This document shows positions 1 through 64,000 of a stretch of DNA of 64,000 nucleotides, piece after piece. The notes beneath the pieces were generated by a model. That model saw nothing but the letters and a program-made list of their open reading frames with translations. It searched no databases and was not told where the DNA came from. Within the stretch, counting starts at the first letter, position 1. Each line of letters begins with the position of its first letter. The stretch comes from Dehalogenimonas alkenigignens (GTDB taxonomy: Bacteria; Chloroflexota; Dehalococcoidia; Dehalococcoidales; Dehalococcoidaceae). The stretch covers positions 1 through 64,000 of the forward strand of contig NZ_KQ758903.1 of NCBI RefSeq assembly GCF_001466665.1, in the 5' to 3' direction. A program made the translations under genes and the position numbers.

Positions 1-1
1 G

Positions 2-514
2 CGAATCCAGTTGTCATGCCCCGGCTGCAGCGCGCGCCTGGGCAAGGCACACAGGTATTGCCCGGGCTGCGGGCAGCCGGTCGAGAAGGCAGTCGCCCAA
101 GAGAGAGAGCATCACCGTTACCGGACGCTGCCGGTGGATAAGACCACGCTTTCCCTACTCAAGGAGTACCTCGGTCGCGGCGGCGCTGTCGAGAGAAATG
201 GCGAAAAGTGCCTTTTTGATCTTCGTCGTAACCGTGCCTGGCAGATCGTGACAGAGTGTGCCGAGCGCGCAGGCCTTCCGCGCCTGGTGAACGCCGAAAG
301 TGGCAAGACTCACAATGTCAGCCCCCACCGGCTGCGGGATGCTTTTGCCGTCCATGCGGTGAAGGCGGACGACTCGGGCGACGGGCTGCGGCTGCTGCAG
401 GAGCACCTGGGCCACCGGAGCATTGTCACCACTATGAAATACCGCAAGGTTTCCGGTGAAGAGCAAAAAGAGTGGTATCGGAGACTGTGGAATGGAGGAA
501 AAGCAAATGGGTAG
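2..514 (+). CDS. Tyrosine recombinase with zinc-ribbon insert (5' end cut off by window)
   Basis: This is the C-terminal part of a site-specific recombinase of the tyrosine (XerC/D, phage integrase) family. The open frame runs back to base 2, so the N-terminus and first catalytic Arg lie outside the window. It begins with a zinc ribbon of two CPGC knuckles 12 residues apart, followed by the second half of the catalytic domain: HRLRDAF (His and Arg), LGHRS (His) and KYRKV (nucleophilic Tyr). It closely resembles the complete copy at 2827-3531. A TTG at 11 would give a 167-residue product, but homology shows that this is not the true start. Role inferred: integration or excision of the element that ends here. 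Confidence 0.85.
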   Translation, partial: RIQLSCPGCSARLGKAHRYCPGCGQPVEKAVAQEREHHRYRTLPVDKTTLSLLKEYLGRGGAVERNGEKCLFDLRRNRAWQIVTECAERAGLPRLVNAESGKTHNVSPHRLRDAFAVHAVKADDSGDGLRLLQEHLGHRSIVTTMKYRKVSGEEQKEWYRRLWNGGKANG

Positions 515-812
515 GTATACCAACCATGAAGAGTTCGGGGTGAACGCCCCGATCAACTACCGCGAGGACACGACCAGCGATTCTTTCCTTGAAGGCATGT
601 CGGCGATCGCGCCTCCCGGCATGCGACCGAAAAGAAGCCGCGGGGAGAAGTTCGAGGAAAAGACCGATTTCAAGGCCTCGGCCAGGTGGCACCGCAACTT
701 CGACCTGGCCATGTTCGGCGGATCGGATATCGGGGACACCGACTTTGAGAACAAGCAGCTGGGTCTTGAGAGCAAGCGGAACGGCATCAAACGGATCCCC
801 GGGAGGCGGTAA
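507..812 (+). CDS. Hypothetical protein, integrated element
   Basis: The product is about 101 residues, highly charged, with no domain I recognise. I chose the ATG at 507 because a GGAGG ribosome-binding site lies 8 bases upstream; it overlaps the recombinase stop by 8 bases, and its own stop overlaps the next ATG at 812. That translational coupling between the recombinase and the ArdC-like gene makes it a real gene of the element. There are no Cys pairs, signal peptide or membrane segment. Function unknown. Confidence 0.6.
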   Translation: MGRYTNHEEFGVNAPINYREDTTSDSFLEGMSAIAPPGMRPKRSRGEKFEEKTDFKASARWHRNFDLAMFGGSDIGDTDFENKQLGLESKRNGIKRIPGRR

Positions 813-2287
813 TGGCCGGCCAGGTGAAAATAACTATCAAAGACAGAGAATGGATCGCCGCCGTGGCGGCCGCCCCCTGGGAACTTACTCAGGGCTTGGG
901 TGGTCTGCCTGGGCTGCCCGCGGCGACCGGGATGTTCTTTGATTTGGGATACTCTCGGATTGTTGAAGTGACCACGGCACCGATGTTTTTCTCACTCGAT
1001 ATCGCTTTCCTTTCCGAGGATTTCGTAGTGATTGACATCTACCGCGACATTTTGCCCGGGTACCTGGTGACTTCGGCTTTACCGGCACGGTTCTTCATCG
1101 AGGTGAATGCCGGCGAGTTGGAAGGAATCGAGGTTGGCGACAAGGCCTCGGTCAGCTGGCTTCCACTCCAGGAAACGCCGCCCATGGCGCCAGATTGGGC
1201 AAGTTCCATTGCTCTACTCGGCGGTTCCCTGGCAGCCGGGGTGTTTCTGATCGGCTTGTCCCGCCATTTCGCCGATACTGTTGTCGGCTCTTCAGGATCA
1301 GAATTGCCGACAGCCGCTGGGGACCAGTCAGCCAAATGCGAGATCGTGAAACCTCGGAGCTACGACCTGATGAGCTGGGTCGGCGCGCCGGTGCCGGACT
1401 ACAGCTTTTCCATCGAGCCGGAAGCCAAAGAACGCCGCATCGATGAGGTCTTAAAGCAACTCAAAGATGGCGTCGACGGCATCCAGTCAAGCAGCCATTT
1501 CCGGAACTTCCTGCTTACCATGTCGAAGTTCCACGACTACTCCATCGGCAACCTGATTCTCATCGCCTCTCAGAATCCTAACGCTACCCGGGTGGCCGGC
1601 TTCAACACTTGGAAAGATCTCGGCCGCTGGGTGATGAAAGGTGAGAAGGGAATTGCCATCCTGGCACCGTGCCTGCCATCGAAATCGAGTCTGAAAACCG
1701 AGCCATCAGGCGAAGATGAATGCCGGAAAGATGACGAGGAAACAGAGAAGCGGGAGCTGCTGCGGCCAATCTATTTCAAGGTGGTCTATGTTTTCGATGT
1801 CAGTCAGACCGAAGGCAAACCGCTGCCCGAATTCGATGTTCCGGTGCTCACCGGCGAAGCCAATGAGGAGCTATTCGACGATATTACGCATCTCGTCAGG
1901 AGTGAAGGCGTGCACGTCGGGTTTGACTCTAAGCCGTACCAGGATCCGGCCATAAAGGGTTTCTTCTCCGGCAAGGAAATCTGGGTCAGGCCTGAGGAAT
2001 CGCGGGCCCAACAGTTGAAGACGCTTATCCACGAGGTGGCTCACTACTATTCCGAAGGAGTCTTCCACATTCCGAGGCGAGATGCCGAAACCATCGCCGA
2101 AAGCGTTGCCTTTGCCATCGGCGCCCACTTCGGCTTCGATACCGGTACCAGGTCCTTCCCCTACGTCGCTCTCTGGGCGCAGGATAAGAAGGTCCTTGAA
2201 CGGAATCTGGCCTCGATCCGCCAGGTGACCACCAGAATCATCGAAGGCCTCGAATCCCTGGCAAAAAAGCCGGCAGGGGTGGTATAG
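812..2287 (+). CDS. DUF192 - TM - ArdC-N - ImmA/IrrE-type metallopeptidase fusion
   Basis: A 491-residue multidomain protein. Residues about 30-115 resemble UPF0127/DUF192, with the typical FSLDIAFL stretch and an ARFFIEVNAGE-like end. About 130-148 is a hydrophobic segment, probably transmembrane. From about 205 to 330 it matches the ArdC N-terminal ssDNA-binding domain (FNTWKDLGRWVMKGEKGIAI). The C-terminal part holds a zinc metallopeptidase motif, HEVAHYYSE at about 407, with a downstream Glu in AETIAESVAF, as in ImmA/IrrE and ArdC proteins. ArdC proteins protect incoming DNA from restriction. DUF192 and a membrane segment in front are unusual. The domain calls are good; the joint function is inference. 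Confidence 0.75.
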   Translation: MAGQVKITIKDREWIAAVAAAPWELTQGLGGLPGLPAATGMFFDLGYSRIVEVTTAPMFFSLDIAFLSEDFVVIDIYRDILPGYLVTSALPARFFIEVNAGELEGIEVGDKASVSWLPLQETPPMAPDWASSIALLGGSLAAGVFLIGLSRHFADTVVGSSGSELPTAAGDQSAKCEIVKPRSYDLMSWVGAPVPDYSFSIEPEAKERRIDEVLKQLKDGVDGIQSSSHFRNFLLTMSKFHDYSIGNLILIASQNPNATRVAGFNTWKDLGRWVMKGEKGIAILAPCLPSKSSLKTEPSGEDECRKDDEETEKRELLRPIYFKVVYVFDVSQTEGKPLPEFDVPVLTGEANEELFDDITHLVRSEGVHVGFDSKPYQDPAIKGFFSGKEIWVRPEESRAQQLKTLIHEVAHYYSEGVFHIPRRDAETIAESVAFAIGAHFGFDTGTRSFPYVALWAQDKKVLERNLASIRQVTTRIIEGLESLAKKPAGVV

Positions 2288-2296
2288 GCCGCGCCA

Positions 2297-2830
2297 ATGG
2301 AGATGGAGTTGAGACCGAGTCGGGGCGGTTTCCTTCGGCCGTTCGGCTGCGGTTGGTTCATCCGGGAGTACCTCCTGGGAAACGGGCCGGAGGGTTCGCC
2401 GCGGATCGACCGGGAGCGCGGCGCGCCGCAGGCAGACATCAACTACGAATACAAGGAAGCGCTAGCCAGGGCGACGGCAAGGGAGAGGTCCGAACGGATC
2501 ATCAGCAAGCAAGTGGTCCGGGGCGTAGATGTCACCGAGGAATATGCCGAAGAAATCTACCAGAAGCAGCTCAAGAGGGTTTCACGGAAGTTCACCCACA
2601 TGCGGTATCACTCATTCTTGATGTATTTCGGCGTGCTCAAGAGGTTGGGGTGGGTGGAGGCGACCGAAAGGATGGAACCGTCGGCAATTCAAGACAATTA
2701 CCCCGATGCCCCGGAGCGGACATATTACCGACTGACCCGGGTAGGAATCTCGGCCGATGACCGGTCTTGGGCGAATCCACTATTCACTTTGTATCCCGAA
2801 ATCGGACCGAACCACCTGAAAAACAATTGA
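2297..2830 (+). CDS. Hypothetical protein with possible winged-helix end
   Basis: A 177-residue protein between the ArdC-like gene and the second recombinase. No family is recognised with certainty. The stretch HSFLMYFGVLKRLGWVEATE, followed by TYYRLTRVG, looks like the recognition helix and wing of a winged-helix DNA-binding domain, so a role in DNA binding on the element is possible. It starts 9 bases after the previous stop and its end overlaps the recombinase open frame. The first 30 residues are rich in Gly and Arg, and an internal start cannot be excluded. Confidence 0.55.
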   Translation: MEMELRPSRGGFLRPFGCGWFIREYLLGNGPEGSPRIDRERGAPQADINYEYKEALARATARERSERIISKQVVRGVDVTEEYAEEIYQKQLKRVSRKFTHMRYHSFLMYFGVLKRLGWVEATERMEPSAIQDNYPDAPERTYYRLTRVGISADDRSWANPLFTLYPEIGPNHLKNN

Positions 2831-3531
2831 CCACAAAAAGCTATCTCGAACCGCAAGATATTGGCTGCTTGATTAGCGCCGCCGACAATTTACGCGACAG
2901 GCTGCTGGCCACCATGTTATTCCATCTTGGCTGCCGGATTTCAGAAGCGTTGGGAATAACGGTCGATGACATCGACCTCGACGGTAGGGCCGTCACGATT
3001 AAGCACTTGAAATCCCGCATCAAGCTGAAATGTCCTAAATGTGGCTCTGCTCTCGGCCTGGCAACCGTTTTCTGCCCGAAATGCGGGGACAAGGTAGAGG
3101 CAGCGGTCAAAGAGCTGAGAGAGCATCGCAGGCAACGGGTGCTGCCGCTGGACTGCGACCTCGTCACCCTGCTCCGGGAATATATCTCCAACGGGAGCCT
3201 GGTATGTCGAAACGGGAAGCACCTCCTTTTCGGAATCAACAGGCACAGAGCCTGGCAAGTTATCAAAACCCTCGCCGAGAAAGCTCAGTTGCCGAGGATC
3301 ATCAACAACGAATCAGGCAAGGTTCATCACGTTTCACCGCACAAGCTTAGGGACGCCTTCGCCGTCCACGCAGTCAAACACAACGACACCGGCGACGGTC
3401 TGAGAATGCTTCAGGAACATCTTGGTCACCAGAGCTTCAACACTACGGCACGGTATCGTAAAGTCGCCGGTGAGGAGCATCGGCGTTGGTACGACGACCT
3501 CTGGAAGGATGGTGACCCTGCTAAAGCCTAA
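2827..3531 (+). CDS. Tyrosine recombinase/integrase with zinc-ribbon insert
   Basis: A site-specific recombinase of the XerC/D type. All catalytic residues are visible: Arg in GCRISEAL, Lys in the beta-hairpin IKHLKSRIK, His-Arg in HKLRDAF, His in LGHQS and Tyr in ARYRKV. A zinc ribbon (CPKC, 14 residues, CPKC) is inserted directly after the catalytic Lys hairpin, where ordinary Xer proteins have a short loop. The protein lacks a separate SAM-like N-terminal core-binding domain, so it is a short form. The start is uncertain: TTG at 2827 overlaps the upstream stop, and an upstream TTG at 2767 is also open. It is the complete paralogue of the gene at the left edge. Confidence 0.85.
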   Translation: MTTKSYLEPQDIGCLISAADNLRDRLLATMLFHLGCRISEALGITVDDIDLDGRAVTIKHLKSRIKLKCPKCGSALGLATVFCPKCGDKVEAAVKELREHRRQRVLPLDCDLVTLLREYISNGSLVCRNGKHLLFGINRHRAWQVIKTLAEKAQLPRIINNESGKVHHVSPHKLRDAFAVHAVKHNDTGDGLRMLQEHLGHQSFNTTARYRKVAGEEHRRWYDDLWKDGDPAKA

Positions 3532-3726
3532 GTGGGGCACTTCCTTTTGAGCATCTCGCTGGGGGATGCTGCACATTCGCAGATATTGTTGCGAGGCTAT
3601 TAAACAAACTCTTGCTTGCCTAGCAATTGTTCGAGCCAATTTTTATGAAACATCGGAATAAAAACCTGCGCGTACCACGTTGAACACAAAACCACGTAAC
3701 ATCTTTATTACGAGTAAATAGCATGT

Positions 3727-4323
3727 TTAAATCACAATATCCATCAGTCCCACGGTGTTGTGCTCAGACAGGAAAGAGTCATCCGGACCAAATGCCCACA
3801 TAACCTCGTTGTTGCCCTTAACCAAAATGCGGTGTGTTAAGTCTCCAGGATTTGATTTACGTTTGAATTTCAATTGTAGTAATACCATCATTTTCACTTC
3901 CTGACACCAAGACACCGGTAGGATTAGTATCCAATGAATGAGTTCCCGTGAAGTCGATATGCATAAATTCATTGAAGACGACTTGCCCATTTTGAACAAA
4001 CCCAATAAACGTGTCAGAATCCCCAGCATGTGCATCGGAAGAAAGTGACAACGCGGCCCAGCCAGTTGTCCGAGCTTTGAGTCCAATATATACGTAGGTG
4101 GTATCAGAGCTCCAACTAAGGTTAAATATATCATTGTAAATCTGGGTCTTTTGGTATTTACCTGGTGGAAAATCGAGCGATCCAGAAGATGCACTTGTCG
4201 TAAGGATGGGTTGGCTGTTGGTATCTCGGGTGTTGTGCTTGAGCTATTACAGCCGGCCAAAATTGAAACCGAAATGAGCGATGCTAATGCGGCGAGAGTT
4301 GTTGGCACCAGGGTTTTGAACAC
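3727..4323 (-). pseudogene. DOMON-domain lipoprotein, broken by two frameshifts
   Basis: The 5' part (GTG at 4323) encodes a lipoprotein signal ending in the lipobox LAGC, followed by a Ser/Thr linker. Near 4200 the homologous reading moves to another frame, which then encodes a DOMON-like beta-sandwich (YVYIGLKARTTGWAALSLS, then DSDTFIGFVQNGQ) to a stop at about 3857. The end (LTHRILVKGNNEVMWAFG) lies back in the original frame up to 3727. DOMON domains bind haem or sugars, usually at the cell surface. The two shifts compensate each other. Decay is the simplest reading; two sequencing errors are the alternative. Confidence 0.65.
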
Positions 4324-4400
4324 GAGTGCGACTTTATTGCCATTATTCTTTAAACCTCAATGAGTGTTAGATTCGAGTTTTCACACACTCTAACCGTAGG

Positions 4401-5174
4401 CTACCCTATTAGTTGGTATACTTGGAAGTGCTTAGATTCCAATTCCATCAGGCTCATATCCCAATCAAAGATGAGCAAACTATTTTGCATTCCTGAATGA
4501 CTCAGAAGTCGTCGCCCATCTTTGGAAACGACACTTTCTCCACCGATCCAATCAACGTTCTTTTCAGTGCCGGTGCGATTGCATACCCAGAGCGGGATAC
4601 TGGCCTCTAATGTTCGCCTCTCCCAGCGGTCACCCGGACCATATTTCGCACCCCATGCGGCGGGACATATTAACAACTGGGCGCCTTTGTCCTTATGTTG
4701 CATCGCTAACTGACCTTCATAAATATCCGCGCAAATTAGAATACCAACATTCACTCCGTCTATTAAGACCGGTTGAATCGTCTCTCCTGGAGTTGACCAG
4801 CCTTCTTCTAAACCTGGATGAACCATAATTTTCCGGTGCTTTCCGGCAATCTTTCCCATTGAATCGATGACATAAGCCGTGTTATGTAAGTTCCCAGTTG
4901 CAGCGTCGCGCTCCGGTTGGCAAATGATAAGGTTCAACTTCCTTGATGATGCTAGGGTTTGCAGCCTTCCTAACCATTCATCCGATGCGGAAGGTATCCA
5001 GTCGGTGCCGACAACATCGGAGAAAAAGTAACCGCAAACGGCTAATTCAGGGGTAATGATCCAGGTGGCTCCCAAATCGGCCGATCTCAGTATTCCCATT
5101 TCAATTAGCTTTCGGTTATGGGTTATTTCGCCCGGTTTAGGACTTATATGCAACAAACTCACACGTGTCAACAT
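4401..5174 (-). CDS. Carbon-nitrogen hydrolase (nitrilase superfamily)
   Basis: A 257-residue amidase of the nitrilase superfamily, which hydrolyses C-N bonds of amides or nitriles in the cytoplasm. The Glu-Lys-Cys triad is visible: Glu in ITPELAVCGY, Lys in GKHRKIMVHP and Cys in ILICADIYEG. It is the last gene of the corrinoid cluster and overlaps the preceding CobO-like gene by 7 bases. That position suggests an amide substrate linked to corrinoids, such as a side chain, but this is inference only; substrate specificity cannot be read from the sequence. Confidence 0.8.
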   Translation of the reverse strand: MLTRVSLLHISPKPGEITHNRKLIEMGILRSADLGATWIITPELAVCGYFFSDVVGTDWIPSASDEWLGRLQTLASSRKLNLIICQPERDAATGNLHNTAYVIDSMGKIAGKHRKIMVHPGLEEGWSTPGETIQPVLIDGVNVGILICADIYEGQLAMQHKDKGAQLLICPAAWGAKYGPGDRWERRTLEASIPLWVCNRTGTEKNVDWIGGESVVSKDGRRLLSHSGMQNSLLIFDWDMSLMELESKHFQVYQLIG

Positions 5175-5623
5175 TTCTCACACTCGCACCCGGTAACCAG
5201 ATCGGCAACCCCAATTACCTTTTCGTTGGCGTAGTTTCCAGTCAGGATGATTTCGGTCTTGCCATGATCAACTTTCAACAATTCCAAGATTCGTTCCCCT
5301 GAAATTCTTTGCTCGCCCCTGCTTAAGACTTGGTCGAAAACCACCACATCGAAATTCTCGCCCCCAGCATTCAAGAATGTACTATCGGAGTCGAGAAGAG
5401 AGAATTTGTCGCTTGAATCTACCAAGTCAACAACGACACCAGGCAACCGATTCAGTGTTCCCGACCTGGTAATGTCTTCGGCAGAAGCGCTACCAAAAAA
5501 GACGATATGCACTTTAAGACCGTAACCTGCTGCCCTGATCGCGGTTCCGATGGCCGCCGAAGTCTCAACATGACCTTCACCGAGAAACACCTGGATCATG
5601 CCTTTCCGTTCGGTCATCGCCAC
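5168..5623 (-). CDS. CobO-like protein with degenerate P-loop and C-terminal Cys cluster
   Basis: A 151-residue relative of the CobO/BtuR corrinoid adenosyltransferase. The fold signature is clear (RAAGYGLKVHIVFFG), but the ATP-binding loop reads GEGHVETS where the family has GDGKGKTT, so the Gly and Lys that hold ATP are gone. The protein ends in GCECEKC, a Cys cluster absent from CobO. It probably does not adenosylate and could instead bind corrinoid or a metal. An intact CobO is encoded at 10475-11011. A shorter start at 5599 is possible. It overlaps the nitrilase-like gene downstream. Confidence 0.7.
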   Translation of the reverse strand: MAMTERKGMIQVFLGEGHVETSAAIGTAIRAAGYGLKVHIVFFGSASAEDITRSGTLNRLPGVVVDLVDSSDKFSLLDSDSTFLNAGGENFDVVVFDQVLSRGEQRISGERILELLKVDHGKTEIILTGNYANEKVIGVADLVTGCECEKC

Positions 5624-5639
5624 ATCTCAATCAAGGAGT

Positions 5640-6335
5640 TTATTCCCATATGCTACCCTCGTTATAGACAACCATGACCGACAGCCAGTTGAACTTCATT
5701 CCAGCCACCGTGCCAAGTGAAGTCTGAGTAACGTGCTCATCTTCCAACGTCAGGTTTTCGAATACCGTCACTCTAGAAGTCGGCTTGACTTCTTGGGCCA
5801 ACAAAAAGCGAGCCGTTAGCGACGGCATCTGACGGACGCCAGACAGGATGATCAGGTTCAAGCCATTGGACAGCGCCTGCACCATCCGTTTCCGTTTCAA
5901 TCTAAGGTCTCTGCCGCCATCCCTGGGCAACGGATGATAGGTGATAATGGCTGAATCAGCCAGGGATATTTTGGCCTTGGCCGCTGCCAACTGGACAGAA
6001 CTGATCCCGGGAACGACTTGAACGTCGAAACCGTCAAAAGTCGAAAGCAACTCGTTAAGACCAGCCGGCGCCACCAATGGATCTCCGGTTTTAAGTACTA
6101 CCACCGTCGAACCGTTTTTAGTCGCCTGAATTGCTGCCTGGTCGGGAATCTCCAAGTAATTATGGCATTCCTGGAGGAATATCCTTTGATTTCGTACCAG
6201 GCTCGCTACCGGCCTAAAATCCTGTTCCCAGCCGACGAGGATATCGGCAGAGATCACCAGTTCCCGCACTCTTCTTGAGACCCAATCGGGTGAGCCCGGT
6301 CCGACACCAACGATATATACTTTGCTTTTATCCAC
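5640..6335 (-). CDS. CbiE-like tetrapyrrole methylase
   Basis: A 231-residue protein of the SAM-dependent tetrapyrrole methylase family, closest to CbiE (cobalt-precorrin-7 C5-methyltransferase; the N-terminal half of CobL). Visible are the SAM-site loops VGVGPGSPDW near the N-terminus, LKTGDPLV in the middle and VVPGISSVQLAA. No other corrin-ring methylases occur in the window apart from a second CbiE-like gene at 15321, so it is an orphan. It may act on salvaged corrinoids or have been recruited for another role. Its end overlaps the start of the BtuF-like gene by 8 bases. Confidence 0.75.
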   Translation of the reverse strand: MDKSKVYIVGVGPGSPDWVSRRVRELVISADILVGWEQDFRPVASLVRNQRIFLQECHNYLEIPDQAAIQATKNGSTVVVLKTGDPLVAPAGLNELLSTFDGFDVQVVPGISSVQLAAAKAKISLADSAIITYHPLPRDGGRDLRLKRKRMVQALSNGLNLIILSGVRQMPSLTARFLLAQEVKPTSRVTVFENLTLEDEHVTQTSLGTVAGMKFNWLSVMVVYNEGSIWE

Positions 6336-7215
6336 TAGGGATTCCTTTAAAAGTCGCCGTCTTGTTGAATATTTCAGGATAGAATAATTCAGCCAGCTTT
6401 TCGATTCCCTCCACCATCCGGGGGCCGGGGCGACTGATCAGGTCGCTGCTCACACCATAAATACGGCCTGTCTGCCTCGCCTTGGTCCCGGCAATAGCAG
6501 GCTCTTTACGAGCAATCTCTAAAGGTTCTTGGGGATTTGCTAAGTATCCCGTCTCTGCAATGATAATATCCGGATCGCTTTTAACAACGTCAGTAAACGT
6601 CGGGTAGGGATAATAATCGCCGAAATCCCGACCGACGTTGTAGCCACCGGCAATATCGGTAAGAGTGTCTCCGATAGTTTTAGCGCCGAAGGTTTTCCAA
6701 GTGCTTGATTCATGCAGATAAAAAACCCGAGGCCGGTCCTTTGCTTTCACCCGAGCGACCTTTGAGCTCACAAAGCAGAGCCGGCTTCTAATCGATATCT
6801 CAAGTCCGGCAGCGGCTTGGTCTTTACCAACACACCAACCAATGATTCTAATAGCTTTAATCATCTCTTCAATGGTGTTTGCCTCAAGAACAATCACCGG
6901 GCAACCTATTCTTTCAAGATCAGACAGCAAACCTTTTAAATGGATAGCAGCGGCGATGATCAGATCGGGTTTGCTTTCTCGGATGAGATCAAGGTCAACC
7001 GTGCTAAAGCCGCTGACTTTAGGTTTGGACCTGGCATCCAACGGATAGTCACAATAATCGGTAACCCCGTACAGGTTATTTTCGGCCCCGAGCGCGTAGA
7101 CGATTTCGGTACTGCTGGGGGCAAGCGAGACAATCCGGGTTTTGGGGACTTCCAGCCACATCTGACGGCCGGCCTGGTCGGTGATCACAAGCTGGTTATT
7201 TAAGACTGTATTCAT
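6328..7215 (-). CDS. BtuF-like corrinoid-binding protein without signal peptide
   Basis: A 295-residue protein of the periplasmic-binding fold used by BtuF and FhuD-type receptors: RIVSLAPSSTEIVYALGA, KPDLIIA and SRPGPRMVEGIEKLA are typical. Receptors of this kind normally carry a Sec or lipoprotein signal. Here the protein starts with a short polar stretch and goes straight into the fold, with no lipobox, so it should stay in the cytoplasm. No btuC or btuD neighbours are present. It overlaps CbiZ by one base. A corrinoid carrier or chaperone in the cytosol is my inference; a wrong start is unlikely because the cbiZ stop lies directly upstream. Confidence 0.75.
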   Translation of the reverse strand: MNTVLNNQLVITDQAGRQMWLEVPKTRIVSLAPSSTEIVYALGAENNLYGVTDYCDYPLDARSKPKVSGFSTVDLDLIRESKPDLIIAAAIHLKGLLSDLERIGCPVIVLEANTIEEMIKAIRIIGWCVGKDQAAAGLEISIRSRLCFVSSKVARVKAKDRPRVFYLHESSTWKTFGAKTIGDTLTDIAGGYNVGRDFGDYYPYPTFTDVVKSDPDIIIAETGYLANPQEPLEIARKEPAIAGTKARQTGRIYGVSSDLISRPGPRMVEGIEKLAELFYPEIFNKTATFKGIPSG

Positions 7216-8030
7216 TATTTTTTCAGACCGCCTTCCAGATGATAGTTGGGGTCCTTGGCCAGTTGTTTTCCAAAGGCTATTTTACAGGCCTTGGTAACCG
7301 TGCTGGCCATAAGTTCCCCTAGTTTGGTGTGGCCGCCGGCGTACCGGCATTTGAATTCGCTGCCCGAAACAACAATTATCTGGTCGGTGCCGGTGCCGGT
7401 TGCCTGGAGGGTGGGATTGAATGAACTATGGATACCCAAATCCTGCAAGGCGACGTCTTTGGCTTCGGTGGCCGTAATAAAACTCGATGCCATAGTTCCC
7501 AGGGATAGTCTGGCGTTGGTGGTTAGAACGATATTGATCGTACCGCACGGCTGATATTTGCCTTCTACCTCTGTACCGCAGGCTTTGTCTACTCCAGCCC
7601 GCATAGCATTGTGGCGGAAACCCGCGGTGACCCAGGAATGTACCCAAAAGTTCTGAAAACTCTCGGAGGCCTGTGACATGTCTTTCATGTCCACCCCGGT
7701 GGCCAGCGTCGTGACTTCCCTGGTGGGCACACCGTAACGATCAGCGATCACTTTTACCAGATCCTTCAGGTAGTTATCGTAGCTCAGGTCATGAAAATGT
7801 AGGTGATCGCACAGATCTTTGGGCATATAGGAGTTGCAGACAAGTTTAATGCGCCGATATCCCCCATCACCCGAGAGGGACGCGTGCGGTTCATCAAACC
7901 GTATCACCAGAGTGTTGGCATCGGTATTCCAGGCTCGGTGGGTTACAATTTCGGTTGAGCCACCAGGAAAAACACCTGCCTCGGCGGTACCAGTAACCAT
8001 CACTGAAGGTCCGAAATTGGGGTTTACCAT
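7215..8030 (-). CDS. cbiZ: Adenosylcobinamide amidohydrolase CbiZ (copy 1)
   Basis: CbiZ cleaves the amide bond to the nucleotide loop of adenosylcobinamide or pseudo-cobamides, giving adenosylcobyric acid, the entry point for remodelling the lower ligand. Diagnostic stretches are TAGFRHNAMRAG, TATEAKDVALQDLG and ATGTGTDQIIVVSG. At 271 residues it is slightly longer than usual. It overlaps NifS by 7 bases and the BtuF-like gene by 1, so it is co-translated with them. A second copy, clearly diverged, lies at 13521-14309. Dehalococcoidia are known to remodel imported corrinoids this way. Confidence 0.9.
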   Translation of the reverse strand: MVNPNFGPSVMVTGTAEAGVFPGGSTEIVTHRAWNTDANTLVIRFDEPHASLSGDGGYRRIKLVCNSYMPKDLCDHLHFHDLSYDNYLKDLVKVIADRYGVPTREVTTLATGVDMKDMSQASESFQNFWVHSWVTAGFRHNAMRAGVDKACGTEVEGKYQPCGTINIVLTTNARLSLGTMASSFITATEAKDVALQDLGIHSSFNPTLQATGTGTDQIIVVSGSEFKCRYAGGHTKLGELMASTVTKACKIAFGKQLAKDPNYHLEGGLKK

Positions 8031-9181
8031 CGCGAATAAACCTCTGATTCAGCCCGCACTTTTTGGACAATTTCGGAAAGCGTCTGCACTGCCCTTTTGA
8101 TATCCTCGTCCGTAGTGTGTTTGCCCAGCGATAATCTTATGGAACAGTTGGCCAAATCACGGTCGAGCCCGGTTGCCAGGAGCACATATGGGGCTTCGTG
8201 TGTCGCCGAGCTGCAGGCCGATCCTGTGGACACGCAGATGCCTCGCTTGGCTAGTTCCCCCGAGAGATACTCTCCCTCCATGCCCTCAATGCTGACATTC
8301 ACATTTCCGGGCAGACGCTTATCGGGATGGCCGTTAAGGCGCGAGCCGGGAACAGAAGTCATGATCCCGGCTATAAGATCCCGGCTCATCTTTCTAAGGC
8401 AAAATTCCTCTCCGGCTGATTCATACCTGGCGATCTCGGCAGCGGCGCCCATGCCTACGATCGCCGGGACATTTTCGGTACCCGATCGGAGCCCTTCCTC
8501 CTGACCACCTCCGAAAATAATCGGCGACAGCGCCACGCTTCCCCGGGCATACAGGGCGCCAACGCCCTTCGGGCCGTAAAACTTATGGGCGGACAGCGAC
8601 ATCAGGTCGATATCACTTCTCTCGACATCGATAGGAAGATGCCCTACTGCCTGGACGGCATCGGTGTGAAACAGGACCCCAAGTTTCTGACAGATGGCGC
8701 CAATCTCAGCTACCGGCTCGATCGTGCCGATGACGTTGTTGGCAGTCATGATACTGACAAGGATGGTGTCTGGCCTGATCGCATCCCTGACGTTTTCGGG
8801 AGCCACTATTCCGAAAGGATCGACCTCAAGATAGGTCACTTCAAATCCGTTTCGCTCAAGATTCCGGCAGGCTTCTAGCACAGCATGGTGCTCGATTTGT
8901 GAAGTGATGACATGCCGCCCCTTAGATACGTTGGCTCCCGCCACACCCAAAATGGCCAGATTATCTGCCTCAGTGCCGCCGCTGGTGAAAATAACTTCGT
9001 TTGGTTGGCAGTTAATGAGCTGGGCAACTTGTTCCCGCGCCCTCTCGACCGCTTCCCTGGCCCGGCGGCCCAAGGGATGAATCGAAGACGGATTGCCGTA
9101 ATCATAGTAAAAATACGGTAGCATCGCTGCCACCGCCTCAGGATCGACAGCCGTTCCGGCGGCATGATCAAGATAGATCAC
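8024..9181 (-). CDS. Cysteine desulfurase (NifS/IscS type)
   Basis: A PLP enzyme of 385 residues that takes sulfur from cysteine for Fe-S clusters and other sulfur transfer. The PLP lysine is in SLSAHKFYGPKG, the substrate-binding part in GGTEADNLAI, and the catalytic Cys in STGSACSSATHE, on the long loop typical of the NifS/IscS class. It starts with GTG at 9181. There are no iscU or regulator neighbours; it sits inside the corrinoid cluster, where the radical-SAM proteins and the dehalogenases all need Fe-S clusters. Confidence 0.9.
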   Translation of the reverse strand: MIYLDHAAGTAVDPEAVAAMLPYFYYDYGNPSSIHPLGRRAREAVERAREQVAQLINCQPNEVIFTSGGTEADNLAILGVAGANVSKGRHVITSQIEHHAVLEACRNLERNGFEVTYLEVDPFGIVAPENVRDAIRPDTILVSIMTANNVIGTIEPVAEIGAICQKLGVLFHTDAVQAVGHLPIDVERSDIDLMSLSAHKFYGPKGVGALYARGSVALSPIIFGGGQEEGLRSGTENVPAIVGMGAAAEIARYESAGEEFCLRKMSRDLIAGIMTSVPGSRLNGHPDKRLPGNVNVSIEGMEGEYLSGELAKRGICVSTGSACSSATHEAPYVLLATGLDRDLANCSIRLSLGKHTTDEDIKRAVQTLSEIVQKVRAESEVYSRW

Positions 9182-9229
9182 GTCGTCTAAGTGCCTATCG
9201 GGATTATTTAATCGGATATCGTTTTCCTT

Positions 9230-9481
9230 TTAACAGGCACGAGGCCGGGCCTGAGATTTTTTAACGTTATAGGCAACGACCGCCGCGTCGATGTCCTTAC
9301 CAAGGCCTTCCACTTCTTTCAACTGATCCTGGGACAGTTTGGCGTATTCTTCATTCATCGCCGAGAAAGCGATGAGCTGTACCCCAAGTTTGCGTTCGAG
9401 CGCCCGGACTTTATCCAGCGCAGCATCATCAAGGGGTTTGACCGGGATCTTTACGAAGCAATGGGCTAATTCTTTGGCCAT
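9230..9481 (-). CDS. Small conserved-looking protein of the corrinoid cluster
   Basis: About 83 residues. I place the start at the ATG at 9481, preceded by a GGAGG site, rather than the TTG two codons earlier. The protein is predicted mostly helical, with a hydrophilic central part, and ends in ARPRAC with a terminal Cys. No family is recognised. It lies between cbiB and nifS with short gaps on both sides, so it belongs to the operon. Confidence 0.6.
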   Translation of the reverse strand: MAKELAHCFVKIPVKPLDDAALDKVRALERKLGVQLIAFSAMNEEYAKLSQDQLKEVEGLGKDIDAAVVAYNVKKSQARPRAC

Positions 9482-9498
9482 TTCCAACCTCCAAGCGC

Positions 9499-10449
9499 TT
9501 AAAATACGTAAAATGCCAGCCAGAGGACACTTGCACTGAGTGCGATATCGGTGGCGGCCATGAACCAGAAGAGATGCACCGCATGACCGATTACACCTGG
9601 GGCCAGGGGCAGATCGGCATCTCCCAGGGCGTAGTGGGCGTTTCGATCGAGTCTGACCTCAAGGGCACCGGCAGCAGCCGCCATCGGCCAACCCCCGTTC
9701 GGGCTTTCGGTTTTAGCGTGGTCCCGCATCGTAATGTGCCAGGCCTTTTTCGAGTTCAGACCGGTAAGCCAGGCTGCGGTGATAAAGAAGAATGCAGTCA
9801 GCCTGGCCGGGATAAAGTTAACGACGTCATCGAAAATGGCGGCGAATTTTCCAAGGTATTCGTACTGCCCCCGGTGGCCCAGCATGCCGTCAAGGGTATT
9901 GGCTACCCGGTAGGCCACGGCGCCGGGCACTCCAAGGATGAGAAAATAGAATAAGGGAGCAACCAAAAAATCCGATGCATTCTCGGCCAGGGATCTGACG
10001 GTCGAAGACACGATTGGTGGGACTGTTTCATCAAGCGATCCTCGTTCAACCGTGGTAAGCAGATAGCGGATCTTCTTGTCGGCGTTCTCAATCTGTAAGT
10101 CGCTACCCTTGAGATATTTTTCCACTAACAGCGACATCTGGCCATTGAATTTAAGGCAGAATGTCGGCTTCAGGATGATTACCCCGATTAGGAGATAAAG
10201 GACGATATTTAAACCTTTCAACAAGCTCAAGAGCCAATAGGTGATGCCACCAAAAAAGGCGATCAGGATAAGGGAAGCAAACATGCCAAAAACGAATTGC
10301 AGGGTGTGGTTCTTGATCCCAAGCCCGATCTTTTCTACGACAGAGATCGCTCGCCCGATCCAGACGGTGAGGTGGACGGCTGCCGGGGGTTCGGCAATCA
10401 CCAAGTCTAACAGCACCGCACCTAAGAGAATCCAGATGTCGTAACTCAC
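9499..10449 (-). CDS. cbiB: Adenosylcobinamide-phosphate synthase CbiB/CobD
   Basis: An integral membrane enzyme of 316 residues that joins aminopropanol phosphate, or a similar linker, to adenosylcobyric acid. The start region DLVIAEPPAAVHLTVWIGR matches the DxxxxxPxxxHPVxxxG signature of the family with changes. Further family stretches are VERGSLDE, SLAENASDFLVAPLFYF and AYRVANTLDGMLGHR, plus SPNGGWPMAAAAGAL near the end. Several membrane segments are visible. It restores the linker on the product of CbiZ, so both halves of a remodelling route are in the same operon. Confidence 0.88.
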   Translation of the reverse strand: MSYDIWILLGAVLLDLVIAEPPAAVHLTVWIGRAISVVEKIGLGIKNHTLQFVFGMFASLILIAFFGGITYWLLSLLKGLNIVLYLLIGVIILKPTFCLKFNGQMSLLVEKYLKGSDLQIENADKKIRYLLTTVERGSLDETVPPIVSSTVRSLAENASDFLVAPLFYFLILGVPGAVAYRVANTLDGMLGHRGQYEYLGKFAAIFDDVVNFIPARLTAFFFITAAWLTGLNSKKAWHITMRDHAKTESPNGGWPMAAAAGALEVRLDRNAHYALGDADLPLAPGVIGHAVHLFWFMAATDIALSASVLWLAFYVF

Positions 10450-10474
10450 GGATATATCCCTGCTTCAGCTGCCT

Positions 10475-11011
10475 TCAGAAATCTATGCCTTTCCTGGCAA
10501 AAATACCTTTGTCGTATGGATGCTTGATTTTGTGAAAAACACACACCTGGTCAGCGCGTTCTAGAATCCTTTTATCGGCAGTTTTACCGGTAAGAATCAT
10601 TGACATCCCGTTTGGCTTGGAAACCATCAGTTTCACAATGTCGTCGGCTAAAATCAGACCGTAATACTGGGCATTGATAATCTCGTCGAGAATCACCAGG
10701 TCAAAACGGCCTGACTTTAAAATAGCTCCGGAGTATTCTAAAGCCTGCCGGGCTAGCACCTTGTCCTGGGTCTCGGCATCAGCACCGCTTAAAAAGCCGC
10801 TGCGGCCGAAAACGGCGTATTCGACCCCCAGGTTTTCCAGGGATCTGTATTCCGCACCTTTCCGTTTGCCTTTCATGAAGAAAACGACGCCTACTCTTTG
10901 CCCCAGAGCCTTGGCTCTAAGCACCTCGCCCATCGCTGCCGAGGTCTTGCCGCGCCCGTCCCCATGAAACACGTGTATTTTGCCAACCGTAGTCATTGGA
11001 TTCGGCATCAA
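10475..11011 (-). CDS. cobO: Corrinoid adenosyltransferase CobO/BtuR
   Basis: A 178-residue CobO family protein that transfers the adenosyl group from ATP to cob(I)alamin or cobinamide. The P-loop GDGRGKTSAAMGEVLRA is intact, and LVILDEI forms the Walker B region. It is missing in CobT/CobS company but lies next to class II ribonucleotide reductase, which needs adenosylcobalamin, and its start overlaps the end of that gene by 4 bases. The second CobO-like gene at 5168 has lost its P-loop, so this is the working copy. Confidence 0.9.
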   Translation of the reverse strand: MMPNPMTTVGKIHVFHGDGRGKTSAAMGEVLRAKALGQRVGVVFFMKGKRKGAEYRSLENLGVEYAVFGRSGFLSGADAETQDKVLARQALEYSGAILKSGRFDLVILDEIINAQYYGLILADDIVKLMVSKPNGMSMILTGKTADKRILERADQVCVFHKIKHPYDKGIFARKGIDF

Positions 11012-12771
11012 ACCGCCTCAACCATACCATTGCTTTGGAAATATCTCTGGGCTACCTCGACGCACTCCGGCCCGGTGCACAATACCTGAGCATCGCGGCT
11101 GGTGTCGCGGTAGGCAGTGACTCCTTTTAAACCTAAATCATAGGCTTTCAAAAACATGGACTTGATGTCTTCCACGGTAGCACTTTTTGGAAAATTAACC
11201 GTCTGAGAAATGGCATTGTCGATGTGTCTCTGGAAAACTGCCTGCATCCGAATGCACCACTCTGGATCAATGTCCCGGGCAGTAACGAAAAGCTGGCGGA
11301 AAGGCTCGGGGATTCTTTGGCAGTTGACTGGGCTCACCCCGGACAGGAGTTCCTCAACGAGTTTGGAGTTGAAGAACCCAAATTTTTTGGCGATTTGTTC
11401 AAAGGCTTGGTTAATATCCAATAGACGCTCACCGTCGAGAATATTGCGTACCATGACCATGGCGTATATTGGATGAATGCCGCAAGAAGTATTGGCCAGG
11501 ATGCTGGTCGTACCGGTATTGGTGAAGGTCAGGCAGGAGGCATGGCGCATCGGGTGACCATCCTGACGATCAAAAACGCTCCCAGTGAATGCCGGAAAAG
11601 TCCCCCGTTCCCTAGCCAGGTTCTCGCTGGCTTCGTAGGTTTTTGTGCGGACAAACCACATTAGTTCATCGGCTATTTCCAGCGCTTGGTCAGAATCGTA
11701 ACGGATGCCAAGTTTGATCAGGAGTTCTGCAAAACCCATGAGCCCTAAGCCGATTTTCCGAGTGGCTCTCGATGCCTTTTCGACGTCGCCAAGCGGATAA
11801 AGATTAACATCGAGAACGTTGTCCAAAAACCTCACCGCTTTCGGAATAACATCTCCCAGCCGCAGGTAATCGATCGAAGGTTTCTCACTATCCTCTGAAA
11901 CCATGAGCGACAGGTTTATCGTTCCCAGGGTAGCGGATTCGAAAGGCACCAGGAGCTGGCCACCGCAGGGATCCGTCGTCTCGAAATTACCCAACTGGGG
12001 GGTGGGGTTGCTGTCATTTATCCGATCGATGAACATGATCCCCGGGTCTCCGGTCTCCCAGGCGCCTTCTGCAATGCTGTCCATAATTACCCTGGCAGGG
12101 ATTTCTCCAGTTACCACACCGTTACGGGGATTAATCAGTTGACAATATTTTCCATGCCTGACCCGATCAACAAAGTCATCAGTGATCTCGATATTCGTGG
12201 CAAAATTGGCTGAGGCCGACCCATCTCGCTTAGCCTGAATGAACTTGAGGATATCTGGGTGGTTGACCGGTAGGCTTGCGGAGTTACAGCCACAGCGCAC
12301 CCCCGCCTGTCGTATGTAATTGGTCGCTTCGGAAAACACCTTGATCAGTTTGACCGGCCCTCCGGCAGAGCTCAGATTTCCGGACACCAGGTCACCTTCC
12401 GGCCTGATGTGCCCGAAGGAAAACCCGGTACCACCGCCGAATTTATGGATGGTCATCGCTTTAACCAAGGCACAACTTATACCTTCAATCGAATCCTCAA
12501 CAGGCAGCACGAAACACGACGATAACAGCCCCCTTTCGCGACCGGCGTTTAAAAGGGTCGGCGAATTGGGCAGGAATTCAAGTCCGGTCATCATCCGATA
12601 GAACTCATCCGCCCATGCCGTTTCGTCTGTCTTATAACGCCTTTCTACCGAAGCGATGACGTTGGCTACCCGGCGGAACATGTCCTCGGGCGTCTCGATA
12701 ATGTTTCCACCCTCATCCTTTTTAAGATAGCGCTTGTTTAAAATAATGCGGGCGTTTTGGCTAAGTTCCAT
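11008..12771 (-). CDS. nrdJ: Adenosylcobalamin-dependent (class II) ribonucleoside-diphosphate reductase
   Basis: A 587-residue class II reductase that makes deoxynucleotides with a radical generated from adenosylcobalamin. Family motifs include LPNSPTLLNAGRERG, SSCFVLPVEDSIEGI, GGGTGFSFG and TNTGTTSILANTSCG, and the active-site region NPCGEQ-like appears as TDPCGGQLL. The C-terminal tail has only LCTGPEC rather than the usual longer Cys-rich module, so re-reduction may differ. It is co-translated with cobO. Placing the largest consumer of AdoCbl within the salvage operon links DNA synthesis to corrinoid supply. Confidence 0.88.
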   Translation of the reverse strand: MELSQNARIILNKRYLKKDEGGNIIETPEDMFRRVANVIASVERRYKTDETAWADEFYRMMTGLEFLPNSPTLLNAGRERGLLSSCFVLPVEDSIEGISCALVKAMTIHKFGGGTGFSFGHIRPEGDLVSGNLSSAGGPVKLIKVFSEATNYIRQAGVRCGCNSASLPVNHPDILKFIQAKRDGSASANFATNIEITDDFVDRVRHGKYCQLINPRNGVVTGEIPARVIMDSIAEGAWETGDPGIMFIDRINDSNPTPQLGNFETTDPCGGQLLVPFESATLGTINLSLMVSEDSEKPSIDYLRLGDVIPKAVRFLDNVLDVNLYPLGDVEKASRATRKIGLGLMGFAELLIKLGIRYDSDQALEIADELMWFVRTKTYEASENLARERGTFPAFTGSVFDRQDGHPMRHASCLTFTNTGTTSILANTSCGIHPIYAMVMVRNILDGERLLDINQAFEQIAKKFGFFNSKLVEELLSGVSPVNCQRIPEPFRQLFVTARDIDPEWCIRMQAVFQRHIDNAISQTVNFPKSATVEDIKSMFLKAYDLGLKGVTAYRDTSRDAQVLCTGPECVEVAQRYFQSNGMVEAV

Positions 12772-12774
12772 CTT

Positions 12775-13515
12775 TTACGACACCACCACTGGTTTCCATT
12801 GGCCGCTTTTCTCTTCTGAGGTGACCGTTGTCACGTTGTTGAGATAAAGTTTTGCCATTCTGGCGGCGTTTTCAACCTGCTCGCGGGTCGCCGAATGCCA
12901 CGGCGCCTTGGGTACGGCGAAATAAGATGTCACGCGGAAGAGAATGTTCTTATCGATCCCGGCAATAAATTTTGCCAGTTGCTTTATATCAGGCTCTTCC
13001 ACGATACCCGGAATGTACGCTATCTCGGCCTGTAACTTCTTACCGTTGTCAAAAATGTGTTTGAAATTGGTCATGATCGTTTCGTTCGTTTGCCCGGTAT
13101 ATCTTTTGTGGGCTGCTTTGAAGTAAGTTTTGAAGCTGAATACTACCTCATCGATATCTTTCAGGTCGCCCACCTTAAGCCCGTTGGTTAGAAGAATCTG
13201 TTGACTATGGTCTCTCTCATGGAGGGATGCCGCCAAGGCCGGCAGTTCGGGATCCATGATAGCCTCTTGCCCCATAAAAATAGTGTATTTCGGATCGAGG
13301 CCTTGGGTTTTATGCAGGACCTCTGCCAGAGTAAAAAAGTGGGTTGGCGGCTCGGCTGGGGCGGCATGAGACAACTGTTCAACCGCATTCTCATTCAGTC
13401 CCAAGTCATGAATCTCAAAATTCTTGTAGCAGCCAAGGCAATGGAGATTGCAGCCCCAAAAATGGAGGTCTAAAATCCGAAAAGATGGTTCATAGGTGAT
13501 GTGGTAGACATTCAT
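12775..13515 (-). CDS. Short radical-SAM protein, paralogue 1
   Basis: A 246-residue radical-SAM protein. The 4Fe-4S motif is GCNLHCLGC (CX3CX2C) at residues about 20-30. The usual GGEP SAM-binding motif is replaced by FMGQEAIMDP. The start VYHITYEP is shared by all three paralogues in this cluster (12775, 14306, 16039). There is no extra Cys-rich auxiliary-cluster domain. It resembles activase-type radical-SAM proteins in size. Gaps of 3 and 5 bases to neighbours place it between nrdJ and the second cbiZ. The reaction is unknown; context suggests corrinoid modification or activation of a partner enzyme. Confidence 0.8.
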   Translation of the reverse strand: MNVYHITYEPSFRILDLHFWGCNLHCLGCYKNFEIHDLGLNENAVEQLSHAAPAEPPTHFFTLAEVLHKTQGLDPKYTIFMGQEAIMDPELPALAASLHERDHSQQILLTNGLKVGDLKDIDEVVFSFKTYFKAAHKRYTGQTNETIMTNFKHIFDNGKKLQAEIAYIPGIVEEPDIKQLAKFIAGIDKNILFRVTSYFAVPKAPWHSATREQVENAARMAKLYLNNVTTVTSEEKSGQWKPVVVS

Positions 13516-13520
13516 AACGC

Positions 13521-14309
13521 TTAACAGGTTTCTTTGGAATTTCGGATGCTTGTCGCTATTGCCTCCTGGGTCGAACGGATTACAGAAAGCGCCATCATCT
13601 CACCCATAATCGTATGGCCCTGGACGTACTGGCACTTTTCTCCAAAACCTGAAGCCACAATCACCTGGTCGGTGCCAGTCCCGGTAGCCAGCCACTCCGG
13701 GTGCTTGGAACTCCTGATGTCGAGTTCCTGGAGAGCCACATTTTTGGCTTCGGTAACGGTGATGACCGACGACACCAAAGCCCCAGGGTCTAACGTCCCA
13801 TTGGTCACCATGACGTGGCAGATCGTGCCAAAGGGAATGAACTGTCCTTTCCTCTCCATGCCCACTGATTTATCGCGGCCAATCCGGACAGCGTTGTGGC
13901 GTACACCCGCGGTGGTGAAACAGGCGACCCACAACTCCTCGTAGCGCTCTACCGCCCACGCTAAATTCCCCATCGGCACACCGGTGGAGAGGAAGGCAGT
14001 GTCCCTGATGTCCACCCTGTGTTCTGTGAGGATGTCTTTCAGCAGTTGCTCATAGTAGTAGAAATGATCTTTACTCTGATCATGCATGTATAGTCCGAGT
14101 TCGTCGGGGATGTGGCAGTTAAAAAGTATTTTCGCTTTGACTAACCCATGACGACTGCTGATGACATTTCTAGCCTCGTCAAATTTTATGGCAAAGACAT
14201 TGTTGGGTACGCCAAGCGCCGTATAATAAATGGTCTCGGCAGAAAGACCTTCGAGTTCGGTTACAGGGCGTCTTTCGATCGCTGAAACTGGCATAAATAC
14301 CCCTTTCAA
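13521..14309 (-). CDS. cbiZ: Adenosylcobinamide amidohydrolase CbiZ (copy 2)
   Basis: The second CbiZ homologue, 262 residues, with TAGVRHNAVRIG, TVTEAKNVALQELD and ATGTGTDQVIVASG intact. It is clearly diverged from copy 1 at 7215, so this is not a recent duplication; the two may prefer different corrinoids. It is flanked on both sides by paralogous radical-SAM genes, overlapping the upstream one by 4 bases, which implies that CbiZ and these radical-SAM proteins work in the same process. Confidence 0.88.
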   Translation of the reverse strand: MKGVFMPVSAIERRPVTELEGLSAETIYYTALGVPNNVFAIKFDEARNVISSRHGLVKAKILFNCHIPDELGLYMHDQSKDHFYYYEQLLKDILTEHRVDIRDTAFLSTGVPMGNLAWAVERYEELWVACFTTAGVRHNAVRIGRDKSVGMERKGQFIPFGTICHVMVTNGTLDPGALVSSVITVTEAKNVALQELDIRSSKHPEWLATGTGTDQVIVASGFGEKCQYVQGHTIMGEMMALSVIRSTQEAIATSIRNSKETC

Positions 14310-15118
14310 TACAGCCGGATTACTTCATATAGCAGGTCGGCTTTGGTGAGTTCTCTTTTGGTCTGCTGAGTACTGTAGACATTGGCAAGGTGTTGTTTGG
14401 CGATGCCGACCGCTTCTTTCATCTCTGCCGGCTCAGGTGCCCGCCAGGGATTATCCCCGGATTCAAAATAAGCATCTATGCGGTATGGAATGCTTTTATC
14501 AACCGAACTAATGAACCTGGCAATCTTCTCAGTCTCATCAAACCCAATATACCCGGGGATAAAGACGCTCTCGGCTTTCAAAAGGACACTAGAATCATGG
14601 TACCGCTTGAAATTTTCAAGGACGAACGAGTTCGAAAGACCGGTATATTCTTGGTAGATTCGAGGCGTCACCGCCTTGAGACTGACTATCACCTCGTCAA
14701 TATTGGCCGTGTCCGCCTTGGCCACTCCGTTAGTATGAAGCACTACCCTTGCGTTCCGGCCCTTTAAATAGCGGCAGATCTCCGGTAGCGTCGGATCAAG
14801 CGATGCTTCCTGGCCTTCAAAGGCTACCTCGGCAAGTTCCACTTTTTCCAGGATGGTTATGAGTTCATCAAATGAAAGCGATCCCGCCGGAGTCTGCGGC
14901 GGCCTGAGCCGGGGATCCCGGAAGACCACGTCTAGGTTTTCCTCCAGTGCCATGCAGTTGATTTCTTTATGGCATAGACACCCTTTACATTTTAAGTTGC
15001 AGCCCCAGTGAAACAGATAAGCCTTTTTAATCGCCGGCGCGTAGGCGATGTGATAGACGTGCGTCAGGCTTCTTTTCAGGGCGCTTAAACTGGGTGTAAA
15101 TTCGGTCAGGGTAGCCAT
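14306..15118 (-). CDS. Short radical-SAM protein, paralogue 2
   Basis: A 270-residue radical-SAM protein related to those at 12775 and 16039. The cluster motif is GCNLKCKGCLCHKE, with an additional Cys just after the CX3CX2C triad as in the 16039 paralogue. The SAM-site motif is AFEGQEASLDP. An N-terminal extension of about 18 residues precedes the shared VYHIAYAP start. It is the first gene after the structured RNA-like element at 15187-15312 and so heads the downstream part of the cluster. Function unknown. Confidence 0.8.
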   Translation of the reverse strand: MATLTEFTPSLSALKRSLTHVYHIAYAPAIKKAYLFHWGCNLKCKGCLCHKEINCMALEENLDVVFRDPRLRPPQTPAGSLSFDELITILEKVELAEVAFEGQEASLDPTLPEICRYLKGRNARVVLHTNGVAKADTANIDEVIVSLKAVTPRIYQEYTGLSNSFVLENFKRYHDSSVLLKAESVFIPGYIGFDETEKIARFISSVDKSIPYRIDAYFESGDNPWRAPEPAEMKEAVGIAKQHLANVYSTQQTKRELTKADLLYEVIRLY

Positions 15119-15186
15119 GCGTTGTTCCTTATCGATAAAGATCTATGTTCTAAATCAGGTTTGTCCTAAGACTCATATTTAAAAAA

Positions 15187-15312
15187 TTCGGCAAGCCCGG
15201 CGGTGAACCCCGATTACACCCGAGGAGCCCACGGGAAGGGTTTCACAGCTTATTAAGCCAGACTGAGTCGCGCAGTCAGGCACCCCGGTTTCCCCCACCA
15301 CAAAGCTTGCCG
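15187..15312 (-). promoter_or_regulatory. Structured RNA-like element with 3' U-tract (possible riboswitch)
   Basis: Read on the minus strand, the element is closed by the 8-bp helix CGGCAAGC (15312-15305) with GCUUGCCG (15196-15189), followed by AA and six U. Inside are three helices: GCC-U-GACUG with CAGUC-U-GGC, a small GCUU/AAGC hairpin, and GUGAACCC-type pairing enclosing a CCCG/CGGG hairpin. It lies 69 bases before the radical-SAM gene at 14306 and directly after the stop of the CbiE-like gene. The shape fits a riboswitch or attenuator for the downstream genes. The core cobalamin-riboswitch motifs (GCAACUGU type, B12 box) are not found, so the ligand is open. Confidence 0.5.
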
Positions 15313-15320
15313 CGGAATCA

Positions 15321-16061
15321 TCAATTCTTTTCCTTCCTTACTACCATGCAGGATATCCAATGGAAATTGCCAGCGGCCACTTCTGATAGAGTAAGAGTGC
15401 GGACTTGTTCATCCGCACATCCCATGCATTCACCCACCACTGTTTCAGTGTTTTTCGAGATCCGATTCTTCAGAAGGAAAGATGCCGTCTGAGACAAGGT
15501 CTGTTCAATGTCACTTAAAACAATCAAATTGTAACCGTTGCGAAAAGACCGGATCATCCGCTGCCTTTTCCGCATCAGGTCATTTTGGTCTATATTGCCT
15601 TGGGGATCGGGAGCGTAAACCACCAGCAGCGAATCCTCGAGTGATATGCAAGCTGCCGCAGCGAGGAGTTGCAGGCTCGAGATGGCAGGAACTAGCTCGA
15701 TTTTGTAGCAAGGAAACAGTTTTTCGAAATCATGACTGGCAGGGTAGGTAGTGGGATCATCCTGGATTAATACCGCCACATCTTGATTACTTATTAGCCC
15801 CAGTTCCCAACTTTGGTATTGAACATTCTGATAAGTCGACGCATCCTGCTGCAAAACGACTTTTTGCTTCAAATTAAGTCCGAGTTCTCTAAGCGACCGC
15901 GGCCATCCGATGACGATTTGGCTTTCATCAAGCGATCTCTCTGATATCGGAGTAATGAACTCACCATTGCCCGGGCCTGTGCCGATTATCGACACCCCAA
16001 CTTTGTTGGGTTGAGACAGGTCCCAACAACCCGCCGCCTTAGACAACCCGTTCCACTTCAT
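15321..16061 (-). CDS. CbiE-like tetrapyrrole methylase, degenerate paralogue
   Basis: A 246-residue relative of the CbiE-like protein at 5640. IIGTGPGNGEFITP and VPAISSLQLLAAAA mark the fold, but the central GDP loop has become LIQDDPTTYP, so SAM binding or turnover may be altered. The first 19 residues precede the usual family start, and the gene overlaps the upstream radical-SAM gene by 23 bases. Two diverged CbiE-like genes without the rest of the corrin-ring pathway point to a special role rather than de novo synthesis. Confidence 0.68.
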   Translation of the reverse strand: MKWNGLSKAAGCWDLSQPNKVGVSIIGTGPGNGEFITPISERSLDESQIVIGWPRSLRELGLNLKQKVVLQQDASTYQNVQYQSWELGLISNQDVAVLIQDDPTTYPASHDFEKLFPCYKIELVPAISSLQLLAAAACISLEDSLLVVYAPDPQGNIDQNDLMRKRQRMIRSFRNGYNLIVLSDIEQTLSQTASFLLKNRISKNTETVVGECMGCADEQVRTLTLSEVAAGNFHWISCMVVRKEKN

Positions 16062-16779
16062 GCAGGATTTCCTTTTTCACACCCTGGCAGCCCGATACGT
16101 TGGTCAGGTAACGGCTTACTCGCTCAACAGCCTCTGCAACTTCTTCCGGTTTTGTTTTCCGCCACTTGTTTTCCCCTGCCGGAAAATAAGGCAAGACGTA
16201 GTAGGGGATATTCCGGTCGATTCCGGCGATAAATTGGGCGATACGCTCAATTTCGGCGATCTCCACTAGTCCAGGAATCAAAATCGAAGCCGCGGTTAGT
16301 CTAACCCCGGAACGGGCGTACCTAATGAAGTTATTCTTTACCGGCTCAGCTGATCTGCCGGTATACCACTGGTGAAGTTCCTCCGTGATGGCTTTGATAC
16401 CCACTTCAACCGAATCAGTGTCGTCCATTGATGGCATCTTGAAGCCGTTTGTGTAAAGGACGTTTTCTGAGTTGAACTGCTCATGGAAAGCTTTGGTGAT
16501 CGCCGCGTAATTCGGATCGAGAGTTGCTTCTTCGCCAGTGAGATATATTCGTCTGGGATTGAGTTCATCAAGTCGATCAAGCACTTGATCCAGGTCTAAC
16601 AGGCGCTCCGGCGCATTCGGAGCATTTGCAAAGTATTTTTGGTCATCATCTTTAAGGAGGTGATCGTAGATACCTTCCTTGCACAAACATCCCAAACAGG
16701 CCATGTTGCAGCCCCAGAAACGTAGTGAAACACTGTCGGTGGCTGGAGTATGAGTGATATGGTAGATATTGGTTTTCAA
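16039..16779 (-). CDS. Short radical-SAM protein, paralogue 3
   Basis: A 246-residue radical-SAM protein with cluster motif GCNMACLGCLCKEG and SAM-site motif YLTGEEATLDP. The start IYHITHTP is the paralogue signature. As in copy 2, an extra Cys follows the triad. It directly follows the DUF71 gene by 2 bases and overlaps the CbiE-like gene, so it is translated with both. Three paralogues in 4 kb, each next to a corrinoid gene, suggest related but distinct substrates. Confidence 0.8.
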   Translation of the reverse strand: MKTNIYHITHTPATDSVSLRFWGCNMACLGCLCKEGIYDHLLKDDDQKYFANAPNAPERLLDLDQVLDRLDELNPRRIYLTGEEATLDPNYAAITKAFHEQFNSENVLYTNGFKMPSMDDTDSVEVGIKAITEELHQWYTGRSAEPVKNNFIRYARSGVRLTAASILIPGLVEIAEIERIAQFIAGIDRNIPYYVLPYFPAGENKWRKTKPEEVAEAVERVSRYLTNVSGCQGVKKEILHEVERVV

Positions 16780-16781
16780 AT

Positions 16782-17540
16782 TTATACCATTGAGTTGGAT
16801 AATAACGCGGTTTCTTCGCCATATTCGGGTTTATCGATAAGTGAACAATTGTCAATTTCGAGATACCAGAAGGGCGATACAGTTGGTTTGCCATCGTATA
16901 GGCCGCATTCTTTGAAGACAACCTTCTGTTGTCCTAAAGCAAGCCGCTTTTTAAAGATCGGCCCGTCAACAGTTAGTGTATGGTACAAACCTACCTTACC
17001 ATCGGTTGAGGTGACATATAGTGATTTAAGTTCATCCAGCAAATCTCGGTCGAGAGTTCTCCCGAGCCAACTTCTACCTAATTTCGAATTATCCGCGGCG
17101 ATGATCAGACTCACAAATCCGGAATCTATGAGATCGTTTATGATTGATTCACGATCTTCATCCCAGAGAGGTAAGATCGGTTCCATGTCTGCCGCTCGAC
17201 AGACTCTTTCAATCCACATCCGGTGTTCCAGGGCATCGGGATTACCAAGGCTGACATCGCCAAAAACGGCACCTGTGATACCGTCTTTTCTGAAATTCTG
17301 AAGCATTTTGATGTAATTGGTGGTATAACCGGCTCCGTCAGTCCAATTGGCAGTCAGGGGGATATCAATGGCTTCTGCCTGCTGCTCAACTACTTTAAGG
17401 GTAAGGTGATGAGGATAAAGCCGCCCCACTTCACGCGTGAACATGCTGGCAACGCATCTAACGTTATGGCCAATATTGAGTGCTCTGAACAGAGATAGCG
17501 AACAGTCTTTTCCACCGCTCCAAGATACGAACACATCCAT
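16782..17540 (-). CDS. DUF71/COG2102 ATP-pyrophosphatase (predicted B12-salvage subgroup)
   Basis: A 252-residue ATP-PPase of the diphthine-ammonia ligase fold. The PP-loop is VSWSGGKDCSLSLFRA at the N-terminus; YTTNYIKML and GAVFGDVSLGNPDALEHR are family features. I start at the ATG at 17540, with AAGGAG 7 bases upstream; an earlier in-frame start lacks a site. Diphthamide does not exist in bacteria, and comparative genomics has predicted a bacterial DUF71 subgroup in B12 salvage. Its place as first gene of this cluster agrees with that. It probably forms an amide on a corrinoid; this is inference. Confidence 0.8.
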   Translation of the reverse strand: MDVFVSWSGGKDCSLSLFRALNIGHNVRCVASMFTREVGRLYPHHLTLKVVEQQAEAIDIPLTANWTDGAGYTTNYIKMLQNFRKDGITGAVFGDVSLGNPDALEHRMWIERVCRAADMEPILPLWDEDRESIINDLIDSGFVSLIIAADNSKLGRSWLGRTLDRDLLDELKSLYVTSTDGKVGLYHTLTVDGPIFKKRLALGQQKVVFKECGLYDGKPTVSPFWYLEIDNCSLIDKPEYGEETALLSNSMV

Positions 17541-17577
17541 CGATTTCTCCTTGTCTACCATAACCAAGTCGATCCAG

Positions 17578-17593
17578 AACTAGTTCACTAGTT
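17578..17593. promoter_or_regulatory. Perfect palindrome upstream of corrinoid cluster
   Basis: AACTAGTTCACTAGTT is a perfect inverted repeat (7-bp arms, 2-base centre) 37 bases before the start of the DUF71 gene, the first gene of the cluster. Its position fits an operator. No cognate regulator can be named. Confidence 0.4.
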
Positions 17594-17756
17594 ACTGTAT
17601 CGGAATCCAACAGGAAGCATTTCGGGAGGCCATTCATCTTAAAATATATCAGTGTCGTTTCGTGGGTTTCAGTAATGTCCATTACATAGACCTAGGGACC
17701 TATTGAACCAATTTCTCGGAATTATTCTCGTACAGTATTCTCATAAAATAGTCGCA

Positions 17757-17787
17757 TGCGTTGGGCTGGGGTTACCAGCCCAACGCA
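17757..17787. terminator. Perfect 13-bp hairpin after PNPOx-family gene
   Basis: TGCGTTGGGCTGG pairs with CCAGCCCAACGCA around a 5-base loop. It lies 17 bases beyond the stop of the minus-strand gene at 17805 and is a likely terminator, though the U-run after it is weak. Confidence 0.6.
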
Positions 17788-17804
17788 TCAAATTGAGAAC
17801 TGAT

Positions 17805-18221
17805 CTATACTGCTTTACCTTTGTCTTGAGGAGCCTGGGAATAGACGGACTCTACCTTTACAGTACCAACTCCAGTAATGTTTACGCCCATGGCTTCCTT
17901 GATGGCTTTAGCAAAATTGTCAAATAACGGCCCACTCGTGTGATATTTTTGAAAACTTCCTTTTATTTGATAAGCCGTAAATGGAGGGGCTATTGGCAAA
18001 TTGATGGCAACGATTGCAACTTTTTTCGTTTCTTCAAGATTTTTAAATGTCCTGGTCGTTCGGCCATACAGATCTGCGAATGCAAGAGTCTCGTCATCTA
18101 CGGCGGTCATACTAGTTTTAGGTGTGACATTTAATTCACCCTTTTTACTTATCGTCGCAACCATTTTGGGAACGCTCGGGTTTTGGAACAGAGCAACCAC
18201 TTCTTTTGTCATTTTGGCCAT
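17805..18221 (-). CDS. PNPOx-family FMN-binding split-barrel protein, copy 1
   Basis: A 138-residue member of the pyridoxamine-phosphate-oxidase-like flavin-binding split-barrel family, small cytosolic proteins that bind FMN or F420. The family core is PKMVATISKKGELNVTPKTS and LAFADLYGRTTRTFKNL. It is closely similar to the gene at 29053-29490, and a deleted third relative lies at 31171. An AAAGGA site precedes the ATG. The substrate is unknown; the three sites around the rdh region suggest a role in redox or stress. Confidence 0.8.
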   Translation of the reverse strand: MAKMTKEVVALFQNPSVPKMVATISKKGELNVTPKTSMTAVDDETLAFADLYGRTTRTFKNLEETKKVAIVAINLPIAPPFTAYQIKGSFQKYHTSGPLFDNFAKAIKEAMGVNITGVGTVKVESVYSQAPQDKGKAV

Positions 18222-18321
18222 TTTATTTAAATCCTTTCACCTAATAATAATCACTAGACTCAGGTCACTTTGAATCTGCCCTATATTTGCATCCATTCCT
18301 CCAGATTCTTAAGCTGCAAAT

Positions 18322-18846
18322 TCAGGAAGCGTTTTTTAAAAATGAATTTGCTATGACTAATTCGTTGTTCACTAAACCGAGACATACCCCAGTAATGGTG
18401 ACATCTTTCCCGACCACATTATTTAATTGAGTGTCTGAAAGTATTTGGATTTGCACAATGCATTTTATTTTAAATAGATCACTTGGATTGTCAGACCCGA
18501 CAAATAGATAATAACCGACAGAAGCACTGACAGCATCAACCTGCTTTTGCCATGAGATAAGCTTCCCGCTAAGAACCACATCCCGTTCGAGGTAGTTCTT
18601 GTTTGCATCTGAAGAATTGGTGGCATAAGCGGTAAAAAGTTTCGATGCGTCCAATATAATTGGAGTATTTGATCCGCTTGTCGTATTCACTACCACATGG
18701 GTCGTACTGGTTTTTGCATCTACATGATCTGTAATTGATATAACACTATAGGTCATGCTTATCACTGCACAAAGTACAATGGGTGAAGTAATAACGATAC
18801 TGCGTAATAAACATTTACTATCGATTGACTTAATCATTTTTTTCAT
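18322..18846 (-). CDS. Membrane-anchored OB-fold (tRNA_anti-like) protein
   Basis: A 174-residue protein with an N-terminal hydrophobic segment (about residues 16-36) acting as an anchor or uncleaved signal. The rest resembles the tRNA_anti-like OB fold: ERDVVLSGKLISW, a middle with YYLFVGSD, and VVGKDVTITGVCLGLVNNEL at the end. Such proteins are exported and bind unknown ligands. It lies downstream of rdhB on the same strand, but a strong hairpin separates them. The AT-rich composition matches the rdh region. Confidence 0.6.
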   Translation of the reverse strand: MKKMIKSIDSKCLLRSIVITSPIVLCAVISMTYSVISITDHVDAKTSTTHVVVNTTSGSNTPIILDASKLFTAYATNSSDANKNYLERDVVLSGKLISWQKQVDAVSASVGYYLFVGSDNPSDLFKIKCIVQIQILSDTQLNNVVGKDVTITGVCLGLVNNELVIANSFLKNAS

Positions 18847-18902
18847 TGGAATATCAAATTAATTATCTTGTAATTTATGACGCAAGAATTGTCTGCAAGA
18901 CA

Positions 18903-18977
18903 AATAGGGACCGGCTGACTCGATAATTATTTAAGTGATTCAGGTTTTAGCAGTCTGAGCCAGCCGGTCCCTATTTT
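18903..18977 (-). terminator. Long-arm hairpin terminator after rdhB
   Basis: AATAGGGACCGGCTG pairs perfectly with CAGCCGGTCCCTATT across a loop of about 43 bases, with a T-rich flank on each side. It begins just after the rdhB stop and could end transcription from both directions. Confidence 0.6.
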
Positions 18978-18980
18978 GTT

Positions 18981-19265
18981 CTACACTTTTTCGTGAGTTC
19001 GAGATCGAACCATCAGCTGAGTCGCGATTCCCAATAGTATTAAGCCTGGAACCCCAAAGAGAAGAGCCGACATTGCCGCAGCTTTCGGATAGTGCTCTTC
19101 ATATGTCCCAACGATGTTTTGAAGAGCGAATAGTGTTGAAAGCAATCCAATAGCAGATAGAACCCACACGTACCATTGAACCGCAATTTTATTCGTTCGA
19201 ACCCAATAAATAATCGAGGTTAAAACGATCCCTAAACCAAGAATCCCTAAATACCAATACCACAT
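18981..19265 (-). CDS. rdhB: RdhB, membrane anchor of a reductive dehalogenase
   Basis: A 94-residue hydrophobic protein with three membrane helices (about 3-21, 30-47, 64-86), the standard architecture of RdhB. The stretch NIVGTYEEHYPKAA between helices 2 and 3 carries the loop with Glu-Glu seen in the family. RdhB holds the Tat-exported catalytic subunit at the outer face of the membrane. A ribosome-binding site (AAAGGAAAG) is present. Its own rdhA upstream has been reduced to the last 33 codons by an insertion sequence, so it is now an orphan that might serve another RdhA. Confidence 0.85.
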   Translation of the reverse strand: MWYWYLGILGLGIVLTSIIYWVRTNKIAVQWYVWVLSAIGLLSTLFALQNIVGTYEEHYPKAAAMSALLFGVPGLILLGIATQLMVRSRTHEKV

Positions 19266-19286
19266 TGTACTTTCCTTTCTCGATAT

Positions 19287-19388
19287 TTACGTCTGATCCA
19301 TACCAAAAATAGGCATTTCTTTTCCGAGATTCCACCAATCTTCATATTGTTCAACAGGTAGTTGGCCGAAACCGAAAGCATCATCCAT
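19287..19388 (-). pseudogene. rdhA 3' remnant (last 33 codons)
   Basis: Directly upstream of rdhB the minus strand encodes the typical end of a reductive dehalogenase: MDDAFGFG, then YEDWWNLG and MPIFGMDQT, then a stop. Compare MDDFFGYG near the C-terminus of the intact RdhA at 24258. The homology stops exactly at the terminal repeat of the IS at 19389. The other 450 or so codons are not on the far side of the IS, so this is a deletion and not a simple insertion. Confidence 0.85.
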
Positions 19389-19453
19389 TGACCTGACCCC
19401 CTAAAACGAGTCCAGTTTCATGTTAGACTGGAAAATAAGAAAGGGGGAAGCAG

Positions 19454-19732
19454 ATGCCCAGGAAATCTTTCACGCCAGAGCAGATCATCAACAAGCTCCG
19501 AGAGGCTGAGGTCCTTATCAGCCAAGGTACTACCCTCTCCGTAATGCTCAAGAAGATCGGAGTCAGCGACTGCACCTATTATCGCTGGCGCCAGGAGTTC
19601 GGTGGCATGCGCATCGAGCAGGCAAAACGACTTAAGGAACTCGAACAAGAGAACGCACGCCTGAAGCGCCTGGTGGCTGATCTATCTCTCGATAAGGCCA
19701 TCCTGGCCGAAGCCGCCCGGGGAAACTCCTAA
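19454..19732 (+). CDS. IS3-family transposase OrfA
   Basis: A 92-residue HTH protein. The N-terminal PRKSFTPEQIINKLREAE and VSDCTYYRWRQEFGG form the helix-turn-helix that binds the IS ends, followed by a leucine-zipper-like segment (LKELEQENARLKRLVADL). It is intact. A -1 frameshift near its end would fuse it to OrfB to make the full transposase. Confidence 0.92.
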   Translation: MPRKSFTPEQIINKLREAEVLISQGTTLSVMLKKIGVSDCTYYRWRQEFGGMRIEQAKRLKELEQENARLKRLVADLSLDKAILAEAARGNS

Positions 19733-19752
19733 GCCCGTCCAGGAGAAGGAAG

Positions 19753-20568
19753 GTGATTATCCGAATATCGGATGCACTTCATATCTCCCAGAGGCGGGCA
19801 TGTATGGTATTAGGTCAGACGAGATCTACTCAACGGCGGAGTCACAACTCAAGTGCCGAAGAGGAGAGTCTGACGGACGATATCATTTCCCTGGCCACCA
19901 AGTTTGGCCGGTATGGCTACCGGCGTATTACGGCTATGCTCAAATCGGAAGGCTGGATGGTAAATCACAAGAGGGTGGAAAGAATATGGCGGCAGGAAGG
20001 TTTAAAGGTGCCCCAGAAGCAACCAAGGCGTAAAAGACTATGGCTTAACGACAACTCGTGCATCCGTTTGAGGCCGGAACACAAGGACCACGTTTGGAGC
20101 TACGACTTTGTTAAACGTAGGACAGAGAACGGCAAGGCTTTCAGGATACTGACCATTATCGATGAGTTCACTAGGGAGTGCCCGGCGCTGCTGGTGGCCC
20201 GCAGTATCCCTTCTCATGATGTCATAGACCAGCTTTTCCAACTCTTTGTGCTCCGGGGAATACCTGAGTACATCCGCTCCGACAATGGAACCGAATTCAC
20301 CGCCAGGCAGATACGCAAATGGCTGGCCAGGATTGGAGTTAAAACGCTATTCATCGAGCCAGGGAGCCCATGGGAAAACGGCTACATTGAGTCCTTCAAT
20401 GGCAAGCTCAGTGATGAACTCCTGGACCGGGAAATATTCAGTACGTTAACTGAGGCGAAGGTATTGATTGAGCAGTGGAGGAGGGACTACAATCAGATCC
20501 GGCCCCACAGCTCACTCGGCTACCGTCCACCGGCGCCAGAGGCCAAGATAGCTGCAATAACTACTTAA
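19753..20568 (+). CDS. IS3-family transposase OrfB (DDE integrase core)
   Basis: A 271-residue catalytic part with an rve core. The DDE triad is visible: Asp in WSYDFVKRRT, Asp in IRSDNGTEFT and Glu in NGYIESFNGKL, 35 residues after the second Asp as usual in IS3. The HTH_21-like N-terminus (GRYGYRRITAML) is present. A GTG start at 19753 has its own AGGAG-like site, and the frame is also open upstream, so both separate and fused products are possible. The element looks capable of transposition. Confidence 0.92.
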   Translation: MIIRISDALHISQRRACMVLGQTRSTQRRSHNSSAEEESLTDDIISLATKFGRYGYRRITAMLKSEGWMVNHKRVERIWRQEGLKVPQKQPRRKRLWLNDNSCIRLRPEHKDHVWSYDFVKRRTENGKAFRILTIIDEFTRECPALLVARSIPSHDVIDQLFQLFVLRGIPEYIRSDNGTEFTARQIRKWLARIGVKTLFIEPGSPWENGYIESFNGKLSDELLDREIFSTLTEAKVLIEQWRRDYNQIRPHSSLGYRPPAPEAKIAAITT

Positions 20569-21172
20569 GAAGTGGTATCGCTATCGGGGGCAGGTCAAAT
20601 TTAGCTACCGCTTTGGTCAACATTATTTTAAGATGTGAATTACTTACCTCTTGTATCGAATACGGTATCCCAACCTTGTCGGCAAATTCGCTTATTATTT
20701 GTTCTTCAAACTTGATTCCTTTAAACCTAAGCGCAACCATTTTTGTCACGTTGGAATCAAGGACAACTCTCCCATTTTTTGTGTTTAACCCAAAACCATC
20801 AATAACTTCCTTCCTCCATTTAGTCAAAAAGGGTTTACTCAACATCCATTCATTATTCCTTAAGCATTTTCGTAACAACGAAGGGGGAAGTGACATTTCC
20901 CAACAATTCTTCCCTCCCAGCATAGATATCGAGTAATCACGGTATTTGTTCATGAGTTTCTCAAGATCAGGATGGCAAGATCCGTAAATAATAATAGTTG
21001 ATTCATTTGCTATTACTGACTTGTCAATCTGTGTTCTTAACGTTTGACTACCAACTGGAAAAAGGCAACAGGGTAACACCGGATATATAGAATAGGCGTT
21101 ATCAGGTAACGTTTTTGTTACCAATCTTACTTGGTCAAGCATCGAAGCGCAGGTTAAAAGGCCGATTCTCAT
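20561..21172 (-). CDS. DUF1638 protein with C-terminus replaced by IS sequence
   Basis: A 203-residue DUF1638 family member: IIYGSCHPDLEKLM, LGGKNCWEM and SKPFLTKWRKEV are recognisable. DUF1638 genes are often found beside corrinoid methyltransferase systems. The last 11 codons or so (DLPPIAIPLLK) are read from the right end of the IS at 20597, so the natural C-terminus is lost; how much is missing is not known. It overlaps the preceding gene by 4 bases. Whether the product still works is open. Confidence 0.7.
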   Translation of the reverse strand: MRIGLLTCASMLDQVRLVTKTLPDNAYSIYPVLPCCLFPVGSQTLRTQIDKSVIANESTIIIYGSCHPDLEKLMNKYRDYSISMLGGKNCWEMSLPPSLLRKCLRNNEWMLSKPFLTKWRKEVIDGFGLNTKNGRVVLDSNVTKMVALRFKGIKFEEQIISEFADKVGIPYSIQEVSNSHLKIMLTKAVAKFDLPPIAIPLLK

Positions 21173-21753
21173 TCCATTTTCTCCAGCAACGAATCTTTAA
21201 GTATAGTAGGAAGGGCCAATATGCTGGGAGGGAAATTGCATGATGATAGGTAATTATCCATTAACTCCGGTTTTAGAATAAATATATTCCCCCCCAAGAG
21301 AACACGTATATCCTTACCACGTAACAATTTAAGAAATCTGTCTAATAGAATAATGTGGTTATATTGTGGCAAGGTGACTACGATGAACCTACCGTTTATG
21401 AATTCGGTTTTTTGTCTTTCAGGGTTTAGTATTGACGTGGGTCGAGCTCGAAACCCTGATAATGTCAACAGTAGATAAATTAGTTCAACGGATTTAGGTA
21501 TGAACTCAGAAAAATAACAGATTGGGATAACTGTTTCAGATAAATGGTGAGACGCGATAAGCGATAATCCATGATTAACAAATTTCAATGCGGCATTTAA
21601 TTCCGCCGCATTCACATTTCCTGCTTCCCATTGAGTGGTTAAGTCGCAAACAGTGGCGAGCAGTTCCTCACTCGAATATATTCTTTCAGCATTGAAGTCT
21701 TTTTCAAGAAGGTCGTTATAGAACTGTATACGGTTAACGCTGGTCGCTGGCAT
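21169..21753 (-). CDS. Unknown protein with possible degenerate corrinoid-binding fold
   Basis: A 194-residue protein without a firm family match. The first 90 residues look helical, and the rest (LLTLSGFRARPTS, FIVVTLPQ, DIRVLLGGNIF) follows the strand pattern of a B12-binding Rossmann domain, but the DxHxxG that contacts cobalt is missing. Co-translation with DUF1638 (4-base overlap) fits a corrinoid-related pair. It could equally be an unrelated alpha/beta protein. A TATAAT box lies 30 bases upstream. Confidence 0.5.
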   Translation of the reverse strand: MPATSVNRIQFYNDLLEKDFNAERIYSSEELLATVCDLTTQWEAGNVNAAELNAALKFVNHGLSLIASHHLSETVIPICYFSEFIPKSVELIYLLLTLSGFRARPTSILNPERQKTEFINGRFIVVTLPQYNHIILLDRFLKLLRGKDIRVLLGGNIFILKPELMDNYLSSCNFPPSILALPTILKDSLLEKME

Positions 21754-21782
21754 GTAAGAATTCCTTTTATTAACCAGGAAGT

Positions 21783-21825
21783 ATTATAGCATGCCTCATG
21801 GTAACAAAATGGTAAAAATAGGTAA
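21783..21825 (-). promoter_or_regulatory. Promoter -10 with phased GGTAA repeats
   Basis: On the minus strand TATAAT (21788-21783) lies 30 bases before the gene starting at 21753. Three GGTAA copies on the plus strand begin at 21800, 21811 and 21821, spaced 11 and 10 bases, which is about one helical turn and typical of an activator binding in tandem. Confidence 0.4.
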
Positions 21826-21882
21826 CGGTATGGTTGGTTTGATCGGGAAAGTTTTATTCGTTTGAAACCAGTTTTCTCTGTC

Positions 21883-23226
21883 CTAAAATGATCGAGGAAT
21901 ATTGAGGAGGCTTGAGCAAAATGGGCATGTGGCCAAACATAAATTGCATTCACTCGATTGTTCGAGGCTGTGTTTCTTACACAAATGCGTCTTATTAAAA
22001 AACAATTTTTTACCTGGCACTGTATATTCGTTTGACATCCCCTCGAACGTAGGCGGTTCCCAACTCGCTTCAGAATGGTTCGAAATCGCGCCGCTCGGAC
22101 ATACGGTTGCACATTTAAAGCATGTATGGCAATAGCGAAACACCCCGGAATCTATTGGACCGGTGGGAGCTAACGGGAGATCTGTGATCATACTGAAATA
22201 ACTCGAATTGTTCTGAGGCTTTGGACAAAAACAATAATTGTTATTCCTTGTGACCTCGGCTAGTCCTGACAATATCGCGGCGGCAGCGGCAGGCAACAGC
22301 CCCTGTGTATCATCCATGTACCCCATGCCTTGGTATCCGATAGCTCTCAGGAAATCCTGAAGACACGTTTGTACAGCTGTATGCGTCCTATAACTGTTAT
22401 CGTAATAACGCGGTCCCCAGATCGAAGAATTTTCGTGAGTCGAACGAATCGGAGGCATCATGATACTGACAATCCAAAGTTTTTTCTTTGGTATGACATA
22501 TCGGTTTGCCGACTCGTATGCCCGGGTAACATCCTCGAATACGATGGGTTTTATAATATCATTTGGTGGCGGCCAATCATGCGTGAAATCATTTGTTGTA
22601 GCTTTTGTCTTCCCATATTTTGCAGGAGGATTATTGTTTCCTCTCGGATAGGTAAAAAGCAATTTACGCTCGAGGCTGTTAAGCTCCATGGTCCCTATTG
22701 TGTATGCGCCAAAGTACCGAGCAGCAGCAGTTAGAATTCCAAGGTTTTCTTCCGGTGTACCTTGCCAAGTTATAGGTTCCCTGTAAGCGGAAGATGTTTC
22801 TGCATGTTCACGCCCCAAAAACGTCTTCGCAAAATACGGTTTGATCCTACTACCTTCGATTAAGGCTTGACGGAAAAGTGTTAGTCGAGAGTGGCGTATT
22901 TCGGATAGTAAAGCCCTGTGTCCCGAGTTGATTGAATCGTAAACTGCTTGGATTCCGCCAATATATTTAGCGAGACTATGGATCGTGTGCAAAGACTCTC
23001 GTCCGTCAAAACGGTGAATATTTTCCCAATTAATTTCACAAGTGGGGTGGTTGATTTCGAGAGGTGAAACCCACCAAGGTCGTTGATTTTTGGCTAATTG
23101 GGATGCCAGCACCTCGTCAAGGTCATGGAAAGTGTCACTAGCAATTGACTGTTGAAAAACATGTGAAGGGAGATCAAAGTGGGTTGTGAAGGCTTTTTCT
23201 GTGTGGGTAACATGATATTTGGTCAT
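21883..23226 (-). CDS. RdhA-like protein without Tat signal and without usual C-terminus
   Basis: A 447-residue reductive-dehalogenase homologue. The start lacks the twin-Arg signal and enters the family at FHDLDEVLASQL, as in the mature part of RdhA (FHDLDELGG in the intact copy). Both Fe-S motifs are present: CHTCFKCATVCP and the spaced set CKKH, CNLCLATCP. It ends 14 residues after the second motif, lacking the 70-residue tail of the intact protein. It should be cytoplasmic. It could be catabolic, regulatory or on the way to decay; no frameshift is visible. Confidence 0.8.
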   Translation of the reverse strand: MTKYHVTHTEKAFTTHFDLPSHVFQQSIASDTFHDLDEVLASQLAKNQRPWWVSPLEINHPTCEINWENIHRFDGRESLHTIHSLAKYIGGIQAVYDSINSGHRALLSEIRHSRLTLFRQALIEGSRIKPYFAKTFLGREHAETSSAYREPITWQGTPEENLGILTAAARYFGAYTIGTMELNSLERKLLFTYPRGNNNPPAKYGKTKATTNDFTHDWPPPNDIIKPIVFEDVTRAYESANRYVIPKKKLWIVSIMMPPIRSTHENSSIWGPRYYDNSYRTHTAVQTCLQDFLRAIGYQGMGYMDDTQGLLPAAAAAILSGLAEVTRNNNYCFCPKPQNNSSYFSMITDLPLAPTGPIDSGVFRYCHTCFKCATVCPSGAISNHSEASWEPPTFEGMSNEYTVPGKKLFFNKTHLCKKHSLEQSSECNLCLATCPFCSSLLNIPRSF

Positions 23227-23242
23227 AAAACCACTGCATAAG

Positions 23243-23980
23243 TTAAGACTGAGATAGGCATTGGCAATTTAGATTCGGGACTAGTTCTTCAACTTCATTT
23301 CTGGGGTGCAATTCCATCTCTTTTAGGAACCAATTGCTTATGATAAATTTATGTTCCAAATCGTCCTTAACTATGCCAGCCTTTTTAAGATTTTTCAGGA
23401 CGTTAGTTACCATTACTCTGGATGTCCCAGTCAGCGCTCCCAATTCATCGTGAGTCATTCTAAAAGCCAATCTTCGGCCATCCTTTGTTACTTCACCGTG
23501 TTCTTGAGCCAGACGGCCAAGCATCCGAGCTAATCTCGTCTGAGTATCACAAATTGCCATGTCAGCCAGCCGCTCATTCATCGTTCCCAAACGTTCGCTT
23601 AAAATTCGGATTGTTTTGATCGCTATTGACGAATTCTGAGCGATAAGTGATTCGAAATCTGTCTTATAACAGGCGCAAAGGCGGGATCTTTCCATAGCCT
23701 GAGCTGAAAGGGCATGAACACTATCGTTGAATAGGACTTCCTCACCGAAAAGATCGTGTGATGTCAGATAGCCCAAGACAATTTCTTTGCCCTCATCGGA
23801 CGTCTTGAAAAGCTTAATTTTGCCCTCGAAAACCATGAACACCGCTGTCGAAGGCTCCCCCTGCATGAACAGGTATTCACCTTTACCATACATCGGTCGG
23901 CGAAACAAAGTCCGAACATATTCTTTCTCTGAAGCATTTAGCGATTCGAACAACCAAAAGTCAGACATACAACCTATCAT
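23243..23980 (-). CDS. CRP/FNR-family regulator (possible rdh activator)
   Basis: A 245-residue regulator with an N-terminal cyclic-nucleotide-binding-like beta-roll (about 10-125; KIKLFKTSDEGKEIVLGYL) and a C-terminal Crp-type HTH (FRMTHDELGALTGTSRVMV). CprK-type members of this family bind halogenated compounds and turn on rdh genes. It is divergent from the intact rdhA at 24258 and lies upstream of the Tat-less RdhA-like gene on its own strand (16-base gap), so it could control both. The effector cannot be read. Confidence 0.85.
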   Translation of the reverse strand: MIGCMSDFWLFESLNASEKEYVRTLFRRPMYGKGEYLFMQGEPSTAVFMVFEGKIKLFKTSDEGKEIVLGYLTSHDLFGEEVLFNDSVHALSAQAMERSRLCACYKTDFESLIAQNSSIAIKTIRILSERLGTMNERLADMAICDTQTRLARMLGRLAQEHGEVTKDGRRLAFRMTHDELGALTGTSRVMVTNVLKNLKKAGIVKDDLEHKFIISNWFLKEMELHPRNEVEELVPNLNCQCLSQS

Positions 23981-24173
23981 TTCAATCCCACCCTCTTAAC
24001 ACTAGTAACAAAAATGCCTCTGCGCAGAAAAATCCCTATATCAAAATTATATCACTAGCCTAAGAGACGTGGTGTAATCCGTAATACATAATTTTGGGAC
24101 AAATTTGTTTGAGGGAGATGAGATAAGTGTAAAAAGGGTCGGGTCGTTCCTAGCCACCCAGGATGTCATCCAG

Positions 24174-24192
24174 AATACAACTTCATTGTATT
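24174..24192. promoter_or_regulatory. Inverted repeat, candidate CRP/FNR-type operator of rdhA
   Basis: AATACAA and TTGTATT form a perfect palindrome with a 5-base centre, 65 bases before the rdhA start and in the intergenic region shared with the divergent CRP/FNR gene. It has the symmetry and size of a CRP/FNR-family site, although the arms differ from the classical TTGAT/ATCAA. Confidence 0.5.
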
Positions 24193-24257
24193 TATATTTA
24201 CTGCCAAAGAAACGTGTTTGTATTAGCTTATGGTAAATAAGTTAAAAGGAGAATGAT

Positions 24258-25841
24258 GTGAGCAAGTTCCATAGCACCGTGACCCGTCGTGATTTCATGA
24301 AGGCGATTGGCTTGGCTGGAGCCGGGGTTGGAGCCGCCGCACTGGCAAACCCAGTATTTCATGACTTGGATGAGCTGGGTGGAGCAACTGGAATTGGTAA
24401 AGCTAAACGCGCCTGGTGGGTAAAAGAGCGCGAGGCATTGGATTCAACTACTCCGGTGGATTGGGATATCTATAAAAGATACGATGGTGCGCTCAATACT
24501 GTACCGTTCCTTGGGAACATGGCTCCGGACGAAGCCAAGAAACTTACTGATGAAACGGGGATGATCGGTTTACTCGAAACTCTTCAACACGATTTAGGGA
24601 ACACTGCAGCGATGATCAAGTTTCCCAAGTGGCAACCAGGTTCACAACACATTGAAGCTATGTTAAATAAGAAACCTGGTTACAGCGTCAGGGAATTTGC
24701 GTTTGGGCATGGTATGGTGACCTGGCCTTCAAAATTGTTGGAACCTCATGCAATGTTCATGGGGGATAGCCGGATTATGAGCCGTATTTGGAGCCCACAA
24801 GAATTAGGTGTTCCTCCTTGGAGTGGTACCCCTGAAGAAAACAGTGCTCTTCTCCGAACGGTTATCAGGACATTGGGAGGATCTACCATCGGTTTTGTAC
24901 CTCTAAATGAGAAAACAAGGAGGTTTATCAACACTAGACCAATTGGAGATCCCGGAATGCGAATTGAATTTGAAGATGTGGATGCGCCGTACCTTAAGTA
25001 TTCTGGTAAAGACAATTCAGAATCAAAATTTGTTATACCAAACAAATTCACGACTGCAGTGACTTTTAGTTGGCAAATGTCCAAAGCCATTATGAATGTT
25101 CCTGGTATGCATACAGCACAGCAATCTGGAGGTACTTGTATTCAAATAGATGTCCCTCGACATACTTTACTGCAATTTTTTAAGGCCTTGGGTTGGCACG
25201 CAGCTTCGACCGATGCAATAGGTAATCATCTGTTTCCTCCTTTTGGGGTTATGGGGGGGTTAGGCGAGATGGGGCGCATGACCATGGTTATAACTCCGGA
25301 AAGAGGACCCCAAATACGAGCCACAAGTTGTGTGTTCACTGATCTCCCACTCGCTTATGATAATCCGATTGAATTTGGGGCTCGTCGCTTTTGCTTTACC
25401 TGTAAAAAATGCGCTGATGTCTGTCCAATGGGAGCAATAAGTACAGAAAAAGAGCCATCATGGGACATCACCAAGAAATATGATAATTATGTTCAACCCG
25501 AGACATTCAACAATGCTGGATTAAATGCCTGGTATCTGGATCACAATAAATGCTATCAAGGCTGGAGAAAATCCCTTTCGGGGTATTGCGGACTTTGCCA
25601 GCCCAACTGCACTTTTTCGAAATTTGATCAAGCAGGAATTCACCAGGTCATCATGGGGACTGCATCAACTACTCCAGTTTTCAACGGGTTCTTTAGGAAA
25701 ATGGACGATTTCTTCGGTTATGGGTCCAAAGCCAAAGGTTGGGGAGAAACAACGCAAGAAGAAATTGATGCGTTAATGTATTCTGGAGAAAACCTCAGTG
25801 AATGGGGATATGACGGAACCTACGGGCGCCATAGGTTATAA
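24258..25841 (+). CDS. rdhA: Reductive dehalogenase catalytic subunit RdhA
   Basis: A 527-residue corrinoid/Fe-S enzyme that removes halogen from organic compounds as the terminal step of organohalide respiration. The Tat signal is TRRDFMK (Arg 10 and 11) with a short hydrophobic stretch. Two cluster motifs follow: CFTCKKCADVCP at about 379-390 and CYQGW with GYCGLCQPNC at about 432-451. The start is GTG at 24258 after AAAGGAG. Size and order match functional RdhA. The usual rdhB downstream is missing: only a ribosome-binding site, ATG and terminator follow. The halogenated substrate cannot be predicted. Confidence 0.95.
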   Translation: MSKFHSTVTRRDFMKAIGLAGAGVGAAALANPVFHDLDELGGATGIGKAKRAWWVKEREALDSTTPVDWDIYKRYDGALNTVPFLGNMAPDEAKKLTDETGMIGLLETLQHDLGNTAAMIKFPKWQPGSQHIEAMLNKKPGYSVREFAFGHGMVTWPSKLLEPHAMFMGDSRIMSRIWSPQELGVPPWSGTPEENSALLRTVIRTLGGSTIGFVPLNEKTRRFINTRPIGDPGMRIEFEDVDAPYLKYSGKDNSESKFVIPNKFTTAVTFSWQMSKAIMNVPGMHTAQQSGGTCIQIDVPRHTLLQFFKALGWHAASTDAIGNHLFPPFGVMGGLGEMGRMTMVITPERGPQIRATSCVFTDLPLAYDNPIEFGARRFCFTCKKCADVCPMGAISTEKEPSWDITKKYDNYVQPETFNNAGLNAWYLDHNKCYQGWRKSLSGYCGLCQPNCTFSKFDQAGIHQVIMGTASTTPVFNGFFRKMDDFFGYGSKAKGWGETTQEEIDALMYSGENLSEWGYDGTYGRHRL

Positions 25842-25846
25842 GGAGA

Positions 25847-25897
25847 TTAGATAAGATGGTGCGGGGACGATTTTCAGAAATCGTCCCCGTCTTTCTT
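25847..25897 (+). terminator. Terminator after rdhA, with stray RBS-ATG
   Basis: GGGGACGATTT (25863) pairs with AAATCGTCCCC (25888) and is followed by a T-rich stretch. Just before the hairpin, AAGGAG and an ATG at 25855 open a mini-frame of about 22 codons without RdhB features; this looks like what is left where rdhB should begin. Confidence 0.75.
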
Positions 25898-25945
25898 TAT
25901 ATAATAGGTCGGTCGCGGAGATAGAAGACGCGGCTCTTTTTCTGC

Positions 25946-26122
25946 CTAGGTAACAACTTCATCTATGCCTTGGGTATCGGACGGAGTTAGGTCTGTCGTC
26001 GGTGATGAAGTAGGGAAGCACCACATGGGGATGTTGGGATCGGGCAGGGCAGCGTAATTAGTAACCCGCCGAGAAGGGATCAAATATAAGGGCCGGTATT
26101 CTCCAACCAGACTTTCATTACC
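25946..26122 (-). pseudogene. 58-codon in-frame extension after the B12-radical SAM stop
   Basis: Directly after the TAA of the gene at 26123 the same frame stays open for 58 codons and reads like protein (LVGEYRPLYLIPSRRV, then AALPDPNIPMWCF). No start codon of its own with a ribosome-binding site is visible. Either a nonsense mutation shortened the radical-SAM protein or this is the tail of a lost gene. The match to any family is unknown. Confidence 0.4.
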
Positions 26123-27628
26123 TTACCTCACCTCTCCACCGCGTGTAATACCCTTGGCTTCATCGAGCTTTTTGTTTTCCTTACCTACCCAACCCATCCT
26201 TTTAAACAGTTTGAACATCCATGAATCGGAACTGTTGGTTTGGTCCATCATAATGTCGATGTAATACTTTCCCAGGTCCCAGACCGAACGGAAGAATTCA
26301 CCTGGACGTTTGACCGCGGTCAGGAAGAACGCCGGGTTATGTCGCATCATGAAGCGCACTCGCCTCGTGGCATAGCTGCGGCGAAAGCTGGCCATGGCAT
26401 CATCCATAGCTTTTTGAGGTACAGAAGACAGGTTCATCTCGTTAGCACACCGGAGAGGGAAATCGGCCCATTCTATTAAGGTCTTGGGTTGAGCCAGGAG
26501 TCCGTGCTCGACACAATAATCGAAAAGCTTAGTACCGGGGTAGGGTACGAATTTCATGTAGAGATAGGGCGGATCGTCAAGTCGCTTCAACAGGTCCAGG
26601 CTTTCCCTGAAATCGGCGAGAGTCTCGTTGGGGTACCCGTAGTACATGAAGATGGTCGGGATGATGCGGTGTTTGACTAAAAACCAGAATGTGGATTCCA
26701 TTTCGGCCACAGTGCCCTTGTCCAGAAAGGTCAGCATTCGTTGGCTGCCGGTTTCAACCTCGAGCAGCACCGAGGTACAACCGCTCTTAGCCATGAGCTT
26801 AACCGTCTCTTCGTCAATGCCACCTGAGACTGGAGCGTTCCAGGTCAATTTCCATTTCTTGGCGATGACAAGATTACAGAACTCCTTGAGCCGCTCGCGG
26901 TTGATGACGAACCGCTCCCCAGAAAAATAGATGTGCTGGGTTCCAAACTCCTCATGCAGCTTCTCCATCTGCGACACGATGCGCCTGGCGGAAAGATCAC
27001 ACATCTGGCCGCCCCAGAAATTTGCATCGGAGCAAAAAGTGCATTTATAAGGGCAGCCCCGGGAGGTATTCAGAGTGACGTCAGAATATTTGTTGACATC
27101 TATCAGATGCCAGGCCGGATCCGGCAGGCTGTCGAGATCGGGCATGAAAGATCTGACTTCATTGATTACCGCTTTGCCTTGAGGGTCCTTGTAGGCCAAC
27201 CCTTTAATCGATGAAATCTCAATATCACCATTCTGTAAGTAGTCGGTGAGTTCGGCGATAGTGAATTCACCCGCCCCTATCACGGCATAATCGACGCAGG
27301 GCTCGGCAAGAACATCAGCCGGATAGGCACTGGCGTGCCTGAATCCCCAGGTGATCTTAACTCCAGGCAGCAGTTTTTTATATTCCGCTGACTGAGACAG
27401 GGCGCTGGCGATATTCGGGCCCGTAGCCACGCCAAACCCGATAAGCGCGGGGGCAAATTCGATAAAGTCTGCCGGCTGACTTTTCTTATCCAGGTTGCAA
27501 TCGATTATTTTGACTTCATGTCCGCAGCTTTCCAGCATGCCGCCGATAGACAGCATCTCATCCGGAAATTTGGTGTAACCCGGCATATTGCCGTACGCCC
27601 TGGATGGGATAACGAGTAATATTCTCAT
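26123..27628 (-). CDS. B12-binding-domain radical-SAM protein
   Basis: A 501-residue protein of the class B type: N-terminal cobalamin-binding-like domain (about 1-150; HEVKIIDCNL, GFGVATGPN) followed by a radical-SAM domain with the cluster motif RGCPYKCTFCSD and a SAM-binding part around YFSGERF. Proteins of this family make methyl transfers or C-C rearrangements, for example in hopanoid and lipid modification. The substrate is unknown. It could draw on the cobamide supplied by the 4.4-17.5 kb cluster. No operon partner is tight: ribBA lies 43 bases upstream on the same strand. Confidence 0.85.
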   Translation of the reverse strand: MRILLVIPSRAYGNMPGYTKFPDEMLSIGGMLESCGHEVKIIDCNLDKKSQPADFIEFAPALIGFGVATGPNIASALSQSAEYKKLLPGVKITWGFRHASAYPADVLAEPCVDYAVIGAGEFTIAELTDYLQNGDIEISSIKGLAYKDPQGKAVINEVRSFMPDLDSLPDPAWHLIDVNKYSDVTLNTSRGCPYKCTFCSDANFWGGQMCDLSARRIVSQMEKLHEEFGTQHIYFSGERFVINRERLKEFCNLVIAKKWKLTWNAPVSGGIDEETVKLMAKSGCTSVLLEVETGSQRMLTFLDKGTVAEMESTFWFLVKHRIIPTIFMYYGYPNETLADFRESLDLLKRLDDPPYLYMKFVPYPGTKLFDYCVEHGLLAQPKTLIEWADFPLRCANEMNLSSVPQKAMDDAMASFRRSYATRRVRFMMRHNPAFFLTAVKRPGEFFRSVWDLGKYYIDIMMDQTNSSDSWMFKLFKRMGWVGKENKKLDEAKGITRGGEVR

Positions 27629-27671
27629 GAATCCCTTGTTGCTTTACGAAGGACCGATCAAGCTTATCGAC

Positions 27672-28886
27672 CTAGGGATCCGCCACCAATTCAAGGTGGT
27701 GCCCAAGTTTGTTTTTCTTGGCGTTAAGGTACTTTTTGTCGTAAGAATTTGGAGGCGCCTGGATATTCAAAACTTCTGTTATTGTTAATCCGTATCCTTC
27801 AAGTCCAACCACTTTTCGCGGATTATTGGTCATCAATTTGATACGAGTCAATCCTAAATCGGATAGGATTTGAGCGCCAATTCCATAATCCCGAAGGTCA
27901 TCTTCAAACCCCAGCTCATGATTTGCTTCTACCGTATCCAACCCTTGGTCTTGCAAGGCATAAGCTCGTAATTTGTTGTGGAAACCTATGCCTCTGCCTT
28001 CCTGCCGCATATATAGTAGCACCCCAGAACCCTCGTTAATAATGGCTTTCATCGCCATGTCCAATTGTTCACCGCAATCGCACCTCAGGCTGCCAAATAC
28101 TTCCCCGGTAAGACATTCGCTATGCACCCGGACCAAAACAGGTTCATCTCCGTTGATCTTTCCCTTCACCAAAGCAACGTGTTCACCGCTTTCAACTTCA
28201 CTACGATAAGCGATCGCTTGAAATTCCCCATAACGGGTCGGCATTTTGGTTTCTGCGACTCGTTGAACCAGATGCTCGGTTCTTCGGCGATATGCAATTA
28301 ATTCGGCAACACTGATCATGGTGAAGCCCCATTCTTTGGACATTATTTTGAGTTGGGGAAGACGCGCCATAGTCCCATCAGGGTTCATAATCTCGCAGAT
28401 CACTGCGGCCGGATACAATCCTGATAACCTTGCCAAATCTACTGAAGCCTCAGTGTGGCCAGCTCTCTTCAATACGCCACCCTTGAGGGCTTTCAACGGG
28501 AAAATATGCCCGGGTTTCACTAAATCATTTGGTTGAGTTGAGGGATCGATCAAAGCCTTCACCGTTGCCGCCCTATCGGCAGCCGAAATTCCTGTAGAGA
28601 CTCCAAAACGAGCCTCTACTGACACTGTGAAAGCGGTGGAATGTTTTGAAGTGTTGTCATGAACCATTAGCGGAAGATTGAGCATCTCCAAACGATCCGG
28701 ATCCATGGGGACACAAATTAGACCGCGAGCGTTTTTAGCCATAAAGTTGATTGTTTCAGGTGTAATTGCCTCAGCAGCTATTGCCAGATCACCTTCGTTT
28801 TCGCGGCTGTCATCATCGACAATAATGACAAATTTCCCTTGCCTAAAATCAACTATCGCCTTGTTAAGATTATCCGTATTTAACAT
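27672..28886 (-). CDS. ribBA: Bifunctional RibBA (DHBP synthase / GTP cyclohydrolase II)
   Basis: A 404-residue riboflavin biosynthesis enzyme. Residues 1-200 are DHBP synthase (VIVDDDSRENEGDLAIAAE, HIFPLKALKGG, GHTEASVDLARLSG), making the four-carbon unit from ribulose 5-phosphate. Residues about 205-404 are GTP cyclohydrolase II, with zinc ligands in SLRCDCGEQLD and the active site in MRQEGRGIGF. Both halves look complete. No other rib genes are adjacent. Flavin supply would serve the two FMN-type split-barrel proteins in this region. Confidence 0.95.
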   Translation of the reverse strand: MLNTDNLNKAIVDFRQGKFVIIVDDDSRENEGDLAIAAEAITPETINFMAKNARGLICVPMDPDRLEMLNLPLMVHDNTSKHSTAFTVSVEARFGVSTGISAADRAATVKALIDPSTQPNDLVKPGHIFPLKALKGGVLKRAGHTEASVDLARLSGLYPAAVICEIMNPDGTMARLPQLKIMSKEWGFTMISVAELIAYRRRTEHLVQRVAETKMPTRYGEFQAIAYRSEVESGEHVALVKGKINGDEPVLVRVHSECLTGEVFGSLRCDCGEQLDMAMKAIINEGSGVLLYMRQEGRGIGFHNKLRAYALQDQGLDTVEANHELGFEDDLRDYGIGAQILSDLGLTRIKLMTNNPRKVVGLEGYGLTITEVLNIQAPPNSYDKKYLNAKKNKLGHHLELVADP

Positions 28887-28999
28887 TCAAATTCCTTCAA
28901 CCGATTGGTAGATGTGGTACAGGTAAATACCGGAGTTAATGTTTTGCCAGATTTGTTTTCATACTTCTATTGATACGAAGTCTTATTGTGAAGGACACG

Positions 29000-29032
29000 A
29001 GAGCGAGTGAGCCGGTTGGGCTCACTCGCTCT
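29000..29032 (-). terminator. Hairpin terminator after PNPOx copy 2
   Basis: AGAGCGAGTGAGCC pairs with GGCTCACTCGCTCT (14 bp) around a 5-base loop, 20 bases beyond the stop of the gene at 29053. The U-run is weak but the stem is very stable. Confidence 0.65.
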
Positions 29033-29052
29033 TTGTAAGCAGTCAATCCGAA

Positions 29053-29490
29053 TTACGCTAGTTTCTTGCCCTTATCCTGTGGAGCTTGAGAGAAAATCGA
29101 ATCCACGTGGACAACTCCCACTCCAGTGATATCTACACCCATCGCTTTCTTCAGACCTTCGGCAAACTTATCAAAAAGTGGACCTGAAGTCTCATACTTC
29201 TGGAAAGTCCCTTTAACTTGTATTGTGGTGAAAGGAGGGGCGATAGGAATCTTTACAGCGACGATCGCCACTTTTTTGGTTTCTTCAAGGTTCTTGAATG
29301 TCCTGGTAGTTTTGCCATATAGGTCGGCAAAAGCCAGGGTCTCTGCGTCCACCGCGGTCATGCTTGTTTTTGGAGTGACGTTGAGCTCTCCCTTTTTGTC
29401 GACTGTAGCCACCATCTTAGGTACCGAGGCATCTTGGAACAGATCGATAACTTCCTTGGGCATTTTCGCCATGTGTTTTCCCTCCAACAA
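29053..29490 (-). CDS. PNPOx-family FMN-binding split-barrel protein, copy 2
   Basis: About 140 residues when started at the ATG at 29472 (MAKMPKEVID), which has GGAGGGAAA upstream; an in-frame upstream start would add 6 residues. It is closely similar to the gene at 17805 (PKMVATVDKKGELNVTPKTS, LAFADLYGKTTRTFKNL). The reaction is unknown. The promoter has near-consensus boxes and a pair of direct repeats (29543-29577) that also occur, with changes, before the deletion remnant at 31171, so both seem to obey the same regulator. Confidence 0.82.
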   Translation of the reverse strand: MLEGKHMAKMPKEVIDLFQDASVPKMVATVDKKGELNVTPKTSMTAVDAETLAFADLYGKTTRTFKNLEETKKVAIVAVKIPIAPPFTTIQVKGTFQKYETSGPLFDKFAEGLKKAMGVDITGVGVVHVDSIFSQAPQDKGKKLA

Positions 29491-29536
29491 TTTTTCTCAA
29501 TGAAAACGTATTCTAGTTTTCATTGGAATGGCTGAA

Positions 29537-29577
29537 AGTTTATCATCACCTTACGTCACTGTCAATACCATACGTCA
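29537..29577 (-). promoter_or_regulatory. Promoter with direct-repeat operator for PNPOx copy 2
   Basis: On the minus strand TTGACA (29565-29560) and TAAACT (29542-29537) are 17 bases apart. Two near-identical 16-mers, TGACGTATGGTATTGA and TGACGTAAGGTGATGA (13 of 16 alike), lie at 29577-29562 and 29558-29543, one overlapping the -35 box and one filling the spacer. Confidence 0.6.
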
Positions 29578-29773
29578 GTGTTTAATTCAAAACGAGATTG
29601 CTCTGAAATTTGGGAAATGCCAAATGTAAATCGGGTTCATCGCGATAGTCAACTACGAAAGTCTGCATCATAAGTTAGAACCGCCTTGTCGTTATCTAGC
29701 CGAATTTGTTTGAAGGCTTAGAGAATGGTCTGTATAATCCAGGCCATCTATTTTTGGATCGGAGATAAACTCT

Positions 29774-30511
29774 GTGGCGATTCAAAACGGCAATACGCCG
29801 TCCAAACAGAAACCATTCAATGCTGCAGTGCATTTTAATACCGATCTTGCTGAGAAATATGATGAAAATATCCGCTTATTCTGCACCTCTTACGATGTTT
29901 TACACGAGATGGTTTTGAATTGGCTCCGAAACCAACCTGAGAGGTCTAAATTCCTTTCATCTGGTGCTGGGACCGGAACTGAAATACTCTGTCTCGGAAA
30001 ACATTTCCCTTTATGGCAGTTCACCGCTGTTGACGTTTCTGCGAGTATGATTACAACCTGTCAAAAGCGGGTCACTCAGGCAGGAATGGACAACCGAGTA
30101 AAGTTCTCAATTGGCAGGGTGGAAGATTTTCATTCAACCTTCCAGTTCGATTCAGCATCTTCGATTTTTGTATCCCACTTTATCAAAGAGCGCGAAGATA
30201 AATTAAAGTATTTTGGCTCTATCGCCGCTAATCTAAAATCTGGTGCCCCGTTCATTCTCGCTGATCTGTTCGGTGCTAAAGATTCAGATGAATTCCAGTG
30301 TTTGTCAGCGGCTTGGTTAGTTTCATGCGAATCACAAGGGTGGTCCGCAGAGGTCCTAATAAAAAACGAAAATCATATTGAACGAGATATTTCTTTCATT
30401 CCAGAGACCGAGTTGTTCGCAATATTAATAGAGGCGGGATTTGAGGTCCCTGTTCGTTTTTATCAAACATACTTATTTGGTGCGTGGATTACATGGAAAC
30501 GTAGTCAATGA
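29774..30511 (+). CDS. Class I SAM-dependent methyltransferase
   Basis: A 245-residue methyltransferase. The SAM site is visible as LSSGAGTGTEILCLG (motif I, with Ser-Gly in place of a usual Asp-Gly start) and FTAVDVSASMI (motif II, acidic residue binding ribose). The fold runs to VPVRFYQTYLFGAW. The acceptor is unknown. It stands alone, convergent with the MerR gene at 30578. The GTG start at 29774 has GGAG some 10 bases upstream. Confidence 0.8.
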   Translation: MAIQNGNTPSKQKPFNAAVHFNTDLAEKYDENIRLFCTSYDVLHEMVLNWLRNQPERSKFLSSGAGTGTEILCLGKHFPLWQFTAVDVSASMITTCQKRVTQAGMDNRVKFSIGRVEDFHSTFQFDSASSIFVSHFIKEREDKLKYFGSIAANLKSGAPFILADLFGAKDSDEFQCLSAAWLVSCESQGWSAEVLIKNENHIERDISFIPETELFAILIEAGFEVPVRFYQTYLFGAWITWKRSQ

Positions 30512-30577
30512 AGCGGAGCTCGACTTATTCCATCGACATTATGTTAGAGATCAGTGACTAGCAGGTTAGTTGGGGAT

Positions 30578-31024
30578 CTACGAAAAAATATAAACACTTT
30601 GGGGACAGTCCTTGCAACTAGAAGCATCACACTTTAGACAATTTTGAACCGATTCCAAAGCGATTGAGTTATTTTTTCGGAGTTCGTTTAAAATTTCCTG
30701 GTAATCGTCGATTTTTTGTTGGGCAAGGGTAAAAGCACTCAAGGATCGATTCAACACTTCTGCCTTTGTCCCAGCAGAGGAGCTGTTAACCCCTAGGATT
30801 GTCTTGATGTCATCAAGAGAAATATCGAGACGCCTCAGTGTGTTAATGAACCGCAATCTGATAACGTCTTTATTATTGTAAAGCCTGAGCCCCGATTGAG
30901 TGGTTGCGTACGGCTTTAGAAGCCCCGACTCTTCGTAAAATCGAACCATCCTGAGACTGACGCCAACCGCCTTGGCGATGTCACTAATTTGGAGAATAGA
31001 TTCGTGTACTGTCTCTGATTTCAT
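30578..31024 (-). CDS. MerR-family regulator with C-terminal Cys cluster, leaderless
   Basis: A 148-residue regulator with a MerR HTH (LQISDIAKAVGVSLRMVRFY), a helical dimerisation region and a C-terminal CLKCDASSCKDCP set, suited to a metal or Fe-S sensor. I start at the ATG at 31024: the -10 box TACAAT lies 6 bases before it, so the transcript should begin at or next to the ATG, without a leader. The TTG at 31042 would fall inside the promoter. It is divergent from a strong promoter at 31091 and is the natural candidate to control it. Confidence 0.8.
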   Translation of the reverse strand: MKSETVHESILQISDIAKAVGVSLRMVRFYEESGLLKPYATTQSGLRLYNNKDVIRLRFINTLRRLDISLDDIKTILGVNSSSAGTKAEVLNRSLSAFTLAQQKIDDYQEILNELRKNNSIALESVQNCLKCDASSCKDCPQSVYIFS

Positions 31025-31030
31025 ACCGTG

Positions 31031-31059
31031 ATTGTAACGCAATGTTATATCTTTTTCAA
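31031..31059 (-). promoter_or_regulatory. Promoter of the leaderless MerR gene
   Basis: TTGAAA (31059-31054), 17 bases, TACAAT (31036-31031). The predicted start of the RNA coincides with the ATG at 31024. Confidence 0.6.
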
Positions 31060-31090
31060 TGAAGGTACGGGATAAACATTACTATAGGGA

Positions 31091-31119
31091 TTGACATTGA
31101 CGCTACGTGATATTATACT
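31091..31119 (+). promoter_or_regulatory. Near-consensus sigma70-type promoter
   Basis: TTGACA, 17 bases, TATACT. The spacer TTGACGCTACGTGATAT resembles that of the PNPOx copy 2 promoter (GTGACGTAAGGTGATGA), pointing to a shared regulator, probably the divergent MerR protein. It reads into the remnant at 31171 and the receiver gene. Confidence 0.6.
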
Positions 31120-31170
31120 CCGCCTAAACTTGGGAACCGTTCGAGATAATTGATTCTGAGGAGAGGCACT

Positions 31171-31329
31171 TTGGCTTCAATGCCCCAGGATGTGGTTGAT
31201 CGAGTCCAGAATCCCTCACTCCCCAAAATGGTGGCCTTCCAAGCCTTGAAGGAAGCCATGATCGTCAATATTGCTGGTGTGGGCACGGTTCGAGTCGATA
31301 CCGTCCTTTCGCAGGCTGTCTGTTTATGA
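31171..31329 (+). pseudogene. PNPOx-family gene with internal deletion (third paralogue)
   Basis: The 52-residue frame begins like the split-barrel paralogues (PQDVVDRVQNPSLPKMVA) and jumps directly to their C-terminus (LKEAMIVNIAGVGTVRVD, then SQAV). About 80 central codons, the flavin-binding core, are missing without loss of frame. The TGA stop overlaps the ATG of the receiver gene at 31326. It keeps a strong promoter, so it may now serve as leader for the next gene. Confidence 0.75.
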
Positions 31330-31808
31330 AGTTAGTCATAATTGAGAACTCCCCCGAGGTATCGGATCTTGTGTCCTTGGCTTTTAGTGTCGGCCGGCCT
31401 GATACCCAGATAATTGCCGTTACGCCTGAGGTTGATATGATAAGTCTAATACGGGGGACTAATCCGGATGTTGTATTCGTTGACCTTGGGTTAAAAAAAA
31501 TGGCAGGGTTCGAGGCTATAATAAATATAAGATCTTTTTCTGAAGTCGCAATAATAGCCGTGGCGGACCTGAAAACAGTAAACGATATTCCTAAGGCAAT
31601 CAATCTGGGAGCGAATGAGTCCATCGAAAAACCATTAGATTTGATGGATATTCTAGTAAAAATTTGTAGGTTGACTGAAAAACGGGAGACTAAAAAACAA
31701 CAACCGACAAGTCAAAACGATGGGCCCCCAGGCCAGACGGAACTCATTTCAAGCACTAAACCCATTTGCATTCGGACCCCCTCTTTGCCTAGAACCCTAG
31801 CTTCGTAG
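31326..31808 (+). CDS. Stand-alone response-regulator receiver protein, divergent
   Basis: A 160-residue protein with a receiver domain (about 1-118): strand LVIIENS, phospho-acceptor candidate Asp in VVFVDLGLKK at about 58, and a conserved Lys in ESIEKPLD. The acidic pair normally at the first strand end is reduced to Glu-Asn, so phosphorylation may be altered. A disordered Gln/Ser/Pro-rich tail of about 40 residues follows; there is no output domain. No kinase is nearby. It is translationally coupled to the deletion remnant. Confidence 0.65.
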   Translation: MKLVIIENSPEVSDLVSLAFSVGRPDTQIIAVTPEVDMISLIRGTNPDVVFVDLGLKKMAGFEAIINIRSFSEVAIIAVADLKTVNDIPKAINLGANESIEKPLDLMDILVKICRLTEKRETKKQQPTSQNDGPPGQTELISSTKPICIRTPSLPRTLAS

Positions 31809-31859
31809 GGTCGTTGTGAGTTTCTGCACATATTTGTGTACCCTCGATTGAGGCGACCT

Positions 31860-32210
31860 ATGGATTTTCAACCTGTAATTATTGTACAGGTCAGATTTAG
31901 ACAAGGCCGAGGTGATGGTAATGGTTGGTACCGTGCTGTATGCAAGACATGGATTAACAGGACCGAATCGTATGCCGTTGCAATCGCGCCTATCAGTTCA
32001 GGCGAGCATGGAGATCTGGACAATTGCGCGATCGTGTGTCCACGTTGCCACGAATGGATCAGGCTAGATCTAGAAAATGATCCTCACAAGATTTTAAAAG
32101 CTGGCGACGTTCCTTACAAGATAATAAAAACCACGCCAAGAATGAAAAACCAGCTTTCTAGAATGTTTATACGTCGAGAGCACTCTCCCATCCCACTACA
32201 TCCATCTTAG
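31860..32210 (+). CDS. HNH-like protein lacking catalytic His
   Basis: About 116 residues from the ATG at 31860 (a GAGG site 7 bases upstream; an upstream ATG at 31836 is also open). The middle, VAIAPISSGEHGDLDNCAIV, followed by CPRCHEW, has the spacing of an HNH nuclease including the Asn and the final Cys-x-x-Cys-His, but the first catalytic His is Ala and the first zinc-binding Cys pair is absent. It is probably an inactive relic or a DNA-binding derivative, at the edge of the mobile-element module. Confidence 0.5.
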   Translation: MDFQPVIIVQVRFRQGRGDGNGWYRAVCKTWINRTESYAVAIAPISSGEHGDLDNCAIVCPRCHEWIRLDLENDPHKILKAGDVPYKIIKTTPRMKNQLSRMFIRREHSPIPLHPS

Positions 32211-32348
32211 CCCGGGTTGTGATTTTAGTTAAATTCAGATATATTCCATTAGAGCTCAACAAAATGACGATTAGTTCAATTTCACTCGGATCCACGACCC
32301 AGCTTATATTCAGAGGCTCTAAATCACCTGAAGGATATAAGGATAGTC

Positions 32349-32531
32349 TTACTTTGGACGCATTTTACCGGGGGTAAAGTCTCCATCGATCCAGCGGACA
32401 AACCGTTCAGCGTAGCGAATGTATGTTTCCCGTGATATACCTGTTCCGAGGTTCGCCCAGCAGGTTTCACGATATTCTTGAAGTGCACGCTTAACCTCAT
32501 CCATCGCTTTAGTACCTATTCTTGCTGACAT
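32349..32531 (-). CDS. Small hypothetical protein
   Basis: A 60-residue frame. ETYIRYAERFVRWIDGDFTPG could belong to a small helical DNA-binding or recombinase core-binding domain, but no firm match is recognised. A GAGAAGG site precedes the ATG. It stands alone between the HNH-like gene and the sigma-like gene. Confidence 0.4.
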   Translation of the reverse strand: MSARIGTKAMDEVKRALQEYRETCWANLGTGISRETYIRYAERFVRWIDGDFTPGKMRPK

Positions 32532-32915
32532 GCAAATGAACCTTCTCCTCTTATTTGTTGTGGGTATTCAACAGCTCTTCCTTTTAAGAGTCAATATTGA
32601 TGATATTCTGCCGAAATTACACTTTGATAAGGGTAACACTTTCCAACGGCACAATAACACGAGAGGGTGAACCTTCTGATCTAACATAGTCAGAGTCACA
32701 GAGTCAGGCCAAACACCAGAAAGGGAGCTTCAGGCTCCCTTTTTCATTTTCTGACAATTACTTCGCCCCGGGGGAGGGGTGAAAATCGTGCTAGTTCTTG
32801 AGGATGAACAAAGTGACTTTTTGTTTGACAATGAAGCTGGAAAAACGCGCAAACGCACCTTAAAAACTGAACACGAAAAGCCTTGACCTGAACGCTTGCC
32901 CGAAAGGGGGAAAGC
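32532..32915. other. Intergenic region with one terminator
   Basis: There is no convincing gene in these 384 bases. A hairpin AAAGGGAGC/GCTCCCTTT with a T-run (32719-32745) ends plus-strand transcription. The region just before 32916 carries the AAGGGGG site for the next gene. Confidence 0.6.
32719..32745 (+). terminator. Intrinsic terminator
   Basis: AAAGGGAGC, 5-base loop, GCTCCCTTTTT on the plus strand. Confidence 0.75.
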
Positions 32916-33755
32916 GTGAGTTCAAGCGTAACAGTAACGGGGGAACAGAACCGGCCTGGGGGCTTCTGTAGCCGGTGTCACAGGGTTTGGGTACTAAAAG
33001 AAAGGCAAGGCGTTTGCCGATGGTGCGGAAAGGTCGCCACCTGTCAGACCACTAAAACAAGCGCCTTGCGTAGCTTCAAGTCTAATCGAAGCACAAGACC
33101 AAAGCAAGCCGACACCTTCGGGAACGGCTATGACCATCTTTCCGGCAACTGGCTTACCTTCTATACCATCGCCTCGAAGTTCAGCCACAAGGCCAAGCCG
33201 GACGAAAGGGATGACCTACTCCATGACATCATCATCACCCTTGCCGATGTGGAGCGGAACAACGGACACCATCCGTTCACCGAAGCCGCCATGTTTCGTA
33301 TCGCCAGCCGCGCCCAAGCCCTGTACTGGCGGAAGCGTTACCGGATAGACAACGGCCTTACCTGCGGGGACTGTAGCAAGGCGCAGCGCCGGAAGTGTAA
33401 AGAGGACTGGCTATTTTCGGCCTGCCCCAAAGCGGTCAAGCTCGATAGCCTCAACAGGCCGGTTACGGACGACGAGGGAAACACCACCGAACTCGGCGAT
33501 CTGATTGCCGACGACAGGGCATTGGACCTCGATGCCTGGCTGGATGCCAATACTTTCTTGCTCCAATGCCCCGACAGGCTAATCGCCATCGCCGAAAAGC
33601 GGCGGGACGGACAGTCTTTGACGCAAGTTGAGCTTAACTACCTTTGCCGGTTTCGGAAACGGGAACAAAAAAGACTGTTTGAAGGTGTTATAAATCAGGC
33701 CAATTTCGCAACTAATACAGTGGGAGCTTCGGCTATGCCAGCGGTTTGCGGGTAG
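32916..33755 (+). CDS. Zinc-ribbon, sigma-region-2-like protein
   Basis: A 279-residue protein. It opens with a zinc ribbon (CSRC, 12 residues, CRWC). The middle (about 97-145; RDDLLHDIIITLADVER, MFRIASRAQALYWRKRYR) looks like sigma70 region 2, followed by a second Cys group (CGDCSKAQRRKC, then FSAC). The end, LTQVELNYLCRFRKREQKRL, could be a region-4-like HTH. A GTG start is chosen for its AAGGGGG site. A mobile-element sigma or replication regulator is a reasonable inference; it lies 27 bases before the clamp-like gene. Confidence 0.5.
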   Translation: MSSSVTVTGEQNRPGGFCSRCHRVWVLKERQGVCRWCGKVATCQTTKTSALRSFKSNRSTRPKQADTFGNGYDHLSGNWLTFYTIASKFSHKAKPDERDDLLHDIIITLADVERNNGHHPFTEAAMFRIASRAQALYWRKRYRIDNGLTCGDCSKAQRRKCKEDWLFSACPKAVKLDSLNRPVTDDEGNTTELGDLIADDRALDLDAWLDANTFLLQCPDRLIAIAEKRRDGQSLTQVELNYLCRFRKREQKRLFEGVINQANFATNTVGASAMPAVCG

Positions 33756-33782
33756 CTAGGAGCTTACTACTAAGCGAAGCCG

Positions 33783-35132
33783 ATGGAGTTGCCCACCTAT
33801 CGGATAGCAAGAGGGGGTTGGACAATCGAACAACTGAATATCGAGGGCAAGCGTTCAGGTCAGGGCTTTTTAGCGCACAAGGCGGTACTGGTTAACGCCT
33901 TATCGAGAACACTCGCCGAAAGGGCGATGCTTCTTGACCTCACTATCGGGCGGAAAGGCTTTCTCACCTACCTTAAGTCTTTAGGCGGGAGTAACATCGT
34001 CAAGATTGTCCCGTCTAACGGCGATGCCAGCGTATCGCGGGTCGCCGGAAAATGCCTCAAGGTGGTATGCGGAGCCAACACCAGCTACCTCGAACACATG
34101 GCCTGGGTCGGCGAAAAGACACCCCTTACCCTGTGCGACATCAGGGTAAGCCCCTCGAACTCGGTCAGCCCCAACCTCGGTGCGACGGAGCTATCGGACG
34201 CCCTTTCAAGGGTACTGCCCTTCACCTCGGATGAGACCGCCCGCCCCATTCTCCAGTGCGTTCTCTTTCAGGTGAAAGACGGCAAGCTCACCCTAGTGAG
34301 TGCCGACGGCTACCGACTCGCCATGATGAAGCTACCCTTCGACGGGGATGAGGGACAGGTGCTTATTAGCCGCGATGACCTCAAAGGCGTCACCGGCGCT
34401 CTCAGGCGGGCGCGGCGGGTAAGGCTGTCGCTGGAAAAGAACGGCGACAAAGACCCAATGAGCCTAGTCCTCGACACGGAGCTAATCCGCTACACATGGC
34501 GGGGATGCGCCGGCAACTTCCCGGACTACGAGAAGCTCATACCCGCCGACACCGGCATCCGCGCCAGCTTCGACACCAATGAGGCAACAAAGGCGGTTAG
34601 CTCGCTCAAGGTCGTCGCCAACGTCAAAGCCTACGCCTTAGACCTCACCATCGGGGACGGCAAGGTGGTCGTCGGGAATACCGACGACAAGGGGACGGCG
34701 GAAATAGCTGCCGACACTACCGGCGAGCCTATCAAGATAAGGCTTGACGGCGGATACCTCGCCGAAGCTCTACGGGCTTGCGGCGGGATGGTGGAGCTTC
34801 GGGTCAAGGACGCAAGGTCGCCGATGCTTTTCACCGCGCCGGACTATGAGTTGGTGGTCATGCCGATGCTTTTGCCGGAAGGGAAAAAGCCGACGGACAC
34901 GGCCAAGACCGCCGAACCCGCTAAGGCCGAAGCAAGCCAGCCGGTCGAACCCGCCGAGCCGAAGGTCGAGACTGTCGAGGCCGTTACGCCGGAAGCAACA
35001 GCCGAGCCTGTACCCGCCGAGGAAGTCGCGCAGGCCGTCGCCGAAGCCGAAGCCATCACGAAACCCCCGACTGGATCGGGGGCGAAGGCCAAGAAGCATA
35101 GCAAGGCGAAAGAACCAGTCGCCGTAGCCTGA
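33783..35132 (+). CDS. DNA sliding-clamp (DnaN)-like protein with unusual N-terminus and tail
   Basis: A 449-residue protein. Residues about 130-235 match clamp domain 2 (RPILQCVLFQVKDGKLTLVS, then ADGYRLAMMKLPF and GNFPDYEKLIP), and about 245-365 domain 3 (GGYLAEALRACGGMVELRVK, SPMLF, VVMPMLLPE). The first 125 residues do not resemble domain 1 clearly. After the clamp, about 75 residues of Ala/Glu/Pro-rich sequence end in a basic stretch (KAKKHSKAK). The chromosomal DnaN should lie elsewhere. An element-encoded clamp would recruit polymerase to the element's own replication; this is inference. Confidence 0.7.
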   Translation: MELPTYRIARGGWTIEQLNIEGKRSGQGFLAHKAVLVNALSRTLAERAMLLDLTIGRKGFLTYLKSLGGSNIVKIVPSNGDASVSRVAGKCLKVVCGANTSYLEHMAWVGEKTPLTLCDIRVSPSNSVSPNLGATELSDALSRVLPFTSDETARPILQCVLFQVKDGKLTLVSADGYRLAMMKLPFDGDEGQVLISRDDLKGVTGALRRARRVRLSLEKNGDKDPMSLVLDTELIRYTWRGCAGNFPDYEKLIPADTGIRASFDTNEATKAVSSLKVVANVKAYALDLTIGDGKVVVGNTDDKGTAEIAADTTGEPIKIRLDGGYLAEALRACGGMVELRVKDARSPMLFTAPDYELVVMPMLLPEGKKPTDTAKTAEPAKAEASQPVEPAEPKVETVEAVTPEATAEPVPAEEVAQAVAEAEAITKPPTGSGAKAKKHSKAKEPVAVA

Positions 35133-35177
35133 AGAACCTGATACTTGAACGCTTGAACTCGCAAAACAGCCGCACAT

Positions 35178-35258
35178 GAAGGGGCCTAGTGCCCCTTTTT
35201 GTGCTTTCTTTTTGTAAGGGGGATGTCCTGCCCCAAAGCGGCGGGAGCATCCCCCTTT
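35178..35258 (+). terminator. Two tandem terminators after the clamp-like gene
   Basis: First AAGGGGC/GCCCCTTTTT (35179-35200), then a longer stem AAGGGGGATG/CATCCCCCTT (35216-35257) with a GC-rich inner part. Confidence 0.75.
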
Positions 35259-35319
35259 CGTTTTGGCTGGAAACGGGCAAACCAACTATGAAAGGAGAGA
35301 CGGACGGTAAAGGAAGGGG

Positions 35320-35631
35320 GTGATAAACATGGAAGCACTACTGGTAATCAATCCGACTGTCCCGCTTGGCCAAGTGGTGGCCACCCGAGGAGTTTTCGCC
35401 CTGGCCGGTGAGAATCCCAAGTTTGCCGAGTTCATGCGCGGTTCCCTGAACCGCCATGCCAAAGGTGATTGGGGTGATCTCGATGAGGCGGACAGGCAGG
35501 AGAATGAGTTAAGCCTGAAACAGGGCTTCAGAATACTCTCCGCATATAAGACTGACGATCTGCCCAAAATCTGGATCATCACCGAGGCCGACAAGTCCGT
35601 AACAACGATTCTGTTCCCCGAAGAATATTAG
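35320..35631 (+). CDS. Hypothetical protein of the mobile-element module
   Basis: A 103-residue protein, or 100 if started at the ATG at 35329; a strong AAGGAAGGGGG site precedes both. The end, PKIWIITEADKSVTTILFPEE, looks like a small alpha/beta domain. The Asp-Glu-rich middle (GDWGDLDEADRQENE) is hydrophilic. I recognise no function; it is intact and well placed for translation. Confidence 0.6.
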   Translation: MINMEALLVINPTVPLGQVVATRGVFALAGENPKFAEFMRGSLNRHAKGDWGDLDEADRQENELSLKQGFRILSAYKTDDLPKIWIITEADKSVTTILFPEEY

Positions 35632-35661
35632 GGCTTATCATGCCCGAATGGAGGTGTAACT

Positions 35662-35958
35662 GTGCCTATCAAATGGAGCGCCCTCAAAGTCAGCGAGGCG
35701 ATGGATATGGTTCAAGAGTTCATTGACCAGGCTGCGGAGCCGTTGGAGCAGGCTAAGATAGTGGCCGCCGCGGCTGGAAAGATACCTGGAATCCCTCAAT
35801 ACGTCGAAGGACGTCTTTTATCCCTCATCACCAACATCGATCGCCTCGACACGATAAGGAGCTCTATCGAGGCCGTCCGTGGATCTCTACCCAGCGGTGC
35901 CGCGGCGGAAGAACAGGTGCGAATCGAAAGCGGCAGCCAACTCGTCCTCGTAGCTTAA
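35662..35958 (+). CDS. Small helical hypothetical protein
   Basis: A 98-residue, mostly helical protein with GTG start at 35662 and a GGAGG site. Helices VSEAMDMVQEFIDQAAEPL and KIVAAAAGKIPGIPQYVEGR are amphipathic. No family recognised. It shares the plus-strand run of small genes after the clamp-like gene. Confidence 0.55.
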   Translation: MPIKWSALKVSEAMDMVQEFIDQAAEPLEQAKIVAAAAGKIPGIPQYVEGRLLSLITNIDRLDTIRSSIEAVRGSLPSGAAAEEQVRIESGSQLVLVA

Positions 35959-36021
35959 TCAACCGCTGAGTCCGAATTCAAACGGGTACTCATGTCAAAA
36001 TCTTTCGGAAAGGAGAATGTA

Positions 36022-36495
36022 ATGATAGGCCAACTCGGCCTGTTTCAGGGAACTAGATTGTCCGAGCCGGAGCCGAAAACGACGGTGAAGCTCGGCCGGA
36101 GGGCCGCCCAGATACCGTTACGGCAGAAGCAGAGGGAAGCCGCAAGACGTCTCATGGAAATATTGAAAGAATTGAAGGGTAAAGACATCTTCATTGGTTC
36201 ATACAGCGCCAGTGGCGGTCACTTCTGGCTCGACAATTTGAAGATATCCAAGCTTCGAGTCGAAGCGTTCAGGACGGAGCGCGACGAAACCTGCCCGCCA
36301 TCGGTTATCGTCTTGTCAGGCAATAAAGGGGCTTGTATCAGGATATTCGCCGATGACTTGCTGACAGTTCGGGAGCAGGAATACCCGGATTATCATCACT
36401 ATCTCCTGGACTTCTGGAATGGTTTCGGGCAAAGCCCTATTAACAATTATCGATCACACTACGCTTGTCTTGCCATAACAAAGTTCAAGGAGTGA
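36022..36495 (+). CDS. Hypothetical protein of the mobile-element module
   Basis: About 157 residues from the ATG at 36022 (AAAGGAGA 6 bases upstream; an upstream ATG at 35992 without a site is in frame). IGQLGLFQG at the start resembles a clamp-binding peptide of the QLxLF type, which is notable since a clamp-like protein is encoded nearby. The rest is an alpha/beta domain (IFIGSYSASGGHFWLDNLKI). No family is recognised. Confidence 0.55.
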   Translation: MIGQLGLFQGTRLSEPEPKTTVKLGRRAAQIPLRQKQREAARRLMEILKELKGKDIFIGSYSASGGHFWLDNLKISKLRVEAFRTERDETCPPSVIVLSGNKGACIRIFADDLLTVREQEYPDYHHYLLDFWNGFGQSPINNYRSHYACLAITKFKE

Positions 36496-36547
36496 TCCGA
36501 ATAAGGGCTACAAGTGAATAACCCACCACCCACCATTTAATATACGG

Positions 36548-36582
36548 AAAAAGGGCTGGGTAAAATTCCCAGCCCTTTTTTT
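36548..36582 (+). terminator. Strong intrinsic terminator
   Basis: AAAAAGGGCTGGG pairs with CCCAGCCCTTTTT, 7-base loop, T-run. It ends the mobile-element module. Confidence 0.9.
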
Positions 36583-36861
36583 GCCTATACAAACTGCGTA
36601 TATTTCTTATATTAGGCAGCCAAATGATAACGACATGAGGACTCGTGGGCCTAGGCGTACAGAGAACTGGCCGAAGGGCTTAATAGCATGTCCGATTAGG
36701 CCGCCTGGAAGCATTCACAATGACTATGGTTCTATCTCTATTCCCGTAACCACTACACGCTTCTAAAAAACGAGCCCCCAGATGCTAAGCCTATACCTAT
36801 TGGACCTTGCAATGGTTACTCCCGTGAGCGGACTTTTGCGGTCTTATCCGGACGAGAGCGT

Positions 36862-36890
36862 TTGACAATCGGTTCCCACCTTAATATATT
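36862..36890 (+). promoter_or_regulatory. Sigma70-type promoter of the defence operon
   Basis: TTGACA, exactly 17 bases, TATATT. It lies 98 bases before the HTH gene that opens the restriction-modification operon. Confidence 0.65.
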
Positions 36891-36988
36891 AGAGGAATGC
36901 TTTTAGGCCGTGGAAGCAGGAGTACCCAATATCCCCGTTATCGCCTCAGGCGTGACATAAAGCATATCGCTCATGAGGAGCTAAAGAA

Positions 36989-37225
36989 ATGGCTGAGATA
37001 AAAGATCGTTGGTTGTCAGTGGATGAAATATGCAACTACCTCGGGGTTAGTAGTGATACCGTGTACCGCTGGATTGACCGATTCAGTATGCCAGCACATC
37101 GAATGGGCAGGCTTTGGAAATTTAAGAAGGATCAGGTTGACGATTGGGTGAAAGCCGGCGGTGCTGCAGAACAGGGTAAAACGACCTCCAGAACCACCGC
37201 TGCAACAGCAAAGAACAGCGAATAG
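36989..37225 (+). CDS. Excisionase-type HTH DNA-binding protein
   Basis: A 78-residue protein with a MerR/excisionase-like HTH (WLSVDEICNYLGVSSDTVYR, then RMGRLWKFKKDQVDDW) and a Thr/Ala-rich tail. Genes of this type often open type I restriction-modification operons in front of hsdM. It may regulate the operon. A GAGGAG site precedes the ATG. Confidence 0.8.
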   Translation: MAEIKDRWLSVDEICNYLGVSSDTVYRWIDRFSMPAHRMGRLWKFKKDQVDDWVKAGGAAEQGKTTSRTTAATAKNSE

Positions 37226-37278
37226 TTTTATGAGAACACAAAAATGGGGTTTTAACGGAAGAATTCACGAGGTGCCGA

Positions 37279-39930
37279 ATGCCTAAGCTGTCCTTAGCCA
37301 AACTCGAACGACACCTCTATGGCGCTGCGGATATTCTCCGCCGTGAAGGCATGGATGCGGCCACTTATAAGGACTTTATATTTGGGATGCTTTTCCTCAA
37401 ACGTTGTTCCGATGTATTTGAACCAGCTTATGAAAAGCTGGTTTCGCGTAAAGTCTCTCCAAAGATGAGCCGGGAGGACGCCCAATCAAACTATGGCGAG
37501 AATCCTGATTTTTATGACGAATTCTTTGTCCCGCCGCGGGCTCGTTGGTCCCATTTGCAGAGCAAGCTGAATGATGCCACGGAGCCGTTTGGTGCTGTTC
37601 TTGACAAAGCTTTGGCGGCCTTGAGTGGAGCCAACGGATCGCTTCAGCACGTCCTGGACCATATTCAATTCATGAAGGTCCAGAGTAACAAGCGTATTGT
37701 ATCCGATGAGGCATGTAAGGAACTGGTGCGGCACTTTAATCGGTACCGCTTGCGCAGCGAGGATTTTCAATTTTCTGACCTTCTTGGTTCGGCCTATGAA
37801 TTTCTCATCAACATGTTTGCGGAGTCGGCTGGCAAGAAAGGGGGGGACTTCTATACGCCAAGGGATGTGATCCGGTTGATGGTGCGCGTATTGAATCCCG
37901 CGCCGGGGATGAGTATCTATGACCCCACTTGTGGTTCCGGCGGCATGTTGATTATCAGTCGTGAGTATATTGAGCAATCCGGCGGAGATCCGACCAATCT
38001 CCGCCTCTGCGGCCAGGTGAATGATGCCTCGGCCTGGTCCATCTGCAAAATCAATATGCTTTTACATGGTGTGAGAGGCGCTGATATCAAACTTGAGGAT
38101 ACGCTTCTTCACCCGATGCATCGCGAAGGTGGGGAACTCGAGCGTTTTGATCGGGTAATCGCCAATCCGCCCTTCAGTCAGAACTACACCCGTAGCAACA
38201 TGGAATTCCCAGAACGTTATCGCTGGGGATGGTGTCCTACTTCAGGGAAAAAGGCAGACCTCATGTTCGCCCAGCACATGCTGGCAGTCTGCAAACCTCG
38301 TGGCATGGTGGCGACCGTGATGCCGCACGGTGTGCTTTTCCGTGGCGGCGTGGAAAAGGAGATCCGCAAGAGGTTCCTCCAACAGGATTTGATCGAAGCC
38401 ATCATCAGCCTGCCGCAGAATCTTTTTTATGGCGCCAGTATTCCAGCCTGCATTCTAATCATGCGTTCCAACATCACAGGGCAAGCTCTCAACCCCAACA
38501 AACCCGAAAACCGACGCGGCCGGTTACTTTTTATCAATGCGGACGCCGAGTACCTGGCCGGCCGTGCCCAAAACTACCTGCGGCCTGAAGATATCGAAAA
38601 GATCGCAGCTACCTTCGAGCGTTACGACGAGGTCCCCGGATATTCCAAGATCGTAACGTTCGACGAAATTGCGGATGGAGCCAATGACTTCAACCTCAAC
38701 GTTCGTCGTTATGTGGACAATTCTCCATTGCCGGAACCTCATGATGTCCGTGCGCATCTTGCTGGTGGTATTCCGGTCGCCGAGATCGAAGCTAACGAAG
38801 CCCTTTTCCAAGCGCTCGGTTTCTCGCCAGATGTCCTCTTCGCGCATAGGCCTAACGATGAGCGATACCGTGACTTCAAGCCGAGTATTACCGAACGGCC
38901 AGCTATCGCCAGGCTGATTGAGGCGGATGCCGGATTACTCGCTCGAACAGGAGAGTTGAGGGATGATCTGACATCGTGGTGGGCCTCTCATACTGGCAGC
39001 CTGATCGCTCTCCCCCAGGGCCGCAATCTGAATGCCGTCCGTTCGGAATTCCTCCAAGGATTTACCGATGCACTGCTACCGGTCGGAGTGCTGGGCAACT
39101 TCAAATTATCCGGCGTTGTTGCCGCTTGGTGGAGCGAGACACTGCCGGATCTTAAAACCCTTATTGAAAATGGCTTTTGCGATGTGGTTGATGGATGGGT
39201 CGACGCCATTGCCGACGCCGTGGAAGATGATGACAACGTGGGACCTGCCTTTGATCCCTTCCGCCACAAACTGGTGAAACGGACCATGGCCGATTACCTC
39301 CAGCAGATCGACGATGCAAAATTGGAGATCGCCCTTCTAAAAGGTGAAAAGGAAGCTTTCGAGCGGAGCAACCCGCCGGACAATGCAGATGATGAAGAAC
39401 TCGCTTCCTGGAACTATGCCAAGGACCTTGAACGCCAGGTAAAAGAGCTGAAGGCTGAATTTAAAGACGCCATCAAAGAGCTGACCAGGCTTGAAAAGGC
39501 CGCGACGAAAAAGAAGGCTACCGATGCCGATCGCCGGACCGCAGAGACCGCCAGGCGCGAACTGCAACCCTATTTTGATCAGATGGCTGCCCTTGAGACG
39601 GAGCTGGCTCCCCACGAGCAAATCAAGACAGACCTTGCCGCAGCCAGAGCCACTTTTCGCGTTCTCACCAACGCCTTTGTCGACAAGCTGAAAAACCGGT
39701 GCGCAGCAATGGGCAAAGGTGAGAAGCAGACGCTGGTACTAGAACTTTTTGCTCAGGACCTCCAAGTCGGCCTGGATGGCGCATTAAGAGACAAGCAGCA
39801 GGAACTGGTACGTTTCACTGAAAACCTGTGGGACAAGTACGCTTCCTCATTGAAGGTGCTCATCAAGAGCCGGGAGCGTCTTTCGTCGCGACTCCACGAT
39901 GCTTTGCAGGAGCTGGGTTATGCCTATTAG
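37279..39930 (+). CDS. hsdM: Type I restriction-modification DNA methyltransferase HsdM
   Basis: An 883-residue N6-adenine methyltransferase subunit that protects host DNA. The HsdM N-terminal helical domain is followed by SAM motif I (YDPTCGSGGML, about 214) and the catalytic motif IV NPPF (about 296). The protein is much longer than the common 500 residues: after about 600 a largely coiled-coil region (KDLERQVKELKAEFKDAIKE, TARRELQPYFDQMAALETEL) extends to the end. It overlaps hsdS by 11 bases. Confidence 0.95.
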   Translation: MPKLSLAKLERHLYGAADILRREGMDAATYKDFIFGMLFLKRCSDVFEPAYEKLVSRKVSPKMSREDAQSNYGENPDFYDEFFVPPRARWSHLQSKLNDATEPFGAVLDKALAALSGANGSLQHVLDHIQFMKVQSNKRIVSDEACKELVRHFNRYRLRSEDFQFSDLLGSAYEFLINMFAESAGKKGGDFYTPRDVIRLMVRVLNPAPGMSIYDPTCGSGGMLIISREYIEQSGGDPTNLRLCGQVNDASAWSICKINMLLHGVRGADIKLEDTLLHPMHREGGELERFDRVIANPPFSQNYTRSNMEFPERYRWGWCPTSGKKADLMFAQHMLAVCKPRGMVATVMPHGVLFRGGVEKEIRKRFLQQDLIEAIISLPQNLFYGASIPACILIMRSNITGQALNPNKPENRRGRLLFINADAEYLAGRAQNYLRPEDIEKIAATFERYDEVPGYSKIVTFDEIADGANDFNLNVRRYVDNSPLPEPHDVRAHLAGGIPVAEIEANEALFQALGFSPDVLFAHRPNDERYRDFKPSITERPAIARLIEADAGLLARTGELRDDLTSWWASHTGSLIALPQGRNLNAVRSEFLQGFTDALLPVGVLGNFKLSGVVAAWWSETLPDLKTLIENGFCDVVDGWVDAIADAVEDDDNVGPAFDPFRHKLVKRTMADYLQQIDDAKLEIALLKGEKEAFERSNPPDNADDEELASWNYAKDLERQVKELKAEFKDAIKELTRLEKAATKKKATDADRRTAETARRELQPYFDQMAALETELAPHEQIKTDLAAARATFRVLTNAFVDKLKNRCAAMGKGEKQTLVLELFAQDLQVGLDGALRDKQQELVRFTENLWDKYASSLKVLIKSRERLSSRLHDALQELGYAY

Positions 39931-41272
39931 CCAAACGGGTGCAAGCATGGAAATTGAGGCAGACGAATACCTGAATGAATGGCAGGAGGTATCACTCACC
40001 TCCATTGCCAACATCCGTTTCAGCAGTGTCAACAAGGTTTCGCAACCGGGCCAAGAGCCTGTTCGCCTCTGCAACTATACCGATGTTTACAATAACGATT
40101 ACGTTACGGCGGACATGGACTTCATGCGTGCCACCGCCACCAAATCGGAAATTGAGCGTTTCGGGCTACAGGTCGGTGACGTCATTATTACCAAAGACTC
40201 CGAAACACCGGACGACATCGGCATACCGACAGTCGTAGATACTACCGCGCCAGATCTTGTGTGCGGCTATCATTTAGCCTTGCTTCGCCCCAATCAGGAC
40301 GAGGTTGATCCGACCTTTCTTGCAAAGCAATTGGCGCATCACAGAATTGCCCGATATTTCGGCCAGCAAGCCAATGGAACAACCCGCTATGGCCTGTCTA
40401 TCGCCGCCATAGCGAACGCGCCTTTACATCTCCCAAGACCAGAGAACCAACGATCCGCAAGCGCCTTGATGCGCATGGTGGACGCGCAGATTGCCCAGAT
40501 CGAAGCCGTGATCGTCAAACTCAAGCAGGTACGAGCGGGCATGCTGCGCGACCTGCTGAGCTACGGCCTGGATGAACACGGCCAGCTTCGCGACCCCGTC
40601 GCTCACCCGGAGCAATTCAAAGACACCCCGTTGGGGCAGATCCCAATGAATTGGGATGTTGGTCCGTTTAGTGAAATCGCAAATGTTAATCCACCAACTC
40701 CCGCTACGGGACAGAGCCCATTTAATTCTATTTCGTTTATTCCAATGCAGGATGTTGATGAGGAAGGCAATTGGGTTTATCGACAAACTAGGAAACTCAT
40801 TGATTGCAGCGGCGGATACACACCATTTATTGAAGGCGATGTTCTTTTTGCGAAAATTACACCCTGTATGGAAAATGGCAAGGGATGCCACGCAAAAGAT
40901 CTCGTAAATGGTATTGGTATGGGATCGACCGAGTTTCACGTTTTACGACCAAAATCCAACAGATCGGCCAGATTTGTTTTTCATTGGTCGTTGACCAACT
41001 CAATGCGAATTAGAGCTCTTGCATATATGACTGGATCGGCAGGACAGCAGAGGGTCGAAGCTGGGTTCTTCAATTATTTTCTGATCCCCATCCCTCCCAC
41101 TCATGAACAGGGATTAATAGCCAATGTAATTGACTGCGCAGATAGGAGAATTGAATCAAGTAGGAATGAGCTAAAGAAACTCAAAAAGCTAAAGTCCGGT
41201 CTTCAAGATGATCTTCTCACCGGCCGGGTGCGTATTCCGGAAACACTGATGGAAGGAGCCGAGAACGCATGA
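39920..41272 (+). CDS. hsdS: Type I restriction-modification specificity subunit HsdS
   Basis: About 450 residues with two target-recognition domains and conserved helical spacers (ALMRMVDAQIAQIEAVIVKL after the first, ELKKLKKLKSGLQDDLLTGR at the end). Each TRD reads half of a bipartite DNA site. I start at the ATG at 39920, with CAGGAG 7 bases upstream; 39899 and 39947 are in-frame alternatives. It overlaps hsdM and, by 4 bases, the DUF3644 gene. Confidence 0.92.
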   Translation: MPISQTGASMEIEADEYLNEWQEVSLTSIANIRFSSVNKVSQPGQEPVRLCNYTDVYNNDYVTADMDFMRATATKSEIERFGLQVGDVIITKDSETPDDIGIPTVVDTTAPDLVCGYHLALLRPNQDEVDPTFLAKQLAHHRIARYFGQQANGTTRYGLSIAAIANAPLHLPRPENQRSASALMRMVDAQIAQIEAVIVKLKQVRAGMLRDLLSYGLDEHGQLRDPVAHPEQFKDTPLGQIPMNWDVGPFSEIANVNPPTPATGQSPFNSISFIPMQDVDEEGNWVYRQTRKLIDCSGGYTPFIEGDVLFAKITPCMENGKGCHAKDLVNGIGMGSTEFHVLRPKSNRSARFVFHWSLTNSMRIRALAYMTGSAGQQRVEAGFFNYFLIPIPPTHEQGLIANVIDCADRRIESSRNELKKLKKLKSGLQDDLLTGRVRIPETLMEGAENA

Positions 41273-42261
41273 AGTCACGGTCGAAGGAGCTCCTGGATCG
41301 GGCGATAGCTGCGAAGGTGGCGGCCATCGAAATCTATAACAAGCCCGGTTTCCCTTATCGGACAGAGTCGTTTGCCATCCTGGCAATTAACGGCTGGGAG
41401 CTTCTGCTGAAAGCCAAATGGCTCGCCGACAATCGCAACCAGGCCAGCAGTCTGTACGTTTACGAGACCAGGGAAAACGCAGATGGGACAAAGAGCAAGA
41501 AAAAATACGTCAAACGAACCGACGCGGGGAATCCTTTCACCCATGGCTTGTGCTATCTAGCAAAGAAGTTGGTCGAAGACAAAAAACTCGATGCCCTCGC
41601 CTGGGACAATATTCAGATTCTGCTGGGACTCCGGGATTCAGCTGTTCATTTCTACAACCAATCTCCGGCTTTCCGGGTTCGCTTGCAAGAGATCGGAACG
41701 GCTTGTACCAAGAACTTCGCCAGCACCGTTCACGACTGGTTTGATCGACAATTATCGGAATTTGAACTCCACCTGATGCCTCTAGCCTTTGTGGATCTGC
41801 CGACAAATATGGACGGCTTTCTGCTTAACGCCGAGGAGAAGAACTTCCTCTCCTTCCTTGAGAATATGGACAAGTCTCATGCTGATCCGGAATCAGCCTA
41901 TTCCGTCACGGTAAATATTGAATTCAGGTATACCCGTTCGAAGGCAAAAGAGGCACTTCTTGTTCAGAACACTAATGACCCTAACGCTCCTGCGGTTCGT
42001 CTGACGGAAGAACACGTCCTTGAGAGGTATCCGTGGGACTATTCGACACTCACAGAGAAATGCAAAGAGCGTTATCAGGGATTTAAGGCAAATCAGTATT
42101 ACCATAATATTCGCCGCCCGCTTCAAGCTGATCGACGATACGGGATTACACGTTATCTTGACCCAGCTAACCTCGAGAGTAGTAAAAAAGCGTTCTTCAG
42201 CCCCAATATATTTGTTGAACTTGACAATCATTTTAGGAAGAAAGCAACAACCAAGGGGTGA
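41269..42261 (+). CDS. DUF3644 protein of the RM operon
   Basis: A 330-residue protein with the DUF3644 N-terminal part (YRTESFAILAINGWELLLKA, LLGLRDSAVHFYN), a helical fold reminiscent of HEPN-type proteins, whose function in RM loci is not settled. The RDSAVH stretch could be read as the Rx4-6H motif of HEPN RNases (Arg, 4 residues, His); here it is RDSAVH, which is compatible but not proof. It is co-translated with hsdS and hsdR. Confidence 0.75.
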   Translation: MKSRSKELLDRAIAAKVAAIEIYNKPGFPYRTESFAILAINGWELLLKAKWLADNRNQASSLYVYETRENADGTKSKKKYVKRTDAGNPFTHGLCYLAKKLVEDKKLDALAWDNIQILLGLRDSAVHFYNQSPAFRVRLQEIGTACTKNFASTVHDWFDRQLSEFELHLMPLAFVDLPTNMDGFLLNAEEKNFLSFLENMDKSHADPESAYSVTVNIEFRYTRSKAKEALLVQNTNDPNAPAVRLTEEHVLERYPWDYSTLTEKCKERYQGFKANQYYHNIRRPLQADRRYGITRYLDPANLESSKKAFFSPNIFVELDNHFRKKATTKG

Positions 42262-42263
42262 CA

Positions 42264-45200
42264 ATGAGCAAAATCTACTGGGAAACTAATCTGGTCGAGA
42301 GAGCTTTCTGTGAACAACTTCAAAAAATGGGGTGGGAGTGGACAGAAGGTGATGTGGATGTTGCTGAACTCACTGAGCGGGAGAACTTCCGCGAGGTTTT
42401 CCTGAAGAATCGGTTAGTGGAAGCGCTGAGGCAAGTCAATCTTCGGGATGGGCAGCCTTGGCTCGACGATGCACGAGTGGAAAAGGCCATTCGCGATCTG
42501 AAACAGGCTCCGGGTCATCAGCTTCTGGAAATCAACCAAGCCGCGACCGAGCTTTTACTCAAAGGAACCGTGGCGGAAGGACTACCGGATTGGGACAACA
42601 ACAGACCACAACCGATCCGCTACATCGATTTTGAAACCCCTGAAAAGAACGACTTCCTGGTCGTCAATCAATTCAAAGTCGAATTGACCAGTGGCCGGGG
42701 ACATGTCATCCCAGATGCAGTTCTGTTCGTCAACGGTATTCCAGTGGTGGTAGCCGAGTTTAAAAGCCCGGGTATAGAAAATCCGATTCATGAGGCAATC
42801 AATCAGATCCTCCGCTACTCGAATCAGCGTCGTGAGCTGTTTCCTACGCTCTATACTGATAGCGAGGGCGTGGAAAAACTGTTTTATACCAACCAGCTCT
42901 TGATAGCCAGCGATTTCTTTGAAGCCCGGGCTGCAACCGTTGGTGCTCCTCCGGAGGCCTATTTGGAATGGTCCGATACCAGCCCGATTCCCATCAGCGC
43001 AGTTACGGAGGATCTCGGGATTGGGTCGACCAATGGTGACCTCGAAGAGGCCAAAGGTGAACTGTTGTCTGTCGGACCGGAGCAGACAGAGCGTGTAGGC
43101 ACGCCTCTATTTTTCCGGCGCACAGAACAGCGCCCTGAGGCATTGGGGATTGGTCAAGGTGCGGCTCTGCAAAGTCAGCAGGTTCTCACGGCTGGCATGC
43201 TGCGTCCGGCGCATTTGCTAGATTTGATTCGTAACTTTACTATTTTCCAGCAGGTTGATGGTAAGACCCGCAAGATCGTGGCCCATTATCAGCAGTTCCG
43301 AGCTATCCAAAAAGCAACCCTCAGACTTCAGGAGGGACGGACGAGATCACAGGGCGCTGAACGGGATGAAAGAGGCGGTATTATCTGGCATACGCAGGGG
43401 TCCGGCAAGAGCCTCAGTATGGTATTTTTGGTTCGTAAAATGCGAACACTGGACCGGCTCAAGCGTTACAAAATCGTCACTGTTACTGACCGCACCGATC
43501 TGGAAGGACAGCTTCGTGAGACAGCTCGACTTTCGGGTGAGGCTGTGCGACCCACGGACAAGGATCGTAGCACCCGGGAATCTTCGACCGCAATGACCCA
43601 ACGAATACTTTCCGAATCCACACCGGACATCGTCTTTGCCATGCTGCAAAAGTACCAGGATGTTGACCGGCAGGCTAAGAGTGATGAGAAGATCGCCATG
43701 ACTATCGTCCGCAAAGAGAAAAAACCAGGCAAAGACGAACCGGTCGTGGAAAAAGAAGTGACCTTCGAAGAGAGCATTCACTTTGAAGAGTTTCCTGTCC
43801 TTAATGAGTCAGATGAGATATTAGTATTGGTCGATGAAGCTCATCGTTCCCATTCCCGGTCTCTGCACAGAAATCTGCGCAAAGCTTTGCCCAATGCGGC
43901 GATTATCGGCTTTACTGGTACGCCAATCCTAAGCAAGGATAAAACGGAAACCCGGGCAATCTTCGGCGACTTCATCGATAAATATCTGCTTCAGGATGCC
44001 GAAATGGATGGCACTACAGTGCCGATCCTCTATGAAGGCCGAACGGCCGATGGACTCGTCAAGGACGCTTCTAACCTCGACCAACTCTTCGAGGATATGT
44101 TCCGCACCTATTCCGAGGGAGAACTGGCGGTTATCAAGGCGAAGTATTGTACTGCCGGCGATGTTCTGGAGGCTCCTTTACTGATCGAACAGAAGGCAGC
44201 GGACATGTTGCGGCATTATGTGAGCGTTGTCTTACCTGAAGGCTACAAAGCCCAAGTTGTTGCAACCAGCCGCCGCGCCGCCATCTCTTATCGCGAAAAA
44301 CTTCTGGTTGCCCGAGACAAACTTGTCAGAAATATTGAGGCTCTGCCGGCCTCTATCCTCACTCTCCAAGACCATGAGATTCAGCAACTTGATCAGCAAA
44401 CAAGATTCCTTGTTCGCGCTCATGTACTCCTTCCACGAATCAGGGCTTTGGATGTGGCTGTGGTTATCTCTGGAAATCACAACGATCCTGAACCATGGTG
44501 GGATTGGTCGAACAAAGAGAAACAGGATGAATACACGAAACGGTTCAAGCGGAAATTGGCTGTTGAAAGAACAGAGAAAACTGATCCGCTGGCGTTAATG
44601 GTTGTCAACAACATGCTCTTGACGGGATTTGACGCTCCAATCGAGCAGGTAATATATCTGGACCGCAAAGTCATAGCTCATGATCTCCTGCAAGCCATTG
44701 CCCGTGTCAACCGAACCCATGGGCATAAGAAATGCGGTTACGTCGTGGATTATATAGGCGTGGCGCGTCACTTAAACGATGCCTTGAAAGATTATGATAG
44801 AGAAGACACCAGTGGTGCGCTTATCGATATAAATGTGGAGCTGCCTAAGCTGATTGACCGCAGAAATCGGGCTGTCGCGGTTTTCATCGACCGGGGTATA
44901 ACAGATCTTCAAACTGAGGTCGAGGTTTGTGTTGCTCTTTTGGAGGACCTGAAAGTTCGCGCCGGATTCATCAACAAGCTCCGTATGTTCTATGAGACGC
45001 TGAACATTTTAGAACACCGGCCCGAAGTGCCGAGCGGTGTATTCCGAGATGCGAAGCTTCTTGGCTTCATCAACAAGGTGGCGGCGAACCTCTACCGAGA
45101 CTCTGCACTGAATCTTCAAGGTGTTGCCGAAAAGGTCAAGGCGTTAATAGATTCTTATATATTGGCCCGGGGTGTTGATCCCAAGATTCCGCCAACGACG

Positions 45201-45758
45201 ATTACTGATACTGAGTTCGAAAGGGTTCTTCAAGCTCAAAGTGGGAGCCGTGCAAGAGCAGCGCAAATGCAGTATGCGGCGAGGTATCACATTATCGGAT
45301 TCACTAATCAGAACCCGGCCTTTGCTCGCAAGATGAGCGAAAAGTTGGAGGAAATCCTGAAAAGGTTTAAGGACGACTGGGACGCCTTGGAAAGGGAATT
45401 AAGAAAGTTCATCGACGAACTGCGCCAAGGAGATCGTAACGATTTCCCTGGTCTTGATCCTTATATTCAAGTGCCCTTTGTTCGCCTGATCCTTGAAGCC
45501 TGTTCCGAAGGCCGAGATTTGGATGATGCACAAAAGAAAGCCGCTATCAACACAACCCTCGATATTGTCGAGAGAATTCGCCAAGAGGTTGTCAAGGTTG
45601 GGTTTTGGAAGAACTCAGACCGTCGTGAACTCCTCACAAAACAAATCGTGAGGGACCTCGATGCTTCCGGTGTGTGTCCTCTGGGGAAAGAGCGGGATAT
45701 CGCGCAACGGCTCGTTGCTCTTGCTAAGGAAAACCACGAGAATTTGGTAAGAAAATGA
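42264..45758 (+). CDS. hsdR: Type I restriction endonuclease HsdR
   Basis: About 1164 residues. The PD-(D/E)xK nuclease (DAVLFVNGIPVVVAEFKSPG, about 150-170) is followed by the SF2 translocase: Walker A WHTQGSGKSLSM near 375, DEAH-like VDEAHRSH near 523, IIGFTGTPIL, and helicase motif VI region ARVNRTHGHK. A C-terminal helical region binds the methylase. All core motifs are intact. The ATG at 42264, after AAGGGG, is preferred to the GTG two codons earlier. Confidence 0.95.
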   Translation: MSKIYWETNLVERAFCEQLQKMGWEWTEGDVDVAELTERENFREVFLKNRLVEALRQVNLRDGQPWLDDARVEKAIRDLKQAPGHQLLEINQAATELLLKGTVAEGLPDWDNNRPQPIRYIDFETPEKNDFLVVNQFKVELTSGRGHVIPDAVLFVNGIPVVVAEFKSPGIENPIHEAINQILRYSNQRRELFPTLYTDSEGVEKLFYTNQLLIASDFFEARAATVGAPPEAYLEWSDTSPIPISAVTEDLGIGSTNGDLEEAKGELLSVGPEQTERVGTPLFFRRTEQRPEALGIGQGAALQSQQVLTAGMLRPAHLLDLIRNFTIFQQVDGKTRKIVAHYQQFRAIQKATLRLQEGRTRSQGAERDERGGIIWHTQGSGKSLSMVFLVRKMRTLDRLKRYKIVTVTDRTDLEGQLRETARLSGEAVRPTDKDRSTRESSTAMTQRILSESTPDIVFAMLQKYQDVDRQAKSDEKIAMTIVRKEKKPGKDEPVVEKEVTFEESIHFEEFPVLNESDEILVLVDEAHRSHSRSLHRNLRKALPNAAIIGFTGTPILSKDKTETRAIFGDFIDKYLLQDAEMDGTTVPILYEGRTADGLVKDASNLDQLFEDMFRTYSEGELAVIKAKYCTAGDVLEAPLLIEQKAADMLRHYVSVVLPEGYKAQVVATSRRAAISYREKLLVARDKLVRNIEALPASILTLQDHEIQQLDQQTRFLVRAHVLLPRIRALDVAVVISGNHNDPEPWWDWSNKEKQDEYTKRFKRKLAVERTEKTDPLALMVVNNMLLTGFDAPIEQVIYLDRKVIAHDLLQAIARVNRTHGHKKCGYVVDYIGVARHLNDALKDYDREDTSGALIDINVELPKLIDRRNRAVAVFIDRGITDLQTEVEVCVALLEDLKVRAGFINKLRMFYETLNILEHRPEVPSGVFRDAKLLGFINKVAANLYRDSALNLQGVAEKVKALIDSYILARGVDPKIPPTTITDTEFERVLQAQSGSRARAAQMQYAARYHIIGFTNQNPAFARKMSEKLEEILKRFKDDWDALERELRKFIDELRQGDRNDFPGLDPYIQVPFVRLILEACSEGRDLDDAQKKAAINTTLDIVERIRQEVVKVGFWKNSDRRELLTKQIVRDLDASGVCPLGKERDIAQRLVALAKENHENLVRK

Positions 45759-46489
45759 GCGAAATGATTGTAGTCGATGACTTAAAGTTCGAGGTGAGAC
45801 GGAGCCTACGCCGTAAGACACTTGGGTTAACCGTTGATCGAGGTGGTGAGCTCGTTGTTCACTCGCCGGAAACTGCGAGTAAAACGGAACTCCATAAATG
45901 GGTCAATAGAAAGTTGCTCTGGGTCCACGAGAAACTGCTTCGCAAAGAACTACATAGCCATAGGGTTCATAGGCTCGAAATAGTGAGCGGTGAATGTATT
46001 GCTTACCTGGGCCGGAATTATCGACTCAAGATTGTTAAGAATCAATCCACACCAATTCAGTTCGATGGCCAATGGTTTCTCCTGCGGGAGAATGATCGAC
46101 TGGATGCCCAGAGGCATTTTCAGACATGGTATCAAAATACCGGTGCTGAGTGGCTGAACGAGCGTGTCCGGTTTTGGGAATCCAAAGTTGGTATGACTGC
46201 TTCAAAGATAATCGTCTGTGATTTGGGCTTTAGGTGGGGGTCATGCGGTAAATATGGCGCCCTGTACTTCAATTGGCGTCTTCTACAGTTGCCTGTCTTC
46301 CTCGTGGATTATGTCGTTATCCATGAACTTGTCCATCTTCACGAGCGAAATCACACTCCGACGTTTTGGCGAATATTGGGCCGAGTGCTTCCAGAATGGA
46401 AGGAACGCAAAGAGGAGTTGAGCTACAAGAAGGCTCAAATGCTCTGGTGTACTTACGGGGATGATGCAAATACCAGGATTGAGGAGTAG
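45755..46489 (+). CDS. YgjP-like (COG1451) zinc metallopeptidase
   Basis: A 244-residue protein of the YgjP/DUF45 family: RWGSCGKYGALYFNWRL and the zinc motif HELVHLHERNHTPTFW. Such peptidases are commonly coded in type I RM operons; the substrate is unknown. It overlaps hsdR by 4 bases and the next open frame by 29. Confidence 0.85.
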   Translation: MSEMIVVDDLKFEVRRSLRRKTLGLTVDRGGELVVHSPETASKTELHKWVNRKLLWVHEKLLRKELHSHRVHRLEIVSGECIAYLGRNYRLKIVKNQSTPIQFDGQWFLLRENDRLDAQRHFQTWYQNTGAEWLNERVRFWESKVGMTASKIIVCDLGFRWGSCGKYGALYFNWRLLQLPVFLVDYVVIHELVHLHERNHTPTFWRILGRVLPEWKERKEELSYKKAQMLWCTYGDDANTRIEE

Positions 46490-46496
46490 AAGTGCT

Positions 46497-47543
46497 ATGT
46501 TCGTGAAAGCCGCCGCTACTGAGGTGCTGAAAAAAGCACAATCCCCTTTGCACTCTAAAGCAATTGCTGAGCGGATCATCGCTGCTGGGTTCTGGACTTC
46601 AGACGGCAAGACCCCGGAAGCCACCGTGAGCGCCAGTTTATATTCGGATATAAAAAAGAATGGCGACAAATCAGCCTTTGTGAAGGCCGGTCCTCAAACC
46701 TTCGCGCTTCGGGATTCCTCTGTAAAACAGAACGACAACGGGGCGATTCCTCCGGACGTCGGAGACTCTCGAAAACCTACTCCCACAAACGCGGGCTTTT
46801 CCTTCACCGACTGCGCTCAAAAGGTGCTCGAGGAGTTTGGTGGCAAGAAGCCGATGCACTACAAGGAGATCACCGAGAAGGCGCTGGCGAAAGGATGGCT
46901 AGTAACAGGCGGTAAAACGCCCGAAGCCACCATGTACGCCCAGGTAATTACCGAGATTAAACGTCAGCAAAAACGCGGCAAACGGCCTCGATTCGTCCAG
47001 TACGGCCGTGGCTACGTTGGCTTGAGCCAATGGATGGGGCGCGGCCTTGCGTTCCAGATCGAGCAGCACAACCACCAGGTTCGGCAGGCACTGCGCGAGC
47101 GCCTGCTGGCCATGAAACCCGCCAAGTTCGAAGAACTGACATCGCAATTGCTAGCCGAGATGGGTTTCGAAATGGTCGAGATTACCAAAATCAACGGAGA
47201 TGGCGGTATAGATGTCCGGGGCACCTTGGTGGTGGGCGATGTCGTCCGCATCAAGATGGCTGTTCAGGTCAAGAAATGGAAGCTTAAGAACAATATTCAA
47301 GCCCCAGTCGTGCAACAGGTACGCGGCAGCCTTGGGGCGCACGAGCAAGGTTTGATCATTACCACTAGTGACTTCAGTCTAGGCGCCATCAAGGAAGCCG
47401 CACAGGCTGATAAAACCCCCATCGCCCTGATGAATGGGGAACAACTCTTGATACTCCTTATGGAGCACGGCATCGGCGTCCATCGCTCCACGCCTGATCT
47501 GTTCGAGATAGATGAGGAGTATTCGATGGGAGTAGTGAAATGA
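46497..47543 (+). CDS. HARE-HTH / Mrr-type restriction endonuclease
   Basis: A 348-residue protein with two HARE-HTH winged-helix domains (about 1-75 and 100-180; LHSKAIAERIIAAGFW, MHYKEITEKALAKGW) and an Mrr-like nuclease from about 210. The catalytic core is DGGIDVRGTL and AVQVKKW (Asp, Gln-x-Lys). HARE domains are predicted to read modified or distorted DNA, so this may be a modification-dependent nuclease. The ATG at 46497 is preferred because the HARE domain begins there. Confidence 0.85.
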   Translation: MFVKAAATEVLKKAQSPLHSKAIAERIIAAGFWTSDGKTPEATVSASLYSDIKKNGDKSAFVKAGPQTFALRDSSVKQNDNGAIPPDVGDSRKPTPTNAGFSFTDCAQKVLEEFGGKKPMHYKEITEKALAKGWLVTGGKTPEATMYAQVITEIKRQQKRGKRPRFVQYGRGYVGLSQWMGRGLAFQIEQHNHQVRQALRERLLAMKPAKFEELTSQLLAEMGFEMVEITKINGDGGIDVRGTLVVGDVVRIKMAVQVKKWKLKNNIQAPVVQQVRGSLGAHEQGLIITTSDFSLGAIKEAAQADKTPIALMNGEQLLILLMEHGIGVHRSTPDLFEIDEEYSMGVVK

Positions 47544-47606
47544 AAACTGCGGATAGTTCTCTAAAGTATAGCCATAACCCTATGTACAACGATCAAAGGT
47601 AAAAAC

Positions 47607-49010
47607 GTGATGAGGGGAAATCTACCAAAGCCAATCAAGAAGCAGCGTGAGGTGTTGTACATGCCCTCGGTTGGGCACTCCGCTGTGCTCGGGACTGCTG
47701 GGAGCGGCAAGACGACACTCGCTCTCTATCGGGCTGCTTATCTCTCCGAGCAGTCGTTGCCCCACGCAGGAAGAACCCTGCTTCTGACCTTCAACAAAAC
47801 GCTGGTCACCTATTTAAACTATCTTAAACCCACTGAGTTACAGAATGTACGAATTGAAACTTATCATACATTCGCCAGAGGGTATCTCAATAACCGTAGC
47901 AAAATGAGTTGGAACTGCATTTGCGATCCTGAATCCCGAAACTCATTTATTTCTCAAGCAGTCAAAGCTGTTGAAGCTGGCTACGAGCCATCGAAGTTCT
48001 TCAAGAGACCCCTCGATTTTTTCTTGGACGAGATCCAGTGGATTTTCGGCCATGGGATCACTTCCCTTGATGAATACGTGGAGGTGGAACGTGTTGGACG
48101 TATCGATACAAATCTCTCTCGCAAGCTCAGACCAGTTATGTATAAAATTCTCGAGACGTATGTCGAGATTCGAACTGCGAATGGGAAGCTGTATGACTGG
48201 GATGATATTGCGATCAGTGTACGAAAAGAATTCGAGGAGGATAGTTCTCCCCGCTTATATAAACACATAATCGTTGATGAAGGGCAAGATTTTTCCCCTG
48301 AGATGATTCGTTCCTTAGCGGCAGCAATCCCTGAAGATGGTTCAATTTCGTTTTTTGGGGATGTTGCTCAACAAATATATGGACAGCGAATGAGCTGGCG
48401 CTCTGCGGGGTTGAACATCCCCCAGCAGTGGCTATTTAAAGAAAATTACCGAAACACTAAACAGATTGCTCAGTTGGGATTGGCCATTTCCAAGATGACT
48501 TTTTTTCAAGGTATTCCCGATCTGGTTGAACCTTTGTCACCAAAAGCCGATGGTGCTTTACCTACATTAGTGGAGTGCAAAGACAGGGATCAGCAGATCG
48601 AAATCGCGCTTCGGGCGGCAAAAAGTGGTGGAAAAACACAAAGTGTTGCCATCCTCGTTAAAGATAGAGCACAGGAAATGATTTTTAGCTCCGTCCTGGG
48701 AGCAAACGCTACCCGGCTGCACCGCGACCTCCAGGTATGGAACGACGGTCCTGGAATCTATCATGGTACGTTTCATGCGGCTAAGGGGCTTGAATTTGAT
48801 GTAGTGATAATTCCTTTCCTGGACGCGGACAATCTACCGGACCAGGACTATATAGCTTCTCACAGTGAAGAGGATGGTCTTAGGCATGATGGCAGGCTTC
48901 TATATGTGGCGGTAACAAGAGCAAAAACGAGCTTGGTCCTGCTTTTCACCGGGGAGCTTACGCCATTGCTACCCGTTGACGAATCACTCTATCAGAGAGT
49001 CAAACCGTGA
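47607..49010 (+). CDS. Superfamily I (UvrD/Rep-like) helicase
   Basis: A 467-residue ATPase with Walker A GTAGSGKTTLAL (about 28-40), Walker B IVDEGQDFSPEM (about 222), motif GTFHAAKGLEFDVVI and the terminal VAVTRAKTSLVL. It is shorter than UvrD (about 720), with reduced 1B/2B insertions. GTG at 47607 or ATG at 47610. A 4-base overlap with the DarT-like gene ties the two together. It may unwind DNA to expose single strands, which are the DarT substrate; this is inference. Confidence 0.85.
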   Translation: MMRGNLPKPIKKQREVLYMPSVGHSAVLGTAGSGKTTLALYRAAYLSEQSLPHAGRTLLLTFNKTLVTYLNYLKPTELQNVRIETYHTFARGYLNNRSKMSWNCICDPESRNSFISQAVKAVEAGYEPSKFFKRPLDFFLDEIQWIFGHGITSLDEYVEVERVGRIDTNLSRKLRPVMYKILETYVEIRTANGKLYDWDDIAISVRKEFEEDSSPRLYKHIIVDEGQDFSPEMIRSLAAAIPEDGSISFFGDVAQQIYGQRMSWRSAGLNIPQQWLFKENYRNTKQIAQLGLAISKMTFFQGIPDLVEPLSPKADGALPTLVECKDRDQQIEIALRAAKSGGKTQSVAILVKDRAQEMIFSSVLGANATRLHRDLQVWNDGPGIYHGTFHAAKGLEFDVVIIPFLDADNLPDQDYIASHSEEDGLRHDGRLLYVAVTRAKTSLVLLFTGELTPLLPVDESLYQRVKP

Positions 49011-49702
49011 ACCTGATTCAACAGGAGTGCGTCAACCGTGGGATCACCAGGATCTGCCATTTTACGCAGTCCAGAAACCTCGCACATATTTTTGACGATA
49101 CTCTCGGGCTTTGTTCAAAGAGGACACTTCGGCAGCTTGATATGCCACACAACCCGACCGACCCAGACCGATATGACGGGAGGGACGATCTAATCTGCTG
49201 CTCCATTGAATATCCGAATACTTACTACTTCGCGAAAGTCCGGGAACAAGATCAACTGTTTAAAGACTGGGTAGTATTGATGATCGAACCAAGTTACCTG
49301 TGGCACATTGAGACTTGCTTTTGCCCCTGCAACGCAGCCCGATCCCGTGGGGCTTATATCCAAACGGGGATAAGCGGGTTTCGCTCGCTTTACGCCGATA
49401 CATCCCCCGGGATCCCTTTTTCCCGTCCACAAGGTCACCTCCCAGCTGCACCGACCGACATTCAGGCAGAAGTTCTTCTCAAGGATCCAATTCCACTTGA
49501 TTCAATTACCGGCATCGCTGTCCGGTCAGAAGAGCAGGCTCAGCGGGAGATGGTCAGATTAGAACTTCAGGGGATCGCAATCGACAAACCTATTTACATC
49601 GCTCCGGACTTTTTTGATAGAACAGCTCTCTCACGGTTGATTCAACGCGGAGTTCGAGCGACGGAAACGCTCTACGAAAACGGAGGTTTAAATGGCGGAT
49701 AA
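49007..49702 (+). CDS. darT: DarT-like (DUF4433) DNA ADP-ribosyltransferase toxin
   Basis: A 231-residue DUF4433 protein. The NAD-binding start is ITRICHFTQSRNLAHIF, with SIEYPNTYYFAKVRE in the middle and the catalytic Glu in IQAEVLLKDPIPLDSI. DarT puts ADP-ribose on thymidine (or guanosine) of single-stranded DNA, and DarTG systems stop phage. It has a 4-base overlap with the helicase and an 11-base overlap with the ARH gene. The canonical antitoxin DarG, a macrodomain protein, is absent; the next gene supplies another ADP-ribose hydrolase. Confidence 0.82.
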   Translation: MNLIQQECVNRGITRICHFTQSRNLAHIFDDTLGLCSKRTLRQLDMPHNPTDPDRYDGRDDLICCSIEYPNTYYFAKVREQDQLFKDWVVLMIEPSYLWHIETCFCPCNAARSRGAYIQTGISGFRSLYADTSPGIPFSRPQGHLPAAPTDIQAEVLLKDPIPLDSITGIAVRSEEQAQREMVRLELQGIAIDKPIYIAPDFFDRTALSRLIQRGVRATETLYENGGLNGG

Positions 49703-51458
49703 CAACACAATTAAGTTAAAAGCTACCAAAGCCGTCGGAGCCATGCTTGGAGCAGCATATGGCGATGCGCTTGGTTGGCCTAATGAGCGAGTCACCAAGT
49801 CAAATGCCTCAGGGCAAACACAAGGCCGACTTCACGATTTTAGAAGATGGACCTACCGTTTAGGCGGGCGCTATTTTCCCTATGAAGAAATCATTGAAGC
49901 TGGCGAGTACAGCGACGACACCCAACTTATCCTATGTCTCAGCAGGTCTTTGCAGAAAGGTGAAGTATGGTGGGATTATTTTACCCAGGTTGAACTGCCC
50001 TTTTGGTCCGTTTATGAACGTGGAGGCGGCGGTGCAACAAAAAGAGCGGTTGATTCATGGCTGGATGGCGTCTCTCCGTGGAGTTCACTTCGGAAACCAC
50101 AAGATCTGAAGAAGTATTTTGATGCCGGAGGAAATGGCGTAGCAATGCGGGTTTTACCCCATGTTTTGCGCTTAGCCGAAAAGGGTTTTTCCAAAGTGGC
50201 CGCCAATATATTCCTTGATGGTGTCGCGACCCATGGGCATCCCAGAGCGCTTCTCGGTGCTTTGGCCTATGGCTTCGCACTATGGACGGCTTTTCGGAAG
50301 GAGTCAAAACTGACATATGGTGAACTAGTTGAAGAGCTAATCAGTAACGTGACTGTCTGGTCTGCTATTCCTACCACTACGTCCATCTACCCCGCATGGA
50401 TGAACCAGGCAGATAAAATTCTGCCAGGATATTCGAATATATGGGATTCGGTCAAAGCCGAGGTCCTAAGGTATCTTGATGTCTGCCGTGGTGAGCTCGC
50501 AAAAGGAGCATTGATTTTCGATGAAGATGTACTGAAAGAACTCCACTGTTTTGATAACAAGATAAGCGGTGCTGGCACTGTAGCTGCAATAGCCGCAGTG
50601 TATCTTGCATCGCGGCACGCCGCAGACCCGCTTAATGGAGTCGTGAAGGCAGCATTCGCCATAGGTTCCGACACAGATACTATTGCGTCAATGGCTGGGG
50701 GACTTCTTGGTTGTGTCCATGGATCAGACTGGCTTTCACCGGTAAAACAAGGCATCCAAGACGCCGCCTATATCGAGAAAAGCGCATTTCGTCTAGCAAA
50801 CGGGCATATTGACGACAAGCCTGATGTTGAGGGTATTAAGAGATATTTACTCAAGAAGTGGATTGACGGTGTTGTAACCGCGCCTGATTCTAGCGAAGTC
50901 GAGCTCCCTGATCACAGGAAGGCTAGAATTAATCATGATCTTGATTACATCGGACGCAACGGTACGTACAGAGTCGAATTCAGACGATTGACTGTTGACG
51001 ATGGGCAAAGCATCTACCTGGATAAGGTTTCAAAGGGTAATTTTGGGCTAATGACTCATACCCCGAAACAAATCATTATGCCTCTCCAACAGACCCTTTC
51101 AAATAGTCGGGGATGCGGTTCAAAGATTCCTGTCGTGTTATTTGAAAGAGCCATTTGGTTTTATCGTGAATGTCTTGGCTTAACCGTGAAGAAGCAGAGC
51201 TCGGATGCTGTTGTTTTCGATCAAGGGCTTGTTTTGGTTCCTTTGAACTACGCAAACAATTTCCCTCAAGGAATTCAACTTCGAGCGTTGATTTACGTTC
51301 AAGCCACGAACATCACTGAGCGTTTCAGGCGGATTAAAGAGAGCAATTTGCAAATTATTTCAACACTGGCTCCGTGGGGAAAATCAGGAATGCTTTTTTT
51401 CAGAAGTCTTGATCCGGATGGTAATATTGTTGAGGTCTTTTCGGCAGATGGTCAATAA
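49692..51458 (+). CDS. ADP-ribosylglycohydrolase fused to a VOC (glyoxalase-fold) domain
   Basis: A 588-residue fusion. Residues about 1-370 are an ADP-ribosylglycohydrolase (ARH): GAAYGDALGWP, EYSDDTQL and GSDTDTIASMAGG provide the two-metal site, all intact. A linker of about 100 residues follows. About 480-585 is a vicinal-oxygen-chelate domain (ERAIWFYRECLGLTV, LDPDGNIVEVF). By position, it should remove ADP-ribose put on DNA by DarT and thus act as antitoxin; the VOC half could bind DNA, a ligand or the toxin. A GGAGG site precedes the ATG. Confidence 0.82.
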   Translation: MADNNTIKLKATKAVGAMLGAAYGDALGWPNERVTKSNASGQTQGRLHDFRRWTYRLGGRYFPYEEIIEAGEYSDDTQLILCLSRSLQKGEVWWDYFTQVELPFWSVYERGGGGATKRAVDSWLDGVSPWSSLRKPQDLKKYFDAGGNGVAMRVLPHVLRLAEKGFSKVAANIFLDGVATHGHPRALLGALAYGFALWTAFRKESKLTYGELVEELISNVTVWSAIPTTTSIYPAWMNQADKILPGYSNIWDSVKAEVLRYLDVCRGELAKGALIFDEDVLKELHCFDNKISGAGTVAAIAAVYLASRHAADPLNGVVKAAFAIGSDTDTIASMAGGLLGCVHGSDWLSPVKQGIQDAAYIEKSAFRLANGHIDDKPDVEGIKRYLLKKWIDGVVTAPDSSEVELPDHRKARINHDLDYIGRNGTYRVEFRRLTVDDGQSIYLDKVSKGNFGLMTHTPKQIIMPLQQTLSNSRGCGSKIPVVLFERAIWFYRECLGLTVKKQSSDAVVFDQGLVLVPLNYANNFPQGIQLRALIYVQATNITERFRRIKESNLQIISTLAPWGKSGMLFFRSLDPDGNIVEVFSADGQ

Positions 51459-51886
51459 CTTGAGCAAACCATCTTTGGTTAACATATACCAAAATGGGAA
51501 GCACCACCCGCATCGGCAGGAGTTGAGCAACAGCGATGGAAAAAGATCCAAAGGGATTTATCTCCTCTGGAAAAGCACGCTTTCAATCCTAACGCCCATA
51601 CGGAGGACTCGAATTATCATGTTGAAGTTAAAGGTTAAGGCCGAAACTCACCTCGTATTCATGGCCGGTTCTACCTATTGATACTCCGGCTCCACCAATG
51701 GTGACGATGCCGAGAACCGTCCGTTAGCTGGCGCTTTATCATCCACTCAAGATTCTAAAACTCCTTTCATTTACCTTCTCATGGACTGGTTCCATTCAAG
51801 TTCTACCTCATAATGAAAGTCAATGCATTTGACGCCCGGCTGATATCGAGTTATTATATCGTATATCAATATCGGGATATGATATT
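51459..51886. other. Intergenic region with possible gene remnant and PadR promoter
   Basis: A start-less frame at 51483-51638 (51 codons) reads plausibly as a protein end (QRWKKIQRDLSPLEKHAF, then NPNAHTEDSNYHVEVKG), so this may be a gene tail left by rearrangement. The right half holds the PadR promoter. No other feature is seen. Confidence 0.35.
51829..51885 (+). promoter_or_regulatory. PadR promoter and likely auto-operator
   Basis: TTGACG, 17 bases, TATTAT (51829-51857). Directly after the -10 box an ATATC-rich, partly symmetrical stretch (51856-51885) covers the predicted RNA start and reaches the ATG at 51887, as expected for auto-repression by PadR. Confidence 0.55.
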
Positions 51887-52189
51887 ATGCTTGACCGCAA
51901 TTTCTTCCTGGGTTTTATCCGTGTCCATATTCTGTATCACGCCAGCAAGGAACCGATTTACGGCGTCGAACTCATTGAGGAACTGAAGCGCCATGGGTAC
52001 GCATTAAGCCCCGGGACACTCTACCCGATACTTCATCGGCTCGAGGAAGAAAGTTTACTCATCACTGAATATCGCATTGTCGGTGGCAAACGCCGGCGTT
52101 ATTACTCCCTCACCGATAAAGGTCGTGAGATGCTGACCTCCGCCCGCAAGCAAATCGGTGAACTGATGAACGAGGTGATGCAGGGATGA
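51887..52189 (+). CDS. PadR-family transcriptional repressor
   Basis: A 100-residue regulator: winged-helix PadR domain with YGVELIEELKRHGYALSPGT, LYPILHRLEEE and RYYSLTDKGREML. It is short, of the subfamily 1 type. It overlaps the permease gene by 4 bases, so it most likely controls that gene and itself. The inducer is unknown. Confidence 0.92.
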   Translation: MLDRNFFLGFIRVHILYHASKEPIYGVELIEELKRHGYALSPGTLYPILHRLEEESLLITEYRIVGGKRRRYYSLTDKGREMLTSARKQIGELMNEVMQG

Positions 52190-52914
52190 CCCCAATCATG
52201 TTCGCTTTCTTCGCGGCTTCTTTCGCTGCGGCAGCCGTAGCTTCAGTCACCGCCTTCGGAACTGCTACACTGCTGATCCCGGTTGCCTCACTCATCCTCG
52301 ACCTGCGCCAGGCGATCGTCCTTGTGGCGTTTTTCCACTTTTTCTCCAACGCTTTTCGGTTGATGTCGCTGTGGCGGCACATAGACCGCCATACGGCACT
52401 TCTCTACGGCGTCCCGGCGGTCGTCTTTGCCTTCATTGGCGCCTGGCTCTTCGGCAATATAGAAACCGGAGCCTTATCTCTGATATTCGCCGTTTTCATC
52501 ATCGCTTTCGCTGTATTTTCACTGATTAAACCCGATTTTCGGCTGCCTGATTCTGATCGGACGCTGGTTACCGGCGGCGTCTTATCAGGGCTTTCCGCCG
52601 GGCTGCTTGGCCTGGCAGGCGCAATCCGCTCCATGTTCCTGATTTCGACAAAAATGTCCAAAGAAACATATGTAGCTACCGCGGCGGCTATTTCCGTAGT
52701 GGTGGATATCACGCGTATTTCGGTCTACACCGCTAACCGGGAGCTGTCTGGCGAGAACTACTGGCTGATCTTGCCGTTAATTGCCATCGCCTTTGGCGGG
52801 ACCTATGTCGGCACCCGCGTTCTCAAGAATATCAGCCACCGGACGGTGCGCTTTTCGGTCCTGTTTTTACTCATCATAATAGGGATTCAGACGATTCTTG
52901 CCGAGTTAAGGTGA
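52186..52914 (+). CDS. TauE/SafE-family anion permease
   Basis: A 242-residue integral membrane protein with about 7-8 hydrophobic segments and the TauE/SafE pattern: ASVTAFGTATLLIPVASLIL near the start and the repeat-like GVLSGLSAGLLGLAGA in the second half. Members export or import sulfite, sulfoacetate and similar anions. Co-translation with PadR suggests inducible export. The substrate cannot be told. Confidence 0.85.
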   Translation: MTPIMFAFFAASFAAAAVASVTAFGTATLLIPVASLILDLRQAIVLVAFFHFFSNAFRLMSLWRHIDRHTALLYGVPAVVFAFIGAWLFGNIETGALSLIFAVFIIAFAVFSLIKPDFRLPDSDRTLVTGGVLSGLSAGLLGLAGAIRSMFLISTKMSKETYVATAAAISVVVDITRISVYTANRELSGENYWLILPLIAIAFGGTYVGTRVLKNISHRTVRFSVLFLLIIIGIQTILAELR

Positions 52915-53023
52915 CTTTGATCTCCCAAGCAGACCGATACGCAGAAATTCCTCAATTACACTCCTCCCAGAACGACGGTGCTTATTCTCACCTTCCCTGC
53001 CCTCTCCGTGCTAGAATTGCTCC

Positions 53024-54499
53024 GTGAAAATACCCATATTCCTCGTTAGGCTTTTCACCACCGCCTGCATCATCTTGACGCTGGCCGGAGCATCAGCCTG
53101 CGGCCGGCCGGAGACCGCCCTCCTCGGCGGCAGCTGGGACGACCTTTCGGTATACCGCGACAACCTGATCCAGTCCGGAGAAGCAGCCCTGGACTCTCTC
53201 CAGGAAGCTTCGGTCTATCACATGGACCTGACCATTGACTCGTCGCTGCAAACCATCGGCGGCCGCCTGCAAGTCCGTTACACCAACCGTGAAGGCGAGG
53301 CTCTGACCGAAATCTATTTCCAGCTTTTCCCCAATTCAGCCGGGGGCAGCGTCACAATCTCTGAAGTGCGGCTGGACGGCCGGCCGGTAGAAGCCGCGGT
53401 TATCTCCGGCGGCACGACCCTCAGGGTGCCGCTGGTCCGGCCGCTTCAGCCTGGGGCGGCGGTCACGGCCCAGCTGGACTTCACCGTCGCCATCCCCCGC
53501 AGCCTCGGCGGCAATACCGGGTTATTCGGCTATTTCAACGGCATTCTCACCCTGGATTGCTTCTATCCGGTCATCCCGGTGAACGACGATTCAGGCTGGC
53601 ATATCGGACCGGCACCCGGCGGCGGCGATCATACGTTTCTGGACACGTCTTTCTATCTGGTCAGAGTCAGAGCGCCGGCGTCATTGACTCTGGCGGCCTC
53701 CGGAGTCGAAACGGCGCGCTCAGTTGACGGCGCCGACCAGGTAGTCACGTTCGCCGCCGGCCCGGCCAGGGATTTTTTTCTGGCCGGAAGCGATAAATAT
53801 GCCAAAGTGAGCGCGACATCCGGAGAAACAACGATCAATTCATACTACCTGCCGGGGCTGGAGGGCGGCGCCGATACCGCTTTAAAAACCGCTGCTGAGG
53901 CCCTTGAAACCTTCAACCGGAGACTGGGCGAATACCCGTATACCGAATTGGATATCGTGCCGCTGCCGCTGCAGGGCGGGGGCATCGGTATTGAGTACCC
54001 CGGGATTTTCGGTGTCGCCGCCAGCGTCTATCCTCTCGAGCTTACCCTGAAAACAACTGTCGTCCATGAAGCGGCGCACCAGTGGTTCTATAACGCCGTC
54101 GGCAACGACCAGATCAATCAGCCGTGGCTTGACGAGGCGGTCAGCCAATATTTCACCGGACTATTCTTCCTCGACACCGAAGGCCCGGCCGGCTGGAACA
54201 GATCCCTGACCGAGTGGCGCAATTTCTGGAACCGCGCCGGCTCAACACCGATTCCAATCGGGTTGGCGGTTGGCGATTATAGCCTCAACCGCTACGGGCC
54301 GATAGTCTATGGGCGCGGCCCGTTATTCCTTAACGCCCTGGCTGCCGAGATCAGCCAGTCGGCGTTTGAGGAGTGCTTCCGCGGCTACTACCAGGCTAAC
54401 ATCTGGGGCATTACGACGACGGCATCCTTTCAAGCCTGGTTTGAAGCCTGCTCCGGGAAAGACCTGGATGCCATTTTTTCAGTTTGGGTGTTGCCGTAG
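53024..54499 (+). CDS. M1-family (gluzincin) metallopeptidase lipoprotein
   Basis: A 491-residue extracytoplasmic protein. The signal peptide ends near GASAC, a likely lipobox, so Cys 26 or so would carry the lipid. The zinc site is HEAAHQW (about 348-352) with the third ligand Glu in PWLDEAVSQYF, 18 residues after the second His, as in M1 aminopeptidases. The GAMEN motif is changed to GGIGIEYPGIF. GTG start. It probably trims peptides outside the cell and could feed the Dpp-type transporter. Confidence 0.85.
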   Translation: MKIPIFLVRLFTTACIILTLAGASACGRPETALLGGSWDDLSVYRDNLIQSGEAALDSLQEASVYHMDLTIDSSLQTIGGRLQVRYTNREGEALTEIYFQLFPNSAGGSVTISEVRLDGRPVEAAVISGGTTLRVPLVRPLQPGAAVTAQLDFTVAIPRSLGGNTGLFGYFNGILTLDCFYPVIPVNDDSGWHIGPAPGGGDHTFLDTSFYLVRVRAPASLTLAASGVETARSVDGADQVVTFAAGPARDFFLAGSDKYAKVSATSGETTINSYYLPGLEGGADTALKTAAEALETFNRRLGEYPYTELDIVPLPLQGGGIGIEYPGIFGVAASVYPLELTLKTTVVHEAAHQWFYNAVGNDQINQPWLDEAVSQYFTGLFFLDTEGPAGWNRSLTEWRNFWNRAGSTPIPIGLAVGDYSLNRYGPIVYGRGPLFLNALAAEISQSAFEECFRGYYQANIWGITTTASFQAWFEACSGKDLDAIFSVWVLP

Positions 54500-54644
54500 C
54501 CGTTCCGCCGGGGCTGGCGCAAAGCCGAAATCCAACGAATTCCACGTTAACAGGTGGTTGTAATTTTCCCTGATTTGCATTAAGCTTTCATATATTTCCC
54601 GGTACCCCATCTCGGTTGCGGACAGTTTGTCCGGGGAGAATGAG

Positions 54645-55142
54645 ATGAAACGCTGGCGCTGGCTGCTCCCAATCGTAACGTTGGTAATGCTGTTACCGGG
54701 ATGTACCTCAAACGCCAAGTACCAGGAAGCTCTGGATCAAAACGCCGCCCTGGCATCACAGGTTGCCGACTTAAACAGCCAGATCACCAATCTCAGCGGC
54801 CAGATTTCAACTCTTCAAACGAACTACGAGAAAATCTCCAAGGTGTTTCCACCCCGTGATTTTGCCAGCCTGCAGGAACTGAAGGACTGGCTGGCCAAGG
54901 ACAAAACCGACCAGCAGCCCGCTCCGGCAACCATCGAAGAATTATATTCCCGAGGTTTGAAGATGCAGCTGGCGGCTCTGAATGACGGCTTCATCATTTC
55001 GATCGATCAGGAATTCGTCACTGACGCCTTTTTCTTCATCTTCGGCATCGCGGTGGTTAATAATGAAATCTGGGTCTGGGACATTGAGGACGATGACCTT
55101 TACCAGCCGATCGGCTGGGGCACGGTTACCCGTAATTCCTGA
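54645..55142 (+). CDS. Small coiled-coil lipoprotein
   Basis: About 165 residues from the ATG at 54645 (GGGGAGAAT site). A signal ends in the lipobox LPGC. Next is a heptad-patterned coiled coil (AALASQVADLNSQITNLSGQ, ISTLQTNYEKIS), then a globular end with FFFIFGIAVVNNEIWVWD. Function unknown; it is surface-anchored. Confidence 0.75.
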   Translation: MKRWRWLLPIVTLVMLLPGCTSNAKYQEALDQNAALASQVADLNSQITNLSGQISTLQTNYEKISKVFPPRDFASLQELKDWLAKDKTDQQPAPATIEELYSRGLKMQLAALNDGFIISIDQEFVTDAFFFIFGIAVVNNEIWVWDIEDDDLYQPIGWGTVTRNS

Positions 55143-55176
55143 GATGTAAATACTTGCCGTCTTAATGGAGGGGATA

Positions 55177-57330
55177 ATGCGCAAAACAATTCTTACCGGC
55201 CTCATTGTGCTCCCGATAATCCTGATGGGATTCGCTGTGCCGGCAGCCGCGGCTGACCCTCCCAGAGAAGTCAAAACCATCCAGGAAACTCTCGGCGTCA
55301 ACAACCCGAAGTTCCTATCGGGCGGGGCGTACCTCTATATTACCCACCAGACTCCTTCGCTGGTAAACCTGATCGACAGCGGCATGCTGACCAGCCCTAT
55401 GCCCGGCAGCACCCAGGCGGTTGGCGGCGCCGCCGCCGCCCTCATTCCCTACCGCAGCCCGGTGGCAAGCTTCAGCCGCAACATTTTAATCTCCAGGGAT
55501 TTCGGCAACATTACCTACCAGACTGAGCCTCACATCTCGGTCAATCCTAAGGACTCCAACAATTTGATCGTCGGCATGATCGATTACAACTTCCCGGGTG
55601 TCGTCACCTATTCCAGTTTTGACGGCGGCGCGACCTGGCAGGGGCCTTTCCAGCCTAAAATCCCGCGGCATCAGTTTGCCGGCGTCGGCGACCCGGTCAC
55701 TGCCTTCGGCAAAGACGGCACGGCTTATATCTGCCAGATGACGGTGACCCAGGAAAAATTCGAAGTCGGCGGCGTCGTCGGCTACGCCGAGGTGTCTTCG
55801 ATAATCGTCAGCCGTTCGACCGACGGCGGCCTGACCTGGAGCGAAGCCTCTACCGCCATCCCCGGGGCAGTGTTCACCCAGGACTACCAGGTTCCCGAAG
55901 GCGAGCGGGCCCGGGGCGACGTTTACAGCTTTTTTGTTGACAAGCCCTGGATGACGGTCGGCCCTTCGCCGACTAACCCGACCAAAGAGATCATTTATCT
56001 TACTTTCACCACCTTCATCGAGGTTGACACCCTGGTGTGGCTCGACGAACTGCCCGGGCTGATGGTGGCCGAGGAAGTAGCGGTTATCGAGATGGTCAGG
56101 AGCGAGGACGGCGGCAAGACCTGGACCGAACCGGTTGAGGTCAGCCCGTACGTTTACACCACCGCCCACGGCGCCGAGCAGGACCGCCTGGTGCACGGCT
56201 CTCAGCCGATGGTCGCCCCTGACGGCACACTTTATGTCGCCTACATGGACACCTGGCTGGACGGCGCCTGGGAGGGCGACGCCGAAATCATAGTCGCCAC
56301 ATCCAAAGACAAGGGACAGACCTTCACCCGGCGGGCGGCGGCCCATTTTGTGGAGATGGACTATCTGCCGCGGGGCGCCAGCTTCAGGGTTTGGGCTACC
56401 GGTTTCCCGCAGACCGCCATCGGCCCCAACGGCGAGATTTATATCGCCTATACCGCCTACCCGAGCGACCGGGCCACCGATTCCGGAGACATCTATATGG
56501 TTGCCTCAACCGACGGCGGCCGGACATACTCGCTGCCGAAGAGAGTGAACGATGACGTTTCGGATCACCTCCAGTTCTTCCCTTCCATCTCCACCAGCCC
56601 GGACGGCAAAGTCCACATGATGTGGGGTGATACCCGGGATGACCGCGGCGAATTGACCTACCATATCTACTACTCCTCTTCCACCGACGGCGGCAAGACC
56701 TGGGCGATGAACGCCAGGGTCACCGACTTCCCGTCCAATCCCAACCTCGGATTCCCCTACGGCGCCTTTATCGGCGACTATTTTTCGATGAAGGCCACCG
56801 GCTCCGACGTCTACATGGTCTGGGCCGACAGCCGCCTGGGCGAAGTCATGGGTTACAATCAAAAAATCGGCTTCGCGCGGCAGCGCGCCATGCCGACGCC
56901 CCAGCTTTTCCTTTCGCCGCCGGCCGGCGCGGCCGGGCGCGACGTCATCGTCCAGGGCAGCAACTTCCAGCCGGATTCCGAGATTTTCATCTCCATGGGC
57001 GGCGTAATCATCAGCACCGGTTTCACCGACCTTCAGGGCAACTTCATGCAGACCATCTATGCCCCGATTGCCGGCGAAGGCGCCCGCGACATCGCCGTCT
57101 CCGATATATCCGGCAACGTGGCACTGGCGTCATTTTTTACCGAGTTCGGCTTCGATACCTTTGAAAAAGGCCTGGCTGATCTGTCAACAAAAATTGACGG
57201 AATGAACGCCGCGCCGCCGGAAAACGAAGGGGGAAGCAACGACTGGCTGGTGGCCACGCTGGGCGGCGCGCTGTTCGTCAGCCTGCTGGCAGTCCTGGCC
57301 CTGTTCATCAGGATGAGGCAATCGAAATAA
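55177..57330 (+). CDS. Secreted Asp-box (sialidase-like) beta-propeller protein with C-terminal anchor
   Basis: A 717-residue exported protein. A signal peptide (residues 1-25) ends at AAAA. At least five Asp-boxes are visible: SFDGGATW (about 147), STDGGLTW (214), SEDGGKTW (308), STDGGRTY (444) and STDGGKTW (502), indicating a six-bladed propeller of the sialidase fold. An Ig-like domain follows (about 575-640), and a TM helix with basic tail (LLAVLALFIRMRQSK) anchors the protein. The sialidase catalytic Arg triad is not obvious, so binding rather than hydrolysis is possible. Confidence 0.82.
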   Translation: MRKTILTGLIVLPIILMGFAVPAAAADPPREVKTIQETLGVNNPKFLSGGAYLYITHQTPSLVNLIDSGMLTSPMPGSTQAVGGAAAALIPYRSPVASFSRNILISRDFGNITYQTEPHISVNPKDSNNLIVGMIDYNFPGVVTYSSFDGGATWQGPFQPKIPRHQFAGVGDPVTAFGKDGTAYICQMTVTQEKFEVGGVVGYAEVSSIIVSRSTDGGLTWSEASTAIPGAVFTQDYQVPEGERARGDVYSFFVDKPWMTVGPSPTNPTKEIIYLTFTTFIEVDTLVWLDELPGLMVAEEVAVIEMVRSEDGGKTWTEPVEVSPYVYTTAHGAEQDRLVHGSQPMVAPDGTLYVAYMDTWLDGAWEGDAEIIVATSKDKGQTFTRRAAAHFVEMDYLPRGASFRVWATGFPQTAIGPNGEIYIAYTAYPSDRATDSGDIYMVASTDGGRTYSLPKRVNDDVSDHLQFFPSISTSPDGKVHMMWGDTRDDRGELTYHIYYSSSTDGGKTWAMNARVTDFPSNPNLGFPYGAFIGDYFSMKATGSDVYMVWADSRLGEVMGYNQKIGFARQRAMPTPQLFLSPPAGAAGRDVIVQGSNFQPDSEIFISMGGVIISTGFTDLQGNFMQTIYAPIAGEGARDIAVSDISGNVALASFFTEFGFDTFEKGLADLSTKIDGMNAAPPENEGGSNDWLVATLGGALFVSLLAVLALFIRMRQSK

Positions 57331-57406
57331 TTCATCAAATCGAAGATAGAACGCGCTGCCGCCACGCTGCCAGCGACGGCGGTGAATAAAGGTGAGGAGG
57401 AGAGCC

Positions 57407-59956
57407 ATGTACAGGAGACCGCGGATGGCCGGGAGAGGCTTCGCTATCGTCTTAAGCCTCGTGCTGGCACTGTCTTTCCTCGTCTCGCCGGTGGCAGCCT
57501 ACACCCCGCCGCACTCCAAACCCGGCCCGGCGGCCGACAAGCTGATATTTAAGGCTTTCAACGTGGACATCGCCCCCGCCGCCCTCCAAAAAGGCGAAAT
57601 GGATATGTATATCTATTCCCTGAAAACGCTGGCCGCCCAGGAGCTGGCCAAGGTTCAGGGCATCAAGATGTACCAGGCTCCGGCCACTTCAATCGGCTTG
57701 ATTTTGAATCCGTCGCCGGCGCTGTCAGGGCAATTCAATCCTTTTTCGGTCAAGGCTATCCGGTATGCCATCAACCAGGTCCTCGACCGGAACTATATCG
57801 CCCAGCAGATATATCAGGGTTCGGCGCTGCCGATGTATTCCCACCTCTCCTCCGGAGATTACGATTACCGGGTCATCAGTTCGATGGTCTATGAGATGAA
57901 CCTGGGTTACCAGCCGGAACAGGCGAAGACCACCGTCACCGCAGAGATGCAGAAGGCCGGGTGCACCCTGGTCAGTAACAAGTGGCAGTACCAGGGCAAG
58001 CCTGTCGAGTTGAAATTCATCGTCCGCACCGAAGACGAGCGGCGGGTTGTCGGCGACACCATCGCCGCTGAACTCGACAAACTCGGTTTCACCACCCGCA
58101 TCATCTATCAGCAGTTCGCTCAAGCGATCAACATGGTCTACGCCCAGGATCCGGCATTGCTGCAGTGGCACCTCTACACCGAAGGTTGGAGCAAGGGCGG
58201 CGCCGATAAATACGATTCCGGTTTGATCAACCAGATGTACGCTCCCTGGCTGGGCAACATGCCCGGCTGGCAGGAGCAGGGCTTCTGGCAATACCAGAAC
58301 GCCACCCTCGACGACCTGGGCAAAAAGGTCTATATGGGAACCTTCGCCTCCACTTCCCAGCGCGACGACCTTTACCGACAGATGACCAAGCTGGCGATGG
58401 AGGAAGCGGTCAGGCTGTGGGTGGTGACCGCCGTCAACAACTTCGCGGCTAAAAGCACCATGGACGGCGTCACTCAGGACATCGCCGCCGGGCCGAGATC
58501 CCTGCTGACGCTGAGAGACGCTTATGTACCCAACCAATCCACGCTGACTATCGGCAACCAGTGGGTGTGGACGGAACGCTCCACCTGGAATCCGGTGGGC
58601 GGTTTCGGCGATGTCTACTCATCAGATATCTGGCGCAACATGGTCGACCCGCCGCTGTACAGCCACCCGTTCACCGGACTCCCGGCGGCCTACCGGGCGT
58701 CATACACTGTGGAGACCGCCGGTCCGTCAAGCACGCTGGCGGTGCCGGCCGACGCCTTCCGCTGGGACGCCGACAAGGGCAAATTCGCGACCGTGGCCGG
58801 CGCCACCCGGGCAACGTCCAAGGTCACCTTTGACTACTCAAAATATTTCCAGTCCAAGTGGCACAACGGCCAGCAGATAGAGATGGCTGACCTGATCTAT
58901 GCCATCTATCAGTCCTTCGACATGGTCTATAACAAAAACAAGTCGGCCATTGAATTCGCCGCGGCCACGACGACCAAACCGGTACTCGATACTTTCAAAG
59001 GGTTTAAGATACTGGATGCCAACCGCATCGAGGTCTACGTAGACTACTGGCATTTCGTACCGGATTACATCGCCTCCTACGCGGTGCCGGCTTCGCTAAC
59101 CACCCCCTGGGAAATCCTGGCAGCCATGGATAACATCGTCTTCGATAAGCGGCAGGGCGCCTACTCGGACACCGCGGCGGCGCGGTTCAATGTGGACTGG
59201 CTGTCCACGGTCAATAAAAGCCACGCGCTCCGCATCAGGACCGTGCTGTCCGGTTTCAAGGATGCCGGGACAGTACCCAACCTGATCTTCGACACCCCAC
59301 AAACCAGGGTCAGCTTTTCAAGCGCCCCGGCCAGGTATCAGGCTTCAATGGATTTTTACGACAGCTATTCCCACCTGGCGATATCCAACGGGCCTTTCAA
59401 ACTGGTCAGGTTCGACTCAGCGGCGCAGTATGCCGAGCTGGATGCCTTCCGCGATCCCGGTTATCCTTTCAAACCCGGGGACAAGTACCTCGGGGCGGCG
59501 CAACTGGTGGATATCAAGAACGTCACCTCCGGCAAACTGGAGCCGGGCAAAGCGGCGGAAATCACCGTTGAATTGACCGGGACCGGAACGCTGGCGGTGG
59601 ATTATTCATTAGTGGATCCGGCGACGAGCAAAGTACTTAAGAGCGGCCAGGCGCAGGGCAGCGGCACCAGGTTCACCGTAGCGCTCAGCGCCGCCGATAC
59701 CCAGAACCTGAAGCAGGGCATCTATTACCTCTATTTGCTGGGATCCAGCGACGCCGTGTCCCAGGTGACAGAACGCCGGGTGGATGTCGACATGGCAGGC
59801 GGCGGCGTCATCACCGTACCGGGTGATAACGGCGGCAACAGCGGCGGAGGAGGCGGCGGCGGCATTTCGCCGATGCTGATCGTCATCCCGATCGCCCTGC
59901 TGGTCGGCGGCGGGCTGGTGTTCATGATACTCAAAGGCGCCAAGACTAAGAAATAA
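57407..59956 (+). CDS. Family 5 ABC substrate-binding protein, membrane-anchored
   Basis: An 849-residue peptide/oligopeptide-binding protein (SBP_bac_5), longer than the usual 500-600. A signal peptide (about 1-36) is followed by the family 5 fold (SVKAIRYAINQVLDRNYIAQ). A second region with family 5 features lies at about 390-700. The end has an Ig-like domain, a Gly-rich linker and a TM helix (SPMLIVIPIALLVGGGL) with a Lys tail. Such anchoring suits cells without an outer membrane. The ATG at 57407 follows GGAGGAG. It feeds the permease genes downstream. Confidence 0.88.
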   Translation: MYRRPRMAGRGFAIVLSLVLALSFLVSPVAAYTPPHSKPGPAADKLIFKAFNVDIAPAALQKGEMDMYIYSLKTLAAQELAKVQGIKMYQAPATSIGLILNPSPALSGQFNPFSVKAIRYAINQVLDRNYIAQQIYQGSALPMYSHLSSGDYDYRVISSMVYEMNLGYQPEQAKTTVTAEMQKAGCTLVSNKWQYQGKPVELKFIVRTEDERRVVGDTIAAELDKLGFTTRIIYQQFAQAINMVYAQDPALLQWHLYTEGWSKGGADKYDSGLINQMYAPWLGNMPGWQEQGFWQYQNATLDDLGKKVYMGTFASTSQRDDLYRQMTKLAMEEAVRLWVVTAVNNFAAKSTMDGVTQDIAAGPRSLLTLRDAYVPNQSTLTIGNQWVWTERSTWNPVGGFGDVYSSDIWRNMVDPPLYSHPFTGLPAAYRASYTVETAGPSSTLAVPADAFRWDADKGKFATVAGATRATSKVTFDYSKYFQSKWHNGQQIEMADLIYAIYQSFDMVYNKNKSAIEFAAATTTKPVLDTFKGFKILDANRIEVYVDYWHFVPDYIASYAVPASLTTPWEILAAMDNIVFDKRQGAYSDTAAARFNVDWLSTVNKSHALRIRTVLSGFKDAGTVPNLIFDTPQTRVSFSSAPARYQASMDFYDSYSHLAISNGPFKLVRFDSAAQYAELDAFRDPGYPFKPGDKYLGAAQLVDIKNVTSGKLEPGKAAEITVELTGTGTLAVDYSLVDPATSKVLKSGQAQGSGTRFTVALSAADTQNLKQGIYYLYLLGSSDAVSQVTERRVDVDMAGGGVITVPGDNGGNSGGGGGGGISPMLIVIPIALLVGGGLVFMILKGAKTKK

Positions 59957-59979
59957 GGCGGGTGGTGGACCGATAGCCG

Positions 59980-61023
59980 ATGGTATTGAAGCTGCTGGGC
60001 CGCGGCCTGACACTGTTCGGCGTCCTGGTTATCGTGCTGCTCATGGTGGTGGTGTCGCTCGGAGCCACCGGCTTCTCCGACCGCATGCTGGAGTCCACCG
60101 TCTCCGAGGAGATCCGCGCTTACCGCACCACGCTGTCGCAGACAATCCGTGACCCGGAGGTCCTCGAGGCTACCGTGGCCCAGCGCCGCGCCGAACTTGA
60201 GGCCTTTTATCACCTGGACCAGCCGTGGTACACCCGCCTGCCGGACACCATCAAACGGGTGGTCACCTTCGACCTGGGCGAAGCCCGGACGCTAAGGACG
60301 ACCGAAGGGTCACCGCGCGTCGCCGACCTTTTAGCCGAGCGCCTGGGCAACACCATCCTGCTCATCACCACCGCTTCGGTCATCACTTCCATTCTGGGAC
60401 TATTAATCGGGCCGCGCCTGGCCGCCCGCGCCGGCACGAGACTCGACCGCGCCGCCTGCCTGGCGCTGGCGGTGTCATATGCCCTGCCCGCCTGGTGGGT
60501 CGGCATCTTCTTCGTCCTCTTCTTCGCCTTCGAATGGGGCATCTTCCCCTACGGCGGGCTGCTGTCGGCGCCGCCGCCGGACGGCGCCCTGGCCCGGTTG
60601 GGCGATATGGCCTGGCACGCCGCGCTGCCGGTGGCCGCTCTGGTGGTGGTCTCCTTCGGCTCCTGGGCTTATGCCGTGCGGACGATGGTCCTTAATACCG
60701 CCCAGGAACCTTTCGTCACCGTAGGCAAGGCCAAGGGCTTGCCCCAGAACCTCATCGAGCGCCGCTATATCCTCCGAGCGGCGGCGCCGCCGATAGTCAC
60801 CTCCCTCATCCTCGGCCTGGCGGGTTCGCTGGGCGGCGCCATCCTGACCGAGACAGTGTTCAACTGGCCGGGCATGGGCCGCCTATACTATGACGCCATC
60901 ATCGCCGCCGACGAGACGGTCATCGTCGCGTTGACCTTCGTCTTCACGCTGATCTACCTGGCCGCCCGATTCGTCCTGGAAGTCCTTTACCTCTGGCTGG
61001 ACCCGCGCATCCGGTATACCTAA
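59980..61023 (+). CDS. Dpp/Opp-type ABC permease, DppB-like
   Basis: A 347-residue permease with six TM segments. The coupling (EAA) loop is visible in KAKGLPQNLIERRYILRAAA, which contacts the ATPases. The N-terminal 100 residues between TM1 and TM2 form an extracytoplasmic part with coiled-coil character. It ends one base before the start of dppC, so translation is coupled. Confidence 0.9.
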   Translation: MVLKLLGRGLTLFGVLVIVLLMVVVSLGATGFSDRMLESTVSEEIRAYRTTLSQTIRDPEVLEATVAQRRAELEAFYHLDQPWYTRLPDTIKRVVTFDLGEARTLRTTEGSPRVADLLAERLGNTILLITTASVITSILGLLIGPRLAARAGTRLDRAACLALAVSYALPAWWVGIFFVLFFAFEWGIFPYGGLLSAPPPDGALARLGDMAWHAALPVAALVVVSFGSWAYAVRTMVLNTAQEPFVTVGKAKGLPQNLIERRYILRAAAPPIVTSLILGLAGSLGGAILTETVFNWPGMGRLYYDAIIAADETVIVALTFVFTLIYLAARFVLEVLYLWLDPRIRYT

Positions 61024-62457
61024 ATGAAACCCAAAGACATATTACGGACGCTGCTCTCGAGCTGGGTGGGGCGTATCGGCGCCGCCTTCCTGGCGCTGAT
61101 GCTTCTAGTTTCCGTGTTCGTCTTGGCCACCTACCCGCTGGACTTCGGCAAGAAGGTCTGGAACAATCCGGTTTATTGGGCGGACTACCCCCAGAGCGCG
61201 CCGCCGGCCTGGACCAATACCTTTTCCTCCGGCGCCAGGGTGTCCCATACCATCTTCACCGCCGATGAACCGTACGACGTCGTCACCGACAGCACCGGCC
61301 GATACTTGATCTACCGCTTCAATCTCGGTTATGACTACGATGAATTCCCGGCTTTCACCTCATTTTCCCTGTCCGGGGTGACCTTCAGCGACCGCCCGCC
61401 GATATTGTCGCTGTCCATCCTCCGCCCCGACGGCAAAGAGGTGCTGCTGCTCCGCCACATCGTACCCGGAGCGGCGGCCGGCGAGACCGCGCCTTACAGC
61501 CGCTACTCCGAAACGCCCTTCCGCGTCTACTTGACCGGCGACCAGGCGGTGGCCTACAACGTTCGGGACTTTGCCGCCGGCGAACTGGGCCTGTCGCTGT
61601 CCCTGGCGGAGGTCCAGGCCAAACCGGAGGCGATCGTCTTCGGCCAGCCGGACGGCGCCGGCGGTTTCATGCCGCTGCCGGGTGAATACCGCATCAACGT
61701 CACCGCCCTGACTTACGCCGACGCTGATACCATCGCCGAGGTGAAATACGTCCTGGGCGGCACCGTCTACGGTCTGATGGGTACCGATTCTTTAGGCCGC
61801 GATCTGGCGAGGGGCTTGCTCTTCGGCTTTCCAGTGGCTCTTCTAATCGGTGTGGTCACCAGTGTTTTCATCACCGTCATCGGCACGGCGACGGGCATCG
61901 TCTCCGGCTACGTCGGGGGCAAGACCGACACCTTCATCCAGCGGCTGTGCGACGTTTTAGCCAACGTTCCGCTCCTGCCGATCCTCATCTTCCTGGCCTT
62001 CATCATCGGCCAGAAGCTCTGGCTGGTCATCCTTATCATGGTCGTCTTCGGCTGGCCGGGCCTGACTATCATCACCCGCAGCATGGTGATGCAGCACGCC
62101 GCCTCGCAACTCGTCGAGGCTACTCGGGCGCTGGGCGCCAGCCCATCGCGCATCATGTTCCGCCACGTCCTGTTCCAGATCGGACCGTTCGTCCTGTCGC
62201 AGATGATCTTCTCGACACCCGGAGCGATACTGGCCGAAGCGGGACTTTCCTTTCTTGGTCTGGGCGACCCGTCGATACCCACCTGGGGCCAAATTCTCGA
62301 GAGCGGCTTTTCGACCGGCGCCGTCTACGTCGGCTACTGGTGGTGGGTGCTGCCGCCAGGTCTTCTGGTGGTCTTTGCCGCCATGACCTTCGTGCTATTG
62401 GCCCTGGGTTTAGAGCCTGTAGTCAATCCCAGATTGAGGCAACATGGCACTGCTTGA
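61024..62457 (+). CDS. DppC-like ABC permease with large extracytoplasmic insert
   Basis: A 477-residue permease, against about 300 for DppC. TM1 (about 17-40) is followed by about 200 residues of extracytoplasmic sequence (about 45-245; beta-rich) before the permease domain starts at LMGTDSLGRDLARGLLFG. The EAA loop is EATRALGASPSRIMFRHVLF. The insert may dock the substrate-binding protein. It overlaps dppD by 14 bases. Confidence 0.9.
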   Translation: MKPKDILRTLLSSWVGRIGAAFLALMLLVSVFVLATYPLDFGKKVWNNPVYWADYPQSAPPAWTNTFSSGARVSHTIFTADEPYDVVTDSTGRYLIYRFNLGYDYDEFPAFTSFSLSGVTFSDRPPILSLSILRPDGKEVLLLRHIVPGAAAGETAPYSRYSETPFRVYLTGDQAVAYNVRDFAAGELGLSLSLAEVQAKPEAIVFGQPDGAGGFMPLPGEYRINVTALTYADADTIAEVKYVLGGTVYGLMGTDSLGRDLARGLLFGFPVALLIGVVTSVFITVIGTATGIVSGYVGGKTDTFIQRLCDVLANVPLLPILIFLAFIIGQKLWLVILIMVVFGWPGLTIITRSMVMQHAASQLVEATRALGASPSRIMFRHVLFQIGPFVLSQMIFSTPGAILAEAGLSFLGLGDPSIPTWGQILESGFSTGAVYVGYWWWVLPPGLLVVFAAMTFVLLALGLEPVVNPRLRQHGTA

Positions 62458-63400
62458 AGTTAAAGATCTCAGGATCAGCTACGAGACCGGCGGCGGGCGC
62501 CTGGCGGCCGTCGGCGGTGTCTCCTTCGAGGTCAGCGAGGGCGAGACGCTGGCAGTTGTCGGCGAATCCGGCGCCGGCAAATCCTCGCTGTCGCTGGGGC
62601 TGATGCGCCTCTTGCCCCGTAACGCCTTATCGCCCGAAGGCCGTGTATTCCTCGACGGTGTCGAGTGCCTCAGTCTGTCAGAGGAGGAGTTCAGGAAACA
62701 GGTGCGCTGGAAGAAGCTGTCGATGGTCTTCCAGGGGGCGATGGACTCGCTACACCCGGTCAGGCGCGTGGGCGACCAGATTGCCGAACCGCTGCTCCTG
62801 GACGGGCGAACCGATAAAACGGCGGCCTTTGGGCGGGTCGCCGAGCTTTTAAGCCTCGCCCGGCTGCCAACGGATATCTCCCGCCGCTACCCCCACGAGC
62901 TGTCCGGCGGCATGAAGCAGCGGGTGATGATCGCCATGGCCCTGGCCTGTTCACCTAAGCTGGTCATCCTCGATGAGCCGACCTCGGCCCTGGACGTCAT
63001 CATCCAGGCGCAGATAATGAATCTGCTGAAACAGTTGAAGCGCGACTTGAAGCTCGGCAGCCTGTTTGTTACCCACGACCTGGCGCTGGCCTCGGACCTG
63101 GCTGACCGCATCGCCGTGATGTACGCCGGGGAGTTCGTCGAGATCGGGACGGCGGAGCAGGTGCTCGGGTCGCCCAGGCATCCCTACACCAAAAAGCTGC
63201 TGGGCAGCATCCCCAGCCTCTACGACGACCGACGCCCGGAGTTCATCCCGGGCACACCGCCCAAAATGACTTCGCCGCCCGCCGGCTGCTACTTCTCGCC
63301 GCGGTGCCCGGAGGCCTGCGAGCTCTGCTCAACCCATCCCGAACTAATCGTCTGTGGCACCGGACAGCACGCCCGCTGCCACCTGGTGATAGAATCATGA
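62444..63400 (+). CDS. Dpp/Opp-type ABC ATPase, DppD-like
   Basis: A 318-residue ATPase: Walker A GESGAGKSS, signature LSGGMKQR, Walker B LVILDEPTSALD, and His-loop FVTHDLALAS. The C-terminal oligopeptide-transporter part has the four-Cys type CYFSPRCPEACELC, which in DppD binds a 4Fe-4S cluster or zinc. It energises peptide uptake. Confidence 0.93.
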   Translation: MALLEVKDLRISYETGGGRLAAVGGVSFEVSEGETLAVVGESGAGKSSLSLGLMRLLPRNALSPEGRVFLDGVECLSLSEEEFRKQVRWKKLSMVFQGAMDSLHPVRRVGDQIAEPLLLDGRTDKTAAFGRVAELLSLARLPTDISRRYPHELSGGMKQRVMIAMALACSPKLVILDEPTSALDVIIQAQIMNLLKQLKRDLKLGSLFVTHDLALASDLADRIAVMYAGEFVEIGTAEQVLGSPRHPYTKKLLGSIPSLYDDRRPEFIPGTPPKMTSPPAGCYFSPRCPEACELCSTHPELIVCGTGQHARCHLVIES

Positions 63401-64000
63401 CCTCGATGCTGGAACTTAGAAACGTGACCATGGACTTCAAGACTAAAAAGTCGATGTTCAAGACATCGACGGTGCGCGCGGTCGATGAAGCATCGATCTC
63501 GGTGGCGCCCGGCGAGACGCTGGGCATCGTCGGCGAGTCCGGCTCCGGCAAGACAACGCTGGCCCGCATCGCCCTGCGGCTGCTGCGGCCGACAGCCGGC
63601 GCCGTCATGTTCGACGGCAGCGACATTACCAATCAGCCGGAAAAGCAACTCAAAGATCTGCGCCGCCGAGTCCAGGGCGTTTTCCAGGATCCCTTCGCCT
63701 CGCTCGACCCGTTCATGACCATCGGCCAGATTCTGGAGGAGCCCATGGTCATCCATAAAATCGGCGACAGCGCCGGGCGGAAGGACGCCGCGGCGAGGGT
63801 CCTCGATGAGGTAAAATTGCGGCCGGCCAAAGACTACCTCGGCGGCTTCACCCACCTGCTTTCAGGCGGCCAGCGGCAGCGGGTAGCCATCGCCCGGGCG
63901 CTCCTTCTGAAGCCGGAGTATATCGTCGCCGACGAGCCGGTATCGATGATCGACGCGTCGTCCCGGGCGGAAATCCTGTCGCTCTTCTCCGAACTTCAGC
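63397..64000 (+). CDS. Dpp/Opp-type ABC ATPase, DppF-like (runs off window)
   Basis: The frame opens with ATG at 63397, overlapping the dppD stop by 4 bases, and stays open to the last base (201 codons seen). Walker A GESGSGKTT, signature LSGGQRQR and Walker B YIVADEPVSMID are present. It is the second ATPase of the transporter; the C-terminal end is outside the window. Confidence 0.93.
   Translation, partial: MTSMLELRNVTMDFKTKKSMFKTSTVRAVDEASISVAPGETLGIVGESGSGKTTLARIALRLLRPTAGAVMFDGSDITNQPEKQLKDLRRRVQGVFQDPFASLDPFMTIGQILEEPMVIHKIGDSAGRKDAAARVLDEVKLRPAKDYLGGFTHLLSGGQRQRVAIARALLLKPEYIVADEPVSMIDASSRAEILSLFSELQ

Follow-up and report, generated by a model that had tools for sequence, protein, structure and literature searches.

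The association of a family of short radical-SAM (rSAM) proteins with corrinoids is strongly supported: a corrinoid gene lies in the same operon for 77 of 89 close relatives from bacteria and archaea, compared with 82 of 417 control genes (20%). Three members of this family are encoded in a single operon of Dehalogenimonas alkenigignens, within the 64,000-nucleotide stretch of DNA that we analyzed (the window). We judge the chances to be about even that this operon is a cytosolic corrinoid-tailoring module, for remodeling or repair, in a corrin auxotroph. Our analysis suggests that the cell edits scavenged B12 chemically in the cytoplasm, beyond a swap of the lower ligand.

The operon and its genomic setting

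The operon comprises 16 genes on the minus strand, running from position 17567 to position 4401, with intact and mostly close-packed open reading frames. A sequence-only reading of this DNA had described gaps or overlaps of a few bases; these span 1 to 48 bases for most genes, with a single larger gap of 202 bases before rSAM2. The genes, and a reductive dehalogenase gene on the same stretch, are as follows.

16782–17567, minus: Dph6-like N-type ATP pyrophosphatase (amide-ligase type), the operon's first gene; PF01902, E 9.6e-39; SGGKD intact
16039–16779, minus: rSAM1, Dph6/CbiE-linked subfamily; PF04055; AlphaFold pLDDT 92; subfamily support 100/100
15321–16061, minus: CbiE-like methylase a (CbiEa), diverged; PF00590, E 1.7e-15; CbiE model 75.6 bits, cut-off 92.9
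14306–15118, minus: rSAM2, CbiB-linked subfamily; PF04055; tree support 100/100
13521–14309, minus: CbiZ a; PF01955, E 7.2e-41
12775–13515, minus: rSAM3, short-NrdJ-linked subfamily; PF04055; tree support 100/100
11008–12771, minus: short NrdJ-like AdoCbl-type protein, 587 aa; PF02867, E 5.8e-106; fold of Thermotoga maritima NrdJ, Z 44
10475–11011, minus: CobO/BtuR adenosyltransferase (CobO1), intact P-loop GDGRGKTS; PF02572, E 5.7e-48
9499–10449, minus: CbiB; TIGR00380, 219 bits, above the cut-off of 165.9
9230–9487, minus: 85-aa orphan with a Cys at its C terminus, kept in the operons of genomes G004, G005, G009 and G010
8024–9181, minus: NifS-like cysteine desulfurase; PF00266, E 2.6e-87
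7215–8030, minus: CbiZ b; PF01955, E 1.9e-47
6328–7215, minus: BtuF-like protein without export signal; PF01497, E 3e-23
5640–6335, minus: CbiE-like methylase b (CbiEb), overlapping btuF by 8 bases; PF00590, E 1.9e-33
5168–5623, minus: CobO-like protein (CobO2), degenerate P-loop GEGHVETS; PF02572, E 1.9e-18
4401–5174, minus: carbon-nitrogen hydrolase (CN-hydrolase, nitrilase superfamily); PF00795, E 8.4e-23
24258–25841, plus: reductive dehalogenase rdhA, Tat-exported; RdhA profile match, TRRDFM motif

The three short rSAM genes that had been picked out from the sequence are present and intact. They had also been described as alternating with two cbiZ and two CbiE-like genes; all four of these genes are real by their Pfam matches (PF01955, PF00590), but only one CbiE-like gene and one cbiZ lie between the rSAM genes, and the second pair is found 4.7 to 7 kb downstream. 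The orphan has no match in Pfam or NCBIfam, and the CN-hydrolase is found again beside rSAM2, CbiB and CobO in other genomes. BtuC and BtuD are missing from the operon, and an importer operon sits at another locus of the D. alkenigignens genome. Orthologs in the same gene order occur in two Dehalococcoides-like genomes (protein identity 44 to 78% to G009), and variant versions of the operon occur in two more genomes. The operon is best read as lying on a recently transferred, mobile island, with rdhA also aboard. A search for cobalamin riboswitches found none at the gathering threshold, either in the window or across seven related loci, and none even at an E value of 5 in the 3.5- to 21-kb region.

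We judged corrin auxotrophy by using CbiD as a marker. By this marker, the earlier claim that no ring-building pathway is present holds genome-wide, with 0 CbiD matches in D. alkenigignens. CbiD is missing in 39 of 45 rSAM carriers, most of which are therefore unable to build the corrin ring, and in two phylum samples it is present in 2 of 15 carriers versus 261 of 479 non-carriers (p = 0.002).

The rSAM proteins and their partners

All three rSAM proteins exceed the Pfam Radical_SAM cut-off and have in common, as noticed earlier, an invariant CX3CX2C motif and a GxEAxxDP motif (GEEATLDP, GQEASLDP and GQEAIMDP in rSAM1–3). The shared start, given earlier as VYHI, is more exactly (V/I)YHI near the N terminus, with rSAM1 reading IYHI. 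Pairwise identity among the three is 32 to 38%, and on the family tree they fall in three separate subfamilies with full support. The sequence-only reading was right to see three real members of one family in this “triplet of paralogues”; tandem duplication as their source is ruled out by the three distinct subfamilies, and on the tree the triplet is more aptly seen as a gathering of three old subfamilies. Elsewhere, the rSAM1 subfamily occurs with the Dph6-like ATPase and CbiE, the rSAM2 subfamily with CbiB/CobO and often CbiZ (CbiB is in the operon of 10 of 10 members), and the rSAM3 subfamily with the short NrdJ-like protein. Partner labels on the tree require 50 changes versus 74.5 in shuffles, and none of 200 shuffles was as low.

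The sequence-only reading proposed a corrinoid salvage and repair system and named, as a result that would speak against it, rSAM genes found mostly away from cbiZ in other genomes. To that extent it has lost ground: cbiZ shares an operon with only 26 of the 89 family members, which rules it out as a constant partner. The other partners, however, are also corrinoid genes, so the corrinoid idea survives the rarity of the cbiZ pairing. Among the same 89 members, NrdJ is an operon partner of 36, RdhA of 31 and a B12-binding rSAM protein of 18. Nearly all of the RdhA neighbors bear a Tat motif, which rules out a cytoplasmic, non-respiratory RdhA as the partner. Genomes of the genus encode 2 to 14 rSAM copies, which lie beside differing enzymes. 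In archaea and in bacteria outside the order of D. alkenigignens, the rSAM genes are found in BtuF(CD) operons, for example in the orders BtuF-CbiE-rSAM-BtuC-BtuD and BtuF-rSAM-CbiE-Dph6, with no dehalogenase or NrdJ there. One distant rSAM adjoins a fused NifH-NifD-like protein of the tetrapyrrole-reducing kind. We looked for viral relatives of the rSAM proteins and found none.

The AlphaFold model of rSAM1 has pyruvate formate-lyase (PFL) activase as its top structural match (Z 23 over 213 residues). The best NCBIfam match, YjjW, reaches 43.8 bits against a cut-off of 250.2, and none of the recurrent neighbor clusters of the family, the level at which neighbors were examined, is a glycyl radical enzyme.

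Corrinoid-handling and NrdJ-like proteins of the operon

The BtuF-like protein has a Peripla_BP_2 domain, and its PDB matches include BtuF structures 5ysc (E 1.9e-18) and 1n2z, with heme-binding proteins also among them. An export signal or lipobox is absent in 5 of 5 operons, with no hydrophobic N terminus, whereas nearly all importer-linked BtuF proteins have one. Judging from these features, the operon BtuF is probably a cytosolic corrinoid-binding protein. In G009, a Dehalococcoides-like relative, it is fused to the counterpart of CbiEb, whose closest solved structures are CbiF and CbiE. CbiEa falls below the curated CbiE model (TIGR02467) and has the loop QDDPTTYPA in place of TGDPLxxPA. 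Both CbiZ proteins pass the Pfam CbiZ model well above its cut-off of 27 bits (140.7 for a and 162.2 for b). CobO1 retains the GKT/S signature of the P-loop, and CobO2 has lost the P-loop lysine. The Dph6-like ATPase, at 98.7 bits, is below the 197.3-bit cut-off of the curated archaeal Dph6 model (TIGR03679, Dph6_archaeal) and belongs to the wider ATP pyrophosphatase family (PDB match 3rjz, E 2.4e-21).

The NrdJ-like protein has the ribonucleotide reductase barrel fold (Z 44 to 3o0q, 2.0 Å, 38% identity) and retains the thiyl-radical cysteine (C322, here C269). Other active-site residues are replaced (N320 by D267, E324 by G271 and C333 by A280), so that the motif reads DPCGG where N-x-C-x-E is expected, with ESA at the redox cysteine. 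The Cys-rich C-terminal redox tail, which the long NrdJ proteins of the same genomes retain, is absent, and the protein stops shortly after KGVTAYRD. From the loss of the redox tail, of one redox cysteine and of the Asn and Glu needed for catalysis, we conclude that this protein does not work as a ribonucleotide reductase. The D. alkenigignens genome encodes a canonical long NrdJ at another locus, as do the relatives checked, which rules out the operon protein as the cell's reductase. We noticed no glycyl-radical motif in its C terminus, which resembles that of ordinary NrdJ. Not every gene assigned to the “ribonucleotide reductase” expansion of these genomes (PMC13390414) is therefore a reductase. 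Along with the mobile island, the BtuF-CbiE fusion, a cytosolic BtuF and the lost P-loop lysine of CobO2, this non-reductase NrdJ had gone unmentioned in the sequence-only reading.

A possible corrinoid-tailoring pathway and its alternatives

In the pathway that we propose, an imported corrinoid would be held in the cytoplasm by the signal-less BtuF, and its nucleotide loop would be removed by the two CbiZ proteins. The corrin skeleton or side chains could then be altered by the BtuF-linked CbiE-like methylase and the three rSAM proteins, with carboxylate and amide groups adjusted by the Dph6-like ligase and CN-hydrolase. CbiB and CobO would rebuild adenosylcobinamide phosphate, and the usual nucleotide-loop enzymes would finish the molecule. 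The short NrdJ-like protein may catalyze a new thiyl-radical reaction, perhaps with the released nucleotide loop as its substrate. We infer that the corrinoid itself is the rSAM substrate, and the order of the steps in the same way. We favor tailoring because of the corrinoid genes in most rSAM operons, the archaeal BtuF operons, the absence of CbiD, the lost BtuF signal, the BtuF-CbiE fusion and the subfamilies that retain their partners. A broader proposition is more tentative, and we lean against it as a whole: that corrin auxotrophs edit the macrocycle or side chains after uptake on cytosolic BtuF by means of the rSAM family, stand-alone CbiE and an amide ligase, and also that an AdoCbl-type enzyme with the reductase fold evolved a non-reductive radical reaction. 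Ordinary cobalamin reportedly supports the activity of some of these bacteria's dehalogenases after production in foreign hosts, which means that dehalogenation does not depend on a modified corrinoid. The lack of a detected cobalamin riboswitch also counts against tailoring.

Two further observations that count against tailoring, the nearness of the rSAM fold to PFL activase, which acts on a protein, and the many copies beside different enzymes, are those expected of enzyme-specific maturases. The rSAM proteins would then place a radical or other modification on adjoining corrinoid enzymes (NrdJ-like, RdhA or B12-binding rSAM), one copy per partner; the frequency of these neighbors and the presence of up to 14 copies in a genome agree with such a role. 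We nevertheless consider it unlikely, if worth serious attention: the neighbors of archaeal and many bacterial members are limited to BtuFCD/TonB importers, CbiE and amide ligases, the candidate partners share a cofactor but no common fold, and the NrdJ-like C terminus offers no recognizable glycyl-radical motif. The minimal one-cluster, activase-like fold would also suit SAM-dependent corrinoid adenosyltransferases, joining a 5'-deoxyadenosyl radical to Co(II), or dealkylases that clear alkyl groups from inactivated cobalt. The Co(I) of RdhA can be alkylated by organohalides, neighbors include RdhA and AdoCbl-type NrdJ-like proteins, and CobO2 lacks its P-loop lysine; but an intact CobO1 is encoded in the same operon and rSAM genes also lie by importers that neither NrdJ-like proteins nor RdhA adjoin, and we give this role very little credence.

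It is also improbable, to a high degree, that the module handles some other imported tetrapyrrole or metal-organic compound. FecCD/BtuF-type importers also carry heme and siderophores, in keeping with the heme-binding proteins among the BtuF matches and the NifH-NifD-like neighbor, yet both here and in relatives the operon includes CbiZ, CbiB and CobO, all of which have corrinoids as their known substrates, and the best matches of the BtuF-like protein include structures of B12-binding BtuF. Similarly slight is the prospect that this is an ordinary lower-ligand remodeling operon with rSAM genes as passengers that have unrelated jobs. CbiZ, CbiB, CobO and BtuF alone are enough for known salvage, a capacity already described for the genus (PMC13390414). 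Against this stand the gene order kept across 44 to 78% identity, the three subfamilies each retaining their partners, and the rSAM genes in BtuF operons of archaea.

If tailoring is correct, it reveals that the corrin ring undergoes chemistry after uptake, a step that current models do not include. Dechlorinators used in groundwater cleanup depend on scavenged B12 and are limited by the forms they can use; a mobile operon through which the supply of usable corrinoids is broadened or repaired would account for some of this limitation. Our literature search, which covered papers outside subscription, found no published description of rSAM proteins with cbiZ, corrinoids or dehalogenases.

Among known systems, the operon resembles the cobamide remodeling of Dehalococcoides and Dehalogenimonas (CbiZ, CbiB, CobA/CobO, BtuFCD) in having CbiZ, CbiB and CobO together in a corrin auxotroph with an importer operon elsewhere. 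It differs in its signal-less BtuF without BtuC and BtuD, and in adding three rSAM proteins, two stand-alone CbiE-like methylases, a Dph6-like ligase, a CN-hydrolase and the non-reductase NrdJ. The methylases share the family of CbiE (cobalt-precorrin-7 C5-methyltransferase) and, in CbiEb, its SAM-binding motifs, but occur without CbiD and, in G009, as a BtuF fusion. The NrdJ-like protein keeps the whole fold and thiyl cysteine of the class II reductase of T. maritima without its catalytic Asn and Glu, one redox Cys and C-terminal redox tail. Glycyl-radical-enzyme activases (PFL-AE, YjjW, NrdG) are alike in fold, size, CX3CX2C motif and single cluster, whereas the rSAM proteins carry GxEAxxDP, adjoin no recurrent glycyl radical enzyme and score far under the NCBIfam cut-offs. 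Finally, the diphthamide pathway unites the same three enzyme classes (radical-SAM-type Dph2, the TP_methylase Dph5 and Dph6), but by analogy only: here the methylase resembles CbiE, the rSAM protein resembles PFL-AE and the setting is corrinoid uptake.

An operon with three radical-SAM genes and its setting

The three radical-SAM genes (rSAM1 to rSAM3) belong to one operon. Its genes run in the order Dph6-like ATPase, rSAM1, CbiE-like a, rSAM2, CbiZ a, rSAM3, short NrdJ-like gene (a class II ribonucleotide-reductase homologue) and CobO (genes 1 to 8), followed by CbiB, an 85-aa orphan, NifS, CbiZ b, BtuF, CbiE-like b, CobO-like 2 and CN-hydrolase (genes 9 to 16).

Features of the operon and of the stretch resembling the related genome G004
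17567 to 4401, minus strand: operon of 16 tightly packed genes, all reading frames open
16039-16779, 14306-15118 and 12775-13515, minus strand: rSAM1, rSAM2 and rSAM3
21883-23226, minus strand: RdhA-like ORF with a short N terminus and without a Tat signal, with an intact rdhA and a gene for a Crp/Fnr-like regulator as neighbours
26123-27628, minus strand: candidate B12-binding radical SAM ORF, by appearance, on the G004-like stretch

The identical order is found in G004 and in two Dehalococcoides-like genomes of a sister genus, G009 and G010; operon proteins share 44-78% identity with those of G009, and G005 and G007 carry rearranged versions. The motifs that the sequence-only reading described in the radical-SAM proteins (the start VYHI, the CX3CX2C cluster and GxEAxxDP in place of GGEP) are right apart from small corrections, the start being IYHI in rSAM1. 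The orphan (9230-9487, minus strand), which adjoins NifS, is conserved in these operons, as is its C-terminal cysteine.

Positions 1-23073, together with 15.4 kb before the contig start (G000:C1:1836132-1851576), are 99.7-100% identical to G004, another species; identity is 96% from there up to 35254 and approximately 75% elsewhere in the sequence common to the two genomes. The G004-like stretch contains integrase-type genes, rdhA and an ORF resembling an IS3-type transposase. In G004, approximately 4.9 kb separate the two near-identical parts, a segment absent at the D. alkenigignens contig ends. The simplest reading of the near-identity is a recent exchange; less probably, it stems from shared contamination of the assemblies.

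Range, neighbours and origin of the radical-SAM family

The predicted structure of rSAM1, which is of high confidence (pLDDT 92), is a PFL-activase fold with nothing added (Z 23 and 2.5 A over 213 residues), with NifB as the second-best match (Z 19); no curated activase model was passed. The 1.85-Mb D. alkenigignens genome has 8 clear copies of the family, and a profile of rSAM1 to rSAM3 finds 2-14 per genome within the genus. A search with a 26-sequence alignment recovered the family from 15 of 400 genomes of its own phylum, 7/247 of a third phylum and 6/28 of the phylum to which the Hadesarchaea locus belongs; that of the Methanocellales locus (247 genomes) holds about eight close cases and a more distant group. 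The family is therefore narrow, yet present in both bacteria and archaea. A distant multi-copy archaeal branch (G455-G694; E 1e-28 to 1e-46) includes several copies that still adjoin BtuF.

We surveyed genes in the same operon as 89 distinct close members. The commonest partners are NrdJ-like (36), CbiB (31), RdhA (31), CbiZ (26) and Dph6-like (24) genes, then BtuF (23), CbiE (22), B12-binding radical SAM (18) and CobO (18); B12-binding radical SAM proteins recur beside the small ones at L064, L066, L068, L069 and L071. At least one corrinoid gene accompanies 77 of the 89 members, compared with 82 of 417 control genes (20%) taken from these loci at distances above 6 kb (Fisher p = 3e-33, which overstates the link because related genomes are not independent). 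The association recurs in unrelated archaea. The 12 remaining members include several that lie at contig ends, next to other radical-SAM genes, or with TonB receptors and an importer ATPase as neighbours.

Elsewhere, in archaea and other bacteria, the radical-SAM gene typically accompanies a BtuFCD importer together with CbiE, a Dph6-like or Asn-synthetase-like ligase, or both. Asparagine-synthetase-like PP-loop proteins adjoin the radical-SAM gene in Hadesarchaea (L043:9004-9996, L176:9766-10752), perhaps replacing the Dph6-like ligase. An archaeal BtuF-like ORF of 753 aa (L195:6488-8749) has a PP-loop-like remnant, LWNGGKNSSLACYKKG, at its N terminus, and L189 and L191 also encode long BtuF-like proteins (677-1173 aa). 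At L183:1153-3372, a fused NifH-NifD-like protein of 739 aa, resembling nitrogenase-like tetrapyrrole reductases, directly adjoins a distant family member.

On a maximum-likelihood tree of the 89 members, in which identical sequences of L072 represent the window copies, rSAM1, rSAM2 and rSAM3 are placed in three separate groups, each with 100/100 support. The rSAM1 group is partnered with CbiE and mostly also Dph6, and CbiB accompanies 10/10 members of the rSAM2 group; the sister of the rSAM3 group comprises copies whose partners are NrdJ-like genes, importers, or rdhA plus B12-binding radical SAM. Across the tree, neighbour labels switch 50 times, versus 74.5 in shuffles. The triplet was thus put together from three older units and did not arise by local duplication.

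CbiE-like, BtuF and NrdJ-like proteins

CbiD, a marker of anaerobic corrin synthesis, was not found in the D. alkenigignens genome, nor in 39 of 45 carriers of the family. In random samples of two phyla, it occurs in 2/15 carriers of the close family versus 261/479 other genomes (p 0.002), the latter including the distant archaeal group, which mostly has CbiD. It follows that the CbiE-like genes encode stand-alone methylases and that most of the genomes carrying them do not build the ring.

The operon BtuF begins directly at the mature domain in 5/5 operons, and neither BtuC nor BtuD is found in the operon; the N terminus of importer BtuFs is hydrophobic and in most cases has a lipobox (L200 and L201, whose gene calls start upstream, left out). 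BtuF and CbiE-like b overlap by 8 bases in the window. In G009 a single 519-residue protein joins BtuF (residues 6-290) to CbiE (291-515), and in G010 this fused frame is interrupted, the rest of CbiE lying 45 kb away. No other evidence points as directly as this fusion and overlap to action of the methylase, in the cytoplasm, on a BtuF-bound, presumably corrinoid, substrate.

Numbered against T. maritima NrdJ, the NrdJ-like protein (11008-12771, minus strand) keeps the thiyl cysteine C322 (C269) and C134 (C86); N320, E324 and C333 are altered to D267, G271 and A280, the phosphate loop reads TNTGT versus APTGT, and the protein lacks the long C-terminal Cys tail. Its predicted model retains the RNR fold in full (Z 44). 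A long-stemmed clade with 100/100 support unites the four operon copies, and a canonical 918-aa NrdJ is encoded elsewhere in the genome. Judged by its residues, the operon copy appears unable to reduce ribonucleotides by the known mechanism. The Asn is also lost in other short NrdJ paralogues; in G003 and G005, the ones next to CbiZ-CbiB-CobO lack the first redox Cys and, in most cases, the second too. A second short NrdJ-like gene in D. alkenigignens (G000:C1:666561-667970, L071), beside radical-SAM, B12-binding radical SAM, rdhA and Dph6-like genes, has an in-frame TAA and is probably a pseudogene.

We infer both AdoCbl use by the operon protein and its substrate. Since RNRs whose active sites are impaired are known to release base and phosphate from the nucleotide by elimination, our guess, by analogy, is that it might cleave the released nucleotide loop.

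Relation to cobamide salvage

Comparative genomics of Dehalogenimonas has described salvage genes, along with "RNR" genes that have expanded together with rdhA (PMC13390414), and CbiET, BtuC and one radical-SAM gene have been reported in D. mccartyi strain MB (PMC4635342). Our literature search found no paper on the radical-SAM family or the altered NrdJ. The operon is quite likely a corrinoid system; the chances that the radical-SAM proteins act on the corrinoid itself are about evenly balanced. The operon as a whole represents a variant form of cobamide salvage that includes new parts.
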